Program-made: the position numbers and the translations under genes
Shown: one piece after another, positions 1-64,000 of the stretch
How positions within the stretch are numbered: the stretch's first letter is position 1
Layout: each line of letters starts with the position of its first letter
The notes under the pieces: model-generated
Database searches by the model: none
Seen by the model: the letters and a program-made list of their open reading frames with translations, nothing else
What the model was told of the DNA's origin: nothing
Assembly (NCBI GenBank): GCA_036874045.1
Contig: JAZBRI010000011.1
Span: 5,208,001 to 5,272,000, forward strand
DNA: 64,000 nt
Origin: Cymodocea nodosa
Lineage: Eukaryota > Streptophyta > Magnoliopsida > Alismatales > Cymodoceaceae
Direction of reading: 5' to 3'

Positions 1-854
1 CTTGTACTAATAGAAAAACTTGAGCTTATATTTGACTTGGATTTCTTCTCAAGCTTTCTAGCAAGGGAAAATAAAGTCTCATTATCTTCATCAGTTTCAG
101 TGTGTTCGGAACTGATGAGTTTATCAGATGCACAATAAGGTACAATGTCTAGATATACATTGTCCTTTGAAAATAAATTTTCATCTGATTTTCCTTTTTC
201 AATAGACTTTGTTTCCTTAGACATAATTTTTCTGACTTTCCTTCTTCTATAACATTTTTGTTTCTCCTTTTCAAGTATTGTTGTTTTCTTTTCAAATTGC
301 TCCATAAAAGTTTTCTGCTTTATTTCTTCTAAGGCACTTTTTATTGCAACGGCCTTTCGAAGACTGTCAACTTTTGTTTTGTCTACAGCAATATTTGATT
401 CTACTTGTTTTGAATATAAAGGAGTAGGGATAGCAAATTCATGCTCTTCCTCAAATGCATGTAGTCTTGTACCGTTTATAGGAATTTGAGGAGTTCTATT
501 TGATGAACCTATACCTTTTTCCAAATATTTTGCATACTATTCCAAAAATGCAATCTCAGCACATTTCATTCTGTATTCTCTATCATATTTACTTCGAATA
601 CCCATGTATGTAATACTTGCATCAGTATGTTGAAGTTCTTGTCTAACTTCATCTAATATATCCTGAGAAAAGAAGTAATCTTTATAAAGTTCTTCTAACC
701 TTTTGTCCACTCGAAATATTTTCTTGAACCAAGTACATGGAACTTCATCATTCTCTATTTCTTTTCCTTTTGCATCTCTTCTGCTTTTGCCTTTTCCTCT
801 GCCATGACCTTTGTAGAACTTGGAGACCATCATCGTAGGTTGTAACAACAACAA
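1..854 (-). pseudogene. ORF3 of A1, N-terminal part (third ORF downstream of pol)
   Basis: The frame starts MLLLQPTMMVSKFYKG, followed by a basic GHGRGKGKSRR patch, and runs to the window edge with one in-frame stop near 535 (after AEIAFLE). The acidic and lysine-rich later part (EEIKQKT, SKETKSIEKGKS, HTETDEDNE) looks disordered. A block around YFFSQDILDEVRQELQ aligns by eye with YTFTNEILHEIRKAI in the third ORF of element E, so these ORFs are related. It follows pol on the same strand, as an env-like or extra ORF does in Sireviruses and Athila. The function is unknown. The C-terminus is outside the window. Confidence 0.65.
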
Positions 855-1162
855 GCGGGAAAAATTTTCTTGACAAAGTTTATAAATAACCTAAGTCCCC
901 GTGTTATAAATATCCTGAGAAAAGAAGTAATCTTTATAAAGTTCTTCTAACCTTTTGTCCACTCGAAATATTTTCTTGAACCAAGTACATGAAACTTCAT
1001 CATTCTCTATTTCTTTTCCTTTTGCATCTCTTCTGCTTTTGCCTTTTCCTCTGCCACGACCTTTGTAGAACTTGGAGACCATCATCGTAGGTTGTAACAA
1101 CAACAAGCGGGAAAAATTTTCTTGACAAAGTTTATAAATAACCTAAGTCCCCGTGTTATAAG
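659..1162. repeat. 252-bp direct tandem duplication over the ORF3 start
   Basis: The segment beginning tatcctgagaaaagaag at 659 recurs at 911, and both copies end in ccccgtgttata. The period is 252 bases, exactly 84 codons. The duplication doubles the 5' leader, the ATG and the first codons of ORF3 on the minus strand. The outer copy (start at 1106) reads into SQDIYNTGT and stops, so the inner copy (start at 854) is the one joined to the rest of the ORF. Few differences separate the copies, so it is recent. Confidence 0.9.
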
Positions 1163-1420
1163 TGTTTAAATAGGGTTTTTAGGCGTATAACTCAACGTGA
1201 AGATAAGTCGGGTTTAGAAATTAAATAAATATTGAATAAAGTTTATTCAATCAAGGTACCCGAAATATTCAAGTATAACTCGTTGAGTTAACTAACCTAA
1301 CGAGTAAAACGCTGTCTAGAGGTAGGTTTACATGTTACCTTATCTAATATAACGTCTAGTTAGTACACTTAAACAAGTTTTGGATGCTTCCAACTAAAAC
1401 CTTCCGAAAACCACACACAT
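1163..1420 (-). promoter_or_regulatory. Putative internal promoter region before ORF3 of A1
   Basis: Non-coding. On the minus strand it contains a telo-box-like AAACCCTA (1171-1178) upstream of the duplicated ORF3 start, and several copies of the motif AACTCGTTGAGTTAAC or its relatives (about 1185-1320) that also fill the A1 LTR. A promoter role is inferred from the position and the shared motifs; no transcript evidence is available. Confidence 0.4.
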
Positions 1421-2650
1421 GCTAAACTTAACATTATCTTGAGAACATTCTAAACTATTTGAACATTTTGTCTTCTGAATCTAGAATAGTTTATTTGTCT
1501 TTTTAAATTATTTCATTAAAATTTTAAGAGGACATTAATTCAGATTAACTAAGATTTGTATTTTAAATTATATTAATCTGTTTTTGACATTGTTAATGCT
1601 CTCCCTACAAATATACTTCAAATATATTCAATCAAAATACAAAATATACTTCTAGTGACAATAGATGTTAAGTATAACTATACTTTTACATTTTATTTTC
1701 AGAGACTTCCGTTATCCTGACATCATCAAAAATGATTTCCAGAATCAATTCCTACTATATATGAATCAAAACACAACTTTCAACTCAATTCGATTAATTC
1801 AAGGAGAATAAAAGAATGTATCTCAAATAAACATTTTCAAAAGTACTAATGTTGATTCAATAAATCAGTAGTCATATTGGTATAAACTATATGCGATTCA
1901 AAGATATCTGTAATTAATGAAACAACTTTTTCTTTTCAAAACAGTAAATATTGATAATTTTCTTTAAAAGTTAGTTTGAAAAGCGTGAATCATACAAGAG
2001 CTTTCTAATGTACCCGTGTAATGAGCTTTCAATCAACAATCCCAGATCTGATCAGGACCTTAGGTTGCCAGATTTAAAGAATCCTTTTTCAAGACAACAA
2101 TCCTTACATACCTATCTGCTCAAGTACAAAAGGCTCGTGATCAAACTGATCAATAAACTCTCAAAGATTTTTACTTTGTAAGCACTTTTCATTTTAAGCA
2201 CAGTATATATGTATTCCATTAATATAGATGCAATAAAACACAAATCTCATACAATTTTTACTTCTATGATTGTACTGAGAATATGAATCAGTTTTAATAA
2301 GCTTATACTTTTGATTAACAGTTTAAGATAAGTTACATATAACTTATTCTACAAGTTTAATCAATTAAGTCAAATTTATGCATGATCTTATGCATTTTCC
2401 TTGATTCAAAGAAAACATTTAATCAAAATTTCAGAATGTCAGAAGTATTTAATGTTTTTCATTTACACTTCCACTTAAAATCGTAAAAACCATTAAAATT
2501 GATAAACTACTTAAAATCAATAAGATACTACTATGATTTTACAATAAATACATAGTATCTTAAGCAGCAGTTTAGATATTACTTTAGATATTTATAATAA
2601 GTATATAATATCTATGAGGTGAACAACATCATCAATAATATTTATCTTTT
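1421..2650 (-). repeat. Non-coding 3' module shared by Copia A1, Copia A2 and Gypsy G
   Basis: There is no ORF of note in this 1.2-kb stretch between RNase H and ORF3. The segment with aggttgccagattt and tacatacctatctgctcaag (about 2040-2130) recurs almost unchanged in Gypsy element G at about 26860-26940. The neighbouring part (2170-2640) matches A2 on the opposite strand at 50880-51390. The module therefore belongs to elements of two superfamilies. Confidence 0.8.
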
Positions 2651-2669
2651 TATGTGGAGTTTAAGCATT

Positions 2670-4088
2670 TTACACATCACATAGCCTACAAATACCTAAA
2701 TTTAATCTAATGTTGCAGAATGTATTTTCGTCTAGAGGTTTTATAAATATATTAGCTAATTGATTTTTACTAGACAAATATTCTAATTTAATTTTTCCTT
2801 TAATTACATTATCTCTTAGAAAATGATGTCTAACCTCTATATGCTTTGCTCTTGAATGTAATACAGGATTTTTGGAAAGATTTATTACAGAACTACTGTC
2901 ACAATAAATCTCAGTTGTATCATAAGATAATCCAAAATCTTCTAAAGTTTGCCTTATCCACAGAATCTGAGTGCAACACAGTGCAGTAGCAACATATTCA
3001 GCTTTTGTAGTAGAAAGTGCTACATAGTTTTGCTTTTTACTAAACCATGACACCAAATTATTTCCCAATAATTGACATGTACCACTGGTACTCTTTCTAT
3101 CAGATTTAGATCCCGCACAATCAACATCAGTATATCCTATAAGATCTATTGAACTATCCTTAGAATAATACAGTCCGAAATTTTTAGTTCCTTGTATATA
3201 TCTAAATATTCTTTTAACTGCAATTAAGTGTTATTCTTTAGGATTAGATTGAAATCTAGCACAAACACACACAGCAAACATAATATCAGGTCTACTAGCA
3301 GTCAAATAAAGTAAAGAACCAATCATACTTCTGTATTTTCTTTGATCTATAGATTTTCCTATGTCATCAATATCTAACTTTAAAGTAGTACTCATAGGAG
3401 TTCCTCGAATCCTTGTATCATAAAAATTAAATTTCTTAAGCATTTCATCTGCATATTTTTCCTGATTTAAAAATATACCTTTATCCATTTGCTTAATTTG
3501 AAGTCCTAGAAAATATCAAAGTTCTCCTATCATACTCATTTCAAACTGATTAGTCATCTCTTCAGAGAATATTTCTATCAACTTATCAGAGGTTGCTCCA
3601 AAGATTATATCATCCACGTATATTTGAACAACAATCTGATCTTTACCATCTCTCTTAATAAATAGAGTACGATCCACTTTTCCCATGATATAGCCTTTTT
3701 CTATTAAAAAAGTAGACAATCTTTCATACCATGATCTAGGTGCTTGCTTCAAACCATATAAGGCTTTCTTCAATTTATACACAAAGTTAGGATTTTTAAT
3801 ATCTTCAAATCCAGGTGGTTGTTTTACATAGACTTCTTCATTAATTAAACCATTTAGAAATGCACTCTTTACATCCATTTGATATAATTTAAAATCCATA
3901 TAACAAGCATAGGCCAATAATATTCTAATACTTTCTAACCTAGCCATAGGAGCAAATGTTTCATCATAATCTAATCCTTCTTCCTGTGTATACCCTTGTG
4001 CAACTAATCTAGCGTTATTCCTTATAATTTGACCAGTTTCGTTAGTTTTGTTTCTAAAGATCCACTTTGTACCTATTATGGACTGATT
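2670..4088 (-). pseudogene. pol: Copia pol, reverse transcriptase and RNase H domains (A1)
   Basis: The RT is recognisable from [23 protein letters not shown] and the catalytic YVDDIIFG box. RNase H is clear from YTDVDCAGS, ALSTTKAEYVA and the Copia terminal part HFLRDNVIKGK to ICRLCDV. RNase H normally copies the second strand after degrading template RNA. The frame is broken by a stop after SPP at 4089-4091 and further stops at 3516-3518 and 3231-3233 (a serine codon lost in NPKESH). Otherwise it aligns end to end with the A2 copy. It follows integrase, the Copia order. Confidence 0.93.
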
Positions 4089-5780
4089 TTATGGTGGAGA
4101 GACTAATTCCCATACATCATTTCTGATGAATTGATTTAGTTCTTCTTGCATTGCCACTATCCAATTTTCATCAGATAATGCTTCTTGTATATTCCTTGGT
4201 TTCACCATAGAAACAAACATACTCATACTATTTAAATTTACTGAAGCTCTAGTTTTAACTCCCTCATTAATATTACCAATGACTTGAGTAATGGGATGTG
4301 ATGAAGAATAATGCCAATTTCTCTGATTTTCCTCAATATTCTCATCAACATCTGAAAGTCCATCACTTTCATCATTAGTTTGATAATTTAAGTTCATATT
4401 TTTGATTTTCTCAGATAAATCATCAATCTCTCTATTGATCTCTAACTCATTTGGAAAATTGATCATATCATCATTATCAACTTTAGATTGAGATTCTCTA
4501 AGAGAATTTTCATTGAAGCTTACATGGAGGGTTTCTTCAATAGTCCTAGAAGTCTTGTTATATACTCTATAGGCTTTACTTCTAGTAGAGTAACCTACAA
4601 AAATTCCTTCATCCGATTTGGCTTGAAATTTATCCCTTTTATCCTTAGTATTAAGAATAAAACACTTGCAGCCAAATGGTTTCATATAGGTAATTTTTGG
4701 AACCCTATTAAACATAATTTCAAAAGGAGTTTTATTAACATGAGGTCTTAAATGACTTCTGTTAGTAACATAACAAGCTATATTTACTGCTTCAGCCCAA
4801 AGATTTTGAGGTAACTTATGTTCATTCAACATAGTTCTGGCCATTTCTTGAAGTGATCTATTCTTTCTCTCAACAACACCATTTTGACACGGTGCTCTTG
4901 GAAAAGAAAATCTATGATGAATGCCATGCTCATTACAATAGTTATCCATTTGATCATTATCAAATTCAGTTCCATGATCACTCCTAAGTTTTTGAATAGA
5001 GACACTTTGCTCATTTTGAACAAAATTGCAAAACATTTTAAATTTTTCAAAAATTCTGTCTTAGATGCTAGAAAATATACCCAAGTGTATCTAGAGAAGT
5101 CATCTACTAAAACAAATACATACCGTTTACCACCAAGACTCATGATTCTTGTTGGTCCAAATAGATCCATATGTATAAGTTCTAAGACTCTCTTGCTTGA
5201 AATATCAGTTTTGGATTTAAAAGAGTTTTTGTGAAGTTTACCTAACTCACATGCATCACACATAAAGTTCTTTGAGTATTTAATCTTTGGTAAACCTCTC
5301 ACTAAATGTTTTCTAGATAGTTTATGTAACAGTCTCATATTTATATGCCCAATCCTTCTATGCCATAGATTTGCATCACTAGTTTCAGCTAGCAAACATG
5401 AATTTTAATCAACTACACCAGAAGGTAAAGATAAAATACATACAGAACCTTTTCTTTTAGCAATAAACTTAATTTCATCTGTATTTTTATCAATTATTTT
5501 GCATACATTATCTTCAAACACTACATAATATCCATTTTCAGTTAGTTTTATGACACTCAACAAATTAAATCCTAGGTTTTCTACATATAGTACATTCGAA
5601 ATAACACAAGTAGGAGTTATTTGAACATTGCCCATACCTATGATTTTATCTTTGCTTTTGTTTCCAAATATTACACTTCCTTTCATGGTATTTGTAAAAT
5701 TTTGTAATAGACTTTTTTATCCTGTCATGTGACTTGATGTTCCACTGTCCAAGATCCATTTTGATGTTGTTTCCTCCTGC
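4089..5780 (-). pseudogene. pol: Copia pol, protease and integrase domains (A1)
   Basis: The aspartic protease signature WILDSGTSSHM lies near 5700-5760, followed by a beta-rich stretch (GNKSKDKIIG, YVENLGFNLLS). The GAG-pre-integrase zinc-binding part shows WHRRIGH and CDACELGK. The integrase core shows the three acidic positions as IHMDLFGP, SDHGTEF and NGVVERKNRSLQ. A frameshift separates the ORF ending near 5050 from the one starting at 5036 (FCNFVQNEQ), and stops lie near 5710 and 5405. Protease cuts the polyprotein; integrase inserts the cDNA. Non-functional. Confidence 0.92.
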
Positions 5781-5788
5781 AACACAAA

Positions 5789-7145
5789 TTAAGAAAAACT
5801 TTTTCTTGGTACCCAATGTTGTTGAGGACCAAGTTCATTAAACGTATATTTCTTCTTTTTGTTTAAAAATAGTTTAACATTATCATTTATATTCTTATTA
5901 GTTGTAAGTACTATTGATTTATCATTAGCTTCATACTCACATATAGCATTATTGCTTTTGGCAATCATTCTTTTTGTTTTCAGATGTAGTATAATCAAGA
6001 CCAAACATATTTTTATCAGATGTTAATTTATTTTGGTCATACTTATACATTTTTGTAAGTTCATACCAAGATTTTGTACTTGTATTAACACTTTCCGTAC
6101 ATACAAAATCTTTTTCTGCACAAGAATTTTTTGTTTTATCACATGCAGAATGAGTAATTGGTCTAATACCAGTGTATTGAATTACATGCTCAGGTTTCTG
6201 AATTTTTAGTTTACTACGATTGTCTGAAATTTTAGAAACATTAAAAACTGAATTTCCAGAACAAGAAACAAGATTTTTAGAAACATTTATAGTCATGTTA
6301 GAAGTACAATTTGACAAATCACATTGATTTATATTATTACTGTATGATTCATCCCTTGAAGTATCTACTTCTACATATTTATTACCTTGTTTCATAATAG
6401 AAGGAATTTTAGTCTTAGATTTACTTGAACTGCAACTAATAAATCCTTTATTGGCTTGAGATTCAGGATATTCAGGATAATCAAATCCTAAGCCAAATTT
6501 ATAAGACATCGTAGGGGTACTAGTTAGTTTGTCTAACTTAGTTTGACTTAAATTCCATTTCTCAAAGGTAGAATTTAAATCTTGCTCTCTCAGTTTTAAT
6601 TTTTCTATCTCTACTTCAAGTTCATTTATATTGTTTCTCAACATTTCATTTTCAGATTCTATCTTTAATTTTTTAGCATTTATATTCTGTATTTGTTCAT
6701 GTAAGATACATTCATTAAATCTAAATTTTTGCAAATCTCTAGCATGATTTTCATTATCACATTTAAACTTTTCTAAAGTAGTAGACAGGAAACAATTTTC
6801 TTCTTCCATAATGGATGAAGATTTTCTAATATTCTTATTTTCCAGTTTACATACTTTAAGTTTTTGTAGTAATGCATGATAAGCACATAATAATTCATCA
6901 AAGTTGAAATCTGAATGACTTTCAGGATCAGATATTACCTTAGATTCATTTGCCATGAAGCACACATGAGCAATGTCTTCTAACTCTTGTTCTCCTTCTG
7001 AATGTGAAGATTTTGATGCTGATTCCTCAGATTCAGACTCTTCAGACGTGTCATCCCAAGTGACCTTCAAAGCCTTTTTTCTTGTAAACCTTTTTCTGAG
7101 TTTTCTGAGCCGTCTTCTTCTGATTTGTCCTACTTTGCTTTTCAT
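5789..7145 (-). pseudogene. Gag C-terminal coiled-coil extension and linker to protease (A1)
   Basis: A serine/glutamate-rich stretch (SEESESEESASKSS) is followed by about 150 residues with heptad-like leucine, lysine and glutamate (KLKVCKLENKNIRK, NELEVEIEKLKLREQ), then a linker ending FNELGPQQHWVPRKSFS just before the protease. Such coiled-coil extensions are typical of Sirevirus gag. The frame overlaps the end of the CCHC part and differs from it, so at least one frameshift is present. Confidence 0.75.
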
Positions 7146-8009
7146 TTTTCCTCATAAGACAATCTGGAGAAAGATGTCTAGGTTTCTTACAGTTGTAACA
7201 TGTAGACTTTTTGGATGAAGAATTCTTTTCATTCAATGATTTTGACATTGAGGATTTATCATTTTTGTTCCTTTGCTGTTTCCTAGCTTTCCATGCTTTC
7301 TTGAATTTCCTAGTCAGCAAAATCAAATCCTCGTCAGAATCAGTAGATATATCAGAATCTGAATTAATTTCGAAGGCTATTTTTTTCTTCATTTTTAGTT
7401 TGTTGTGACTCAGTGATTCATTTAATTGAACTTCATAAGCTGTTAAATTTCCTATAAGTTCATTCACAAAATAGACATTTAAATCTCGTGATTTCTCAAT
7501 TGATGTTACTTTCTGAGACCATTTAGAACTTAGGGATCTAAGAATTTTCCTCACCAAATCCTTCTGTTCAAAATTCTTTCCTAAACATTTTAAAGAGTTT
7601 ATGATATCAAGAAATCTGGAAAACATCTCAGAAATATTTTCGTCTTCATACATCTTAAAGAGTTCATACTTATGAATCAACATGTTTATTTTTGTCTCTT
7701 TAACTTGAGAAGTACCTTCATGTGAAACTTCTAATGCATGCCACACCTCATAAGCAGATTTATATGCCGACACTTTAAGCCCTTAGCATTCAAAGTTTCA
7801 TTTTCTTTTTCAGTAATTGTCCAAGTATTATAAGGAGTAGTTAACGGAGTATATGGTTTAGAAATCATGAACCACAACTTATGATCTATACTTTGAAGAA
7901 AAATAGTCATCCTATATTTCCAATATTCAAAATGTATTCCATCAAATAAAGGAGGACGATTAAGATTTTGGCCTTCATATAAAGAAAAATTACCATTTCC
8001 AGTAGCCAT
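7051..8009 (-). pseudogene. gag: Copia gag, capsid and zinc knuckle (A1)
   Basis: It begins MATGNGNFSLYEGQN. RPPLFDGIHFEYWKYRM is the usual Copia gag opening, and WHALEVSHEGTSQVKETKIN and LIGNLTAYE are typical Sirevirus gag blocks. The CCHC knuckle reads CYNCKKPRHLSPDC (CX2CX4HX4C). Compared with A2, about 40 bases are missing after NAKGLK (near 7775), which shifts the frame, so the ORF is split at 7731-7773. Gag would package the RNA. The leader 8010-8196 holds no other gene. Confidence 0.93.
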
Positions 8010-8196
8010 TTTACCTTAGATTTTTCAACTTATTTGATTTTAAACTATCTAAAAACTTTAAAACAACTTGAGCCTTAAATCAATAGAGTTAAACGTATGC
8101 TCAGATATTAATTTCTGTTTAAAAACAAGGAAGGTAGAATAAGCAATGATATTAAATAAGTTGGTATCGATTTTATATCAAAAATTATTAACCAAA

Positions 8197-8208
8197 GCTC
8201 TGATACTA
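8197..8208 (-). other. Primer binding site of A1 (initiator Met tRNA type)
   Basis: On the minus strand it reads TAGTATCAGAGC, one mismatch from the common plant site TGGTATCAGAGC, and lies two bases inside the 5' LTR end. Confidence 0.85.
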
Positions 8209-8210
8209 CT

Positions 8211-9822
8211 TGTAGGATCGTATGACTACATAAGAGGGGGTGAATTGTGTATTTTTAATATTTTCTGAAATATAATTGAAACTTTAAAAATCAAAAACAA
8301 GTCGTGACATTGTTTTCATAAAATCATTTTTATTCAAGGTTTCAATTACAATATACAATTCAATTCTCCTCAGAAATTGTAGATGCAATTATATTTTGAT
8401 ACCATGTATCATCTAAACAATTTCATAACTACAAACAGAGAAAACTAATTTGCGGAATTTAAAACTTTTCTCCCTATTTGAGATCTTCCTTCTTTTTCTT
8501 TTTCTTCTTTAGTAATTCTTCAGTGACGAATATCTTGTCTTTTCATGCTTCACCGAATTTGCTTTCTTCTGATACTTCAAATTTTCAGTGACGAAAATCT
8601 TACCTTTTTATGCTTCACTGAACTTTCTTCCACTTGAGAGATTTTTCCCGAAGAGGTGTTTTTGATCCCTGAAAAAGACTTTTCTTTTGGTGTGCAGGGA
8701 TGGTTTGATCCTTGAAAAGATTTTTCGTTTTGTGTGCTAGGATAAATTGATCAACGAGAATTCTATGCCTTTTATACTGTATCTTCATTTCATGCATATC
8801 CTTCACGTTTAACCACCACCATTTTTCCACTTCTCCACGTCTTTTCTTTTTCCTTCTTCGAAACACATGTTCTAACCCACATTTATATTTTGAATTTTCT
8901 TTAATCATCAGTCTTGGATCTCTGAAAAGTTTCCTGCAAAGTAAACTTTCTCGTCCAAAAGTTTTTCATCAGTGTAATAAGAAGTCGTTACTTAAATGTT
9001 AACTAAACGAGTAACACAAGTATATATATAACTTAACGTTTCTAACTTAACTAGTTCCTCATGTGCCATTTCACGTGACAAGTACTGTAGCTAACTCCAC
9101 AAACTATGTCCATGGTGTTATGATATCTCAACGAACCATCTCCGTTGTGTTATGATAACTCAACGAACCATCTCCGTTGTGTTATGATAACTCAACGAAC
9201 CAGTAATAAACAAATGTTTTTATAATAAGAATTTTACCACGTGCAAAAAATAACAACTTAAGTTTATAACGCTAACCTAACGCATTGCCTTAGTGTTCAA
9301 TATAGCAACTCAACGCGTTTAGTTATGTTAACTTAACGAGTTAAACATGTGCACCTCACGTGATACAATACAGCATTCGTAACTTATAATTTCACCACGT
9401 GTATAACACTAAATTAACGAGTTCGTCTCTTCTTTTACTCACTAACTTAACGAGTTATCACGTGACCTATTTTAACCTTTAAGCCTCTAACTTAACTAGT
9501 TCTCACGTGACCTCTATACAAACAAAACTCTAACTTAACGAGTTGTCTAAACGTGCACTGTTCATGATACAGAAGATATAACATTAAAACATATCATGCT
9601 TTTCAATCAAAACACACGTTAACTTAACGTTTAGCTAAATGAGAAATTAATGCAACAAAATGAATAGTTATTAACTTTAGATCCAATACAGACAAGTATT
9701 TATATTAGTAAGCTTTTTCTATATTAATTGATGATTTTAATTTCTTTTCACAAGCAATTGTAATTGAGCAAATATGATTATTTTCATTCAGCACACATCA
9801 TCAAAAACAAAAATACTCAACA
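8211..9822 (-). repeat. 5' LTR of A1 (1612 bp)
   Basis: On the minus strand it starts TGTTGAGTATT at 9822 and ends CGATCCTACA at 8211, giving the TG...CA ends and short terminal inverted repeats. It matches the LTRs at 42361, 45399, 52261 and 55359 over its length. The U3 part (about 9030-9600) carries repeated AACTCGTTAAGTTAG-type motifs mixed with CACGTG boxes. Confidence 0.95.
8768..8776 (-). promoter_or_regulatory. TATA box in the A1 LTR
   Basis: TATAAAAGG on the minus strand, conserved at the equivalent place in the other four full-length LTRs of this family (43420, 46460, 53322, 56350). It probably marks the U3/R core promoter. Confidence 0.6.
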
Positions 9823-11223
9823 AATAAGTTGGGTATTTAGAAACAAAGTAGATCAAGATGGACATATAGTTAAAAATAAAGCTAGATTAGTTGCTCATGG
9901 TTACAAGCAAGAGGAAGGAATTGACTATGATGAAACATTTGCTCCTTTTGCTAGACTTGAATCAATACGAATTTTGTTAACATATGCTTGTTATATGGAT
10001 TTCAAATTATATCAAATGGATGTTAAGATTGCTTTTTAAATGGATATATAAAAGAAGAAGTGTATGTAAAACAACCTCCAGATTTTGAAGATTCAAAACA
10101 TCCTAAATATGTTTATAAGCTTAAGAAGGCACTATATGGCCTTAAACAAGCTCCTAGGTCTTGGTATAAGAGATTATCTAAATTTCTTATGGAAAAAGGG
10201 TATTCTATGGGAAAGGCAGATCACACTCTTTTTATCAAGAAGATCGAAAAAGATATATTGGTAGTTCAAATCTATGTAGATGACCTCATATTTGGAGCAA
10301 AAAATGATAAATTAGTTGAGTCCTTTTCGAAAGACATGACTAATCAATTTGAAATGAGTATGATGGGTGAACTATTATTTTTTTTTGGCTTACAAATTAA
10401 GCAATTAGATCAAGGTACTTTTATTTCACAAGAAAAATATACTCAAGATTTATTAAAGAGGTTTGGTTTAGATAACACTAAAACAAAGAATACACCAATG
10501 AATACTATCACTAAGTTGGATAAAGATGACTCTGGAAAAATTGTAGATGTAAAATAATATAGAAGTATGATTTATTTATTACTTTATTTAACAGCTAGCC
10601 GACCAGATATTATGTTTAGTGTGTGTACTTGTGCTAAATATCAATCTAATCCTAAGGAATCACACCTACTTGTTGTTAAAGGAATTTTTAAATATCTGTT
10701 AGGAACCTTCAAATTTAGACTATTTTACTTTAAACACAGTTCTTTAATCTTAGTAGGTTATAGTGATGCTGATTACGTAGGATGTAAGTTTGAAAGAAAA
10801 AGCACCAGTGGCACTTGTCAATTATTAGGAAATTCTTTAGTGTCATGGTTTAGCAAAAAGCAAAATTGTGTAGCATTATCTACAACTGAAGCTGAATATA
10901 TAGCTACTGCACTTTGCTGTGCTCAAATCCTATGGATCAGACAAACTTTAAAAGATTTTAATTTAGACTATGAACCAACTAAGATTTTCTGTGATAGTAG
11001 TTCTACAATAAGTTTGTCTAAAAATCCTGTCTTACATTCACGAGCAAAACATATAGAAGTTCGACATCATTTTCTAAAGGATAATGTTATAAAAGGAAAA
11101 TAGTATTAAATTTTGTTCCTACCATAGAACAATTAGCAGATCTATTTACAAAACCCTTAGATGAAAATACCTTTTCAAAATTACGATTAGAACTTGGTAT
11201 CTATAGGTTATCTGATGTTTAAA
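9823..11223 (+). pseudogene. pol: Copia RT and RNase H remnant C
   Basis: The sequence begins inside pol ([19 protein letters not shown]) directly at the end of the A1 LTR, so A1 interrupted it. RT motifs: [27 protein letters not shown] and YVDDLIFG. RNase H: YSDADYVG, ALSTTEAEYIA, and the C-terminus LADLFTKPLDENTF to YRLSDV. One T appears lost in the FLNG codons near 10035, a stop falls near 10555, and another frame change lies near 11100. It is the same subfamily as minus-strand remnant F. The 150 bases after it (11224-11374) are AT-rich 3' tail without a recognisable feature. Confidence 0.92.
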
Positions 11224-11374
11224 TTGTCTTGTTCATTGCATTTTGGTTTGTTAAAAAGGTAGTTTTAAAAATTAATGTCTTTATTATTAAAAAAAACAAA
11301 ACAAAACAAAATATCTATTTTTGAATTATAGTTTTCTGATAGTTAAGAATTTATGAAATTCTGATTTTTCATCT

Positions 11375-12970
11375 AAACCATAATAATGTATTTTCATCTA
11401 AACTCTATTCAGGATTAGGTATTTTCCTGTCATGATGTTCTGATCTGGGACTGGTTTCAATATTATCAGTGGTATCTATATTTTCAGAGCTTTCAGAACT
11501 AGCGGAATTTCTATCAAAGCTGGTATAAATGTCTAAAATATCTGTTATTGTCGTATCAATAATCTATTGAAATTCTTCTGTTTGATCTTCTTGAGACATA
11601 TCAGTAGCAACAATCACTGTATTAATCTATCTACCAGCAACATGTATATCTATGATTGATCCATACAACAATTGTCTCTATAGGAAAGAATGTTCTATAA
11701 TAGATTCATTCTGTATTTCTGAAATTTCTATACTTGAGACATTGGTAGTGTGATATTCAATTTGTAACTATGTATGTTGTTGATTATATACATTTATCAA
11801 CAAGTATATTATATACTGTAACAGACATAACCATATGTATAAATTGTATTATAAGCAACTATACCAAAAATCAAAAGTTTCTATCCAAAATACAGTTGGA
11901 GGAAGAATATCTGTACATTCCTCTTTATATGAAATATCTTCAACATTCATAGACTCAATGTCTATATCATCAAAAATATCATCAAAATTGATATCATCTA
12001 TATATGTATCATCAAAATTTCCTACATGTTCTCTTTCCGTAGGAAAAGAATGTGTGCTTGTAGCATGATGTGAAAAACTGTCCATTGCATTAAAAGATAC
12101 ATTATGCACTAATGTGACACAATACCTTAGAGTGTATGCGTGTAATCCAATATTTGTTACATTTGCTAGGATTCCTGACACAAACATCTGTCCAGCTTCT
12201 GCAATGGAACATAGTTTTCTATTTTTTAATGATTCTTCTTTTTGCTGCAATATTCCTTGTACACCTATAGTTAGTCCAAAATTTTCTAATGTCTTTTTCT
12301 TTTTCTGACTATATGTCTACAGTGGTTCTGGTTGTTCAGGAGGTTCTAAAATTTTCTTAATTTCTCTTGTTAAAGGCACCTGTGGTCTTGATGGTTCTTC
12401 ACCATGATGCCTAGGTTTTAATAATGGAATATAGAGTTTTAAGCTCTCAACCTCTGCTATTTTTAGTTGATAAATTTTTTGTCCTTCACTTCGAAGGCCC
12501 ATTTTCCAAATGGCAATTTTCTGTTCATCTATATACTATTGAATGTCATCTAAAACAACTAGGGGAAAATAATGTTGGGAATACAAGGATTCTAATTCCC
12601 TATTTGCATTTTCTATCATTGGTCCCCATTTCTTTCCATAGTAAGTGATAGACTGTACCGATTTTTCTAGTAAATGGCTAGAACTTGTAACAACCGCAGG
12701 GTTAGGTTGTAAACTTCGTTTCCATAGTTGTAATGAGGAAAGTTCAGTCTATTTTAGTCTAAACTATGTTTCAGCATAATTGTGAATAAACTTCCAACAG
12801 AAATTTTTCTTGTCTTGAACAACTTTTCTAATTTCATGTAGTACTTTATTTGTAAAAGTGTACCTTGAGTAGATGTCGTTGATTTCACATTGTATTTTCT
12901 GAAGTTCCAGCTCTCTTTTCTGCACTTTTGTCATTCTACCATGTCCTCTTCCACATCCTGACATTGTCAA
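11375..12970 (-). pseudogene. ORF3 remnant D (N-terminal two thirds)
   Basis: It reads MSGCGRGHGRMTKVQKREL from 12964 (an in-frame ATG also lies at 12970) and continues in one frame through LYIPLLKPRHHGEEP, the acidic DDTYIDDINFDDIFDDID and TIDILDIYTSF-like text, ending where it meets remnant C at about 11375. It is a close copy of the first part of the third ORF of element E, on the opposite strand. Several in-frame stops are present, in partly different places from E (for example TAG where E has CAG in FLQR). Function unknown; see the E copy. Confidence 0.8.
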
Positions 12971-13910
12971 TTAATCTTCGCTATGCACTGTAGAACTTAG
13001 TGGAAGTAAAGATTGTGAAGCTAGGGTTTTACCAAGGTAGAAACACGAAAAGTTGTTAGTAAAACATTTATAACTCTTCGAGTTTATAAACAGATTCAAT
13101 CATTGAAATCATAAATATAAGATCCGTTACTGATAAATAACTCAAGTGCTTATAATAACTGTACAAGTTTTACAACCGATAAAAGTAGAATACTTAGCGT
13201 AACTATTCGTGTAAAGAAAATAACTTCGGGCTAAGTGAAAAGTGAGAAAACTCGAAGACTTATGATAACTATTCAAGTTTTGTGAGCAGTAAAGCACATA
13301 ACTATACAACAAACGAGAATAGTTATTGTTAGAGATTAAGTCTTTTAGAAAAATATAAGAATATTAAGTTAATTGTTCAAGTTTCTCGAATGGATTGGTG
13401 TGAAAGTCGAAGAGTTAAACATAACTATTTGAGTTTCAACTTGACATAATAAAGCAATGAAATTCAACACGTGCAAAATTCTAACTTAAGGTGTTCAGAT
13501 ATTTTCGAATACTTATAAGCCTAACTATCTGATGCTCAGACGCATTTCAGAGAGTTACCAGATAACTTACCGAACATTCACTTAAGATATGCATTTAGGC
13601 TTCGACACATGTACTTTAGGAAATAATAAAATATTCTATTGAACATTTAAAATATGATTGTCCGATATACATACAATATAGTCTTCCGAAATCACAAAAA
13701 ATTCGGATACTTAAGAATTAAAAAAACCTGTATTTCACCGATAGTTTAGAAATATACTTAATTAATGTTAATTTTCTGAAATTATGCAGATTCTTTCATG
13801 AAAACATATAATAGTTCATAAGAGTTGAATTATTATATGAGAAATTGCTCCCCTTACATAAATGTAGTCTAAAGAATCTATGACGTACTTAAACTGGATT
13901 GCCAAGCCCT
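12971..13910 (-). promoter_or_regulatory. Region before ORF3 in D, like a Gypsy U3
   Basis: Non-coding, 940 bp. It matches 17237-18193 of E in reverse complement. It has a telo-box (13022-13030, ctagggttt), repeated AACTCGAA/TTCGAGTT motifs, and a part (about 13480-13860) that resembles the start of the G LTR. The match ends at gccaagccct (13901-13910), which in E is the end of gag, so remnant D begins inside gag. Confidence 0.5.
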
Positions 13911-14689
13911 ATATTTATTACTTAACGTATCTAACTCAACGAGTTCATCTTGTGCCCAATCATGTGACAAGTTCTATAGCTAACTCAACAAACTAAGTCC
14001 ATAGTGTTATGCTAACTCAACGAACTAGCTTCATTGTGTTACAGATAACTCAACAAACTAGTAATAAATAAATGTTTTAAACAATAAAGTATATATCACA
14101 TGCAACAATAATAACTTTAAGTTTATAATGCTAACCTAACACATTGCCTTACTATTCAATATATCAACTCAATGCATGTAGTTATGTTAACTTAATGAGT
14201 TAAAACATGTGCAACTCACGTGATACAATATAACATTCGTAAACTTTAATCTCACCACGTGTACAATACTAACTTAACGAGTTCGTCTCTTCTTTTACTC
14301 ACTAACTTAACGAGTTCTCATGTGACCTATTTTAACCTTTAAGCTTATAACTCAACGAGTTCTCACATGACCTTTATACAAATAACTCACTAACTTAACG
14401 AGTTGTCTTTAATGTGCACTATTCATGATACATAAAATATAACTTTAAAACATATCATGCTTTACAATAAAAACACTCGTTAATTAACGTTTAGTTAAAT
14501 GACAAGTTAGTATAACGTAATGACTAGTTATTTGACAGTATAATTTCAAATCCATTACAAACAAGTATTTATATCAGCAAACTTTTTCTATATTAATTGA
14601 TGTTCTTAAATTACTTTCACAAACAACAGTAATTGAGTAAATATGATTATATCCATTTATCACATATCATCAAAACAAAATACTCAACA
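13911..14689 (-). repeat. Truncated A-type Copia LTR
   Basis: The minus strand starts TGTTGAGTATTTTG at 14689 and follows the A1 LTR until 13911, in its mid part (near the cttaacg run before TATA), where it joins the gag end of D. The outer end is exact at 14689, as expected for an element terminus in older element F. Confidence 0.85.
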
Positions 14690-15020
14690 CATAGGCTAAA
14701 TTAAAATCTTTTAATGTTTGTCTAACCCATAGGATCTAAGCATAGCAAAGTGTAGTAGCTATATATTTAGCTTCTACTATAGATAATGCTACAACATTTT
14801 GCTTTTTGCTAAACCATGACACTAAAGAATTTCCTAATAATTGACAAGTGCCACTAGTGCTTTTTCTTTCAGACTTACATCTTGTGAAATCAGCATCACT
14901 ACAACCTATTAAATTTAAGAATTGTGTTTAAAGTAAAACAATTTGAAATTAATGGTTCCTAATAAATATTTAAAAATTCGATTAACAGTAAGTAGGTGTG
15001 ATTCTTTAAGATTAGATTGA
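14690..15020 (-). pseudogene. pol: Element F, RNase H segment left of insertion E
   Basis: On the minus strand it reads KSERKSTSGTCQLLGNSLV and SWFSKKQNVVALS, the Copia RNase H, and stops at the LTR end at 14689. Its right edge, attga at 15016-15020, is one copy of the target duplication of element E. It continues the RT sequence found right of E at 22292. Confidence 0.88.
15016..15020. repeat. Target site duplication of E, left copy (attga)
   Basis: It is identical to 22287-22291 on the other side of the element. Confidence 0.92.
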
Positions 15021-16213
15021 TGTTAGGAATTTTGTTTTGATGATATATGCTTTATTAAAGTTTTCTAATAAGTCTAAATAATATTCTCTAAGTATAATAG
15101 TTAACAGCTTATCGAAAAGTTTCATTTTTATGTCAGATAAGTTAAAGATTTTCGAAGAGTTAGATTTTCGATAGTTAAACTATCGAATAGTTAACGTTTT
15201 GTTTTTTTCGAATAGTTTATGTTAAAAACTCGTATAGTTAAGTTATCTGCACGTGTGTTTTTAATGTTTTAAGTTGTCACGTGTTTTCCATGTGCGTTCG
15301 GTAATGAAAATCGAATGGTTAGATAACTGTTCGAGTTTTTATACGCATGGATAGATAAGTCTTCGAGTTTTATAAAAGGACTAACAAATAGATAAGTTTG
15401 GTTTGTTTAGTCACATGTTTTGCAGGTGCAAAAACTCGAAGAGTTATAGATAAGTGTTCGAGTTTTTACAGGACTTAAAGGATAAGTGTTCGACTAAATC
15501 GAAGACTTGGAAGATATTCTACAAGACTCCAGGAAGAAAAAGTTTTAGTGAATCTACGAGTGGAGATCGTGGAAATTCAAAAGTATAGTGGAGAAAGTGG
15601 AAACTCAAAAAGATAGTAATTTGGATTAATGAAAAAATTAGTACGTGGATTATGGATTAAGTGGATGAACATGCTGAATGTGAAAGACAACAAAGTTTGA
15701 CTACTAATAGAGAGTACGAGCTACATTACAATAGAGGATCCCAATCTCAAAAACCAAGTTTGAATATTCAATCTGGATCCCTAACTAAAAAGTTAAGTTT
15801 GAATATTCATATTCTAAAATGTTCTCCAACATTAGAAGAAGTTCGAAATTCCAAACAATTTCAGAAAAGAAGTTGCAAAAGTAAGAAGTTTGGAAATTCA
15901 ACAATTGGAGAAGAAGAGATATAGAAGTTGAGCAAAGAGAAGGAAAGAAGCTGTATGCATAAAGATCTGGTTTTATACAATTCAAAATTAGTTTTGAATA
16001 AGAGCTTTATTTTTTTATTTGAATTGTATATCGAACATTACTATATTAAAACCTTCAAGAAGGGAATTGAGCTAAAAAGATTTTGTAAATTCTGTCTTTA
16101 CATAAAGAACAGAATTTCATTTACGAGTGTTTTGTGCTCTTGTTTTATCTGCTAGTATTTTAATTACTAAAGACATAATTTACCCTTCCTCTTGTGATAT
16201 AGACGATCCTACA
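15021..16213 (+). repeat. 5' LTR of E (1193 bp)
   Basis: It starts TGTTAGGAATTTTG, ends CGATCCTACA, and nearly equals 21095-22286. A TATA box (TATAAAAGG, 15371-15379) lies about 350 bases in. Upstream of it are alternating motifs such as GAAGAGTTA, AACTATCGAATAGTTAAC and GTTCGAGTTTTTA, different from those in the A-type LTR, plus CACGTG boxes. Confidence 0.95.
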
Positions 16214-16215
16214 AC

Positions 16216-16227
16216 TGGTATTAGAGC
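16216..16227 (+). other. Primer binding site of E
   Basis: TGGTATTAGAGC, one C-to-T change from the iMet-complementary TGGTATCAGAGC, two bases after the LTR. Confidence 0.85.
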
Positions 16228-16308
16228 ATTTTCTCTTAATTAAGAGCTTTTATTTCTCTATTTAGGAATCGATTTTTCCTATCAATTACTCAGGATCATC
16301 TGTTTAAA

Positions 16309-17246
16309 ATGGATAATACTGAAATCTTAGTTATGACTGAGGGACTAACCACTAATCGTCCTCCTATGTTCGAAGGTAGCAATTATGGCTACTGGAAATA
16401 TAGGATGAAAGTATTCTTTCAGTCAATCAATTTCAAACTATTGCATATAATTAACAATCCTATAGTGTTAGTTACAACTCCATATGATACTTGGACTTTT
16501 GATGAAAAGGAGCAAATGACACTAAATGCTAAAAGTTTAAACATCTTGTTTTGTGCTTTATCTCAAGAACAATTTAATAAAGTTTCTGCATATCAAACTG
16601 TATATGAGATATGGCATGCATTAGAAGTTGCCAACGAAGGTACTAACCAGATCAAGGAATCTAAGATTAATATGTTAGTGCATAAATATGAGCTTTTTAA
16701 AATGCACGAAAATGAATGTATCTCTGACATGTTTTCTCATTTTCTTGAGATTGTAAATTCATTAAAATCTTTAGGCAAGAAATTCGAGGAAAAAGACTTG
16801 GTAAGAAAGATCCTTAGATCTTTAACTAAAATTTGGGCTCAAAAGACAACATCTATTGAAGAGTCCAAAGATTTAAATACAAATACTCTCGATGATCTCA
16901 TAGGAAATCAACAGCCTATGAAGTACAACATTTAGATCCAAAAGGGAAAAATCCTAGAAGGGATCTGGCTTTTGAGGTTGATAAAGTCTTAGAAGTCACT
17001 AGTGATTCTAAAGATGATTTACTGTTGTTGACCAAAAAATTTAGAAATCTGTTGAAGAAACGTAGGAACTTCAAGACAGCAAAGACATCTGGAGATATGG
17101 AGAAGAAGTCATTCACGAAAGACAAAAGCATATGCTATAAGTGCAACAGACCAGGTCACTTTCAAATTGATTGTCCCCTCAACAAAGATAAGAAGAATTC
17201 GAGGAGAAATTTTAGGAGTAAGAAATTTAGAAAGAGAAGGGCTTGA
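16309..17246 (+). pseudogene. gag: Copia gag of element E
   Basis: It opens MDNTEILVMTEGLTTNRPP and shows NYGYWKYRMKVFFQSI, WHALEVANEGTNQIKESKIN and LVRKILRSL, the Sirevirus-type capsid blocks. The zinc knuckle CYKCNRPGHFQIDC sits near 17130-17175 and the protein ends in a basic tail (RSKKFRKRRA). One base is missing near 16913 (LIGN then QQPMKY, where LTAYE is expected), so the frame shifts just before the knuckle. It lacks the coiled-coil extension found in A1; the gag ends at 17246. It is closest to the gag of element B. Confidence 0.92.
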
Positions 17247-18193
17247 CAACCTAGTTTAAGTATGCCATAGATTCTTTAGACTATATTTATATAGGGGGAG
17301 CAATTTCTCATATAATAATTCAACTCTTATGAACTATTATATGTTTTCAGGAAAGAATCTACATAATTTTAGGAAATTAACATTAATTAAGTACATTTCT
17401 AAACTGTCGGTGAAATACAGTTTCTTTTTAATTCTTAAGTATCCGAATTTTCTGTGATTTCGGAAGACTATATTGTATGTATATTGGATAGTTATGTTTT
17501 AAACGTTCAATAGAATATTTTATTATTTTTTGAAGTACACGTGTCGAAGCCTAAATGCATATCTTAAGTGAATGTTCGGTAAGTTATCTCGTAACTCTCC
17601 GAAATACATCTAAGCATCAGATAGTTAGGTTTATAAGTATCCGAAATTATCTAAACACCTTAAGTTAGAATTATGCACATGTTGAATTTCATTGCTTTAT
17701 TATGTCTCAGTTAAAACTCGAACAGTTATGTTTAACTCTTCGACTTTCACACCTATCCATTCGAGAGACTCGAACAGTTAACTTAATATTCTTATATTTT
17801 TCTGAAAGACTTAATCTCTAACAATAACTATTCTCGTTTGTCGTATAGTTGTGTACTTTCCTACTCACAAAACTCAATAAGTTATCATAAGTATTCGAGT
17901 TTTCTCACTTTTCACTTAGCCCGAAGTTATTTTCTTTACACGAACAGTTACACTAAGTATTCTACTTTTGTCGGTTGTAAAACTCGTACAATTATTGTAA
18001 GCACTCGAGTTATTTATAAATAACGGATATTATATTTATGATTTCAATGATTGAATCCATTTATCCGGTTATAAACTCGAAGAGTTATAAATGTTTTACT
18101 AACAACCTTTCGTGTTTCTACCTTTGTAAAACCCTAGTTTCACAATCTTTACTACCACTAAGTTCTACAGTGCACAGTGAAGATTAATTGACA
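17247..18193 (+). promoter_or_regulatory. Gypsy-U3-like block before ORF3 in E
   Basis: No ORF is supported here. It has a polypurine tract-like AGGGGGAG (17293-17300) followed by sequence parallel to the start of Gypsy LTRs G and H: tctcatat, gaaagaatctacataatttt, a run equivalent to gaactgttggtaaattgcag, and cacgtgtcgaagcc. Then come clusters of AACTCGAACAGTTA/TAACTCTTCGA, the motif type of the E LTR, and a telo-box AAACCCTA (18128-18135) about 60 bases before the ATG. It looks like a captured Gypsy PPT plus U3 acting as an internal promoter (inference). Confidence 0.5.
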
Positions 18194-20779
18194 ATGTCAG
18201 GACATGGAAGATGACGTGGTAGAATGACAAAAGTGCAGAAAAGAGAGCTGGAACTTCAAAAAATGCAAAGTGAAATCAACGACATCTACTCAAGGTACAC
18301 TTTTACAAATGAAATACTACATGAAATTAGAAAAGCTATTTAAGACGAGAAAAATTTCTGTTGGAAGTTTATTCTCAATTATGCTGAAACACAGTTTAGA
18401 TTAAAATAGACTGAACTTTCCGCATTACAACTATGGAAACAAACTTTACAACCTAACCCTGCGGTTGTTACAAGTTCTGGACATGTACTTGAAAAATCGG
18501 TACAGTCTATCACTTACTACGAAAAGAAATGGGGACCAATGATAGAAAATGCAAACAGGGAATTAGAATCTTTGTATTCCCAACATTATTTTCCCCCGTC
18601 TATTTTAGATGACATTCAACAATATATAGATGAACAAAAAATTGCCATTAGGAAAATAAGCCTTTGAAGTGAAGGACAAAAAGTTTATCAACTAAAAATG
18701 GCAAAGGTTGACAGCTTAAAACTCTATATTCCATTATTACCACCTAGGCATCATGGTGAAAGACCATCACGACCACAAGTGCCTTTAACAAGAGAAATTA
18801 AGAAAAATTTAGAACCTCTTGAACAACCAGAAACACTCCAAACATATATTCGAAAAAAGAAAAAGACAATAGAATATTTTAGACTAACTACACGTGTACA
18901 AGGAATATTGCAGCAAAAAGAAGAATTATTGAAAAATGGAAAACTATGTTCCATTGCAGAAGCTAGACAGACGCTTGTGTCAGGAATCCCAGTAGATGTG
19001 ACAAATATTGGATTACAAGTATACACTCTAAGGTATTGTGTCACATTAATGCATAATGTATCTTTTAATACAATGGACAATTTTTCACATCATGTTGCAA
19101 GCACACATTCTTTTCCTACGGAAAGAGAACATGTAGGAAATTTTGATGATACATATACAGATGATATCAATTTTGATGATATTTTTGATGATATAGACAC
19201 TGAGTCTATGAATGTTGAAGATATTTCATCTAAAGAGGAATGTACAGATATTCATCCTCTAACTATATCTTGGATAGAAACTTTTGATTTTTGGTATAGT
19301 TGCTTATACTACAGTTTATACATATGGTTATGTCTATTACAATATATAATATACTTGATAAATGTATATAATCAACAACATACACAGTTACAAATTGAAT
19401 ATCACACTGTCAATGTCTCAACTATAGAAATTTCAGAAATACAGAATGAATCTATTATAGAACATTCTTTCCTACAGAGATAGTTGTTGTATAGATCAAT
19501 CATAGATATACATGTTGCTAATAGACAGATTAATATAGAGACTATTGCTACTGATATGTCTCAAGAAGATCAAACAAAAGAATTTCAGCAAATTATTGAT
19601 ACGACAATAATAGATATTTTAGAGATTTATACCAGCTTTGATAGAAATTCCACTAGTTCTGAAAGCTCTGAAAATATAGATACTACTGATAATATTGAAA
19701 CCAGTCTCAGATTAGAACATCATGACAGGAAAGTACCTAATCCTGAACAGAGTTTAGACGAAAATACATTATTATGGTTTAGAAATAGTTCCTGTTATGA
19801 CAAATTTCAAACATATAAAACTTTTACAGTTTTATATTCAAGACCAGTTAAGTTTGAAGGGATGGCACATATACAAGAAATGTTTGAATTTCAAGGCTTG
19901 TTGACTCTACTTCCACAATAGCCAGGCCATCTTGTTATACCAGAACTTATCAGTTGTTTTTACTCAAACTTAACAGTGAAAGAAGGTATTCCTGTTTCCA
20001 ATATACAAGACAATGACATATATTTAACTCTAGATTTACTTTATCAAGTACTTAGTCTAAAAAATAAAGGAGTTAAATTATCAGAAAGAAAACAGGTTTA
20101 TCAATTGGGATGAGACATTAAAAGTTTAGCTAAAGATCCAACTGCCAACAAACCATTGAGATTACTAAATGATTTAAATGGCCAAGCATGTTTTATTGCA
20201 AAAATATTGCATGCTTCATTGTTTCAAAGGTTTGGTTATGGTGTAGAAGTTGACAGATGCTGTCGTTATGCTACATATGCATTAATTAACCATATACAGG
20301 TGAACTGGTATGATATTTTTATTTCTCATATCTTACATTTGTAGAATAAATTATTTTATGGTGATACGATTTTGAGAATTGTGGCAAGTCAAACAGATAT
20401 TACACCTTGGCCATAGAAAAGATTAAAGTCAAGATCTTTCTTTGCAAAGGAACTACAAAAATACCAAGAAGCAGATACACCTGTAATTCAACAACAACAA
20501 CAATAGGATCGGCAAACACAGTCACAACAACAACAATAACAATCAACACAATTTTCATAACAACATCAATATATAGATATAAATACAGGTATAAATATAG
20601 ATACAAATACAGGTATAAATACAGACATCTATTCTGAATTTTTTCAGTAACCATCACAAGTTTCACAAAATGATTTAGATCAAGTAGTAATTGATTAGAT
20701 AAACAGAGTAAGTATAGAAATTGCAAAGCAAATTTCAAATACTCCAATTAGTATTTTTCGAAGACAAATAGGCTTGTGA
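18194..20779 (+). pseudogene. ORF3 of E, 862-codon Transposase_32/ATHILA ORF-1-like protein
   Basis: One frame runs from ATG 18194 to TGA 20777-20779. It is broken by more than ten stops but I find no frameshift: the open pieces at 18698, 19484 and 20156 share the frame. Parts in order: basic GHGR N-terminus; helical block YTFTNEILHEIRKAI; acidic DDTYTDDINFDDIFDDID; a hydrophobic run at residues 367-392 (WYSCLYYSLYIWLCLLQYII), a possible membrane segment; FEFQGLL (about 565); ELISCFYSNL (about 585); HIQVNWYDIF (about 700); KLFYGDTILRIVASQ (about 719); then Q-rich and NTGI repeats. The last blocks resemble plant Transposase_32 or ATHILA ORF-1 proteins (from memory). No catalytic role is evident. 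Confidence 0.7.
20565..20636 (+). repeat. 12-bp minisatellite in the ORF3 C-terminus
   Basis: Variants of ATAAATACAGGT/ATAAATATAGAT repeat about six times in frame, encoding INTGINIDTNTGINTD. A CAA-rich (glutamine) stretch precedes it. Confidence 0.8.
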
Positions 20780-21028
20780 TTATACAAATTATGTATTACA
20801 TGATTTATTTATTGTAATTTGTAACCAAAAATATTATGTAAACTGTTTACTGTATTTAATGATCACGTGATTATGTTTTTTCACAATTTATATTTAAACA
20901 GTTTATGCTTAATCCATGAAAGTTATGCATGTTTAAAATAAAAAATAAAAATAAAAATAATATTTTTTTAAATATATGTACTTAGAATGTTTTTCTTCCT
21001 TACATTTTATTTATTTTTTTATAATGCC

Positions 21029-21040
21029 AAAAAGGGGGAG
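21029..21040 (+). other. Extra polypurine tract of E
   Basis: AAAAAGGGGGAG, an exact copy of the tract at 21081. Repeated polypurine tracts before the 3' LTR are a known Sirevirus trait. The surrounding 20780-21094 is AT-rich 3' sequence without genes. Confidence 0.75.
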
Positions 21041-21080
21041 AAGAGATAGATTATTTGACTTATTAGGTTTTTACATCATC

Positions 21081-21092
21081 AAAAAGGGGGAG
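21081..21092 (+). other. Polypurine tract of E
   Basis: AAAAAGGGGGAG followed by AT and then the 3' LTR at 21095; it primes plus-strand DNA. Confidence 0.85.
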
Positions 21093-21094
21093 AT

Positions 21095-22286
21095 TGTTAG
21101 GAATTTTGTTTTGATGATATATGCTTTATTAAAGTTTTTAAATAAGTCTAAATAATATTCTCTAAGTATAATAGTTAACAAATTATCGAAAAGTTTCATT
21201 TTTATGTCGAATAAGTTAAAGATATCTGAAGAGTTAGATTTTCGATAGTTAAACTTTCAGATACTTAACGTTTCATTTTTGTCAAATAGTTTATGTTAAA
21301 AACTCGTATAGTTAAGTTATCTGCATGTGCGTTTTTAATGTTTTAAGTTGTCACGTGTTTTCCATGTGCGTTCGGTAATGAAAATCAAATAGTTAGATAA
21401 CTGTTCAAGTTTTTATACGCATGGATAGATAAGTCTTCGAGTTTTATAAAATGACTAACAAACAAATAAGTTTGGTATGTTTAGTCACGTGTTTTGCAGA
21501 TGCAAAAACTAGAAGAGTTATAGATAAGTGCTCGAGTTTTTACAAGACTTAAAGGATAAGTGTTTGACTAAATCGAAGACTTAGAAGATATTCTACAAGA
21601 CTCTAGGAAGATAAAGTTTCGGTGAATCTACGAGTGGAGATCATGGAAATTCAAAATTATAGTGGAGAAAGTGGAAACTCAAAAAGATAGTAATTTAGAT
21701 TAATGAAAAAATTAGTACATGGATTATGGATTAAGTGGATGAACATGCTGAACGTGAAAGACAATAAAGTTCGACTACTAATAGAGAGTACGAGCTACAT
21801 TACAATAAAGGATCCCAATCTCAAAAACCAAGTATGAATATTCAGTCCGGATCCTTAACTAAAAAGTTAAGTTTGAATATTCATATTCTGAAAAGTTCTC
21901 TAACATCAGAAGAAGTTCGAAATTCCAAGCAATTTCAGAAAAGGAGCTGCAAACATAAGAAGTCTGGAAATTTGAACCTGGAGAAGAAGAGATACAGAAG
22001 CTGAGCAAAGAGAAGGAAAGAAGCTGTGTGCATAAAGATTAGGTTTTATATAATTCGAAATTAGTTTTGAATAAGAGCTTTATTTTTCTATTTGAATTGT
22101 ATATCGAACATTACTGTATCAAAACCTTCAAGAAGGGAATTGAGCTAAAAAGATATTGTAAATTCTGTCTTTACATAAAGAATAGAATTTCATTCACAAG
22201 TGTTTTGTACTCTTGTTTTATCCGCTAGTATTTTAATTATTAAAGAGACAATTCACCCCCCCTCTTGTGATACAGATGATTCTACA
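21095..22286 (+). repeat. 3' LTR of E (1192 bp)
   Basis: It begins TGTTAGGAATTTTG, ends GATTCTACA, and is followed by the attga duplication. It differs from the 5' copy by scattered substitutions only, so the insertion is not very old. Confidence 0.95.
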
Positions 22287-22291
22287 ATTGA
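22287..22291. repeat. Target site duplication of E, right copy (attga)
   Basis: It equals 15016-15020. Confidence 0.92.
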
Positions 22292-23975
22292 TAACTTGCA
22301 CAAGTATACACACTAAACATAATATCTGATCAACTAGTTGTTAAATAAAGTAATGAACCAATCATACTTCTATAATGTTTTATATCTATAGTTTTTCCAA
22401 AGTCATCTTTATCGAACTTAGTGATAGTATTCATTGGTGTATTTTTCATTTTAGTGTTGTCTAATCCAAACCTCTTTAATAAATCTCGAATATATTTTTC
22501 TTGTAAAATAAAAGTACCCTATTCTAACTGCTTAATTTGTAAGCCTAAGAAAAATGATAGTTCACCCATCATACTCATTTCAAATTGATTAATCATGTCA
22601 TTCAAAAAAGACTCAACTAATTTTTCATTTGTTGCTCCAAATATAATGTCATCTACATATATTTGAACTACCAATATATCTTTTTCAACCTTTTTGATAA
22701 AAAGAGTGTGATCTACCTTTCCTATAGAATACCCTTTTTCTATAAGAAATTTAGACAATCTCTCATACCAAGACCTAGGGGCTTGTTTAAGGCCATATAA
22801 TACCTTTTTAAGCTTGTAAACATACTCAGGATGTTTTGAATCTTCAAAACTTGGAGGTTGTTTTACATAAACTTTTTCTTTTATATATCCATTTAAAAAA
22901 GCAGTCTTAACATCCATTTGATATAATTTGAAATTCATGTAACAAGCACATGCTAACAAAATTCGTATTGATTCTAGTCTAGCAATAAGAGCAAATGTTT
23001 CATCATAATCAATTCCTTCCTCTTACTTGTAACCTTCAGGAACTAACCTAGCTTTATTTTAACTATATGTCTATCCTGATCTACATTGTTTCTAAATACC
23101 CACCTTGTTCCTATTACAGACTGATTTTCAAGGGGTGGAACTAGATCCCATACCTCATTTCTTATAAATTGATTTAGCTTATCTTGCATAGCTAAATACC
23201 AAAATTCATCTTCTAAGGTATCGTTAGTTTTCTTAGGTTCTAGTAAGGAAACAAAAGAATAAGTCTCACAAATGTTGACTACTAATGACCTAGTCCTAAC
23301 ACCTTGATTAGGATCACCTATTATCTGATCAATAGGATGAGATGAAGCATAACGCCAATTTCTATGTTGTTCCACATTTTCTATAGGCATAACATTATTT
23401 TCTTCTAAATCTTCATTATTTAAGTTTATATTTCTTATTCCGTTAGATAATCTCTCAATTTCTCTATCAACATCATTTGATACCATTTCTGGGAGAATTT
23501 CTTAATCAATGATTTCAGCATATCTAAAATCCAAATGAGAAATTTCATGAAATTTTACATGTAGGGTTTCCTCAATGGTTTTTGTTGATTTATTATATAC
23601 TCTACATGCCTTACTTCTAATGGAATAACCAACAAAAATACCCTCATCTAATTTGGCTCTAAATTTATCTCTACGTTCCTTAGTGTTCAAAATAAAACAC
23701 TTGCAGCCAAAGGGTTTTAAATAACTTATTATGGGAACCCTATTATATCATATCTCATAAGGAGTTTTATCCAAAATGGGTCTTAGATATACTCTATTTA
23801 TAATATAACATGTTGTATGAACTACTTCTTCCAAGAGAAATAGGGGTAACTTATTTTCATTTAACATGGTTTTGGACATTTACTGAAGTGATCTATTTTT
23901 ACATTCTACTATCCAATTTTGTGAAGGAACTCTTGGAAATGAGTACCTATGATTTATGCCTAATTCTTCACAAAA
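22292..23975 (-). pseudogene. pol: Element F, integrase core, linker and RT between insertions E and G
   Basis: Minus strand from right to left: FCEELGINHRYSFPRVPSQN and KNRSLQ of integrase, the LHVKFHEISH linker, HRNWRYASSHPIDQIIGD, then RT with [29 protein letters not shown] and YVDDIIFG, and the start of RNase H near 22300. Several stops and frameshifts (near 22516, 23040, 23490) break it. The right end joins in frame with 41424-42360 across element G (...QMDT then FCEELG), and the left end joins with 15020 across E. Copia, the same subfamily as C. Confidence 0.92.
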
Positions 23976-23980
23976 GGTGT
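23976..23980. repeat. Target site duplication of G, left copy (ggtgt)
   Basis: It is identical to 41419-41423. It splits the Asp-Thr codons of the integrase of F. Confidence 0.93.
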
Positions 23981-25210
23981 TGTTTGGATCTCCAGCACAG
24001 CACCAGAAAACTTGTTTGGATCTCCAGCAATGCGCCAAAAAAACTTAGATTTGTTAACTTCTATTTTTACTTAGTTAATTTATCTTTATGCCTATATCAC
24101 TGAATTCCTTTTTAGAAGTAAACAAACAACCTTTCACACAAATTAGATATTAATTGCAATTTGTATTTTAACTGCAAGTGTAGAGTGTCTATTGTATTAG
24201 TGTGCAAGTATAGGTCGATCCCATAGGGAATTGCTTAAGAATTACAAACTGTTCCATTTTTAACAATCAAATTTATATTCAATAAGCTCTTCTTTGAGTT
24301 ACAGTTAACTCAACAGACAAAGTTCGTTGAATTATGGCTAACTCAACGGACTAACCTCGTGGACTTAAGTTAACTCCACAAGCCTGCCTTTCCTATTTAA
24401 TACTACTATTTACAAAGGAATTCGGCCAACCATTGGGCGGTTTCACAGATTGTAAATAACATCAATTAAGCTCTTTAATGTTAGTAAACACTGGACTTAT
24501 CATTAGGCAATACTAACATTCAGATAATTCAAATAATAACCATTAAAATCTTTAAGTCTTTTTAACGAACTAATTTCAGTAAACTGTAAAACTAAAACAA
24601 ACATAAAACAATCACAACACTGACAAAGATAACATTAATCACGATACAAAACAAACAATACAACACTCAAATACAAAATATAAACACAGATAAGTTGTTT
24701 TTGGTCTTTTTGTTTTGATATGAGCATGGAAATGGGCGAAAGGTGAAATGTAAAGTAATCTCAGTTGACAGTAAATACTTCCATCACTACATGTGACGCG
24801 ATTGTACCACTGAAAATTAAACCACTTACAATTCTGTCTCCTCTCCCTATAGAATCGCGAGTCCAGAATTGCAAGATGATCTCCTCTTCAACATACAGGC
24901 ATCAACCTGAAGCCAAGGCTAGAAGCTTTACGATCTCCTGAGATATGAGTCGGCGCTTGATGAAAATGACTTCCCTTCTTGCGACGCGATCACTCCTCAC
25001 AATAGTTGTCAAATACTGTGTTTTGCTCGGAATCGACCCGACATCAAGAAATTATCCTCATAGACCTCCGATGGTTGGTCATTATGGTGGTGGTGGAGTT
25101 GGTTGGTGTGGTACTTTAGAGAATTGCCGACGTTGCCTATAGAAAGCTCGGTGATCCTCCTCTGCACACACCCATCGGCCACCACCCTTTACTTCTTTTT
25201 CTTCTTTTCT

Positions 25211-25216
25211 TTTATA
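25211..25216 (-). promoter_or_regulatory. TATA box in the G 3' LTR
   Basis: TATAAA inside GAAATATAAAAGA on the minus strand, conserved in the 5' LTR (40390-40395) and in H (57191-57196). Confidence 0.55.
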
Positions 25217-25449
25217 TTTCTTCAATGGTAACTGCTTCTTCTTGAATGGTCGGTTGGATTTCCTTCAATCACATCAACGATGATGATTTCTTCTCCCTTC
25301 GACAAGTGAATTCCTGCGTGACACATGTGATCGTGGTTTTTTTCTTCAAACTATCATGTTTCTGCAATCGCTATAGTGACATATTAGAAAATAAATGGTC
25401 CGTGGAGTTATAGATAACTCAACGGACTTGCTTCGTTGATTTAACTATA

Positions 25450-25880
25450 AAACACGTGCATAAATTTAACTATCCGATGCTCAGGTGCATTTCGGATACT
25501 TACAAACTTAACTATCTGATGCCCAGATGCATTTCGAATAGTTATAAACTTAACTATCCGATGCTCAGATGCATTTCAGATAGTTACAAATAACTCACCG
25601 ATATATAACTTAAGTCAATCTTCTAGATCACGACATGTGTCATCAGTAGTTTTATAATAAAGAAATATTTCGGAGAGTTACAAGTCTAACTATCCGATGC
25701 CTAGATGCATTTCGGATAGTTAGAGATAACTCACTGAAAATCTACTAAAGTCATTCTTCTAGAACATGACATGTGTCATCAGCAGTTTTATAATAAAAGG
25801 AGATTTTGAAGAATTACACATATAACTATCCGATGCCCAACTGCAATTTAGGATACTTAGAGATAACTCACTAAAAGTCT
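25450..25880 (-). repeat. Hairpin-forming repeats in the G U3
   Basis: Three head-to-tail units of about 46 bases (25460-25590), then two or three longer units (about 130 bases), each with AACTATCCGATGC followed after a few bases by GCATTTCGGATAGTT. The arms AACTATCCGA and TCGGATAGTT are exact complements, so each unit can fold into a hairpin. ACATGTGTC boxes lie between them. The same array is in the 5' LTR at about 40640-41060. Confidence 0.85.
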
Positions 25881-26239
25881 ACTTAAGTCATGCATTATGG
25901 TTTCGACATGTGTACTTCAGGAAATAATAAAATATTCTTTTAAAACATAATTGTTCGACAATTTAAACATAACTGTTCAATACATGTTCGGTACGTTAAA
26001 CATAACTGTCCAAAATAACAGAAAATTCGGATACTTAAGAATTTCATAGCCTACAATTTACCGACAGTTCAGAAATGCACTAAATTTACATTAATTTCTT
26101 GAAATTAAGCAGATTCTTTCATTAACGCTTATAACAGTGCAATTAGAACAAAATGGCTTAATTCTCATATGATAAGCTAAATATTATGCAATTAACCATC
26201 ATTTAACCGTTAATATTATGCACTTTTTCATTCTAAAAA

Positions 26240-26252
26240 CTCCCCCCATACC
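26240..26252 (-). other. Polypurine tract of G
   Basis: On the minus strand TATGGGGGGAG abuts the 3' LTR start. It is preceded by caaaatttagg, as is the second tract at 27545. Confidence 0.8.
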
Positions 26253-27544
26253 TAAATTTTGCTAGTCCCTTAGCAAACTAAGATCTAATTAATTGGTCTT
26301 TCTAAAAGTGTTAGAATTAATTCTTCCTTTCTTCTTCTGTTCAGCATAAGAACTTGTATTATTATATAAATATTCTGTATGTTTCAGTAATCTATTTTAA
26401 CATTGTTTTCTCCTCTTCAACCTGCAAATATACTTAGAATATATGCAAATTACATACAAAGTATATCATCATCACATAGGTGTTAATTATATTATCGTTT
26501 GTTCTTCTTTTCATCGTCTATCATCTTGAATTTTCCAATAAGATTTCTAGAAGAAATTTCAACAACATACGAATCAAAGTACAATCCAATTCAATATGAT
26601 TAAGACAAGTAGAATAAAGAATTGTATCTCCATTAAACAACTTCAAAGGTCAATTCTTAAATTCAAATTTGAGCAATTCTAGATAACAGAAAATATACTC
26701 GATTCAAAAGATATCTATATTTCACAAAACACTTGTATCTTTTCAGAACAGTATATGTATTTTTGTACTTTAAAAGTTAATTTGACAAGCTTGAATCATA
26801 CAAAAGCTTTCTAATGTACCCATGTAATGAGCTTTCAACTAACAATCTCAAATCTAATCAGGATCTTAGGTTGCCAGATTTCAAAAGTCCTTTTTTAGGT
26901 CAACAATCCTTACATACCTATCTGCTCAAGTACAAAAGGCTCGTGATCAAACTAGTCAATAAACTCTCAAAGTTTTTTTTTTTTTTTTTTTTCACATACT
27001 GTATACGTACGTATTTCATTAATACAGATGTAATAAAACACCAATCTCATATAGTCTTGCTTCTATCATTTACAGAAAATATGAATCCATAACAATAAGC
27101 TCATACTTTTTCTATAGTTTAATAAGATATACACATAAATCATTCTACAAGTTTAATTAATCAAATTAAATGTATCTTTAATCATATGTGTTTCATTTAA
27201 TCTAGAATTCACATCTCAGCTCTTTTAGGACTTCATATAATTTACTGATTTTTTATTAAGCATTCTGATTTCATTTTAAAATCGTGAAACTGTTAAACTC
27301 ATGAAATTCAGAAAAAAAGAACATAAGATACTATATCTAGATTTGCATAAATAGTAAATTCTATAGCATCTTATATAGCCTTCTAAATATAACCTTTAAT
27401 TAGTTACAGTTTATAAAAATTTTATAGTCTCAATTATCAGATAGTTACAACAAGTTCATTAAAAAAAATTTCAATTTCCATAAACTTTTCAGTACCATTT
27501 TAATTCCTTTAATTTACAAACTTACATGATTGTTACTTTAATTA
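26253..27544 (-). repeat. Non-coding module of G shared with Copia A1 and A2
   Basis: No gene. About 26780-26960 is nearly identical to A1 1980-2160 (ggttgccagattt, tacatacctatctgctcaag, gctcgtgatcaaact). 27000-27480 follows A1 2200-2640. It lies between two polypurine tracts with the same flank, as though inserted or duplicated there. It includes a T18-type homopolymer near 26970. Confidence 0.75.
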
Positions 27545-27558
27545 CCTCCCCCCCATAC
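27545..27558 (-). other. Second polypurine tract of G
   Basis: On the minus strand GTATGGGGGGGAGG after gcaaaatgtag, a duplicate of the tract next to the LTR with 1.3 kb between them. Confidence 0.7.
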
Positions 27559-28013
27559 CTACATTTTGCATTATCCTCAATGTAAAGATTTGACAATAAA
27601 TATGATAATTGTAGCAGGCATGAATACAGTTTCATTGATTTAGCACCTAACTCAACGAATGAGTTTAAATCTAAATTCAAGATAAGTAATCAATTACATA
27701 CCTTGTTTCGTTTGTATCTCCTTCTGCATATTCCGATTTTTGATTCTGAAAAACTTTTTATTCATAGATAAAAGCAGAATATATAACAAAATAACAGTTA
27801 ACAAATATTTATAAATCATTGTCTTGTGTGGAACCCAGGTTCCTATGCCTTTGGTGGCTCACAAGCAAGCCAGTTGGTTTCCCAGAACAGATACCAACAA
27901 ACTGGATTGATATTTTATTTTATTTATTTTGTTTTTTTTATAAAATAAACTAAAACTAAAATTTTTCTAAAAGTAAATGCAAAAACACAACATTAAAAGC
28001 ACAAAATCATAGC
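27559..28013 (-). other. 3' flank of the F-box gene
   Basis: No ORF is supported. 27826-27920 is less AT-rich than its surroundings (gaacccaggttcc, ttggtttcccagaacag) and is not repeated elsewhere in the window. It could be the 3' untranslated part of the captured F-box gene. The rest is AT-rich. Confidence 0.4.
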
Positions 28014-29150
28014 TTAAGAACATGATTGAAAAGTAGAAACAAATGGAATAAACGTGTTAGTCCAAGCAAACTTTTTAGGCATAATTCTTCTTGCTATTAA
28101 TTCTATTTTAATGTACTCCGTGTTCCTACTTAATTTGTAAACTTGTAGTATATTATCAATGCTAAATACAAGTGTATTACCATTAATGAAATGAAATGCA
28201 GAAAGGGATCCTTTTCGGTTCCAAGATAATGTAGCAGTTTCTATTTCTACATCTATTTCAATATATTCCTCTTCCCACTTCCATTCATTTATGTCTTTCA
28301 TAATCCATATTTGAAATTTCATCAATTAATCCCAACATCTTATCAAACATAAAGTAGGATCATCATATTCATTATACCACATCCCTATTTGAATTTTATC
28401 AAATTCTGCAAATGGTGGTTTAGCTATTTCTCTCGGTATAAGCAAAATTTCTATATATTCATCATAACTATCTATGCTTACTATCAATAAATTAGATCTA
28501 AATGCAACTGATATATCTGTGACCAGATATATATATCCATCAAGTATGACATGCATGCTGTTAATTAATGATTTCTATCCTAGATATATCATAGTGTTTT
28601 CAGTCCAAGATCTATTCAGAAAATTATACACACTCAAACATAAATCTTCATCCCATTTTCCTATAGGTCTCTAATAATATAATTTTTCAGGAATGGTTGA
28701 ATTTTTATCAGAAAATATTAAAGCCGACCCACAATTTTTAGTTGGTACTTCATATCTATTAGGTCTTCCTATATTCCATTCTTCTCTTGTGATAGGATTT
28801 CTGATCAAAATATTAGGTAATAGAATTGCATACCTTGGTTTAGTCCTGTATATAATTAATCCTTCATCCATCCCCATAATATGATCTATTATTTCTAATG
28901 TATTGGGTGGAATTCCAGTAGTTTCTTCCATATTCAGATATTCATGGCTAATTGAACTACGATTAAATGACTTCCATATGAATCCATCTCTAATCTTAGT
29001 CATTTTCGCAGCTTGTAGTTCATGAAAATATTTTTCTCTAACATAGTCTTTAATTTCCTTTGATACACAACACAACCTGCACAAATCTTTAGCTGACAAG
29101 TTACTTAGTACTTCCCTTAGTGCGCCCAGCGGTAATTGTATCAATTCCAT
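28014..29150 (-). pseudogene. F-box protein gene inside Gypsy element G
   Basis: A 379-codon frame without indels, with stops at codons 160 (28671-28673), 192 (28575-28577) and 275 (28326-28328). Residues 5-45 form an F-box: LPLGALREVLSNLSAKDL, CRLCCVSKEIKDYV. An F-box-associated beta domain follows: MDEGLIIYRTK, ILIRNPITREEWNIG, then WNRKGSLSAFHFING and ILQVYKLSRNTEYI. Its length is usual for plant F-box/FBA proteins, which recruit substrates to SCF ubiquitin ligases through Skp1. No intron is seen. It lies 186 bp after gag on the same strand and inside the LTRs, so it was moved with the element or landed in it. All three stops are single-base changes, so it was intact until fairly recently. 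Confidence 0.8.
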
Positions 29151-29336
29151 TTGTTGATTCTATATAACATAAACAAAAATTTTAGTAAAGACAAAAATTA
29201 ACATAACTACTACACACCCTCGTGGAGTTAGGTCATAATTAAATAGATTAAGTTCGTTGAGTTAAGTAATAACTCTATGATACTATTAACTATAAATAAA
29301 CTTATATATATATATAGTTACTTCAGTTATACTACT
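29151..29336 (-). promoter_or_regulatory. Motif cluster before the F-box gene
   Basis: 29218-29280 holds CGTGGAGTTA, TTCGTTGAGTTAAG and TAATAACTC, the same inverted motifs found before gag, before ORF3 and in the LTR. Short TA repeats follow. A promoter role is inferred. Confidence 0.35.
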
Positions 29337-30516
29337 TCATTTAGCTACCCTCCCAGAAGAGGTATCAATTTCATTAACAATTCTATTGACAAGGTTAGGT
29401 ATTGCTTGTATTGGCAATCCTCCAATGGGTCTAACTTCCATTGATTCCTTTTATTTAAGTGGTATGTTTCTATTTTGATTTTGAATTGCAGCATTTCCAA
29501 ATACAAAATCTAGACAATTGTTTAATTGTTGGATTATCTTTTCTAATTTCTCTATTCTAGATCCTTGTTTAAGTAATGCTTCATAACTTATATTCTTCTC
29601 ATTTATATTTTCTCCTCCCTAGAAATTGTTATTTCTCCAAGATAAATTCGGGTGATTTCTCCAATTAGGATTATAAGAATTTCCAAAGTTATCTTTCTAG
29701 TTTCTAGCATAAATAAAATCTAGATCATTAATGTTTGCATTCTTTTCTACTAGTTTATGATTTAATGATAACTCTTCTATTTTCCTTGTTAATTCAGTTA
29801 ATTTAACTTCAAGCATAGTGCTTGAATCTATTTCATGCATTCCCCTTGGCAATATTCTTTTATCTGTAATAGCTTCAGTTGAGTTTTCCCATTGTGTAGT
29901 TCTTTTTGCAAAGTTTTCTAAATATACCCATGCTTCTTCACTACACAGTTTTAAAAATCCATTATGACAAGTATAAAGATTTCGTTGAAACATCTATGCC
30001 TTCATAAATTATACCTATTAATTGTGCTTTACTCATTGCATGATGTGGACATTGAGTCAATAAATATTTAAATCTTTCAAAATATTTCTAGAATGATTCT
30101 CCCTATTTTTGGCTACACATTAATATTTCTTTTTTCTTTTTAATCATTTGATGTGTTGGATAATATTTTTCTAGAAAAACAGAGTAAAATTCAGTCCATG
30201 CAGAAATTGAATCAGGTGACAGAGCATATAACCATCTCTTAGCTGTGTCTTTTAAAGCAAAAGGGATATATCTAAGTTTAATAGCATTTATACTCATGTT
30301 CGGCATTTTCATCATTTGACAAACTTCGTTAAATTCTCGAAGGAAATAATAGGCATCCTCTCTTTCTAATCCATGAAAATGTGGCAATTGACTAATATAA
30401 TTAGATTTCAGTTCAAACCTATCTCCCTCAAAGTTTGGCAATCCAATACATGAAGGTTCATCAACTAATTCAGGATACAAAATTTCTCCTAATGGTTTTT
30501 CTACTAGAGTAGCCAT
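29337..30516 (-). pseudogene. gag: Athila/Tat-type Gypsy gag placed downstream of pol (element G)
   Basis: Starts MATLVEKPLGEILYPEL at 30516. Capsid blocks: LPHFHGLEREDAYYFLREF, IKLRYIPFALKDTAKRWL, TEFYSVFLEKYYPT, then after a stop FERFKYLLTQCPHHAMSK. A frameshift near 30010 leads to FLKLCSEEAWVYLENFAKR, and the tail has NSYNPNWRNHPNLSW and LIEKIIQQLN-like coiled coil, ending at TGA 29337-29339. There is no zinc knuckle here; the knuckle lies 8.5 kb upstream at the start of the pol frame. In known Athila/Tat elements gag precedes protease. Either gag was split and moved, or a gag fragment from another element was captured. Confidence 0.85.
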
Positions 30517-31622
30517 CTCTACGTTCTCTTTTAAAGAAAGGTTTGCTACACCCCAAAGGATTTCGTTAAAGTCCAGTTCAGAAAATGTTTCAGTACGCCT
30601 CTATGTTGAATATTCCTAGGTAGGTGTTCTTACTAATCGTTTAGTGCTAAGAGAATGAGTCCATGTGCTCATAAATAAAATGGTAGATGATTAATTACAT
30701 ACCAGTCTAAAGCTTTCCATTCAATAAATATTTGTTGACGGATGAAGTAGAATCAGCTACTTCTCCTTTTAGTTCCCCCAACGCATTCTCCTTTCTTTTA
30801 AAAGTGCTGGTAACTCGTAAATAACATTTTGTTTTATATATATAATGCACATCCATAAAGTAAATAAATCTCGTTGCAAGAACGTGTCTTGCAACGTGCA
30901 GCGTGGTTCCTGTTTTTATGGGTACGTGTACCACTACTAATTTCAAATTTTGGTAATCGCTAAGCCAATGAAGTTTCATTCGTGGTTAAAAGAATAACTG
31001 TTCTGCTTAACTTGTTGAGTTACAGATAACTCAAAGGAACAATGTTGGTTACTGTTGCTAACTCTACAAACTAACTTCATTGAGTTACAGATAACTCAAC
31101 GGAGTGACCTTCTGTTATATTACTGACCTCGTGGAGTTAAGTTTAACTCAACGAACTTACTTTATTGAGTTAACACTTAGCAACCTCTAAGTTTACTCCT
31201 CGTAAGTACCTCTATTTTTTTTTTTGTCCTGCACTCTACTAACTGAAATAAAGTTAAATATATGTCATTAATGCAGCATTCTAATCAAAATTCGTTTAAA
31301 TCTGAACATTATATAAATATTTAACTTGCAGTTCATTTCATGTTATGTAGAATTTACATTTTACCTTGCAACATGCAGATATTTTTAAGCATCTATTATT
31401 TAATCCTGTCATTCAGCAAATTGTAAATCTTTTTAAACATTCATGCATAATGTTCCACAAATTATATAACATTCAATATAGTTCATCCATTTCATCATTC
31501 TAAACACGCATGAAAAATATATCTGAAAAACATATATTCATTCATATGAATCAATTACAGTACAATCAAATCAGATATTTTTCATACAAATATATACAAG
31601 TACAAGTAGACAAACTATTCAA
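30517..31622 (-). promoter_or_regulatory. Region between ORF3 and the displaced gag in G
   Basis: No LTR, primer site or target duplication could be found that would make gag a separate nested element. 31010-31190 is dense in inverted motifs (CATTGAGTTACAGATAACTC, CGTGGAGTTAAG, TTTAACTCAACGAAC). 30707-30979 can encode a 90-residue minus-strand peptide (MKLHWLSDYQNLKL) with no family I recognise; it may be leader sequence. 31200-31620 is AT-rich and featureless. It probably acts as a gag promoter/leader (inference). Confidence 0.4.
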
Positions 31623-33877
31623 TTAGCCTCTATTCCTAAGTTCATCTATTTCCTTCTAGAGTTTTTCTAATTGTTGCTCTAATTGTTCTATCCTTTCTAC
31701 AGCTCCAATAATGCCTCTAGAAGGTACAGATACTTCAGCTGCTGCAACATAATTTCTGTATTCTTTCACTGCAATGGTTCTTGGTCTTATCCTTTTGGAT
31801 GTCCATTTCATGAAATCAATATAGTCTACCATCAATATAGGTATCAAATCTCCATAAAATAATTTCTTCTTTGCAGACTTCATTTTGGATAGGAAGACTT
31901 GACACCAATTAACTTGAATTCTATTCACAACTGCATAAGTGGCCTACTTGACAAATTGACTCAGTTCAATGTCATGGCCTTATCGTTGGTAGACATTTTT
32001 AATCAAAATGTTAGCTATCATGTGTGCTTTACCATTTAAATGCTTCAGTCTATTTAATAATGGCACACCAGGATTGATAGCCAAACTGTCCTTGATTTCC
32101 TGCTATATCCATTCAACAGCAGTTGTGCTTTTCAAAATTTCTTTTCCTTCATTCTTCAATCCAAAAATGTTGTGGAGAAGCTCTAGTGTTATCTGCACAT
32201 TAGCTTCCTCCATGTTGGAAATTAATTGTCCTTCTTCTTCTCTTAAATTAGCATAAAAGCAGGGCACTAGATTTTCATATATTGCATGCCCTTTCTGTTG
32301 AGAAATAAATTATAGTAGACCTTGGAACTCAAATAATTCCTTAATTTCTTGCATTCCGTCCTAATTTACTGGTCTACTATATATGATATCATAACCCCTA
32401 ATCTCTTGGTATTTATTATAAGTTTCCTGACTCCAAAAGTATACTTCATTCAGAACTGTTGCTTCAGTCAGGTCAGGAATGTGACTTTGTTGTTCTAGAG
32501 GGGTTTGTTCTTGATCTTCCTCTTCAATAGGTTGAACTTGAACTTGCTGAAAATGTTCTACAGATTCCTGAACATTTGCTTCTGCTTTTGTCTATGGTGG
32601 TGAGCTGGCAGAACTCTCCACTCTATCTTGAAGTGTTTCATTAAATTCAGTTGAATCTGCAAAGTCATTTTTGTCCATATGGCTTTGTTCAACTTCTTGT
32701 TCATTATCTGTTCTTTCTTCTTCCTCCTGACTACCGATCTACATTGTCACTGTTCCTTCTGATTCTTTGGCAAATTGGGATGGAGTCACGGGCAATTCAG
32801 TATCTACCCTATTTTCTATTCCTTCTTCTTATATAGGCTACAGACTTATTCCAGTTTGATTTTCTTCTTTTCTTTGCTCTTGAATTCCAACCTGATTTTC
32901 TTCTTTTATTTGCTCTTGCTACTACTACTCCTGCTCCTCCTCAGAATCGGATAGTAGGTTCACCAAAATTGGCTCTACAGGCCTTGTTAATGTTGGTACT
33001 TTAGATTTAATCTCCTTTTGACATTCAGACGCTATCTCTTTTTCTTTCCTTCATTTGATTAATTGTGCCTAGTCTTCCTCCTCTACTTCTGAGATTAAAT
33101 CCATAAACAAAGGCTCTGCACGCCTTTAAGCCACAGGTACTGGCTCTTCCTATCTAATTTTTTCAATATTTGCTGGTCTCGAAGGACTAGCTTCAGCTTC
33201 TCCTCTTGCAGCAAATCTGATAGTGGTTCTTTGATGCTGTTCAACTTTAATTTTGTATTGGGCTTTCAATTTTTCTACAGCCCTTTCTTGCAAAGTGCAT
33301 CAAATACCAGGTGTGCTTTAGCTACTGCCACATCTTCTAGTTCTCCTTGGTTTTTCCCAACTTGAATCAGTCCTTGGAATTCTCTTAATTCCTCTTCAGT
33401 TAAAGGCCCCAACATTGCTGCTCATGCCAACAACCTGAATGGTGGAACTGAAGGTCCTGGCTGCTGTTCCTCAGGAACAAGTCTTTCAGCAATCGACTCC
33501 TCTTGTTCTTCTTCTGCTTGTTGCTGCTGCCTTATTGCACCCCTTACACGACCAGCAATGCACTTTTTGAACCATAATTTGGCCTTGTGCTAGATTAGCT
33601 CTAGGGCTACTTCGTTGTTTGGCCTGATTTTTCTCTCTTTACTTACAACAATTTATGTTGCTACTCTGATTCTTATTTCCACTATCTTGGGTATTTGTAT
33701 ACCCAAATTTACTAAAAATCTTCTCAAGTTGAAAAGTTCAAATTCTACCTTCTGCAGCTCTTTTTCTCTTGTCGTATTTCAAATTTTCTGTCGCGTGTGC
33801 CATTCCTCTAACTCTTTCAGAAATTCTGATGTGTCAATAGCATCTTCCCAAAACTCGGGCTTTATCTTCCTCATCAT
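31623..33877 (-). pseudogene. ORF3 of Gypsy element G
   Basis: The minus-strand frame from ATG 33875-33877 begins KIKPEFWEDAIDT and LKELEEWHTRQ; the same start is in H at 63913. About 750 codons, with many stops and at least one frameshift near 33290. The middle is low complexity, rich in Q and E (RQQQQAEEEQEES, SDSEEEQE). The last third is conserved with ORF3 of Copia E: RPVNxDGMQEIKELFEFQG, LVPCFYANLREEEGQLISN, LKHLNGKAHMIANIL, NRIQVNWCQVFL and KKLFYGDLIPIL, ending in a leucine-heptad coil (IEQLEQQLEKL). It resembles Transposase_32/ATHILA ORF-1-type proteins (from memory). It lies after pol, where some Gypsy elements carry an env-like ORF. Function unknown. Confidence 0.72.
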
Positions 33878-34444
33878 GGAATTACACAACAACACGGAAT
33901 CGCTCTGATCTTTCTATTCTAAGTTCTAACTGATCTACTGGATAACGCCCCCAAAACCCTAGGTTTTAAAATAAACTCTAATTTTAAGTGGGTAATTGGG
34001 TCATTTCCCAAAAAAAACTCTCACTCTCTCATCTATGGTCTTAACTACAGTACTCCGTTGAGTTACAGTTAACTCAATGGAATAAACTCGTTGACTAACT
34101 TAAGACTCAACGGAGTAAGTTCGTTGAGTTAAGCATAACTCAATTGATCTCTCGTACAAACAGATATATAAAAAAAATAAAAAAAAAATACTTAAGATAA
34201 TAGTTTTTTTTTTTCTTTTTCAGTTTTTACTGGTTTAACCGATAATATGTTTCGGTCAGATCGACCTTTTTTTCAGTTGAACCGATACTATGTTTCGGTA
34301 AAACCAAAAGTTTTTTTTTTTTACTAAAAATTAATATAGATTTTTATGTTCCAGTCATACGATGGATCTAGTCGGTTGAACTACAACGATTTTTTATATT
34401 TTATAATTTTATAATTTTTTTTAATAAAAATAAAAACTGATTTC
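33878..34444 (-). promoter_or_regulatory. Putative promoter region before ORF3 of G
   Basis: A telo-box in palindromic form AAAACCCTAGGTTTT (33953-33967) lies about 80 bases before the ORF3 ATG, and an array of CCGTTGAGTTACAGTTAACT-type inverted repeats is at 34051-34145. Poly-A/T tracts and motifs like GGTTGAACCGA/TCGGTCAGATCGACC fill 34180-34440. The counterpart in H (63133-63912) has the same order. Confidence 0.45.
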
Positions 34445-35735
34445 TTACTGAGTAAAGCTCGAGTAGTCCTCTACTTTGACTTCTTCTATAATTCCAAAGG
34501 AGCTTTTTGGTATTTTCAGAATAGGTCTAACTCTTTGTCCATTTACTTTAAAGATATTCTGATTTTTAGGATTTTCAATCTCAATAGCTCCATAGGGAGA
34601 AATATTTCGAACTATGTAAGGTCCTACCCATCTAGATCTTAATTTTCCTGGATGGTTATGGAGTCTAGCCATGTAAAGATATACTTCTTGTCCTATTTCA
34701 AAGCTTTTTCCTATCATGCTAGAATTTCATTTTCTCTTTTTCTCTTACAGTCTTTGAATAAGCTTCATTCCTAAATTCTTCAAATTCAATTAATTACATT
34801 TTCCTATTTTCAGCAACTTGATTTAAATTAGTGTTTACAGTTTTTAATGCCCAATAAGCTTTATGTTCTATTTCAGTTGGTAAATGACAACTTTTTCCAT
34901 ATACTAGCCTAAAAGGTGGCATACCTAAGCTTGTCTTATAAGTAGTTCTATAAGCCCAAAGTGCATCTATCAATCTATTAGCCCAATCTATTCTAGTAGG
35001 ATTTACTACTTTTTCTAAGATTAACTTAATTTGTTTGTTAGCACTTTCTACTTGTCCACTTGTTTGCGGATGATATGATTTGGCAATTTTATGGTTTACT
35101 CCATATTTCTTCATTAAGGCTTCAAAACTTCTATTACAAAAATGAGTTCCTCTATCACTGATAATAGCTTTAAGTATTCCAAATTTGGCAAATATATTGG
35201 TTCTTATAAATTGTATTACCACTTTGTTGTCATTAGTTTTTGTAGGAATAGCTTCTATCCATTTAGATACATAATCCACCCCTAACAATATGTAATTAAA
35301 TTGATTAGACATAGGAAATATACCCATAAAATCTATTCCCCACACATCAAATATTTCAACCTCAATAATAGGATTAAGAGGCATCATATTCCTCTTTGAT
35401 ATTCTTCCTATTTGTTGACACCTTAAACAATTTAAGAAATATTTATGAGCATCTTTGAATAGTGTTGGCCAATAAAACCCACATTGCAAAATTTTTGCAG
35501 CAGTTTTCCTTGAGCCAAAATGCCCTCCACAAGTTTGGTCATGACAGAAAGACAATATGCTCTAATATTCAATTTCTGGAACACACCTCCTTAAAACCAG
35601 ATCAGGACATTTCTTAAATAAGTATGGGTCTTCCCAATAGTAATATTTTACTCTTGAGAAAAACAATTTCTTATCTTGTCTATTCCAATCCTTAGGTGTT
35701 AAACTAGTAACTAAGTAATTAACTATGTCTGCATA
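34445..35735 (-). pseudogene. pol: Gypsy integrase of G
   Basis: Zinc-binding part: HDQTCGGHFGSRKTAAKIL and [13 protein letters not shown]. Core acidic residues: [19 protein letters not shown] and [14 protein letters not shown] (Glu kept, unlike H). A C-terminal SH3-like end LHNHPGKLRSRWVGPYIV is read in another frame from 34717 after a frameshift near 34750. A stop lies near 35556. It would insert the cDNA. The last residues, VKVEDYSSFTQ, end at 34445. Confidence 0.93.
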
Positions 35736-36907
35736 TCAAGGTATTGTGTTGATGGTCATTAATTGTTTATCAAGAAAATTATCCTTAATTTCAATATTTG
35801 ATTTTTCTATTTGTAATCTTGATAAATGATCTGCTACTACATTCTTACAACCTTTTTTATCTTTAATTTCTAGATCAAATTCTTGTAATAATAATATCCA
35901 TCGAATCGATCTTGGGTTAGTCTCTTTTTTTGCTATTAGGTGTTTTAAAGTTGAATGATCCGTGTATACTATTACTTTAGCTCCAATCAGATATGATCTA
36001 AACTTTTCTAAGGCAAACACAATAGCTAATAGTTTTTTTTCAGTAGTTGTGTAATTAACTTGAGCATCTTTTAAGGTTTTGCTTGCATAATGAATCACTC
36101 TAGGAGATTTTTCTATCTTCTGTCCCAACACTGCTCCTAGAGCAAAATCAGATGCATCACACATTAATTCAAATGGATGGCTCCAATCAGGTGCTTGAAT
36201 TATACAAGTTGAAATTAAGCTAGTTTTAAGTCTAAAAAATGCTTCCTTGCAATTTTTATCAAAGTTAAATGGGACATCTTTTAATAGATTAGTTAAAGGT
36301 CTAGCTATTTTGCTAAAGTCTTTAATAAATGTTCTATAAAAACCAGCATGTCCTAGAAATGATCTAATATCTTTTATTAATTTAGGTTCTGGTAGATTAG
36401 AAATTACTTCTATTTTAGCTTTATCTCCTTCCAACCCTTTCTTTGAAACAACATGCTCTAAGACTATTCCTTGTTTAACTATGAAGTGACATTTTTCCCA
36501 ATTTAAAACCAAATTTTTTTCCACATAGCGTTTTAATATTTGGTCTAAATTTTTTAAACAAACTTCATATGAGTTGCCATATACAGTAAAATCATCCATA
36601 AATATTTCTAAAAAATCTTTAGTCATTCCAGTAAATATGCCGTGCATACACCTTTGAAAGGTAGCTAGTGCATTGCATAATCCAAATGGCATTCTCTTAA
36701 AAGCATAAGTTCCATTTGTACAGGTGAAAGTTGTTTTCTCTTGATCCTCTAATGCTACTGGAATTTGATTATAACCTGAATACCCATCTAGGAAACAAAA
36801 ATATTCTTGCCCTACTAATCTTTCCAACATTTGATCTATAAAAGGTAAGGGAAAATGATCTTTCCTAGTCATAGCATTCAGCTTTCTATAGTCTATACAT
36901 ACTCTCC
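35736..36907 (-). pseudogene. pol: Gypsy reverse transcriptase and RNase H of G
   Basis: [51 protein letters not shown] and the catalytic FMDDFTVYG are [16 protein letters not shown] and [19 protein letters not shown] are RNase H. FMDD in place of YVDD is usual for the Athila/Tat clade. This frame is offset from the protease frame, so a frameshift lies near 36905. Confidence 0.94.
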
Positions 36908-36910
36908 AAC

Positions 36911-38240
36911 CTAATTGAATTCTAGTAGGTCTTGACTTTCATTCCTAGTAACTGTTAATCCTGATTTCTTGGGAACTACATGGATTGGGCTAACCCACGA
37001 GCTATCAGAAATCAGATAAATTATGTCATTATCTAACCATTTCACTATTTCCTTCCTGACTACTTCTTTAAGGTTTGGATTTAATCTCCTCTTAGGAATT
37101 CTAACAGGTTTAGCATTCTCTTCTAAATATATGTGGTGGCAGCATAAAGTTGAACTTAACCCTTTTATATCAGTCATAGTCCATCCTATTGCTTCTTTAT
37201 AACTTTTTACTACTTCTTTTAATTTAGCTATTTGATCTTCTTTTAAATCTGAAGCAATAATGATTGGACAGGTTCGTTTCTCTTCCAGAAATATATAGGT
37301 TAATTCAAGAGGTAAATGTTTTAATTCTAAATGCTGCCCATTAGAGGCCAGAGCTCCTAATTGAACATCATCATTTTCTAAATTAATTTCTTCCAGATCT
37401 CCTTCTGTATTTATGCTTTCACTTTCCTCTAAAGTTTCAGAATTGATTTGCCTATTTAATTCTTCTTGAATCACATCCTCTAAAAAGTCTATGGTATGCA
37501 AGGACATTTCTAACTCCTAAAACCTTTCTGGTTTGAAAATATTTAATTGAGTATCCTCATTACCATATGATAACTTCATTACTCCAGTTTTACAATTTAT
37601 AATAGCTCTTGATGTTGCTAAAAATGGCCTTCCCAAAATTAAAGATGTATCACTATTTTTATGCTTAATTTGTTGGGAATCCAAAATTACAATATCAATA
37701 GGATATATAAAGTTTTTGATTTTAATTAAGACATCCTCTATTTTTCATCTAGGGTATCTTATACTTCTATCAGCTAATTGAATAACCGTACTAGTAGGAG
37801 TTAAGCCTTCTAATCCTAAGGATGGAAATATATCACTTGGCATAACATTTATACCTGCACCTAAGTCTATTAAGGTTCTTTCTAGAATGGTATTTCCTAT
37901 GGTGCATGATATAACAAGGATTCCAGGATTAGATAACTTTTTAGGAATTTGTGGCAAAAATAGGGTACTACTTTGCTCAACTAAAAAGACCTTTCTAAGA
38001 ACCTTTCGCTCTTATTTCGTAGTACACCAATCCTCAAGAAATTTAGCACAAGGTGGCATTTTCTGCAATAGATCTAATAAAGTAATGTTAACTTGTACTT
38101 TTTCAAAAATTTCTCTGATTTTTTCTTATTTTTCAGGTATTGTTTGTTGTAATCTTTCAGGATAGGGCGCTAAAGATTGTGATTTAAAAGATTCTTTTTC
38201 TTTCAGTTGATTTGTTTGATCATTTTTAGCCTCATTAGCA
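36911..38240 (-). pseudogene. pol: Gypsy protease and RT N-terminus of G
   Basis: The Athila/Tat-style lead-in LLDLLQKMPPCAKFLEDW precedes the protease ISCTIGNTILERTLIDLGAG, INVMPSDIF and IQLADRSIRYPR. LIDLGAG is the active-site triad region (D-L-G in place of D-S/T-G, as in Athila). Then IVILDSQQIKH, LILGRPFLATS and the RT lead-in VRIPKRRLNPNLKEVVRKEI. In-frame stops lie near 37535, 37745, 38015 and 38130. Confidence 0.9.
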
Positions 38241-38248
38241 GATTCAGA

Positions 38249-39079
38249 TTATTCTTTAGTGATTTCTAGATTTTCAGCTATTACATTTTCATTATCATTT
38301 TGATTTTTACTCTTATCCACCTTCATATTATTTTCATTTTGAGATCTTGGTGGTATATCAGTTCCAAATCTTAATGTTACACATACATCTTCCAGATTTT
38401 CGTTACTCTTGTGATGTTTTTGTATACCATTTTCGTGATTATGATCTTCAATTGTTTGTAGTTTTAAAGTGCATTCTTTAAATTCTCTTTCATTAGTATT
38501 TTCTTTTGGCTGTGTATTTTGCAAATTATGCGGATCTATAACATTATAATTTCCATTGTCCTGTTACATAACTTGTATTTTCATTGTATATTTGTCTAAT
38601 GCTTTTAGTTTTCTTTCCAGATCATCTAATCTCATTGCATTCAATTTTTGATCAATTTTCATTATGGTTTTTTCAGTTTCGTAAATTATATACATTTTAG
38701 GTTCTGAATATGCTTCCTTATAGTTTGATTGGTTGACTTCTTGTTGCTGACACATAAAGTATTCTAATTTGTCTAGGTTTTGCTCTATACTACGCTCTAG
38801 TCTGTCATACCTATCCCAAACTTCCGTGTCTCTCAACATATTACACATTCTATACTAACCATTAGTTGGGTAAACTATAGAATTCTCATACTCGACTCTA
38901 TTATATTGAGGATAAGTCATTTGTTGTTCATGGGATCTAGCCATCTGCAAACGTCTCAGTTTCAAACAGTCAGAAATGTCGTGACCTTCAGAATTACAGA
39001 ATTCACATATGCTAACTATAGGTTTCAGAAATCTTTGAGCATAAGCGTATGCCATATTCTCAATTACAGAAGAAAACAC
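38249..39079 (-). pseudogene. Zinc-knuckle (NC) start of the G polyprotein
   Basis: MFSSVIENMAYAYAQRFLK leads straight into CEFCNSEGHDISDC, a complete CX2CX4HX4C knuckle, then an acidic/charged coil (YDRLERSIEQNLDKLEYF, LDDLERKLKALDKY). The ATG is about 50 bases from the primer site, so there is no room for a capsid domain before it. In Athila/Tat elements the knuckle closes gag. Here it opens the pol frame, and the capsid part is at 29337-30516. Stops at 38855 and near 38560. Confidence 0.82.
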
Positions 39080-39130
39080 ACAACACTCTAGCTATTAAAA
39101 CAAAATAGCTCTAACAGTTGCTTATATGAA

Positions 39131-39149
39131 TTCCCCGACAATGGCGCTA
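39131..39149 (-). other. Primer binding site of G
   Basis: On the minus strand TAGCGCCATTGTCGGGGAA, close to the TGGCGCCGTTGTCGGGGA type used by Athila/Tat elements (tRNA-Asp, from memory). It is 7 bases inside the LTR. Confidence 0.85.
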
Positions 39150-39156
39150 AAAAACT

Positions 39157-41418
39157 TGTTTGGATCTCCAACATAGCACTAGAAAACTTGTTTGGATCTC
39201 CAGCAACGTGCCAGAAAAACTTGGATTTGTTAACTTCTGTTTTTACTTAGTTAATTTATCTTTATGCCTATATCACTGAATTCCTTTTTAGAAGTAAACA
39301 AACAACCTTTCACACAAATTAGATATTAATTCCAATTTGTATTTTAACTACAAGTACATAGTGTCTATTGTATTAGTGTGCAAGTACAGGTCGATCCCAT
39401 AGGGAATTGCTTAAGAATTACGAACTGTTCCGTTTTTAACAATCAAATTTATATTCAATAAGCTCTTCGTTGAGTTACAGTTAACTCAACAGAAAAAGTT
39501 CGTTGAATTATGGCTAACTTAACGGACTAACCTCGTGGACTTAAGTTAACTCCACGAGCCTGCCTTTCCTATTTAATATTGCTATTTATAGAGGAATTCG
39601 GCCAACCATTGGGTGGTTCCACAGATTGTAAATAACATCAATTAAGCTCTTTAATGTTAGTAAACACTAGATTTATCATTAGGCAATACTAACATTCAGA
39701 TAATTCAAACAATAACCATTAAAATCTTTAAGTCTTTTGAACGAACCAATTTCAGTAAACTGTAAAACAAACATAAAACAATCACAACACTGACAAAGAT
39801 AACATTAATCACGATACAAAACAAATAATACAACACTCAAATACAAAATATAAACACAGATAAGTTGTTTTTGGTATTTTTGTTTTGATATGAGCATGGA
39901 AATGGGCGAAAGGGGAAATGTAAAGTAATCTCAGTCGATAGTAAATACTTCCGTCACTACATGTGACTTGATTACACAATTGAAAATTAAACCACTTACA
40001 ATTCTGTCTCCTCTCCCTATAGAATCGCGAGTCCAGAATTGCAAGATGATCTCTTCTTCAACATACAGGCATCAACCTGAAGCCAATGCTAGAAGTTGTA
40101 TGATCTCCTAAGATATGAGTCAACGCTTGGTGAAAATGGCTTCCCTTCCTGCAACACGATCACTCCTCACAATGGTTGTTAAGCATTGTGTTTGGCTCGG
40201 AATCGACCCGACATCGGGAAAGTATCCTCACAGACCTCCGATGGTTGGTGATTATGGTGGTGGTGGAGTTGGTTGGTGTGGTACTTCAGAGAATTACCGA
40301 TGTTGCCTGTAGAAAGCTCGGTGATCCTCCTCTGTACACATTGACCACACCCATCGGCCACCACCCTTTACTTCTTTTTCTTCTTTTCTTTTATATTTAT
40401 TCAGTGGTAACTGCTTCTGCTTGAATGGTCGGTTGGATTTCCTTCATTCATATCAACAACGATGATTTCTTCTCCCTTCGATGAGTGAATTCTTACGTGA
40501 TACGTGCGATCGTGGTTTTTTTCTTCCAACTATCCTGTTTCTCCAACCGCTATAGTGACATATTAGAAAATAAATGGTCCGTGGAGTTACAGATAACTCA
40601 ATGGACTTGCTTCATTGATTTAACTATAAAACACGTGCATCAATTTAACTATTCGATGCTCAAGTGCATTTCGAATACTTACAAACTTAACTATCTGATG
40701 CCTAGATGCATTTCGGATAGTTACAAACTTAACTATCTGATGCTCAGATGCATTTCAGATAGTTACAGATAACTCACCGATATATAACTTAAGTCAATCT
40801 TCCAGATCACGACACGTGTCATCAGTAGTTTTATAATAAAGAAATATTTCAGAGAGTTACAAGTCTAACTATACGATGCCCAGATGCATTTCGGATAGTT
40901 AGAGATAACTCACTGAAAATCCACTTAAGTCATTCTTCTAGAACATGACACGTGTCATCAGTAGTTTTATAATAAAAGGAGATTTCGGAGAGTTACACAT
41001 ATAACTATTTGATGCCCAACTGCAATTTCAGATACTTAGAGATAACTCACTGAAAGTCCACTTAAGTCATGCATTATGGTTTCGACATGTGTACTTTAGG
41101 AAATAATAAAATATTCTTTTAAAACATAACTGTTTGGCAATTTAAACATAATTGTCTAGTACATGTTTGGTACGTTAAACATAACTATCCAAAATAACAG
41201 AAAATTTGGATACTTAAGAATTTCACAGCCTGTAATTTACCGGTAGTTCAGAAATGCACTAAATTAATATTAATTCCCTGAAATTAAGCAAATTCTTTCA
41301 TTAACGCTTATAACAGTGCAATTATAACAAAATGGCTTAATTCTCATATGATAAGCTAAATATTATGCAATTAACCATCATTTAACCGTTAATATTATGC
41401 AATTTTTCATTCTAAACA
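39157..41418 (-). repeat. 5' LTR of G (2262 bp)
   Basis: Starts TGTTTAGAATG at 41418 and ends GATCCAAACA at 39157 (minus strand), with a TGTTT/AAACA terminal inverted repeat. TATA box at 40390-40395; hairpin repeats at 40640-41060; two primer-site-like units at 39157-39225. It is followed by the target duplication ggtgt. Confidence 0.95.
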
Positions 41419-41423
41419 GGTGT
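41419..41423. repeat. Target site duplication of G, right copy (ggtgt)
   Basis: It equals 23976-23980; removal of G restores the integrase reading of F. Confidence 0.93.
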
Positions 41424-42360
41424 CCATTTGATCATTATCAAATTCTGTACCATGATCACTCCTTAGTTTTTGAATTTTAACATTTTTCTCATTCTAAACT
41501 TTATTACAGAATATCTTAAATATTTCAAAAACTTCAGTTTTATTAGTTAGAAAATAAACCCAAGTAAACCTAGAATAGTCATCAACTAGTACAAAAGCAT
41601 AATGTTTACCTCCTAGACTGGTAGTCCTAGTAGGTCCAAATAAACCCATATGCACTAGTTCTAATACTCTTTTGCTTGTTATTTCATTTAAACTTTTAAA
41701 GGATGTTTTATGTAATTTACTTAGTTGACATGCATGATACATAAACTCTTTCGAGTACTTAATACTAGGTAAACCTCTAACCAGATTCTTTTTAGACAGC
41801 TTTTGTAATAATTTTAAGTTTGAGTGTCCTAGCCTTCTATGCCATAAAATGACTTCATCTGATTTTGCAATCAAGCAAGCAATGACTTTAATAATATCAT
41901 AAGGCAAATTTAGAATACAAACAGATTCTTTCTTATATGCAATGAATAAAATTTCGTTTGCATACATGTTTATAATTTTACAGGAATCTTTTTCAGAAAT
42001 TACTCTATAAAACTTCATTAAGATAGGGACACTCAATAAATTAAAACCTAAGTTTTCTACTAATAAGACATCATTTATAAAACACTTTTTAGTTATCCAA
42101 ACCTTGCCATACCCAAAGATGCTTGTTTTACTTTTATTTCCAAAGGTAATTTGTCTGTTCTTTGTCTTTGTTACTTCTATAGGTAATCGTATATCTCTAG
42201 TCATGTGGCTGGATGCTCCATTGTCCATTATCCATTTTGATTTATGTACTTACAAAAATGTTAAGAAGAGATTTTATTTCTTGGAACCCATTTCTAAGTG
42301 CGTCCAAGAATTTTAGAGGGAGTCATATCAAAACAATCAATATTTTTAAACTTCAACTTA
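41424..42360 (-). pseudogene. pol: Element F, protease and integrase N-part
   Basis: On the minus strand: a linker with KWVPRNKISS, then protease WIMDNGASSHMTRD (DNG where DSG is usual), VWITKKCFINDVLLVENLGF, the zinc-binding WHRRLGHSNLKLLQK and CQLSKLHKTSF, and integrase LVHMGLFGP (first catalytic Asp changed to Gly) and SDHGTEFDNDQMD. It is cut at 42360 by the LTR that follows and continued at 23975 beyond G. Copia. Confidence 0.92.
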
Positions 42361-43941
42361 TGTTGAGTATTTTATTTTGATGATGTGTGCTGAATGAAAA
42401 TAATCATATTTGCTCAATTACTATTACTTGTGAAAGGAAATTAAGCACATCAATTAATACAAAAAAAGCATACTGATATAAATACTTGTCTGTATTGGAT
42501 CTAAAATTATACTAAGTTAATAAATAGTTGTTTCGTTGCATTAATTTCTCATTTAACTAAACGTTAAGTTAACGTGTGTTTTTATTGAAAAGCATGATAT
42601 ATTTTAAAGTTATATCTTCTATATCATGTACAGTACATGTTTAGACAACTTGTTAAGTTAGAGTGTTAAAATTTGTATAGAGATCACGTGAGAGCTCGTC
42701 AAGTTAGAGGCTTAAAGGTTAAAATAGGTCACGTGAGAACTCGTTAAGTTAGTGAGTAAAAGAAGAGACAAACTCGTTAAGTTAGTGTTGTACACGTGGT
42801 GAAATTATAAGCTACGAATGTTATATTGTATCACATGAGGTGCACATGTTTAACTCCTTAAGTTAACATAACTAAATGCATTGAGTTGCTATATTGAACA
42901 CTAAGGCAATGCGTTAGGTTAGCGTTATAAAACTTAAGTTGTTATTTTTGCACGTGGTAAAATTCTTATTATAAAAACATTTGTTTATTACTGGTTCGTT
43001 GAGTTATCTGTAACACAACAGAGATGGTTTACTGAGTTACCGTAACACTATGGATATGGTTCCTTGAGTTAGCGTAACACCACGGACTTAATTCGTTGAG
43101 TTAGCTACAGTACTTGTCACGTGAGTTAGCACATGAGGAACTCGTTAAGTTAGAAACGTTAAGTTACATATCTACTTGTTTACTCACTTAGTTAACATTA
43201 AAGTAACGACTTCTTATTATACTTGATGAAAGGTTTTGGACGAGAAAAGTTATTTTGTAGGAAATTTTTTAGAGATCCAAGATTGATGATTAAAGAAAAT
43301 TCAAAATGTAAACGTGGGTCAGAACGTGTGTATTTCGATGAAGGAAAAAGAAAAGACGTGAAGAAGTAGAAGACTGATGGTGATTAAACGTGGAGAATAT
43401 GTATGAAATGAAAATACAGTATAAAAGGCATAGAATTCTTGTTGATCAGTTATCCCTACACACAAAACGAAAAATCTTTTTAGGGATCAAAAACACCTTT
43501 TGGGGAAAAGCTCTCAGATGGAAGAAAATTCAGTGAAGTAGAAAAAGGTAAGATTTATGTCATTGAAGATCTAAAATATTAGAAGAAAGAAAATTCGATG
43601 AAGTAGAGAAAGACTAGATATTCGTCACTGAAGAATTTTTGAAGAAGAAAGAGAAGAAGAAGAAGAAAGATATCAAATAGGGAGAAATGTTTTAAATTCC
43701 GCAAATTAGTTTTCTCTATTTGCAATTATGAAATTGTATAGATGAAACCTGATATCGACATATAATTGCATCTACAATTTCTGAGGAGAATTGAATTGTA
43801 TATTGTAATTGAAACCTTGAATAAAAATGATTTTATGAAAACAGTGTCTCGACTCATTTTTGAGTTTTAAAGTTTCAATTATGATCGAAAATGTTGAAAA
43901 ACACAATTCACCTCCATCTTATGTAGCCATACGATCCTACA
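42361..43941 (+). repeat. A-type Copia LTR with attached primer site (5' LTR of a deleted element)
   Basis: TGTTGAGTATTTTATTTTG at the start, CGATCCTACA at the end, 1581 bp, TATA box at 43420-43428. The primer site after it shows it was a 5' LTR, not a solo LTR; the rest of that element is lost. No 5-bp duplication flanks it. Confidence 0.92.
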
Positions 43942-43943
43942 AG

Positions 43944-43954
43944 TGGTATTAGAG
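43944..43954 (+). other. Primer binding site remnant
   Basis: TGGTATTAGAG just after the LTR; its continuation is replaced by tttttt and a minus-strand LTR. Confidence 0.75.
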
Positions 43955-44062
43955 TTTTTTCTATATTAATTGATGTACTTAATTTCCTTTCATAAGCAAT
44001 AGTAATTGAGTAAATATGATTATTTTCATTCAGCACACATCATCAAAACAAAATACTCAACA
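43955..44062 (-). repeat. Fragment of the 3' LTR of element B, head-on to the plus LTR
   Basis: Reverse complement of the first 108 bases of the A-type LTR, with TGTTGAGTATT at 44062. It meets the plus-strand primer site at a short shared agctttt-like run. Confidence 0.85.
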
Positions 44063-44616
44063 ATCTCCCCCTTTTAGATGATGACAAAACCATATTAAAT
44101 CAATTATAAAATATATTTAACTCAACAAAGTACCTTTGTTGGGTTAACTTTTAATTCAACAAACAAGTTTGTTGACTTAAGTTCACTTAAGCTTATTTCT
44201 ATTGTTTGTGTAAAATCTCACCTCTCAAAAATAAAACTTTCAGATGTCAATAATTGCATAAGTATCATTTCTCCCCTTTTCATTATATAATTTAATAACC
44301 ATATAATTTTTCTTTTAGATTATATTATCATTTGTCAAATTACAATAACCATATAAATATCATCTCCCTTTATAATATATGCAATTAAAATCATAATCAT
44401 CTTTTTCTCTTGAATTTATAACAACTTATCTATTTTCTAATAATTATTCCTGCATTTATTACTCTTAGTGTTGTAATTATCAAAAGATTTATCTCTATGT
44501 AAACTAGAGTTGAAATTGTCATTTCTGACATTATTTGATTGTTGATCCCAATATCCTATATTTTTTAAATATAAAGAAAACTAATCAAAAATATTAAAGT
44601 TCTCAAATGACTTAGC
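44063..44616 (-). other. 3' region of minus Copia element B with polypurine tract
   Basis: 44063-44075 is AAAAGGGGGAGAT on the minus strand. The next 300 bases match the 3' end of A2 (51990-52260) in reverse. 44400-44616 is linker text (GYWDQQSNN, SLHRDKSFDNYN) after gag. So the pol and ORF3 of B are deleted between gag linker and 3' end. Confidence 0.75.
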
Positions 44617-45393
44617 CTAATTTTTTTGAAAATTTCTTTTGAAATTCTTGCATTGGGTGCTATTATCTATATGTTGCATTTTATCAATTTGCACATATTT
44701 ATCTTCCGTTTTAATCACACATGGAATAGTTTTTCTTTTACTATTCTTAGTACTAGAAATAAAGACATTATTTTTAGCAATACCATCGTGCAATATATAA
44801 TTTTCAAAAGATACATCGTGTAAACCAATATCATGTATTTCTACATATGATATTTTACTACTAAGTTCATTTGTTATAGTCTGACTATTATTCCATTTAC
44901 TTAAGGTAGCTTTTTTATCACAAACCTTAATTTTTAACATATCAATTTCTGAATTTAAATCAGTAATAGTTAATTTCAGTTTTTCAACTTCACAAATCAT
45001 TTTCTTTTTTTTCAATAATTAAATTTTCACAATTAGCATGCAATTTTCTTTCTATTGCAGTAATCTTTAAAATTTCCTACGCATGCTTTTGATTTTCTTA
45101 TTTAAAAATCAATCTTATTTATAGATTCATCTAGCATTTCCCTAGTGTTCTTTCCTTTTGTTTTTACTTTCTTATATTTTCTAGCTAGTTTATTATATTC
45201 AACAAGTAATCTATCAAAATTATCAAAACTAGCATTTGGAACAAAAGATACCTCACTAGAATTCGCTATGAAGCATACATTTGCTAGATTTTCTTTTGAA
45301 TTTGATTTTGATGAAAATTCATTGTCTAATGTTGAATCCTTTGTTTTTTCACTCTATGAAGCTAAAGAGTCACCCCATGTCACTTTAAGTATC
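44617..45393 (-). pseudogene. Gag C-terminal coiled coil of element B
   Basis: Minus strand from the A2 junction: VTWGDSLAS, NLANVCFIANSSEVSF and LLVEYNKLARKYKKVK, then a lysine/leucine coil (CEVEKLKLTITDLNSEID) and KTEDKYVQIDKMQH. It is homologous to the gag extension of A1 (VTWDDTSEE, AHVCFMA). It joins 53895-54778 when A2 is removed. Stops and a frameshift near 45010. Confidence 0.8.
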
Positions 45394-45398
45394 ATTCT
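45394..45398. repeat. Target site duplication of A2, left copy (attct)
   Basis: It matches 53890-53894 exactly. Confidence 0.94.
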
Positions 45399-46998
45399 TG
45401 TTAAGTATTTTTGTTTTGATGATGTGTGCTGAATGAAAATAATCATATTTGCTCAATTACTATTGCTTGTGAAAAGAAATTAAAATCATCAATTAATACA
45501 GAAAAAGCTTACTGATATAAATACTTGTCTGTATTGGATCTCAAGTTAATAACTAGTCGTTTCGTTGCATTAATTTCTCATTTAGCTAAACGTTAAGTTA
45601 ACGTGTGGTTTTATTGAAAAGCATGATATGTTTTAAAGTTATATCTTCTGTATCATGAACAGTGCACGTTTAGACAACTCGTTAAGTTAGAGTTTTGTTT
45701 GTATAGAGGTCACGTGAGAACTCGTTAAGTTAGAGGCTTAAAGGTTAAAATAGGTCATGTAATAACTCATTAAGTTAGTGAGTAAAAGAAGAGACGAACT
45801 CGTTAAGTTAGTGTTATACACGTGGTGAAATTATAAGTTACGAATGTTGTATTGTATCACGTGAGGTGCACATGTTTAACTCGTTAAGTTAACATAACTA
45901 AATGCATTGAGTTACTATATTGAACACTAAGGCAACACGTTAGGTTAGCGTTATAAACTTAAGTTGTTATTTTTGCACGTGGTAAAATTCTTATTATAAA
46001 AACATTTGTTTATTACTGATTCGGTGAGTTATTGTTTAACCTTTCGAAAGAAAGGTTAAGCTGGTTCGTTGAGTTATCATAACACAACGGAGATGGTTTG
46101 TTGAGATACCATAACATCACAGACTTAGTTCGTTGAGTTAGGTACAGTACTTGTCACGTGAAATGGCACATGGTGAACTCGTTAAGTTAGAAACGTTAAG
46201 TTATATATATATACTTGTGTTAATCGTTTAGTTAACATTAAAGTAATGACTTCTTATTACATTGATGAAAAACTTTTGGACGAGAAAGTTTATTTTGCGG
46301 GAAATTTTTCAGAGATCCAAGACTAATGATTAAAGGAAATTCGAAATATAAACGTGGGTTGGAACGTGTGTGTTTCGATGAAGGAAAAAGAAAAGACGTG
46401 GAGAAGTGGAAAACTGGTAGTGATTAAACGTGGAGGATATGAATGAAATGAAGATACAGTATAAAAGGCATAGAGTTCTCGTTGATCAAACCATCCTTGC
46501 ACACAAAAAGAAAAATCTTTTCAAGGATCAAACCATCCCTGCACACCAAAAGAAAAATCTTTTTCAAGGATCAAAAACACCTTCTCAGGGAAAATCTCTC
46601 AAGTGGAAGAAAATTCAGTGAAGCAAAAAAAGGTAAGATTTTCGTCATTGAAGATTTGAAGTATCAAAAGAAAGCAAATTCGGTGAAGCAGAGAAAGACA
46701 AAATATTTGTCACTAAAGAATTGCTAAAGAAGAAGAAAGATCTCAAACAGGGAGAAATGTTTTAAATTCCGCAAATTAGTTTTCTCTGTTTATAGTTATG
46801 GAATTGTGTAGATGATACATGGTATCTACAATTTCTGAGGAGAATTGAATTGTATATTGTAATTGAAACCTTGAATAAAAATGATTTTATGAAAACAATG
46901 TCTCGACTTGTTTTTGAGTTTTAAAGTTTCAATTATATTTCAGAAAATATTAAAAATACACAATTCACCCCCCTCTTGTATAGCCATACGATCCTACA
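45399..46998 (+). repeat. 5' LTR of A2 (1600 bp)
   Basis: Starts TGTTAAGTATT, ends CGATCCTACA. U3 (45660-46200) has at least eight AACTCGTTAAGTTAG-like motifs interspersed with CACGTGA boxes. TATA at 46460-46468. Downstream are two copies of a 41-bp unit (46486-46570) with ATCCTTG...CAAGGAT arms. Confidence 0.95.
46460..46468 (+). promoter_or_regulatory. TATA box in the A2 5' LTR
   Basis: TATAAAAGG, about 540 bases before the LTR end; conserved in all members of the LTR family. Confidence 0.6.
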
Positions 46999-47000
46999 AG

Positions 47001-47012
47001 TGGTATCAGAGC
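47001..47012 (+). other. Primer binding site of A2
   Basis: TGGTATCAGAGC, a perfect match to the usual iMet tRNA site, two bases after the LTR. Confidence 0.92.
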
Positions 47013-47198
47013 TTTGTTAATAATCTTTGATATAAAATTGATACCAACTTATTTAATATCATTGCTTATCCTACCTTCCTTGTTTTTAAACAGAAATTAA
47101 TATCTGAGCATACGTTTAACTTTCTTGATTTAAGGCTCAAGTTGTTTTAAAGCTTTTAGACTGTTTAAAATCAAATAGGTTGAAAAATCTAAGGTAAC

Positions 47199-49443
47199 AT
47201 GGCTACTGGAAATGGTAATTTTTCTTTATATGAAGGCCAAAATTTTAATCGTCCTCCATTATTTGATGGAATACATTTTGAATATTGGAAATATAGGATG
47301 ACTGTTTTTCTTCAAAGTATAGATCATAAGTTGTGGTTCATGATTTCTAAACCATATACTCCGTTAACTACTCCTTATAATACTTGGACAATTACTAAAA
47401 AAGAAAATGAAACTCTGAATGCTAAGGGCTTAAATATTTTATTTTGTGCATTCAGTTATGAACAGTTCAGTAAAGTGTCGGCACATACATCTACTTATGA
47501 GGTGTGGCATGCATTAGAAGTTTCACATGAAGGTACTTCTCAAGTTAAAGAGACTAAAATAAACATGTTGATTCATAAGTATGAACTCTTTAAGATGCAT
47601 GAAGACGAAAATATTTCTGAGATATTTTCTAGATTTCTTGATATCATAAACTCTTTAAAATGTTTAGGAAAGAATTTTGAATAGAAGGATTTGGTGAGAA
47701 AAATTCTAAGATCCCTTAGTTCTAAATGGTCTCAGAAAGTAACATCAATTGAGGAATCACGAGATTTAAAGTATTATACTATAAATGAACTTATAGGAAA
47801 TTTAACAGCTTATGAAGTTAAATTAAATGAATCACTGAGTCACAATAGACTAAAAATGAAGAAAGAAATAGCCTTCGAAATTAATTCAGATTCTAATATA
47901 TCTACTGATTCTGACGAGGATTTGATTTTGATGACTAGGAAATTCAAGAAAGCATGGAAAGCTAGGAAACAGCAAAGGAACAAAAATGATAAACCCTCAA
48001 CGTCAAAATCACTGAATGACAAGAATTCTTCATCCAGAAAGTATGTATGTTACAACTGTAAGAAACTTGAACATCTTTCTCCAGATTGTCCTATGAGGAA
48101 AAATGAAAAGCTAAGTAGGACAAATCAGAAGAAGATAGCTTAGAAAACTTAGAAAAAGTTTTACAAGAAAAGGCTTTGAAGGTCACTTGGGATGACACGT
48201 CTGAAGAGTTTGAATCTGAGGAATCAGCATCAAAATCTTCACATTTAGAAGGAGAACAAGAGTTAGAAGACGTTGCTCATGTGTGCTTCATGGCAGATGA
48301 GTCTGAGGTAATATCTGATCCTGAAAGTCATTCAGATTTCAACTTTGATGAATTATTATGTGCTTATAATGCATTATTACAAAAACTTAAAGTATGTAAA
48401 CTAGAAAATAAGAATATTAGAAAATCTTCATCTATTATGGAAGAAGAAAATTGTTTCCTATCTACTACTTTAGAAAATTTTAAATGTGATAATGAAAATC
48501 ATGCTAGAGATTTGCAAAAATTTAGTTTTAATGAATGTATCTTGCATGAACAAATATAGAATATAAATGCTGAAAAATTAAAGATAGAATTTGAAAATGA
48601 AATGTTGAGAAACAATGTAAATGAACTTGAATTAGAGATAGATAAATTAAAACTGAGAGAGCAATATTTAAATTCTACCATTGACAAATGGAATTTAAGT
48701 CAAACTAAGTTAGACAAACTAACTAGTACCCCTGCGGTGTCTTAGGATTTGATTATCCTGAATATCCTGAATCTCAAGCCAATAAAGGATTTATTAGTTG
48801 TAGTTCAAGTAAATCTAAGACTAAAATTCCTTTTATTATGAAACAAGGTAATAAATATGTAGAAGTAGGTACTTCAAGGGATGAATCATGTAGTACTAAT
48901 ATAAATCAATGTGATTTGTCAAATTGTACTTCTAACATGACTATAAATGTTTCTAAAAATCTTGTTTCTTGTTCTAGAAATTCAGTTTCTAATGTTTCTA
49001 AAATTTCAGACAATTATAGTAAACTGAAAATTCGGAAACCTGAGCATGTAATTCAATACACTTGTATTAGACCAATTACTCATTTTGCATGTGATAAAAC
49101 TAAAAATTCTTGTGTAGAAAAAGATTTTGTATGTACGGAAAATGTTAATACAAGTACAAAATCTTGGTATGAACTTACTAAAATGTATAAGCATGACCAA
49201 AATAAATTAACATCTGATAAAAATCTGTTTGGTCTTGATTATACTACATCCAAAAACAAAAAGAATGATTGTAAAAGCAATAATGCTATATGTGAGTATG
49301 AAGCTAATGATAAATCAATAGTACTTACAACTAATAAGAATATAAATGATAATGTTAAACTATTTTTAAACAAAAAGAAGAAATATGTGTTTAATGAACT
49401 TGGTCCTCAACAACATTGGGCACCAAGAAAAAGTTTTTCTTAA
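47199..49443 (+). pseudogene. gag: Copia gag with coiled-coil extension (A2)
   Basis: MATGNGNFSLYEGQNFNRPP opens the capsid; WHALEVSHEGTSQVKETKIN and LIGNLTAYEV follow. The zinc knuckle is CYNCKKLEHLSPDC near 48048. The extension has EESASKSSHLEGEQELED, KLKVCKLENKNIRK and a linker to HWAPRKSFS. Stops: TAG at 47682-47684 (in FEQKDL), near 48141 and at 48557-48559, with a frame change near 48150. It still contains the 40 bases that A1 has lost. Confidence 0.92.
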
Positions 49444-49444
49444 T

Positions 49445-50853
49445 TTGTGTTGTAGGAGGAAATAACATCAAAATGGATCTTGGACAGTGGAGCGTCAAGT
49501 CACATGACCAGACAGAAAAGTCTATTACAAAATTTTACAAATACCATGAAAGGAAGTGTAACATTTGGAAACAAAAGCAAAGATAAAATCATAGGTATGG
49601 GCAATGTTCAAATAACTCCTACTTGTGTTATTTCGAATGTACTATATGTAGAAAACCTAGGATTTAATTTGCTGAGTGTCATAAAACTAACTGAAAATGG
49701 ATATTATGTAGTGTTTGAAGATATTAAAAATCCTGACTTTGTGTATAAATTGAAGAAAGCCTTATATGGTTTGAAGCAAGCACCTAGATCATGGTATGAA
49801 AGATTGTCCACTTTTTTAATAGAAAAAGGCTATATCATGGGAAAAGTGGATCATACTCTATTTATTAAGAGAGATGGTAAAGATTAGATTGTTGTTCAAA
49901 TATACGTGGATGATATAATCTTTGGAGCAACATTTGATAAGTTGATAGAAATATTCTCTAAAGAGATGACTAATCAGTTTGAAATGAGTATGATAGGAGA
50001 ACTTTCATATTTTCTAGGACTTCAAATTAAGCAAATGGATAAAGGTATATTTTTAAATCAGGAAAAATATGCAGATGAAATGCTTAAGAAATTTAATTTT
50101 AATGATACAAGGATTCGAGGAACTCCTATGAGTACTACTTTAAAGTTAGATATTGATGACATAGGAAAATCTATAGACCAAAGAAAATACAGAAGTATGA
50201 TTGGTTCTTTACTTTATTTGACTGCTAGTAGACCTGATATTATGTTTGCTGTGTGTGTTTGTGCTAGATTTCAATCTAATCCTAAAGAATCACACTTAAT
50301 TGTAGTTAAAAGAATATTTAGATATATACAAGGAACTAAAAATTTCGGACTGTATTATTCTAAGGATAGTTCAATAGATCTTATAGGATATACTGATGCT
50401 GATTATGCAGGATCTAAATCTGATAGAAAGAGTACTAGTGGCAGATGTCAATTATTGGGAAATAATTTGGTGTCATGGTTTAGTAAAAAGCAAAACTATG
50501 TAGCACTTTCTACTACAGAAGCTGAATATGTTGCTGCTGCACTGTGTTGCACTCAGATTCTATGGATAAGGCAAACTTTAAAAGATTTTGGGTTATCTTA
50601 TGATACAACTGAGATTTATTGTGACAGTAGTTCTACAATAAATCTTTCCAAAAATCCTGTATTACATTCAAGAGCAAAGCATATAGAGGTTAGACATCAT
50701 TTTCTAAGAGATAACGTAATTAAAGGAAAAATTAAATTAGAATTTGTGTCTAGTAAAAATCAATTACCTGATATATTTACAAAACCTCTAGACGAAAATA
50801 CATTCTGCAACATTAGATTAAATTCAGGTATTTGTAGGCTATGCGATGTGTAA
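49445..50853 (+). pseudogene. pol: Protease fused to RT-RNase H by deletion (A2)
   Basis: Protease WILDSGASSHMTRQ at about 49472-49515 runs to NGYYVVFED and then reads directly into [19 protein letters not shown] of RT. The join is at TTTGAAGATA, which occurs at both breakpoints in A1. GAG-pre-integrase, integrase and the RT N-terminus are missing (about 1.7 kb). YVDD is kept as YVDDIIFG behind a TAG at about 49885. RNase H is complete: YTDADYAGSKSDRKS, STTEAEYVAAALCC, to ICRLCDV at 50853. Cannot integrate by itself. Confidence 0.93.
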
Positions 50854-51398
50854 AATGCTTAAACTCCACATAAAAAGATAAATATTATTGATGATGTTGT
50901 TCACCTCATAGATATTATAGACTTATTATAAATATCTAAAGTAATATCTAAACTGCTACTTAAGATACTATGTAATTACTGTAAAATCATAGTAGTATCT
51001 TATTGATTTTAAGTAGTTTATCAATTTTAATGGTTTTTACGATTTTAAGTGGAAATGTAAATGAAAAACATTAAATACTTTTGACATTCTGAAATTTTGA
51101 TTAAATGTTTTCTTTGAATCAAGGAAAATGCATATGATCATGCATAAATTTGACTTAGTTGATTAAACTTGTAGAATAAGTTATATGTCACTGATCTTAA
51201 ACTGTTAATCAAAAGTATAAGCTTATTGAAACTGATTCATATTCTCAGTACAATCATAGAAGTAAAAATTGTATGAGATTTGTGTTTTTATTGCATCTAT
51301 ATTAATGGAATACATATATACTGTGCTTAAAATGAAAAGTGCTTACAAAGTGAAAATCTTTGAGAGTTTATTGATCAATTTGATCACGAGCCTTTTGT
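50854..51398 (+). repeat. Non-coding 3' module of A2
   Basis: Reverse complement match to A1 2130-2650 and partly to G 27000-27480. No ORF. It ends at gccttttgtactt where the second deletion joins ORF3. Confidence 0.78.
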
Positions 51399-51732
51399 AC
51401 TTGATGTATTTATGTCTCAACTACAACATATGACTTCAAAGTTATTTTATGGTGATGTTGTATGTAGAATCCTTGCAAGCCAATTGACTTTATCTGACAG
51501 GCCCTCTGAAACTAAAGGCATGAGAGCATTTAGTGTCAAAGATTTGCAAAAATTATAGGCCATGCATAAACCTCAACGACAACAACAACAACAACCTGAT
51601 ATAGACCATATACAACAACAACAACAAAGTTATTCAGTTCAAGCAGAACAGCAAACCCAGCTACCTCCTGACTTAGATGCAGTGCTTAACGACATTAGAA
51701 ATGATATTAGGCATCTAGGAGAAAATATGTAA
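51399..51732 (+). pseudogene. C-terminal remnant of ORF3 (A2)
   Basis: The frame reads SKLFYGDVVCRILASQLTL, the same block as KLFYGDTILRIVASQ in E and KKLFYGDLIPIL in G, then a stop near 51556, a glutamine run (QQQQQ twice) and the end AVLNDIRNDIRHLGENM. There is no start; the N-terminal 700 or so codons were deleted. It proves that Copia family A also carried this ORF downstream of pol. Confidence 0.7.
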
Positions 51733-52260
51733 TGCTATAAGTGATATACTTAGGAGGGGTCGATAACTGTTTTTGTTTGTTTCTGAATACAAAATATAAT
51801 ATTTGTATTATTTGTTTGATTCATTGAACAATACATTTTTCTGTAAATGTGTTCAATTATTATTCTTGTTTACAGAAATTGTTGTTGTAATTCTCTTATA
51901 TATGTATATATATTCTCTGTAATTATCTTTTTGATTAATGACAAAAAGGGGGAGAAATATTATAAAAAGATGACTATGATCTTAATTGCATATATATATT
52001 ATAAAAGGAGATGCTATTGAATGGTTATTGTAATCTGACAGATGATAATTAGAAAACTGATACTTATATAATTATTCACATCTGAGAGTTTTAGTTCTGA
52101 GAGGTAAAATTTACACAACAATAGAAATAAGCTTAAGTGAACTTAAGTCAACAAACAAGTTTGTTGAATTAAAAGTTAACCCAACGAAGGTGCTTTGTTG
52201 AGTTATACATATTTCATAATTGATTTAATATGGTTTTGTCATCATCAAAAAGGGGGAGAT
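51733..52260 (+). other. 3' end of A2 with two polypurine tracts
   Basis: AAAAAGGGGGAG at 51943-51954 and again at 52249-52258 in AAAAGGGGGAGAT before the LTR. The rest is AT-rich. Repeated tracts fit Sireviruses. Confidence 0.8.
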
Positions 52261-53889
52261 TGTTGAGTATTTTTGTTTTGATGATGTGTGCTGAATGAAA
52301 ATAATCATATTTGCTCAATTACTATTGCTTGTGAAAAGAAATTAAAATCATCAATTAATACAGAAAAAGCTTGCTGATATAAATACTTGTCTGTATTGGA
52401 TCTGAAGTTAATAACTAGTCATTTCGTTGCATTAATTTCTCATTTAGCTAAACGTTAAGTTAACGTGTGGTTTTATTGAAAAGCATGATATATTTTAAAG
52501 TTATATCTTCTATATCATGAACAGTGCACGTTTAGACAACTCGTTAAGTTGGAGTTTTGTTTGTATAGAGGTCACGTGAGAACTCGTTAAGTTAGAGGCT
52601 TAAAGGTTAAAATAGGTCAAGTGATAACTCGTTAAGTTAGTGAGTAAAAGAAGAGACAAACTCGTTAAGTTAGTGTTATACACGTGGTGAAATTATAAGT
52701 TACGAATATTGTATTGTATCACATGAGGTGCACATGTTTAACTCGTTAAGTTAACATAACTAAACGCGTTGAGTTGCTATATTGAACACTAAGGCAACGC
52801 GTTAGGTTAGCGTTATAAACTTAAGTTGTTATTTTTGCACGTGGTAAAATTCTTATTATAAAAACATTTGTTTATTACTAATTCGGTGAGTTATCGTTTA
52901 ACCTTCCGAAAGAAAGGTTAAGCTGGTTCGTTGAGTTATCATAACATAACGGAGATGGTTTGTTGAGATAGCATAACACCATGGACTTAGTTCGTTGAGT
53001 TAACTATAGTACTTGTCACGTGAAATGGCATATGGTGAACTCGTTAAGTTAGAAACGTTAAGTTATATATATATACTTGTGTTACTCGTTTAGTTAACAT
53101 TAAAGTAACGACTTCTTATTACACTCATGAAAAACTTTTGGACGAGAAAGTTTATTTTGCAGGAAATTTTTCAGAGATCCAAGACTGATTATTAAAGGAA
53201 ATTCGAAATATAAACGTGGGTTGGAACGTGTGTGTTTCAATGAAGGAAAAAGAAAAGACGTGGAGAAGTGGAAAACTGGTAGTGATTAAATGTGGAGGAT
53301 ATGCATGAAATGAAGATACAATATAAAAGGCATAGAGTTCTCGTTGATCAAACCATCCTTGCACACAAAAAGAAAAATCTTTTCAAGGATCAAACCATCC
53401 CTACACACCAAAAGAAAAATCTTTTTTAGGGATCAAAAACACCTTCTCGGGGAAAATCTCTCAAGTGGAAGAAAATTCAGTGAAGCATAAAAAGGTAAAA
53501 TTTTCGTCACTGAAGATTTGATGTATCAAAAGAAAGCAAATTCGGTGAAGCAGAGAAAGACAAGATATTTGTCACTGAAGAATTGCTGAAGAAGAAGAAA
53601 GAAGAAGAAGAAAGATCTCAAACAGGGAGAAATGTTTTAAATTCCGTAAATTAGTTTTCTCTATTTGTAGTTATGAAATTGTTTAGATGATACATGGTAT
53701 TGAGATATAATTGCATCTACAATTTCTAAGGAGAATTGAATTGTATATTGTAATTGAAACCTTGAATAAAAATGATTTTATGAAAACAATGTCTCGACTT
53801 GTTTTTGAGTTTTAAAGTTTCAATTATATTTCAGAAAATATTAAAAATACACAATTCACCCCCCTCTTGTGTAGCCATACGATCCTACA
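52261..53889 (+). repeat. 3' LTR of A2 (1629 bp)
   Basis: TGTTGAGTATT to CGATCCTACA, TATA at 53322-53330, the same motifs as the 5' copy. It is followed by attct. Confidence 0.95.
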
Positions 53890-53894
53890 ATTCT
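53890..53894. repeat. Target site duplication of A2, right copy (attct)
   Basis: It matches 45394-45398. Confidence 0.94.
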
Positions 53895-54778
53895 CTTTCT
53901 AAATTTCTTATTCTTGAAATTCCTCCTCGAATTCTTATCTTTGTTGAGAGGACAATTAGTTTGAAGGTGACCCAGCCTATTGCACTTGTAGCATATGATT
54001 TTGTCCTTTATGAATGACTTCTTCTCCATATCTCCTAATGTCTTTGCTGACCTGAAGTTCTTGCATTTATTCAATAGATTTCTAAATTTTCTGGTCAACA
54101 ATAGTAAATCATCATCAAAATCACTAGTGACTTTTGAAACTTTATCAGCCTCAAAAACTAGATCCCTTTTAGGATTCTTCCCTTTTAGATCTAAATATTG
54201 TACTTCATAGGATGTCAGATTGCCTATGAGATCATCGAGAGTATATGTATTTAAATCTTTGGACTCTTCAATAGATGCTGTCTTTTGAGCCTAAATTTTA
54301 GTTAAAGATCTAAGGATCTTTCTTACCAAATCTTTTTCCTCAAATTTCTTGCCTAAAGATTTTAATGAATTTACAATCTTAAGAAAAAGAGAAAACATAT
54401 TGAAGATACATTCATTTTCGTGCATTTTAAAAAGCTCATATTTATATACTAACATATTAATCTTATATTCCTTGACCTGGTTAGCACCTTTGTTGGCAAC
54501 TTCTAATGCATGCCATATCTTATATGTAGTTTGATATGTAGAAACTTTGTTAAATTGATCATGAGATAAAGCACAGAACAAGATGTTTAAACCTTTAGCA
54601 TTTAGTGTTATTCACTCCTTTTCATCAAAAGTCCAAGTATCATATCATAACTAACACTATAGGATTGCTAATTACATGCCATAATTTAAAATCAATTGAC
54701 TCAAAGAATACTTTCATCCTATATTTCTAGTAGCTGTAATTGCTACATTCGAACATAGGAGGACAATTAGTGGTCGGT
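53895..54778 (-). pseudogene. gag: Gag of element B (capsid and zinc knuckle)
   Basis: On the minus strand it begins within the N-terminus (TTNCPPMFECSNYSY) at the H junction and shows WHALEVANKGANQVKEYKIN, LVRKILRSLTKI and the knuckle CYKCNRLGHLQTNC near 53960-54000. Stops in several codons, for example TGG to TAG in YWKYR. Closest to the gag of E, although the LTR end of B is of type A. It continues at 45393 once A2 is removed. Confidence 0.88.
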
Positions 54779-55039
54779 TGTTCAGAATGAAAAAGTGCAT
54801 AATATTGACTATTAAATGATGGTTAATTGCATAATATTTAGCTTATCATATGAGAATTAAGCCATTATGTTATAATTGCACTATTATATGCTTTAATGAA
54901 AGAATCTGCATAATTTCAGGGAATTAATGTTAATTTCGTATAATTTTGAACTGTTGGTAAATTGCAGGCTGTGAAGTTCTTTATCATCTGAATTATATGT
55001 TATTTCGAAGAGTTATATTTAATGTACCAAATAGTTATG

Positions 55040-55345
55040 TTTTAAATGCTAAAAGAATATGTAGGTACACAGTAACAACTCGTTGAGTTAAAGGCTTAAA
55101 TGTGTAAAAGGTACAAGTAGCAACTCGTTGAGTTAGTGAGTAAAAATCGTAAGTTGTATATCTGAACTCGTTAAGTTAGATTTATGCACATGTTGAATTT
55201 AAATGCTTTTAGTAGATCATGTGAGATGCACATGTTTAACTCGTTAAGTTAGTATAACTGTACGCGTTGAGTTACATGAATACACACTAAGGTAATGCGT
55301 TATGTTAGCAGCTTATTTCTTTATTGCACGTGTTTTATAGTTAAA
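55040..55345 (+). promoter_or_regulatory. Copia-like U3 block within the Gypsy LTR of H
   Basis: Here G has the hairpin array. H instead has AACTCGTTGAGTTA and AACTCGTTAAGTTAG repeats and the order gcacatgtttaactcg, gttaagttagtataac, gcgttgagttac, acactaaggtaatgcg, which is the order found in the Copia A LTR (45860-45955). Confidence 0.75.
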
Positions 55346-55358
55346 TCAACGAAGTAAG

Positions 55359-56977
55359 TGTTGAGTATTTTGTTTTGATGATGTGTGCTGAATGAAATTA
55401 ATCATATTTGCTCAATTACTATTGCTTGTGAAAGGAAATTAAAATCATTAATTTATACAGAAAAAGCTTACTGATATAAATACTTGTCTGTATTGGATCT
55501 AAAATTATACCAAGTTGATAACTAGTCGTTTCATTGCATTAATTTCTCATTTAACTAAACGTTAAGTTAATGTGTATTTTTATTGAAAAGCATGATATGT
55601 TTTAAAGTTATATCTTCTGTATCATGTATAGTGCATGTTTGGACAACTCGTTAAGTTAGAGTTTTGTGTGTATAGAGATCACATGAGAACTCATTAAGTT
55701 AAAGGCTTAAAGGTTAAAATAGGTCATGTGATAACTCGTTAAGTTAGTGTTATACATGTGGTGAAATTATAAGTTACGAATGTTATATTGTATCATATGA
55801 GGTGCACATATTTAACTCGTTAAGTTAACATAACTAAACGCGTTGAGTTACTATATTGAACACTAAGGCAACACGTTAGGTTAGTATTATAAACTTAAGT
55901 TGTTATTTTTGCACGTGGTAAAATTCTTATTATAAAAATAATTTTTTATTACTGGTTTGTTGAGTTATCTGGAACACAACAGAGATGGTTCATTGAGTTA
56001 GCGTAACACCACAGACTTAGTTCGTTGAGTTAGTTACAGTACTTGTCACGTGAATTGGCACATGAGAAACTCATTAAGTTGAAAATGTTAAGTTATATAT
56101 ATACTTGTGTTACTCGTTTAGTTAACATTAAAGTAATGACTTCTTATTATACTTGATGAAAATTTTGGACGAGAAAGTTTATTTTGCAGGAAATTTTTCA
56201 AAGATCTAGGATTGATGATTAAAGAAAAATTCGAAATGTAAACGTGGGTCAGAACGTGTGTATTTCAATGAAGGAAAAAGAAAAGACGTGAAGAAGTGGA
56301 AAACTGGTAGTGGTTAAACGTGGAGGATATGCATGAAATGTAGATATAGTATAAAAGACATAGAATTCTCGTTGATCAAACCATCCTTGCACACAAAACG
56401 AAAAATCTTTTCAAGGATCAAACTATCCGTACACATCCAACGTAAAATCTTTTCAAGGATCAAAAACACCTTTCGGGAAAATCTCTTAGATAGAAGAAAA
56501 TTCAATGACGTAGAAAAGGTCAAATTTATGTCGCTGAAGATTTGAAGTATTAGATAGAAGAAAATTCAGTGAAGTAGAAAAAGGTAAGATTTACGTCACT
56601 GAAGATTTAAAGTATTAGAAGAAAGCAAATTCGGTGAAGTACAAAAAGACAAGATATTCGTCATTGAAGAATTGCTGAAGAAGAAAAAGAAGAAGAAGAA
56701 GAAAGATCTCAAACAAGGAGAAATGTTTTAAAATTCTGCAAATTAGTTTTCTCTGTTTGTAGTTATGAAATTATTTAGATGATACATGGTATCAATATAT
56801 AATTGCATCTACAATTTCTGAGGAGAACTGAATTGTATATTGTAATTGAAACCTTGAATAAAAATGATTTTATGAAAACAATGTCTCGACTTGTTTTTGA
56901 GTTTTAAGTTTCAATTATATTCAAAAATGTTGAAAAACACAATTCACCCCCCTCTTGTGTAGCCATACGATCCTACA
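55359..56977 (+). repeat. Solo A-type Copia LTR inside the H LTR
   Basis: TGTTGAGTATTTTG to CGATCCTACA, 1619 bp, TATA at 56350-56358. Before it gaagtaag, after it atatgtcc; the G LTR at this place reads gaagcaagtcc, so gtaag/atatg is probably a decayed duplication. No primer site follows, so it arose by LTR-LTR recombination. Confidence 0.88.
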
Positions 56978-58395
56978 ATATGTCCATTGAGTTATCTGTA
57001 TCTCCACGGACCATATATTTTCTAATATGCCATTGTAGTAGTTGTAGAAATAGGACATTCGAAGGAAGACCATGATTACACGTATCACGTAGGAATTCAC
57101 TCGTGGAATGAAGAAGAAATCATCATCGTCGATATGAATGAAGGAAATCTAACTGATCAATTAAGCAGGAGCAGTTACTACTATAAGAAATATAAAAGAC
57201 GTAGAAAAAGTGTGTGCAAAGTGTGTTGGAGAACCGCGCTAACTACATGCAATGTCGGAAGTTCCCTGAAGCTTCACACCAACACCATCACCATCACCAA
57301 CCATCGAAGGTTTGTGAGGATACTTTCTTGATGTCGGGTCGATTTCGAGCCAAACACGGTGCCTAACAACTACTGTGAGGAGTGATCGCGTCATAGGAAA
57401 GGAAGCCATTTTCACCAAGCACCAATTCATATCTCAGGAGATCGTAAAGCTTTTAGCCTTGGTTTCGGGTTGATGCCAGTATGTTGAGGAGGAGATCATC
57501 TTTCAATTTTGGACTCGCGATTCTATAGGGAGAGGAGACAAGATTGTAAGTGATTAAATTTTCAATGGTGTAATCGCGTCGCATGTAGTGACGAAAATTT
57601 TTACTATCGATAGAGATTTCTACATTTCATTCATTTTTAGGAACACATTAAAAACAAAAACACCAAAAATAACTACTTATTTGTGTTTACAGTTTGTATG
57701 TAAGTGTTGTATTGTTTGTTTTGTATTGTGATTAATGTTATCGTTGCTCGTATTGTGAATGTTTTGTGTTTAATTGATTCAGAAAATAGATAATAGTTCT
57801 ATAGTTTACTAAAAATAATTCGTTCCAGTTACTTGAAGATTTCAATGGTTAATGTTTGAAATATCTGAATACTAGTGTTGCTTAATGATAAATCTAATCT
57901 TAGCTAGCATCAAAGAACTTAATTGATGTTATTTACAATCTATGGAATCGCCTAATGATTGGCTGAATTCCTCTGTAATTAATAGTATTGTTAGACTTGT
58001 GGAGTTAACTTAAATCCACAAGGTTAGTTCATTGAGTTAACCATAACTCCACGAACTAGGTCCGTTGTGTTAACTATAATTCAATGGAGTGTTTTACTGA
58101 ACACATAAACTCCAATATAAAAATCGAAACAGTACACAATTTTTATTCTATCTCTCCCTGTGGGATCGACCTATACTTGCACACAAATACAATATACACT
58201 ATGCACTTGTAGTTAAAACACAAATTGGAATTAATAGCTAATTCGTGTGAAAGGTTGTTAGTTTACTTCTAAAAGTAATTATTGATATAAACATAAAAAC
58301 AAAAGTTAGCTAAACTCCAAACAAGTTTTCTAGCACCGTTGTCGGGGAACTAAACAAGTTCTCTAGTGCCGCCTAAAAACCCAAACAAGTTTTCT

Positions 58396-58412
58396 AGCAC
58401 CATTGTTGGGGA
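58396..58412 (+). other. Primer binding site of H
   Basis: AGCACCATTGTTGGGGA, a degenerate form of the G site; a better-preserved relative, AGCACCGTTGTCGGGGA, is found upstream in the LTR end (58332-58348). Confidence 0.75.
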
Positions 58413-58496
58413 GAGATTGAGAAGCTAAGCAATTGTGAGTGCTATTTTGTTTTAATAGCAAGAGGAGTGTGTGTGTTTTCTTATCTAATTGAGAAT

Positions 58497-60230
58497 ATGA
58501 CATATGCTTATACTCAAAGATTTCTGAAACTTGTAGTCAGCATATATGAATTCAGCAATTTGGAAGGTCACGACCTTTCTAATTGTTCGAAGTTGAGACG
58601 ATTGCAGATGGTTTGATCACATGAACAACAAATGAATTATCTTCAATATAATAGAGCTGAGTATGAGAATCCTATGGTTTACCTAACTAATGGTCAGCTT
58701 AGAATGTGTAATATATTGAGAGACTAGGAAGTTTGGGATATGTATGATAGACTGGAGTGTAGCTTAGAGCAAAACATGGACAAACTAGAACAATTTATGT
58801 GTTAGCAACAAGAAGTCAACCAATTAAACTATAGAAAAGCATATTCAGAACCTAAAATTGATATCATTTACGAAACTAAAAAAACCATAATGAAAATTGA
58901 TCAAAAATTGAATGCAATGAGATTAGATAATTTGGAAAGAAAACTAAAAGCATTGGATGGATTTACAATGAAATTACAAGTTATGCAATAGGACAACATA
59001 AATGAAAACTTTAATGTTACAAATCTACATAATTTGCAAGACATATAAACAAAAGAAAATACCAATGCAACAGAATTTACAGAATGCAATTTAAAACTAA
59101 AAAGAGATGAAGATCATAATCACGAAAATGATATACAAGAACATCAAGAAAGTAATGAAAATCTAGAAGATGTATGTATAACATTAAAATCTGGAACTAA
59201 TATACCACCAAGAATTCAAAAAGAAAATAATATGAAGGTGGATAAGAATAAAAATCAAAATGATAATGAAAATATAATATTTGGAAACATAAACATCAAT
59301 GAAGAAATATCTAAATCTGAAGATGAGATTAAAAATGATCAAACAAATCAAATGAAAGAAACAGAATCTTTTAAATCACAATCATTAGCACCCTATCGTG
59401 AAAAATTACAACAAACATTTCCTGAAAAACAAGAACAAATTAGAGAAATCTTTGAAAAAGTACAAGTTAACATTCCTTTGTTAGACTTATTGCAAAAAAT
59501 GCCACCTTGTGCTAAATTTCTTAAGGATTGGTGTACTAAGAAAAGAGAGCGAAAAGTTTTAAGGAAAGTCTTTTTAGCTGAGCAAAGTAATTTCCTATTT
59601 CTGCCACAAATTCTTAAAAAGTTATTTGATCTTGGAATTCCTATTATATCATGCACCATAGGAAATACTATTCTAGAAAGAACCTTGATAGACCTCGGTG
59701 TAGGTATAAATGTTATGCCAAGTGATTTATTTGCATCCTTAGGATTAGAAGGCTTAACTCCTAGTAGGACTGTTATTCAATTAGCTGATAGAAGTATAAG
59801 ATTCCCTAAAGGAAAAATAGAGGATGTCTTAATTAAAATCAAAAACTTCATATATCATATTGATATTGTAATTTTGGATTCCTAACAAATTAAGCATAAA
59901 AATCATGATACATCTTTAATTTTGGGAAGACCATTTTTAGCAACATCAGGGGCTATTAATTGTAAAATTAGAGTAATGAAGTTACCATATGGTAATGAGG
60001 ATACTCAATTAAACATTTTCAAACCAGAAAAGTTTGAAGAGTTAGAAATGTCCTTATATACTATAGACTTTTTAGAGGAAGAAGGAGATATGCTAGATGA
60101 TGTGATTCAAGAAGAATTAAACAAGCAACTCAATTCTGAAACTTTAGAAGAAAGTGAAAGCATAAATATAAAAGGAGAGTTGGAAGAAATTAATTTAAAA
60201 AATGATGTTGTTCAATTAGGAGCCCTAGTT
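58497..60230 (+). pseudogene. pol: NC-like start, coil and protease of H
   Basis: ATG 58497 reads MTYAYTQRFLKLVVSI. The knuckle has decayed (YEFSNLEGHDLSNC, first two Cys lost). The coil LERKLKALDG and an acidic region follow, then LLDLLQKMPPCAKFLKDW and protease ISCTIGNTILERTLIDLG, VGINVMPSDLF, IQLADRSIRFPKGK and LILGRPFLATSG. All pieces share one frame, with several TAG/TAA stops. As in G there is no capsid domain between the primer site and the knuckle. Confidence 0.88.
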
Positions 60231-61790
60231 TTTGATGGGCAATATTTAGAATTAAAACCTTTACCACCTGAATTAACCTATATATTTCTGGAAGAAAAAC
60301 GAACATGTCCAATCATTATGGCTTCGGATTTAAAAGAGGATCAAATTGCTAAATTAAAAGTTCTAGTAAAAACTTATAAAGAAGCAATAGGATGGACTAT
60401 GAATGATATAAAAGGGTTAAGTGCAACTTTATGTTGTCACTACATATATTTAGAAGAGAATGCTAAACTTGTTAGAATTCCTAAGAGAAGATTAAATTCA
60501 AACCTTAAAGAAGTAGTTAGGAAGGAAATAGTGAAATGGTTAGATAATGACATAATTTATCCGATTTCTGATAGCTCATGGGTTAGTCCAATCCATGTAG
60601 TTCTCAAGAAATCAAGATTAACAGTTATTACGAATGAAAGCCAAGACTTAATACCTATTAGAATTCAATTAGGCTAGAGAGTGTGTATAGACTATAGAAA
60701 GCTTAATGCAGTGACTAGGAAAGATCATTTTCCCTTTCCTTTTGTAGATCAAATGTTAGAGAAATTAGCAAGGCAAGAATATTTTTGTTTCCTAGACGAA
60801 TATTCAGGATATAACCAAATCCCAATAGCATTAGAGGATCAAGAGAAAACAACCTTCACCTGTCCTAATGGAACTTATGCTTTTAAGAGAATGCCATTCG
60901 GACTATGCAATGCACCAGCCACATTTGAAAGGTGTACGCAAGGCATATTCACTAGAATGACTGAAGATTTTTTAGAAATATTTATGGATGATTTTACTGT
61001 TTATGGAACTTCATATGAAGTGTGTTTAAACAATTTAGACCGAGTATTAAAATGCTATGTGGAAAAAAAGTTTGGTTCTAAATTGGGAAAAATGTCATTT
61101 CATGGTTAAACAAGGAATAGTCTTGGGGCATATTGTTTCAAAGAAAGGGTTGGAAGTAGATAAAGCTAAAATGGAAGTAATTTCTAATCTACCAAAACCT
61201 AAATCAGTAAAAGATATTAAATCATTTCTAGGACATGTTGGATTTTATAGAAGATTTATTAAAGATTTTAGCAAAATAGCTAGACCTTTAACTAATCTAT
61301 AAAAAGATGTCCCATTTAACTTTGATAAAAATTGCAAAGAAGCATTTTTCAAGCTTAAAACTAGCTTAATTTCAACTCCTATAATACAAGCACCTGATTG
61401 GAGTCATCCATTTGAATTAATGTGTGATGCATCTGATTTTGCTGTAGGAGCAGTGTTGGGATAGAAGATAGAAAAATCTCCTAGAGTGATTCATTATGCA
61501 AGCAAAACCTTAAATGATGTTCAAGTTAATTACACAACTATTGAAAAAGAGTTGTTAGCTGTAGTGTTTGCCTTAGAAAAGTTTAGATCATATCTGATTG
61601 GAGCTAAAGTGATAGTATACACAGATCATTTAGCTTTAAAACACCTAATAGCAAAGAAAGAGACCAAGCCTAGATTGATCTGGTGGATATTATTATTACA
61701 AGAATTTGATCTAGAGATTAAAGATAAAAAAGGTTGTGAGAATGTAGTAGCAGATTATTTATCAAGATTACAAATAGAAAAATCAAATAT
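60231..61790 (+). pseudogene. pol: Reverse transcriptase and RNase H of H
   Basis: RT lead-in [75 protein letters not shown] and [10 protein letters not shown] frameshift in an A run near 61072 moves the reading to the next frame ([18 protein letters not shown]). RNase H has CDASDFAVGAVLG (stop near 61462) and [18 protein letters not shown]. Stops also near 60676 and 61302. Confidence 0.93.
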
Positions 61791-63132
61791 TGAAATTAAG
61801 GATAATTTTCCTGATGAACAACTAATGACCATCAACACAATACCTTGGTATGCAGACATAGTTAATTACTTAGTTATTGGTTTAACACTTAAAGACTGGA
61901 ATAGACAAGATAAGAAATTGTTCTTTTCAAGAGTAAAATATTACTATTGGGAAGATCCATACTTATTTAAGAAATGTCCTAATCTAGTTTTAAGGAGGTG
62001 TGTTCTAAAAGCTGAATATCAGAGCATATTGTCTTTTTGCCTCGATCAAGTACGTGGAGGGCATTTTGGTTCAGGGAAAACTGCTGCTAAAATTCTGCAA
62101 TGTGGTTTTTATTGGCCAACACTATTTAAAGATGCTCATAAATATTGCTTAAGTTGTTTAAGATGTCAACAAATAGGAAGAATATCAAAAAGGAATATGC
62201 TGCCTCTTAATCCTATTGTTGAGGTTGAAATCTTCGATGTGTGGGGAATAGATTTTATGGGTCCATTTCCTATGTCTAATCAATTTAGTTATATATTGTT
62301 GGGGGTGGATTATGCGTCTAAATGGATAGAAGTTATTCCTACAAAAACTAATGACAACAAAGTGCTAATACATTTTGTAAGAACCAATATAATTACCAGA
62401 TTTAGAATACCTAAAACTATTATGAATGATAGAGGAACTCAATTCTGTAATAGAAGTTTTGAAGCCTTAATGAAGAAATATGGAGTAAATCACAAAATTG
62501 CAACATCATATCATCCGCAAACAAGTGGACAAGTAGGAAGTGCAAACAAACAAATTAAGTTAATCTTAGAAAAAGTAGTAAATCCTACTAGAACAGATTG
62601 GGCTAATAGATTAATAGACGCACTTTGGGCTTATAGAACTGCTTATAAGACAAGCTTAGGTATGTCACCTTTTAGGCTAGTATATGGAAAAAGTCGTCAT
62701 TTACTAGTTGAAATTGAACATAAAGCTTATTGGGCATTAAAAACTCTAAACACTAATTTAAATCAAGCTGCTAAAAATAGGAAAATACAATTGATTGAAT
62801 TAGAAGAATTTAGGAATGAAGCTTATTCAAAAACTGTAAAAGAAAAAGAGAAAATGAAGTTCTAGCATGACAAGAGAATTATTCCAAAAACCTTTGAAAT
62901 AGGACAAGAAGTATATTTTTACATGACTAGACTCCATAACCATCTAGAAAAATTAAGATCTAGATGGGCAAGACCTTACATAGTTCGAAATATTTACCCC
63001 TATGGAGCTATTGAAATTGAAAATCCTAAAAATCAGAATATATTTAAAGTAAATGGACAAAGACTTATACCTATTTTGAAAATACCAACAAATGATTTTG
63101 GAATTATAGAAGAAGTAAGAGTAGAGGACTAG
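61791..63132 (+). pseudogene. pol: Integrase of H
   Basis: [20 protein letters not shown] and [13 protein letters not shown] are the zinc-binding part; [11 protein letters not shown] and [12 protein letters not shown] give the two Asp positions. In [14 protein letters not shown] the third catalytic residue, Glu in G, is Gly (codon GGA near 62534). The C-terminal LHNHLEKLRSRWARPYIV follows after one stop near 62863. It ends at 63132. The second Asp region is otherwise intact, so the loss of Glu alone would abolish strand transfer. Confidence 0.92.
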
Positions 63133-63912
63133 TTGAGCTTTGCTTAAAATATATATATATATATATTATATAATATATATATATATAAAAAAACAAATAG
63201 AAAAAAACAAAATCTTATTTAAATATAGTTGCGGTTCAACTAAAAGGAATTGTCGATTTTATCAAAGCATATTTTAAAAAAAGGAGAAAATCATTGTGGT
63301 TCAACTGATAGGATCCATTAGTCTGACCGAAACACAAAAACATAATATATATATATATATATTATGTGTAGTAAAAATAGTGGTTTTACCGAAGCATAAT
63401 ATCGATTCAACTAACCGACAGAAAAAGAAAATATATATATATATATATTCAATTTTGGTTCAACCGAGGAATGTAACAATTTAATCGAAAACATTTTAAA
63501 GTGTTGAAAAATTAAGAGTCGGTTAGACCGGAAATTCTTCAATCTTCACTGAAGTATATATTATTATTATATGTATTTTTATTAAATATAACTTTACGGG
63601 AAGTTTGTTGAGTTACGCTTAACTCAACGAACTTACTCCGTTGAGTCTAAGATAAGTTAACAGATTTACCCCATTGAGTTAACTATAACTCAACAGAGTA
63701 CTGTAGTTAAGTCCACGGACTTAGTCCGTGGAGTTAACTGTAATTCCACGAATGAGAGAGTGAGAATTTACGTGGGAAATGACCCGATTACCCGCCTAAA
63801 CTTAGAACTTATTTATACTTAAACTTAGGGTTTAGGGGCATTATTTGCAGAATCATTTAGAACTTAGACCAATAGAGATCAGAGCGACTTCATTCCATTG
63901 CGTAACTCCACG
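63133..63912 (+). promoter_or_regulatory. Spacer before ORF3 of H with inverted-motif array
   Basis: (TA)n runs at about 63152-63186, 63345-63362 and 63430-63448. GGTTCAACTAA/CCGAAGC-type motifs at 63220-63530 correspond to those in G. 63601-63760 carries TTGTTGAGTTACGCTTAACT, CCGTTGAGTC, CATTGAGTTAACTATAACTC and CCGTGGAGTTAACTG. A telo-box (TAGGGTTTA, 63827-63835) lies about 80 bases before the ORF3 ATG. Confidence 0.45.
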
Positions 63913-64000
63913 ATGAGGAAGATGACACCCGAGTTCTGGGAAGATGCAATTGACACTTTAGAATTTCTTAAAGATTTAAAGGAATGGCATACAAGGCAGA
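63913..64000 (+). CDS. ORF3 of H, first codons only
   Basis: ATG 63913 reads MRKMTPEFWEDAIDTLEF and LKDLKEWHTRQ to the window end. It is nearly identical to the start of ORF3 of G (MRKIKPEFWEDAIDT), which fixes the start codon. The rest is outside the window, so its state is unknown. Confidence 0.7.
   Translation, partial: MRKMTPEFWEDAIDTLEFLKDLKEWHTRQ

Follow-up and report, generated by a model that had tools for sequence, protein, structure and literature searches.

An F-box gene is co-amplified with a high-copy, Athila-like Ty3/gypsy retrotransposon family of Cymodocea nodosa

An F-box protein normally marks which proteins the cell destroys, and plants have large families of F-box/FBA genes. 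Here we ask why a gene of this kind is found inside an LTR retrotransposon in a 64,000-nucleotide stretch of Cymodocea nodosa DNA (the window; contig C11, JAZBRI010000011.1, 5208001-5272000, from a genome of 374.6 Mb, ~375 Mb, in 28 contigs). The explanation that we favour, with a probability of about 0.8, is that a high-copy, Athila-like Ty3/gypsy family carries the gene as a co-amplified accessory gene, and that some active lineages of that family have kept it open.

Architecture of the element and its F-box gene

The gene is located in element G, a 17.4-kb Ty3/gypsy LTR retrotransposon that runs on the minus strand from 41416 down to 23980 (Table 1). Its two LTRs of 2.26 kb differ by 116 transitions, 27 transversions and 2 gap events (K2P 0.067), and their termini differ from the usual TG..CA. 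With these LTRs, a target-site duplication that is one base off, a primer-binding-site-like sequence (which we take to be of the tRNA-Asp type), a polypurine tract and a series of protease, reverse transcriptase (RT), RNase H and integrase in which the protease scores below its cut-off, G is a Ty3/gypsy LTR retrotransposon. In the sense direction the order is CCHC-like frame, protease, RT/RNase H, integrase, Transposase_32-like ORF, gag, F-box gene and 3′ LTR.

Table 1. Positions of features within the window
Feature	Position	Strand	Remarks
5′ LTR of G	39156..41416	-	93.7% identity to 3′ LTR
3′ LTR of G	23980..26237	-	93.7% identity to 5′ LTR
Target-site duplication AGGTG, left	23975..23979	.	
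Target-site duplication AGGTG, right	41418..41422	.	One extra base (41417) intervenes
Primer-binding-site-like sequence	39131..39149	-	Adjoins 5′ LTR; from sequence
Polypurine tract	26238..26252	-	Adjoins 3′ LTR; from sequence
Short 5′ frame	38252..39091	-	CCHC-like stretch (by eye); runs into pol
Aspartic protease	37520..38011	-	PF13650 E 0.0011, below cut-off
Reverse transcriptase + RNase H	35739..36938	-	PF00078 E 4.1e-27; PF17917 E 3.7e-36
Integrase	34448..35561	-	PF00665 E 9.8e-14; PF17921 E 1.9e-11
Accessory ORF	31659..32600	-	Weak likeness to Transposase_32 (PF20167 E 0.0018, below cut-off)
gag (capsid), downstream of pol	29330..30600	-	PF03732 E 6.9e-19, stops as X
F-box/FBA gene	28014..29150	-	378 codons + terminal stop, start at 29150; 3 internal stops
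TATA-like (TA)n tract	29303..29316	-	~155 bases upstream of F-box ATG; ≥10 bases in 35/37 aligned copies
Two GTTGAGTTA half-sites upstream of F-box ATG	29222..29264	-	12-base forms exact in 12/37 and 22/37 copies
GTTGAGTTA half-site downstream of F-box gene	27648..27656	-	
GTTGAGTTA cluster upstream of gag	31014..31199	-	
GTTGAGTTA cluster between integrase and accessory ORF	34053..34144	-	
Further GTTGAGTTA motif sites	24291-24404, 25402-25443, 39465-39581, 9000-9628, 42554-43166, 45592-46226, 52454-53096, 55082-56124		
G2, second related element	54781..64000	+	Pol stretch 86% identical to G; broken off just past window

A single RNase H region was detected in G (35565-36938). The additional RNase H that characterizes the Tat clades was not found in 34448-35561 at E≤1, a search that a degenerate domain could escape, and in this respect G agrees with Athila. 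In the G family, however, gag does not precede pol as it does in Athila, and we therefore call G Athila-like and not a member of Athila. The only capsid match in the element lies downstream of the integrase, and a profile scan of the 5′ frame at 38252-39091 returned no capsid domain. A protein database search with this gag gave one match only, a Nicotiana protein (E 5.9e-5).

The gene order was then compared across a second contig (C1), using lists that hold exact matches only. At 100 exact RT places, the gag 22-mer was found 4.5-9.5 kb downstream on the same strand in 31, the F-box 22-mer in 25, and either of the two in 39, compared to 3 each in the opposite-strand and upstream controls. None of these 100 places had gag 0.1-5 kb upstream of RT. 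Likewise, inspection by hand placed 10 of 40 listed RT places, besides that of the window, 5.9-8.8 kb upstream of an F-box place on the same strand. Since the spacing of RT, gag and F-box gene is repeated elsewhere, the order with gag after pol belongs to the family and not to one copy. With its capsid gene after pol, the family deviates from the gag-pol order regarded as standard in elements of this type.

The initial annotation had described a full-length frame of 379 codons with an F-box and an FBA-like domain, situated on the coding strand of a 17.4-kb Gypsy element, after gag and before the 3′ LTR, with three point stops and no indels. The placement was borne out by the LTRs and by the matches to gag (PF03732) and the F-box (PF00646), and the frame is indeed full length and free of indels, with stops at codons 160, 192 and 275 from the ATG; the figure of 379 counts the terminal stop. 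By chance, a first-order Markov model of 28014-29150 yielded a mean of 34.8 stops and a minimum of 14 (5000 runs). From the LTR divergence, 1.35 stops and 0.5 indels would be expected since insertion, against 3 and 0 observed (P(≥3) 0.16); the frame could thus have been free of stops when the element inserted.

The F-box itself is significant: PF00646 matched the window copy with E 3.8e-9 (stops as X), or 1.2e-9 when confined to the 158 uninterrupted residues that follow the ATG, and scored above its curated cut-off in the window copy, in 7/7 open copies scanned and in one copy of a fourth subfamily (subfamily D, copy L063). An F-box-associated part is supported by scores that lie below curated cut-offs. 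TIGR01640 (F_box_assoc_1) matched the C-terminal part of two open copies scanned with E 2.9e-6 and 5e-6 (26-27 bits versus a cut-off of 37.9), FBA_1 matched 2/7 open copies below its cut-off (best E 0.035), and FBA_3 matched a piece of the window copy with E 1.9. The search for homologues proposed in the initial annotation was negative: against 5.8 billion proteins, no homologue was returned at E≤0.001 by the window protein (X at stops; 1430 word-sharing candidates scored) or at E≤10 by a profile of seven open copies (2644 word-sharing candidates scored). As the scoring covers word-sharing proteins, a host donor may lie outside this set. A search of the PDB gave no match by profile and one meaningless match by sequence (E 0.84), and the predicted fold of the unbroken first 159 residues was uninformative (mean pLDDT 41).

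Other repeats share the window with G. The related element G2 was considered as a control and proved uninformative, as it is interrupted just past the window edge; its 5′ LTR holds a nested insertion and its 3′ part is unreadable. The left end of the window (1-9822) is ~94% identical to a stretch downstream of the window (C11:5276364-5285950; L029, L030), and would represent either a duplication or a repeated nest of elements. At 658-1161 there is a tandem pair of 252 bases, 99% identical, with the same short peptide frame in both units.

The F-box gene is co-amplified with the element

A 22-mer from the F-box domain occurred at 2920 places genome-wide (≤1 mismatch; reversed control 0), a number similar to those of 22-mers from gag (2517) and RT (3434), with one 22-mer place not necessarily being a whole gene. 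A C-terminal 22-mer occurred at 511 places (≤2 mismatches; control 1). Searches with the entire gene were consistent with full-length copies: the best 40 of 4554 candidates from a DNA search all spanned the whole or almost the whole of the F-box stretch, at ~95% identity. Protein searches with the window protein and with a subfamily D copy each returned 109 places as the best of 7004 and 6993 candidates, respectively; all were complete or almost complete, 14 and 42 of them lacked stops, and by eye the two lists did not overlap. As both lists contain the places with the best scores and miss frameshifted copies, these numbers are lower bounds. Two copies at which the first F-box 22-mer was present and the last was unlisted (L062 and L063) both proved to be full-length F-box genes with 89% DNA identity to the window copy.

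The surroundings of the gene were also repeated. Among 38 fetched copies, which are those nearest to the window F-box and hence were picked by possession of the gene, gag lay upstream in 35 and a 3′ LTR downstream in 32. On C1, where copies were located by exact 22-mers, the F-box 22-mer followed on the same strand, 328-503 bases further downstream, for 50 of 99 gag places, and 50 of 80 F-box places were preceded by the gag 22-mer at that spacing; inspection by hand showed that at least 3 of the remaining 49 gag places have an F-box place in the protein-search list. The F-box gene has thus been co-amplified with the element; in most of the copies fetched it is on the coding strand, with gag on one side and the 3′ LTR on the other. 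This backs, well beyond one copy, the proposal of an F-box/FBA gene carried by the element, and the suggested comparison with other elements found the gene at the same place in most of those fetched.

These arrangements bear on two explanations that would separate the gene from the element. The inverted repeat arms that flank the F-box gene (27628-27659 and 29253-29284) could point to a chance event late in the history of the window copy alone, namely the insertion of a host gene or of another transposon. However, the arms are part of a dispersed motif found too in LTRs and ahead of other ORFs, and a chance event of this type is excluded for practical purposes because the same order of gag and F-box gene recurs in 35/38 fetched copies, as well as at many C1 places. 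A host F-box gene or pseudogene family merely lying near elements would fit the size that F-box/FBA families reach in plants, and is just as improbable in the extreme, given that LTRs and a target duplication enclose the gene and that gag and an LTR flank most fetched copies.

Most copies near to that of the window are no longer intact. In an alignment of 39 near copies, most of which carry stops or indels, 3 were open, 8 had an internal frame-breaking indel and 4 more lacked bases at the alignment end; no internal stop was common to all 39. Open copies were nevertheless present in each of four subfamilies (A-D), whose members diverge by up to 13.6% of bases, and several F-box copies carried codon-sized insertions. 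Five of the 38 fetched copies, all on another contig (L012, L013, L023, L024 and L043; C18, 3.9-5.2 Mb), formed a tight group in the F-box tree, and all but L013 share the same deletion and LTR break. This pattern suggests a segmental duplication, and the five copies are accordingly not independent.

Selection on the F-box gene

In the F-box gene of the 39 near copies, observed changes relative to expectation amounted to 0.81 for shared variants and 1.00 for rare variants, with a mean pairwise ratio of 0.94. Similar values were obtained for gag (shared 0.84, rare 1.04), for wrong frames and for non-coding stretches. Polymorphism among near copies is neutral and consists mostly of changes that followed insertion.

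To reach the time before insertion, net dN/dS was calculated between subfamilies by subtracting the divergence within each. The groups were taken from the tree, with 4/54 copies left out and with subfamily D consisting of two copies. In the coding frame, net dN/dS was 0.45 for A-B (95% interval 0.24-0.89), 0.33 for A-C (0.14-0.71) and 0.39 for B-C (0.22-0.65), while the two wrong frames gave 1.07-3.78 for the same pairs. Comparisons with the two copies of D gave 0.75, 0.75 and 0.83, with all intervals including 1 (other frames 0.89-2.00). An earlier grouping with fewer copies had given 0.51, 0.67 and 0.60, again with all intervals including 1, and the outcome therefore hinges on the grouping. 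For the pol of G and G2, gross ratios in three pieces were 0.33, 0.46 and 0.77.

By region, net dN was below dS in 6/6 comparisons for codons 166-377 and in 5/6 for codons 46-165. In the first 45 codons, which encode the F-box itself, net dN exceeded dS in 3/6 comparisons, with too few changes to show constraint. The difference between the two F-box 22-mer counts (511 vs 2920) had raised the idea of an arms race in the C-terminal part, an idea abandoned once codons 166-377 gave a net dN lower than dS in every one of the six comparisons. The test of dN/dS across copies called for by the initial annotation thus gave a divided answer, with constraint indicated among A, B and C, neutrality among near copies and non-significant values for D. 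Constraint on the F-box gene is likely in some lineages, and unproved for D and for the F-box part alone. The data support in part a model in which purifying selection would act in some subfamily lineages while they are active, with neutral decay after insertion.

The neutrality of near copies, the D comparisons and earlier grouping that do not differ from 1, and the stops or indels in most aligned near copies could describe a gene captured by chance in a founder and carried without function by a successful family. We consider such a functionless ride rather improbable, since frames have stayed open in four subfamilies, the insertions are codon-sized and net dN/dS is 0.33-0.45 in three comparisons; the neutrality of near copies does not discriminate here, because gag is equally neutral. 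A functional protein might instead have the element itself as its target, for example by affecting the turnover of Gag or the number of copies, rather than host silencing. The F-box gene adjoins gag in a repeated arrangement, an adjacency that is perhaps mere history. We regard this possibility as unlikely, though a shade less so than a functionless ride; as it amounts to our favoured explanation with a different target, the odds of the two overlap.

A palindromic motif, known systems and a possible role

The non-coding parts of G are rich in a short palindrome. The motif GTTGAGTTA and its reverse complement, mostly 13 bases apart, occurred 143 times in the window versus 25 expected and a maximum of 35 in 100 shuffles, and GTTGAGTTA-N4-TAACTCAAC was found at 34,567 places genome-wide (≤1 mismatch; control 1), its spacer being variable. 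Within G the motif lies in the LTRs and ahead of the accessory ORF, gag and the F-box gene, with 0 occurrences in pol, the F-box gene and the accessory ORF and 1 in gag. The motif cluster that the initial annotation had reported upstream of the F-box gene was recovered as two half-sites. By eye, the motif also fills repeats that resemble LTRs of Copia-type elements. In 133 dyads from the window and the fetched loci the half-sites were near fixed and the spacer was not, a conservation partly forced by the mismatch selection and drawn from loci that are mostly related G copies. Neighbouring motifs in fetched loci were often 33, 52 or 65 bases apart. The palindrome looks like a candidate binding site.

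Additional sense ORFs between pol and the 3′ LTR are a known kind of gene in plant LTR retrotransposons (PMC7264820), and the F-box gene of G resembles them as an extra sense gene in the same region of many family copies. The ORFs named in the accessible portion of that source are env-like or of unknown kind and none is an F-box gene, and the capsid gene of G after pol falls outside the order described there. Like Athila, G has protease, RT, RNase H and integrase with no extra RNase H found; its ORF after the integrase, whose likeness to Transposase_32 scores below the cut-off, may correspond to the Athila ORF-1/Transposase_32 ORF that part of the lineage carries after pol, as in sunflower Athila 14 (PMC6317226, PMC11728184, as far as the available parts go). 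Unlike Athila, it places the gag capsid gene after pol and the accessory ORF, and adds the F-box gene. Retand elements share with G a long region between pol and the 3′ LTR with extra ORFs, but according to the portion available these ORFs are antisense, mostly TRP28, and the LTRs measure 315-1194 bp (PMC11963269), in contrast to the sense ORFs and longer LTRs of G. Gene transduction by maize Bs1 likewise placed a cellular-type gene in sense orientation in an LTR element, although according to the review such transduced genes exist in no more than one or a few copies (PMC7264820).

F-box proteins that act on silencing factors are known from other settings, again from partial texts. Polerovirus P0 silencing suppressors are F-box proteins of a plant-cell parasite (PMC6593998, PMC7582759), and UCL1 is an F-box protein able to remove the chromatin silencer CURLY LEAF, but is a host gene and not element-borne (PMC4331533). 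Both viral P0 (PMC6593998) and host UCL1 (PMC4331533) indicate that F-box proteins can act on such factors; for the protein of G, a role of this type, raised as speculation in the initial annotation, is conjectural. The motif arrays of VANDAL transposons, which have the anti-silencing VANC proteins, are similarly dense in non-coding parts of the element, as described in an excerpt of PMC5735166; unlike them, the GTTGAGTTA motif is palindromic and common to different element types. Searches of the open-access literature, with most subscription papers outside their scope, did not find a retrotransposon-borne F-box gene. The term 'F-box' has 0 occurrences in the Athila paper PMC6317226, and a sunflower repeat paper handled F-box contigs as redundant genes (PMC3852528, in the part available). 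Extra sense ORFs after pol are already known, and an F-box gene among them appears new within the literature searched.

We propose that a host F-box gene would have been captured long ago by the element. It could be expressed via the element transcript or from a local promoter, for which the TA tract and the motif half-sites are candidates. The F-box of the protein would dock on host SKP1, and its FBA part would deliver a protein, either of the host or of the element, to an SCF ubiquitin ligase, to the benefit of the element; our guess is that the likeliest targets are factors by which the element is limited. A more ambitious version, in which the re-ordered lineage (pol first, capsid last) adopted an SCF substrate adaptor as a component of its replication machinery, used it to destroy a restraining host factor and so reached thousands of copies, perhaps together with a regulator reading the palindromes, is conceivable and in our estimation doubtful, if somewhat less so than an action on the element itself.

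For many accessory genes of plant retrotransposons, no biochemical function is known. Where such a gene encodes an F-box adaptor, a function suggests itself, namely that of recruiting a ubiquitin ligase. In a family rich in copies and in open frames, this would be a directly testable way for a retroelement to influence the cell that hosts it.
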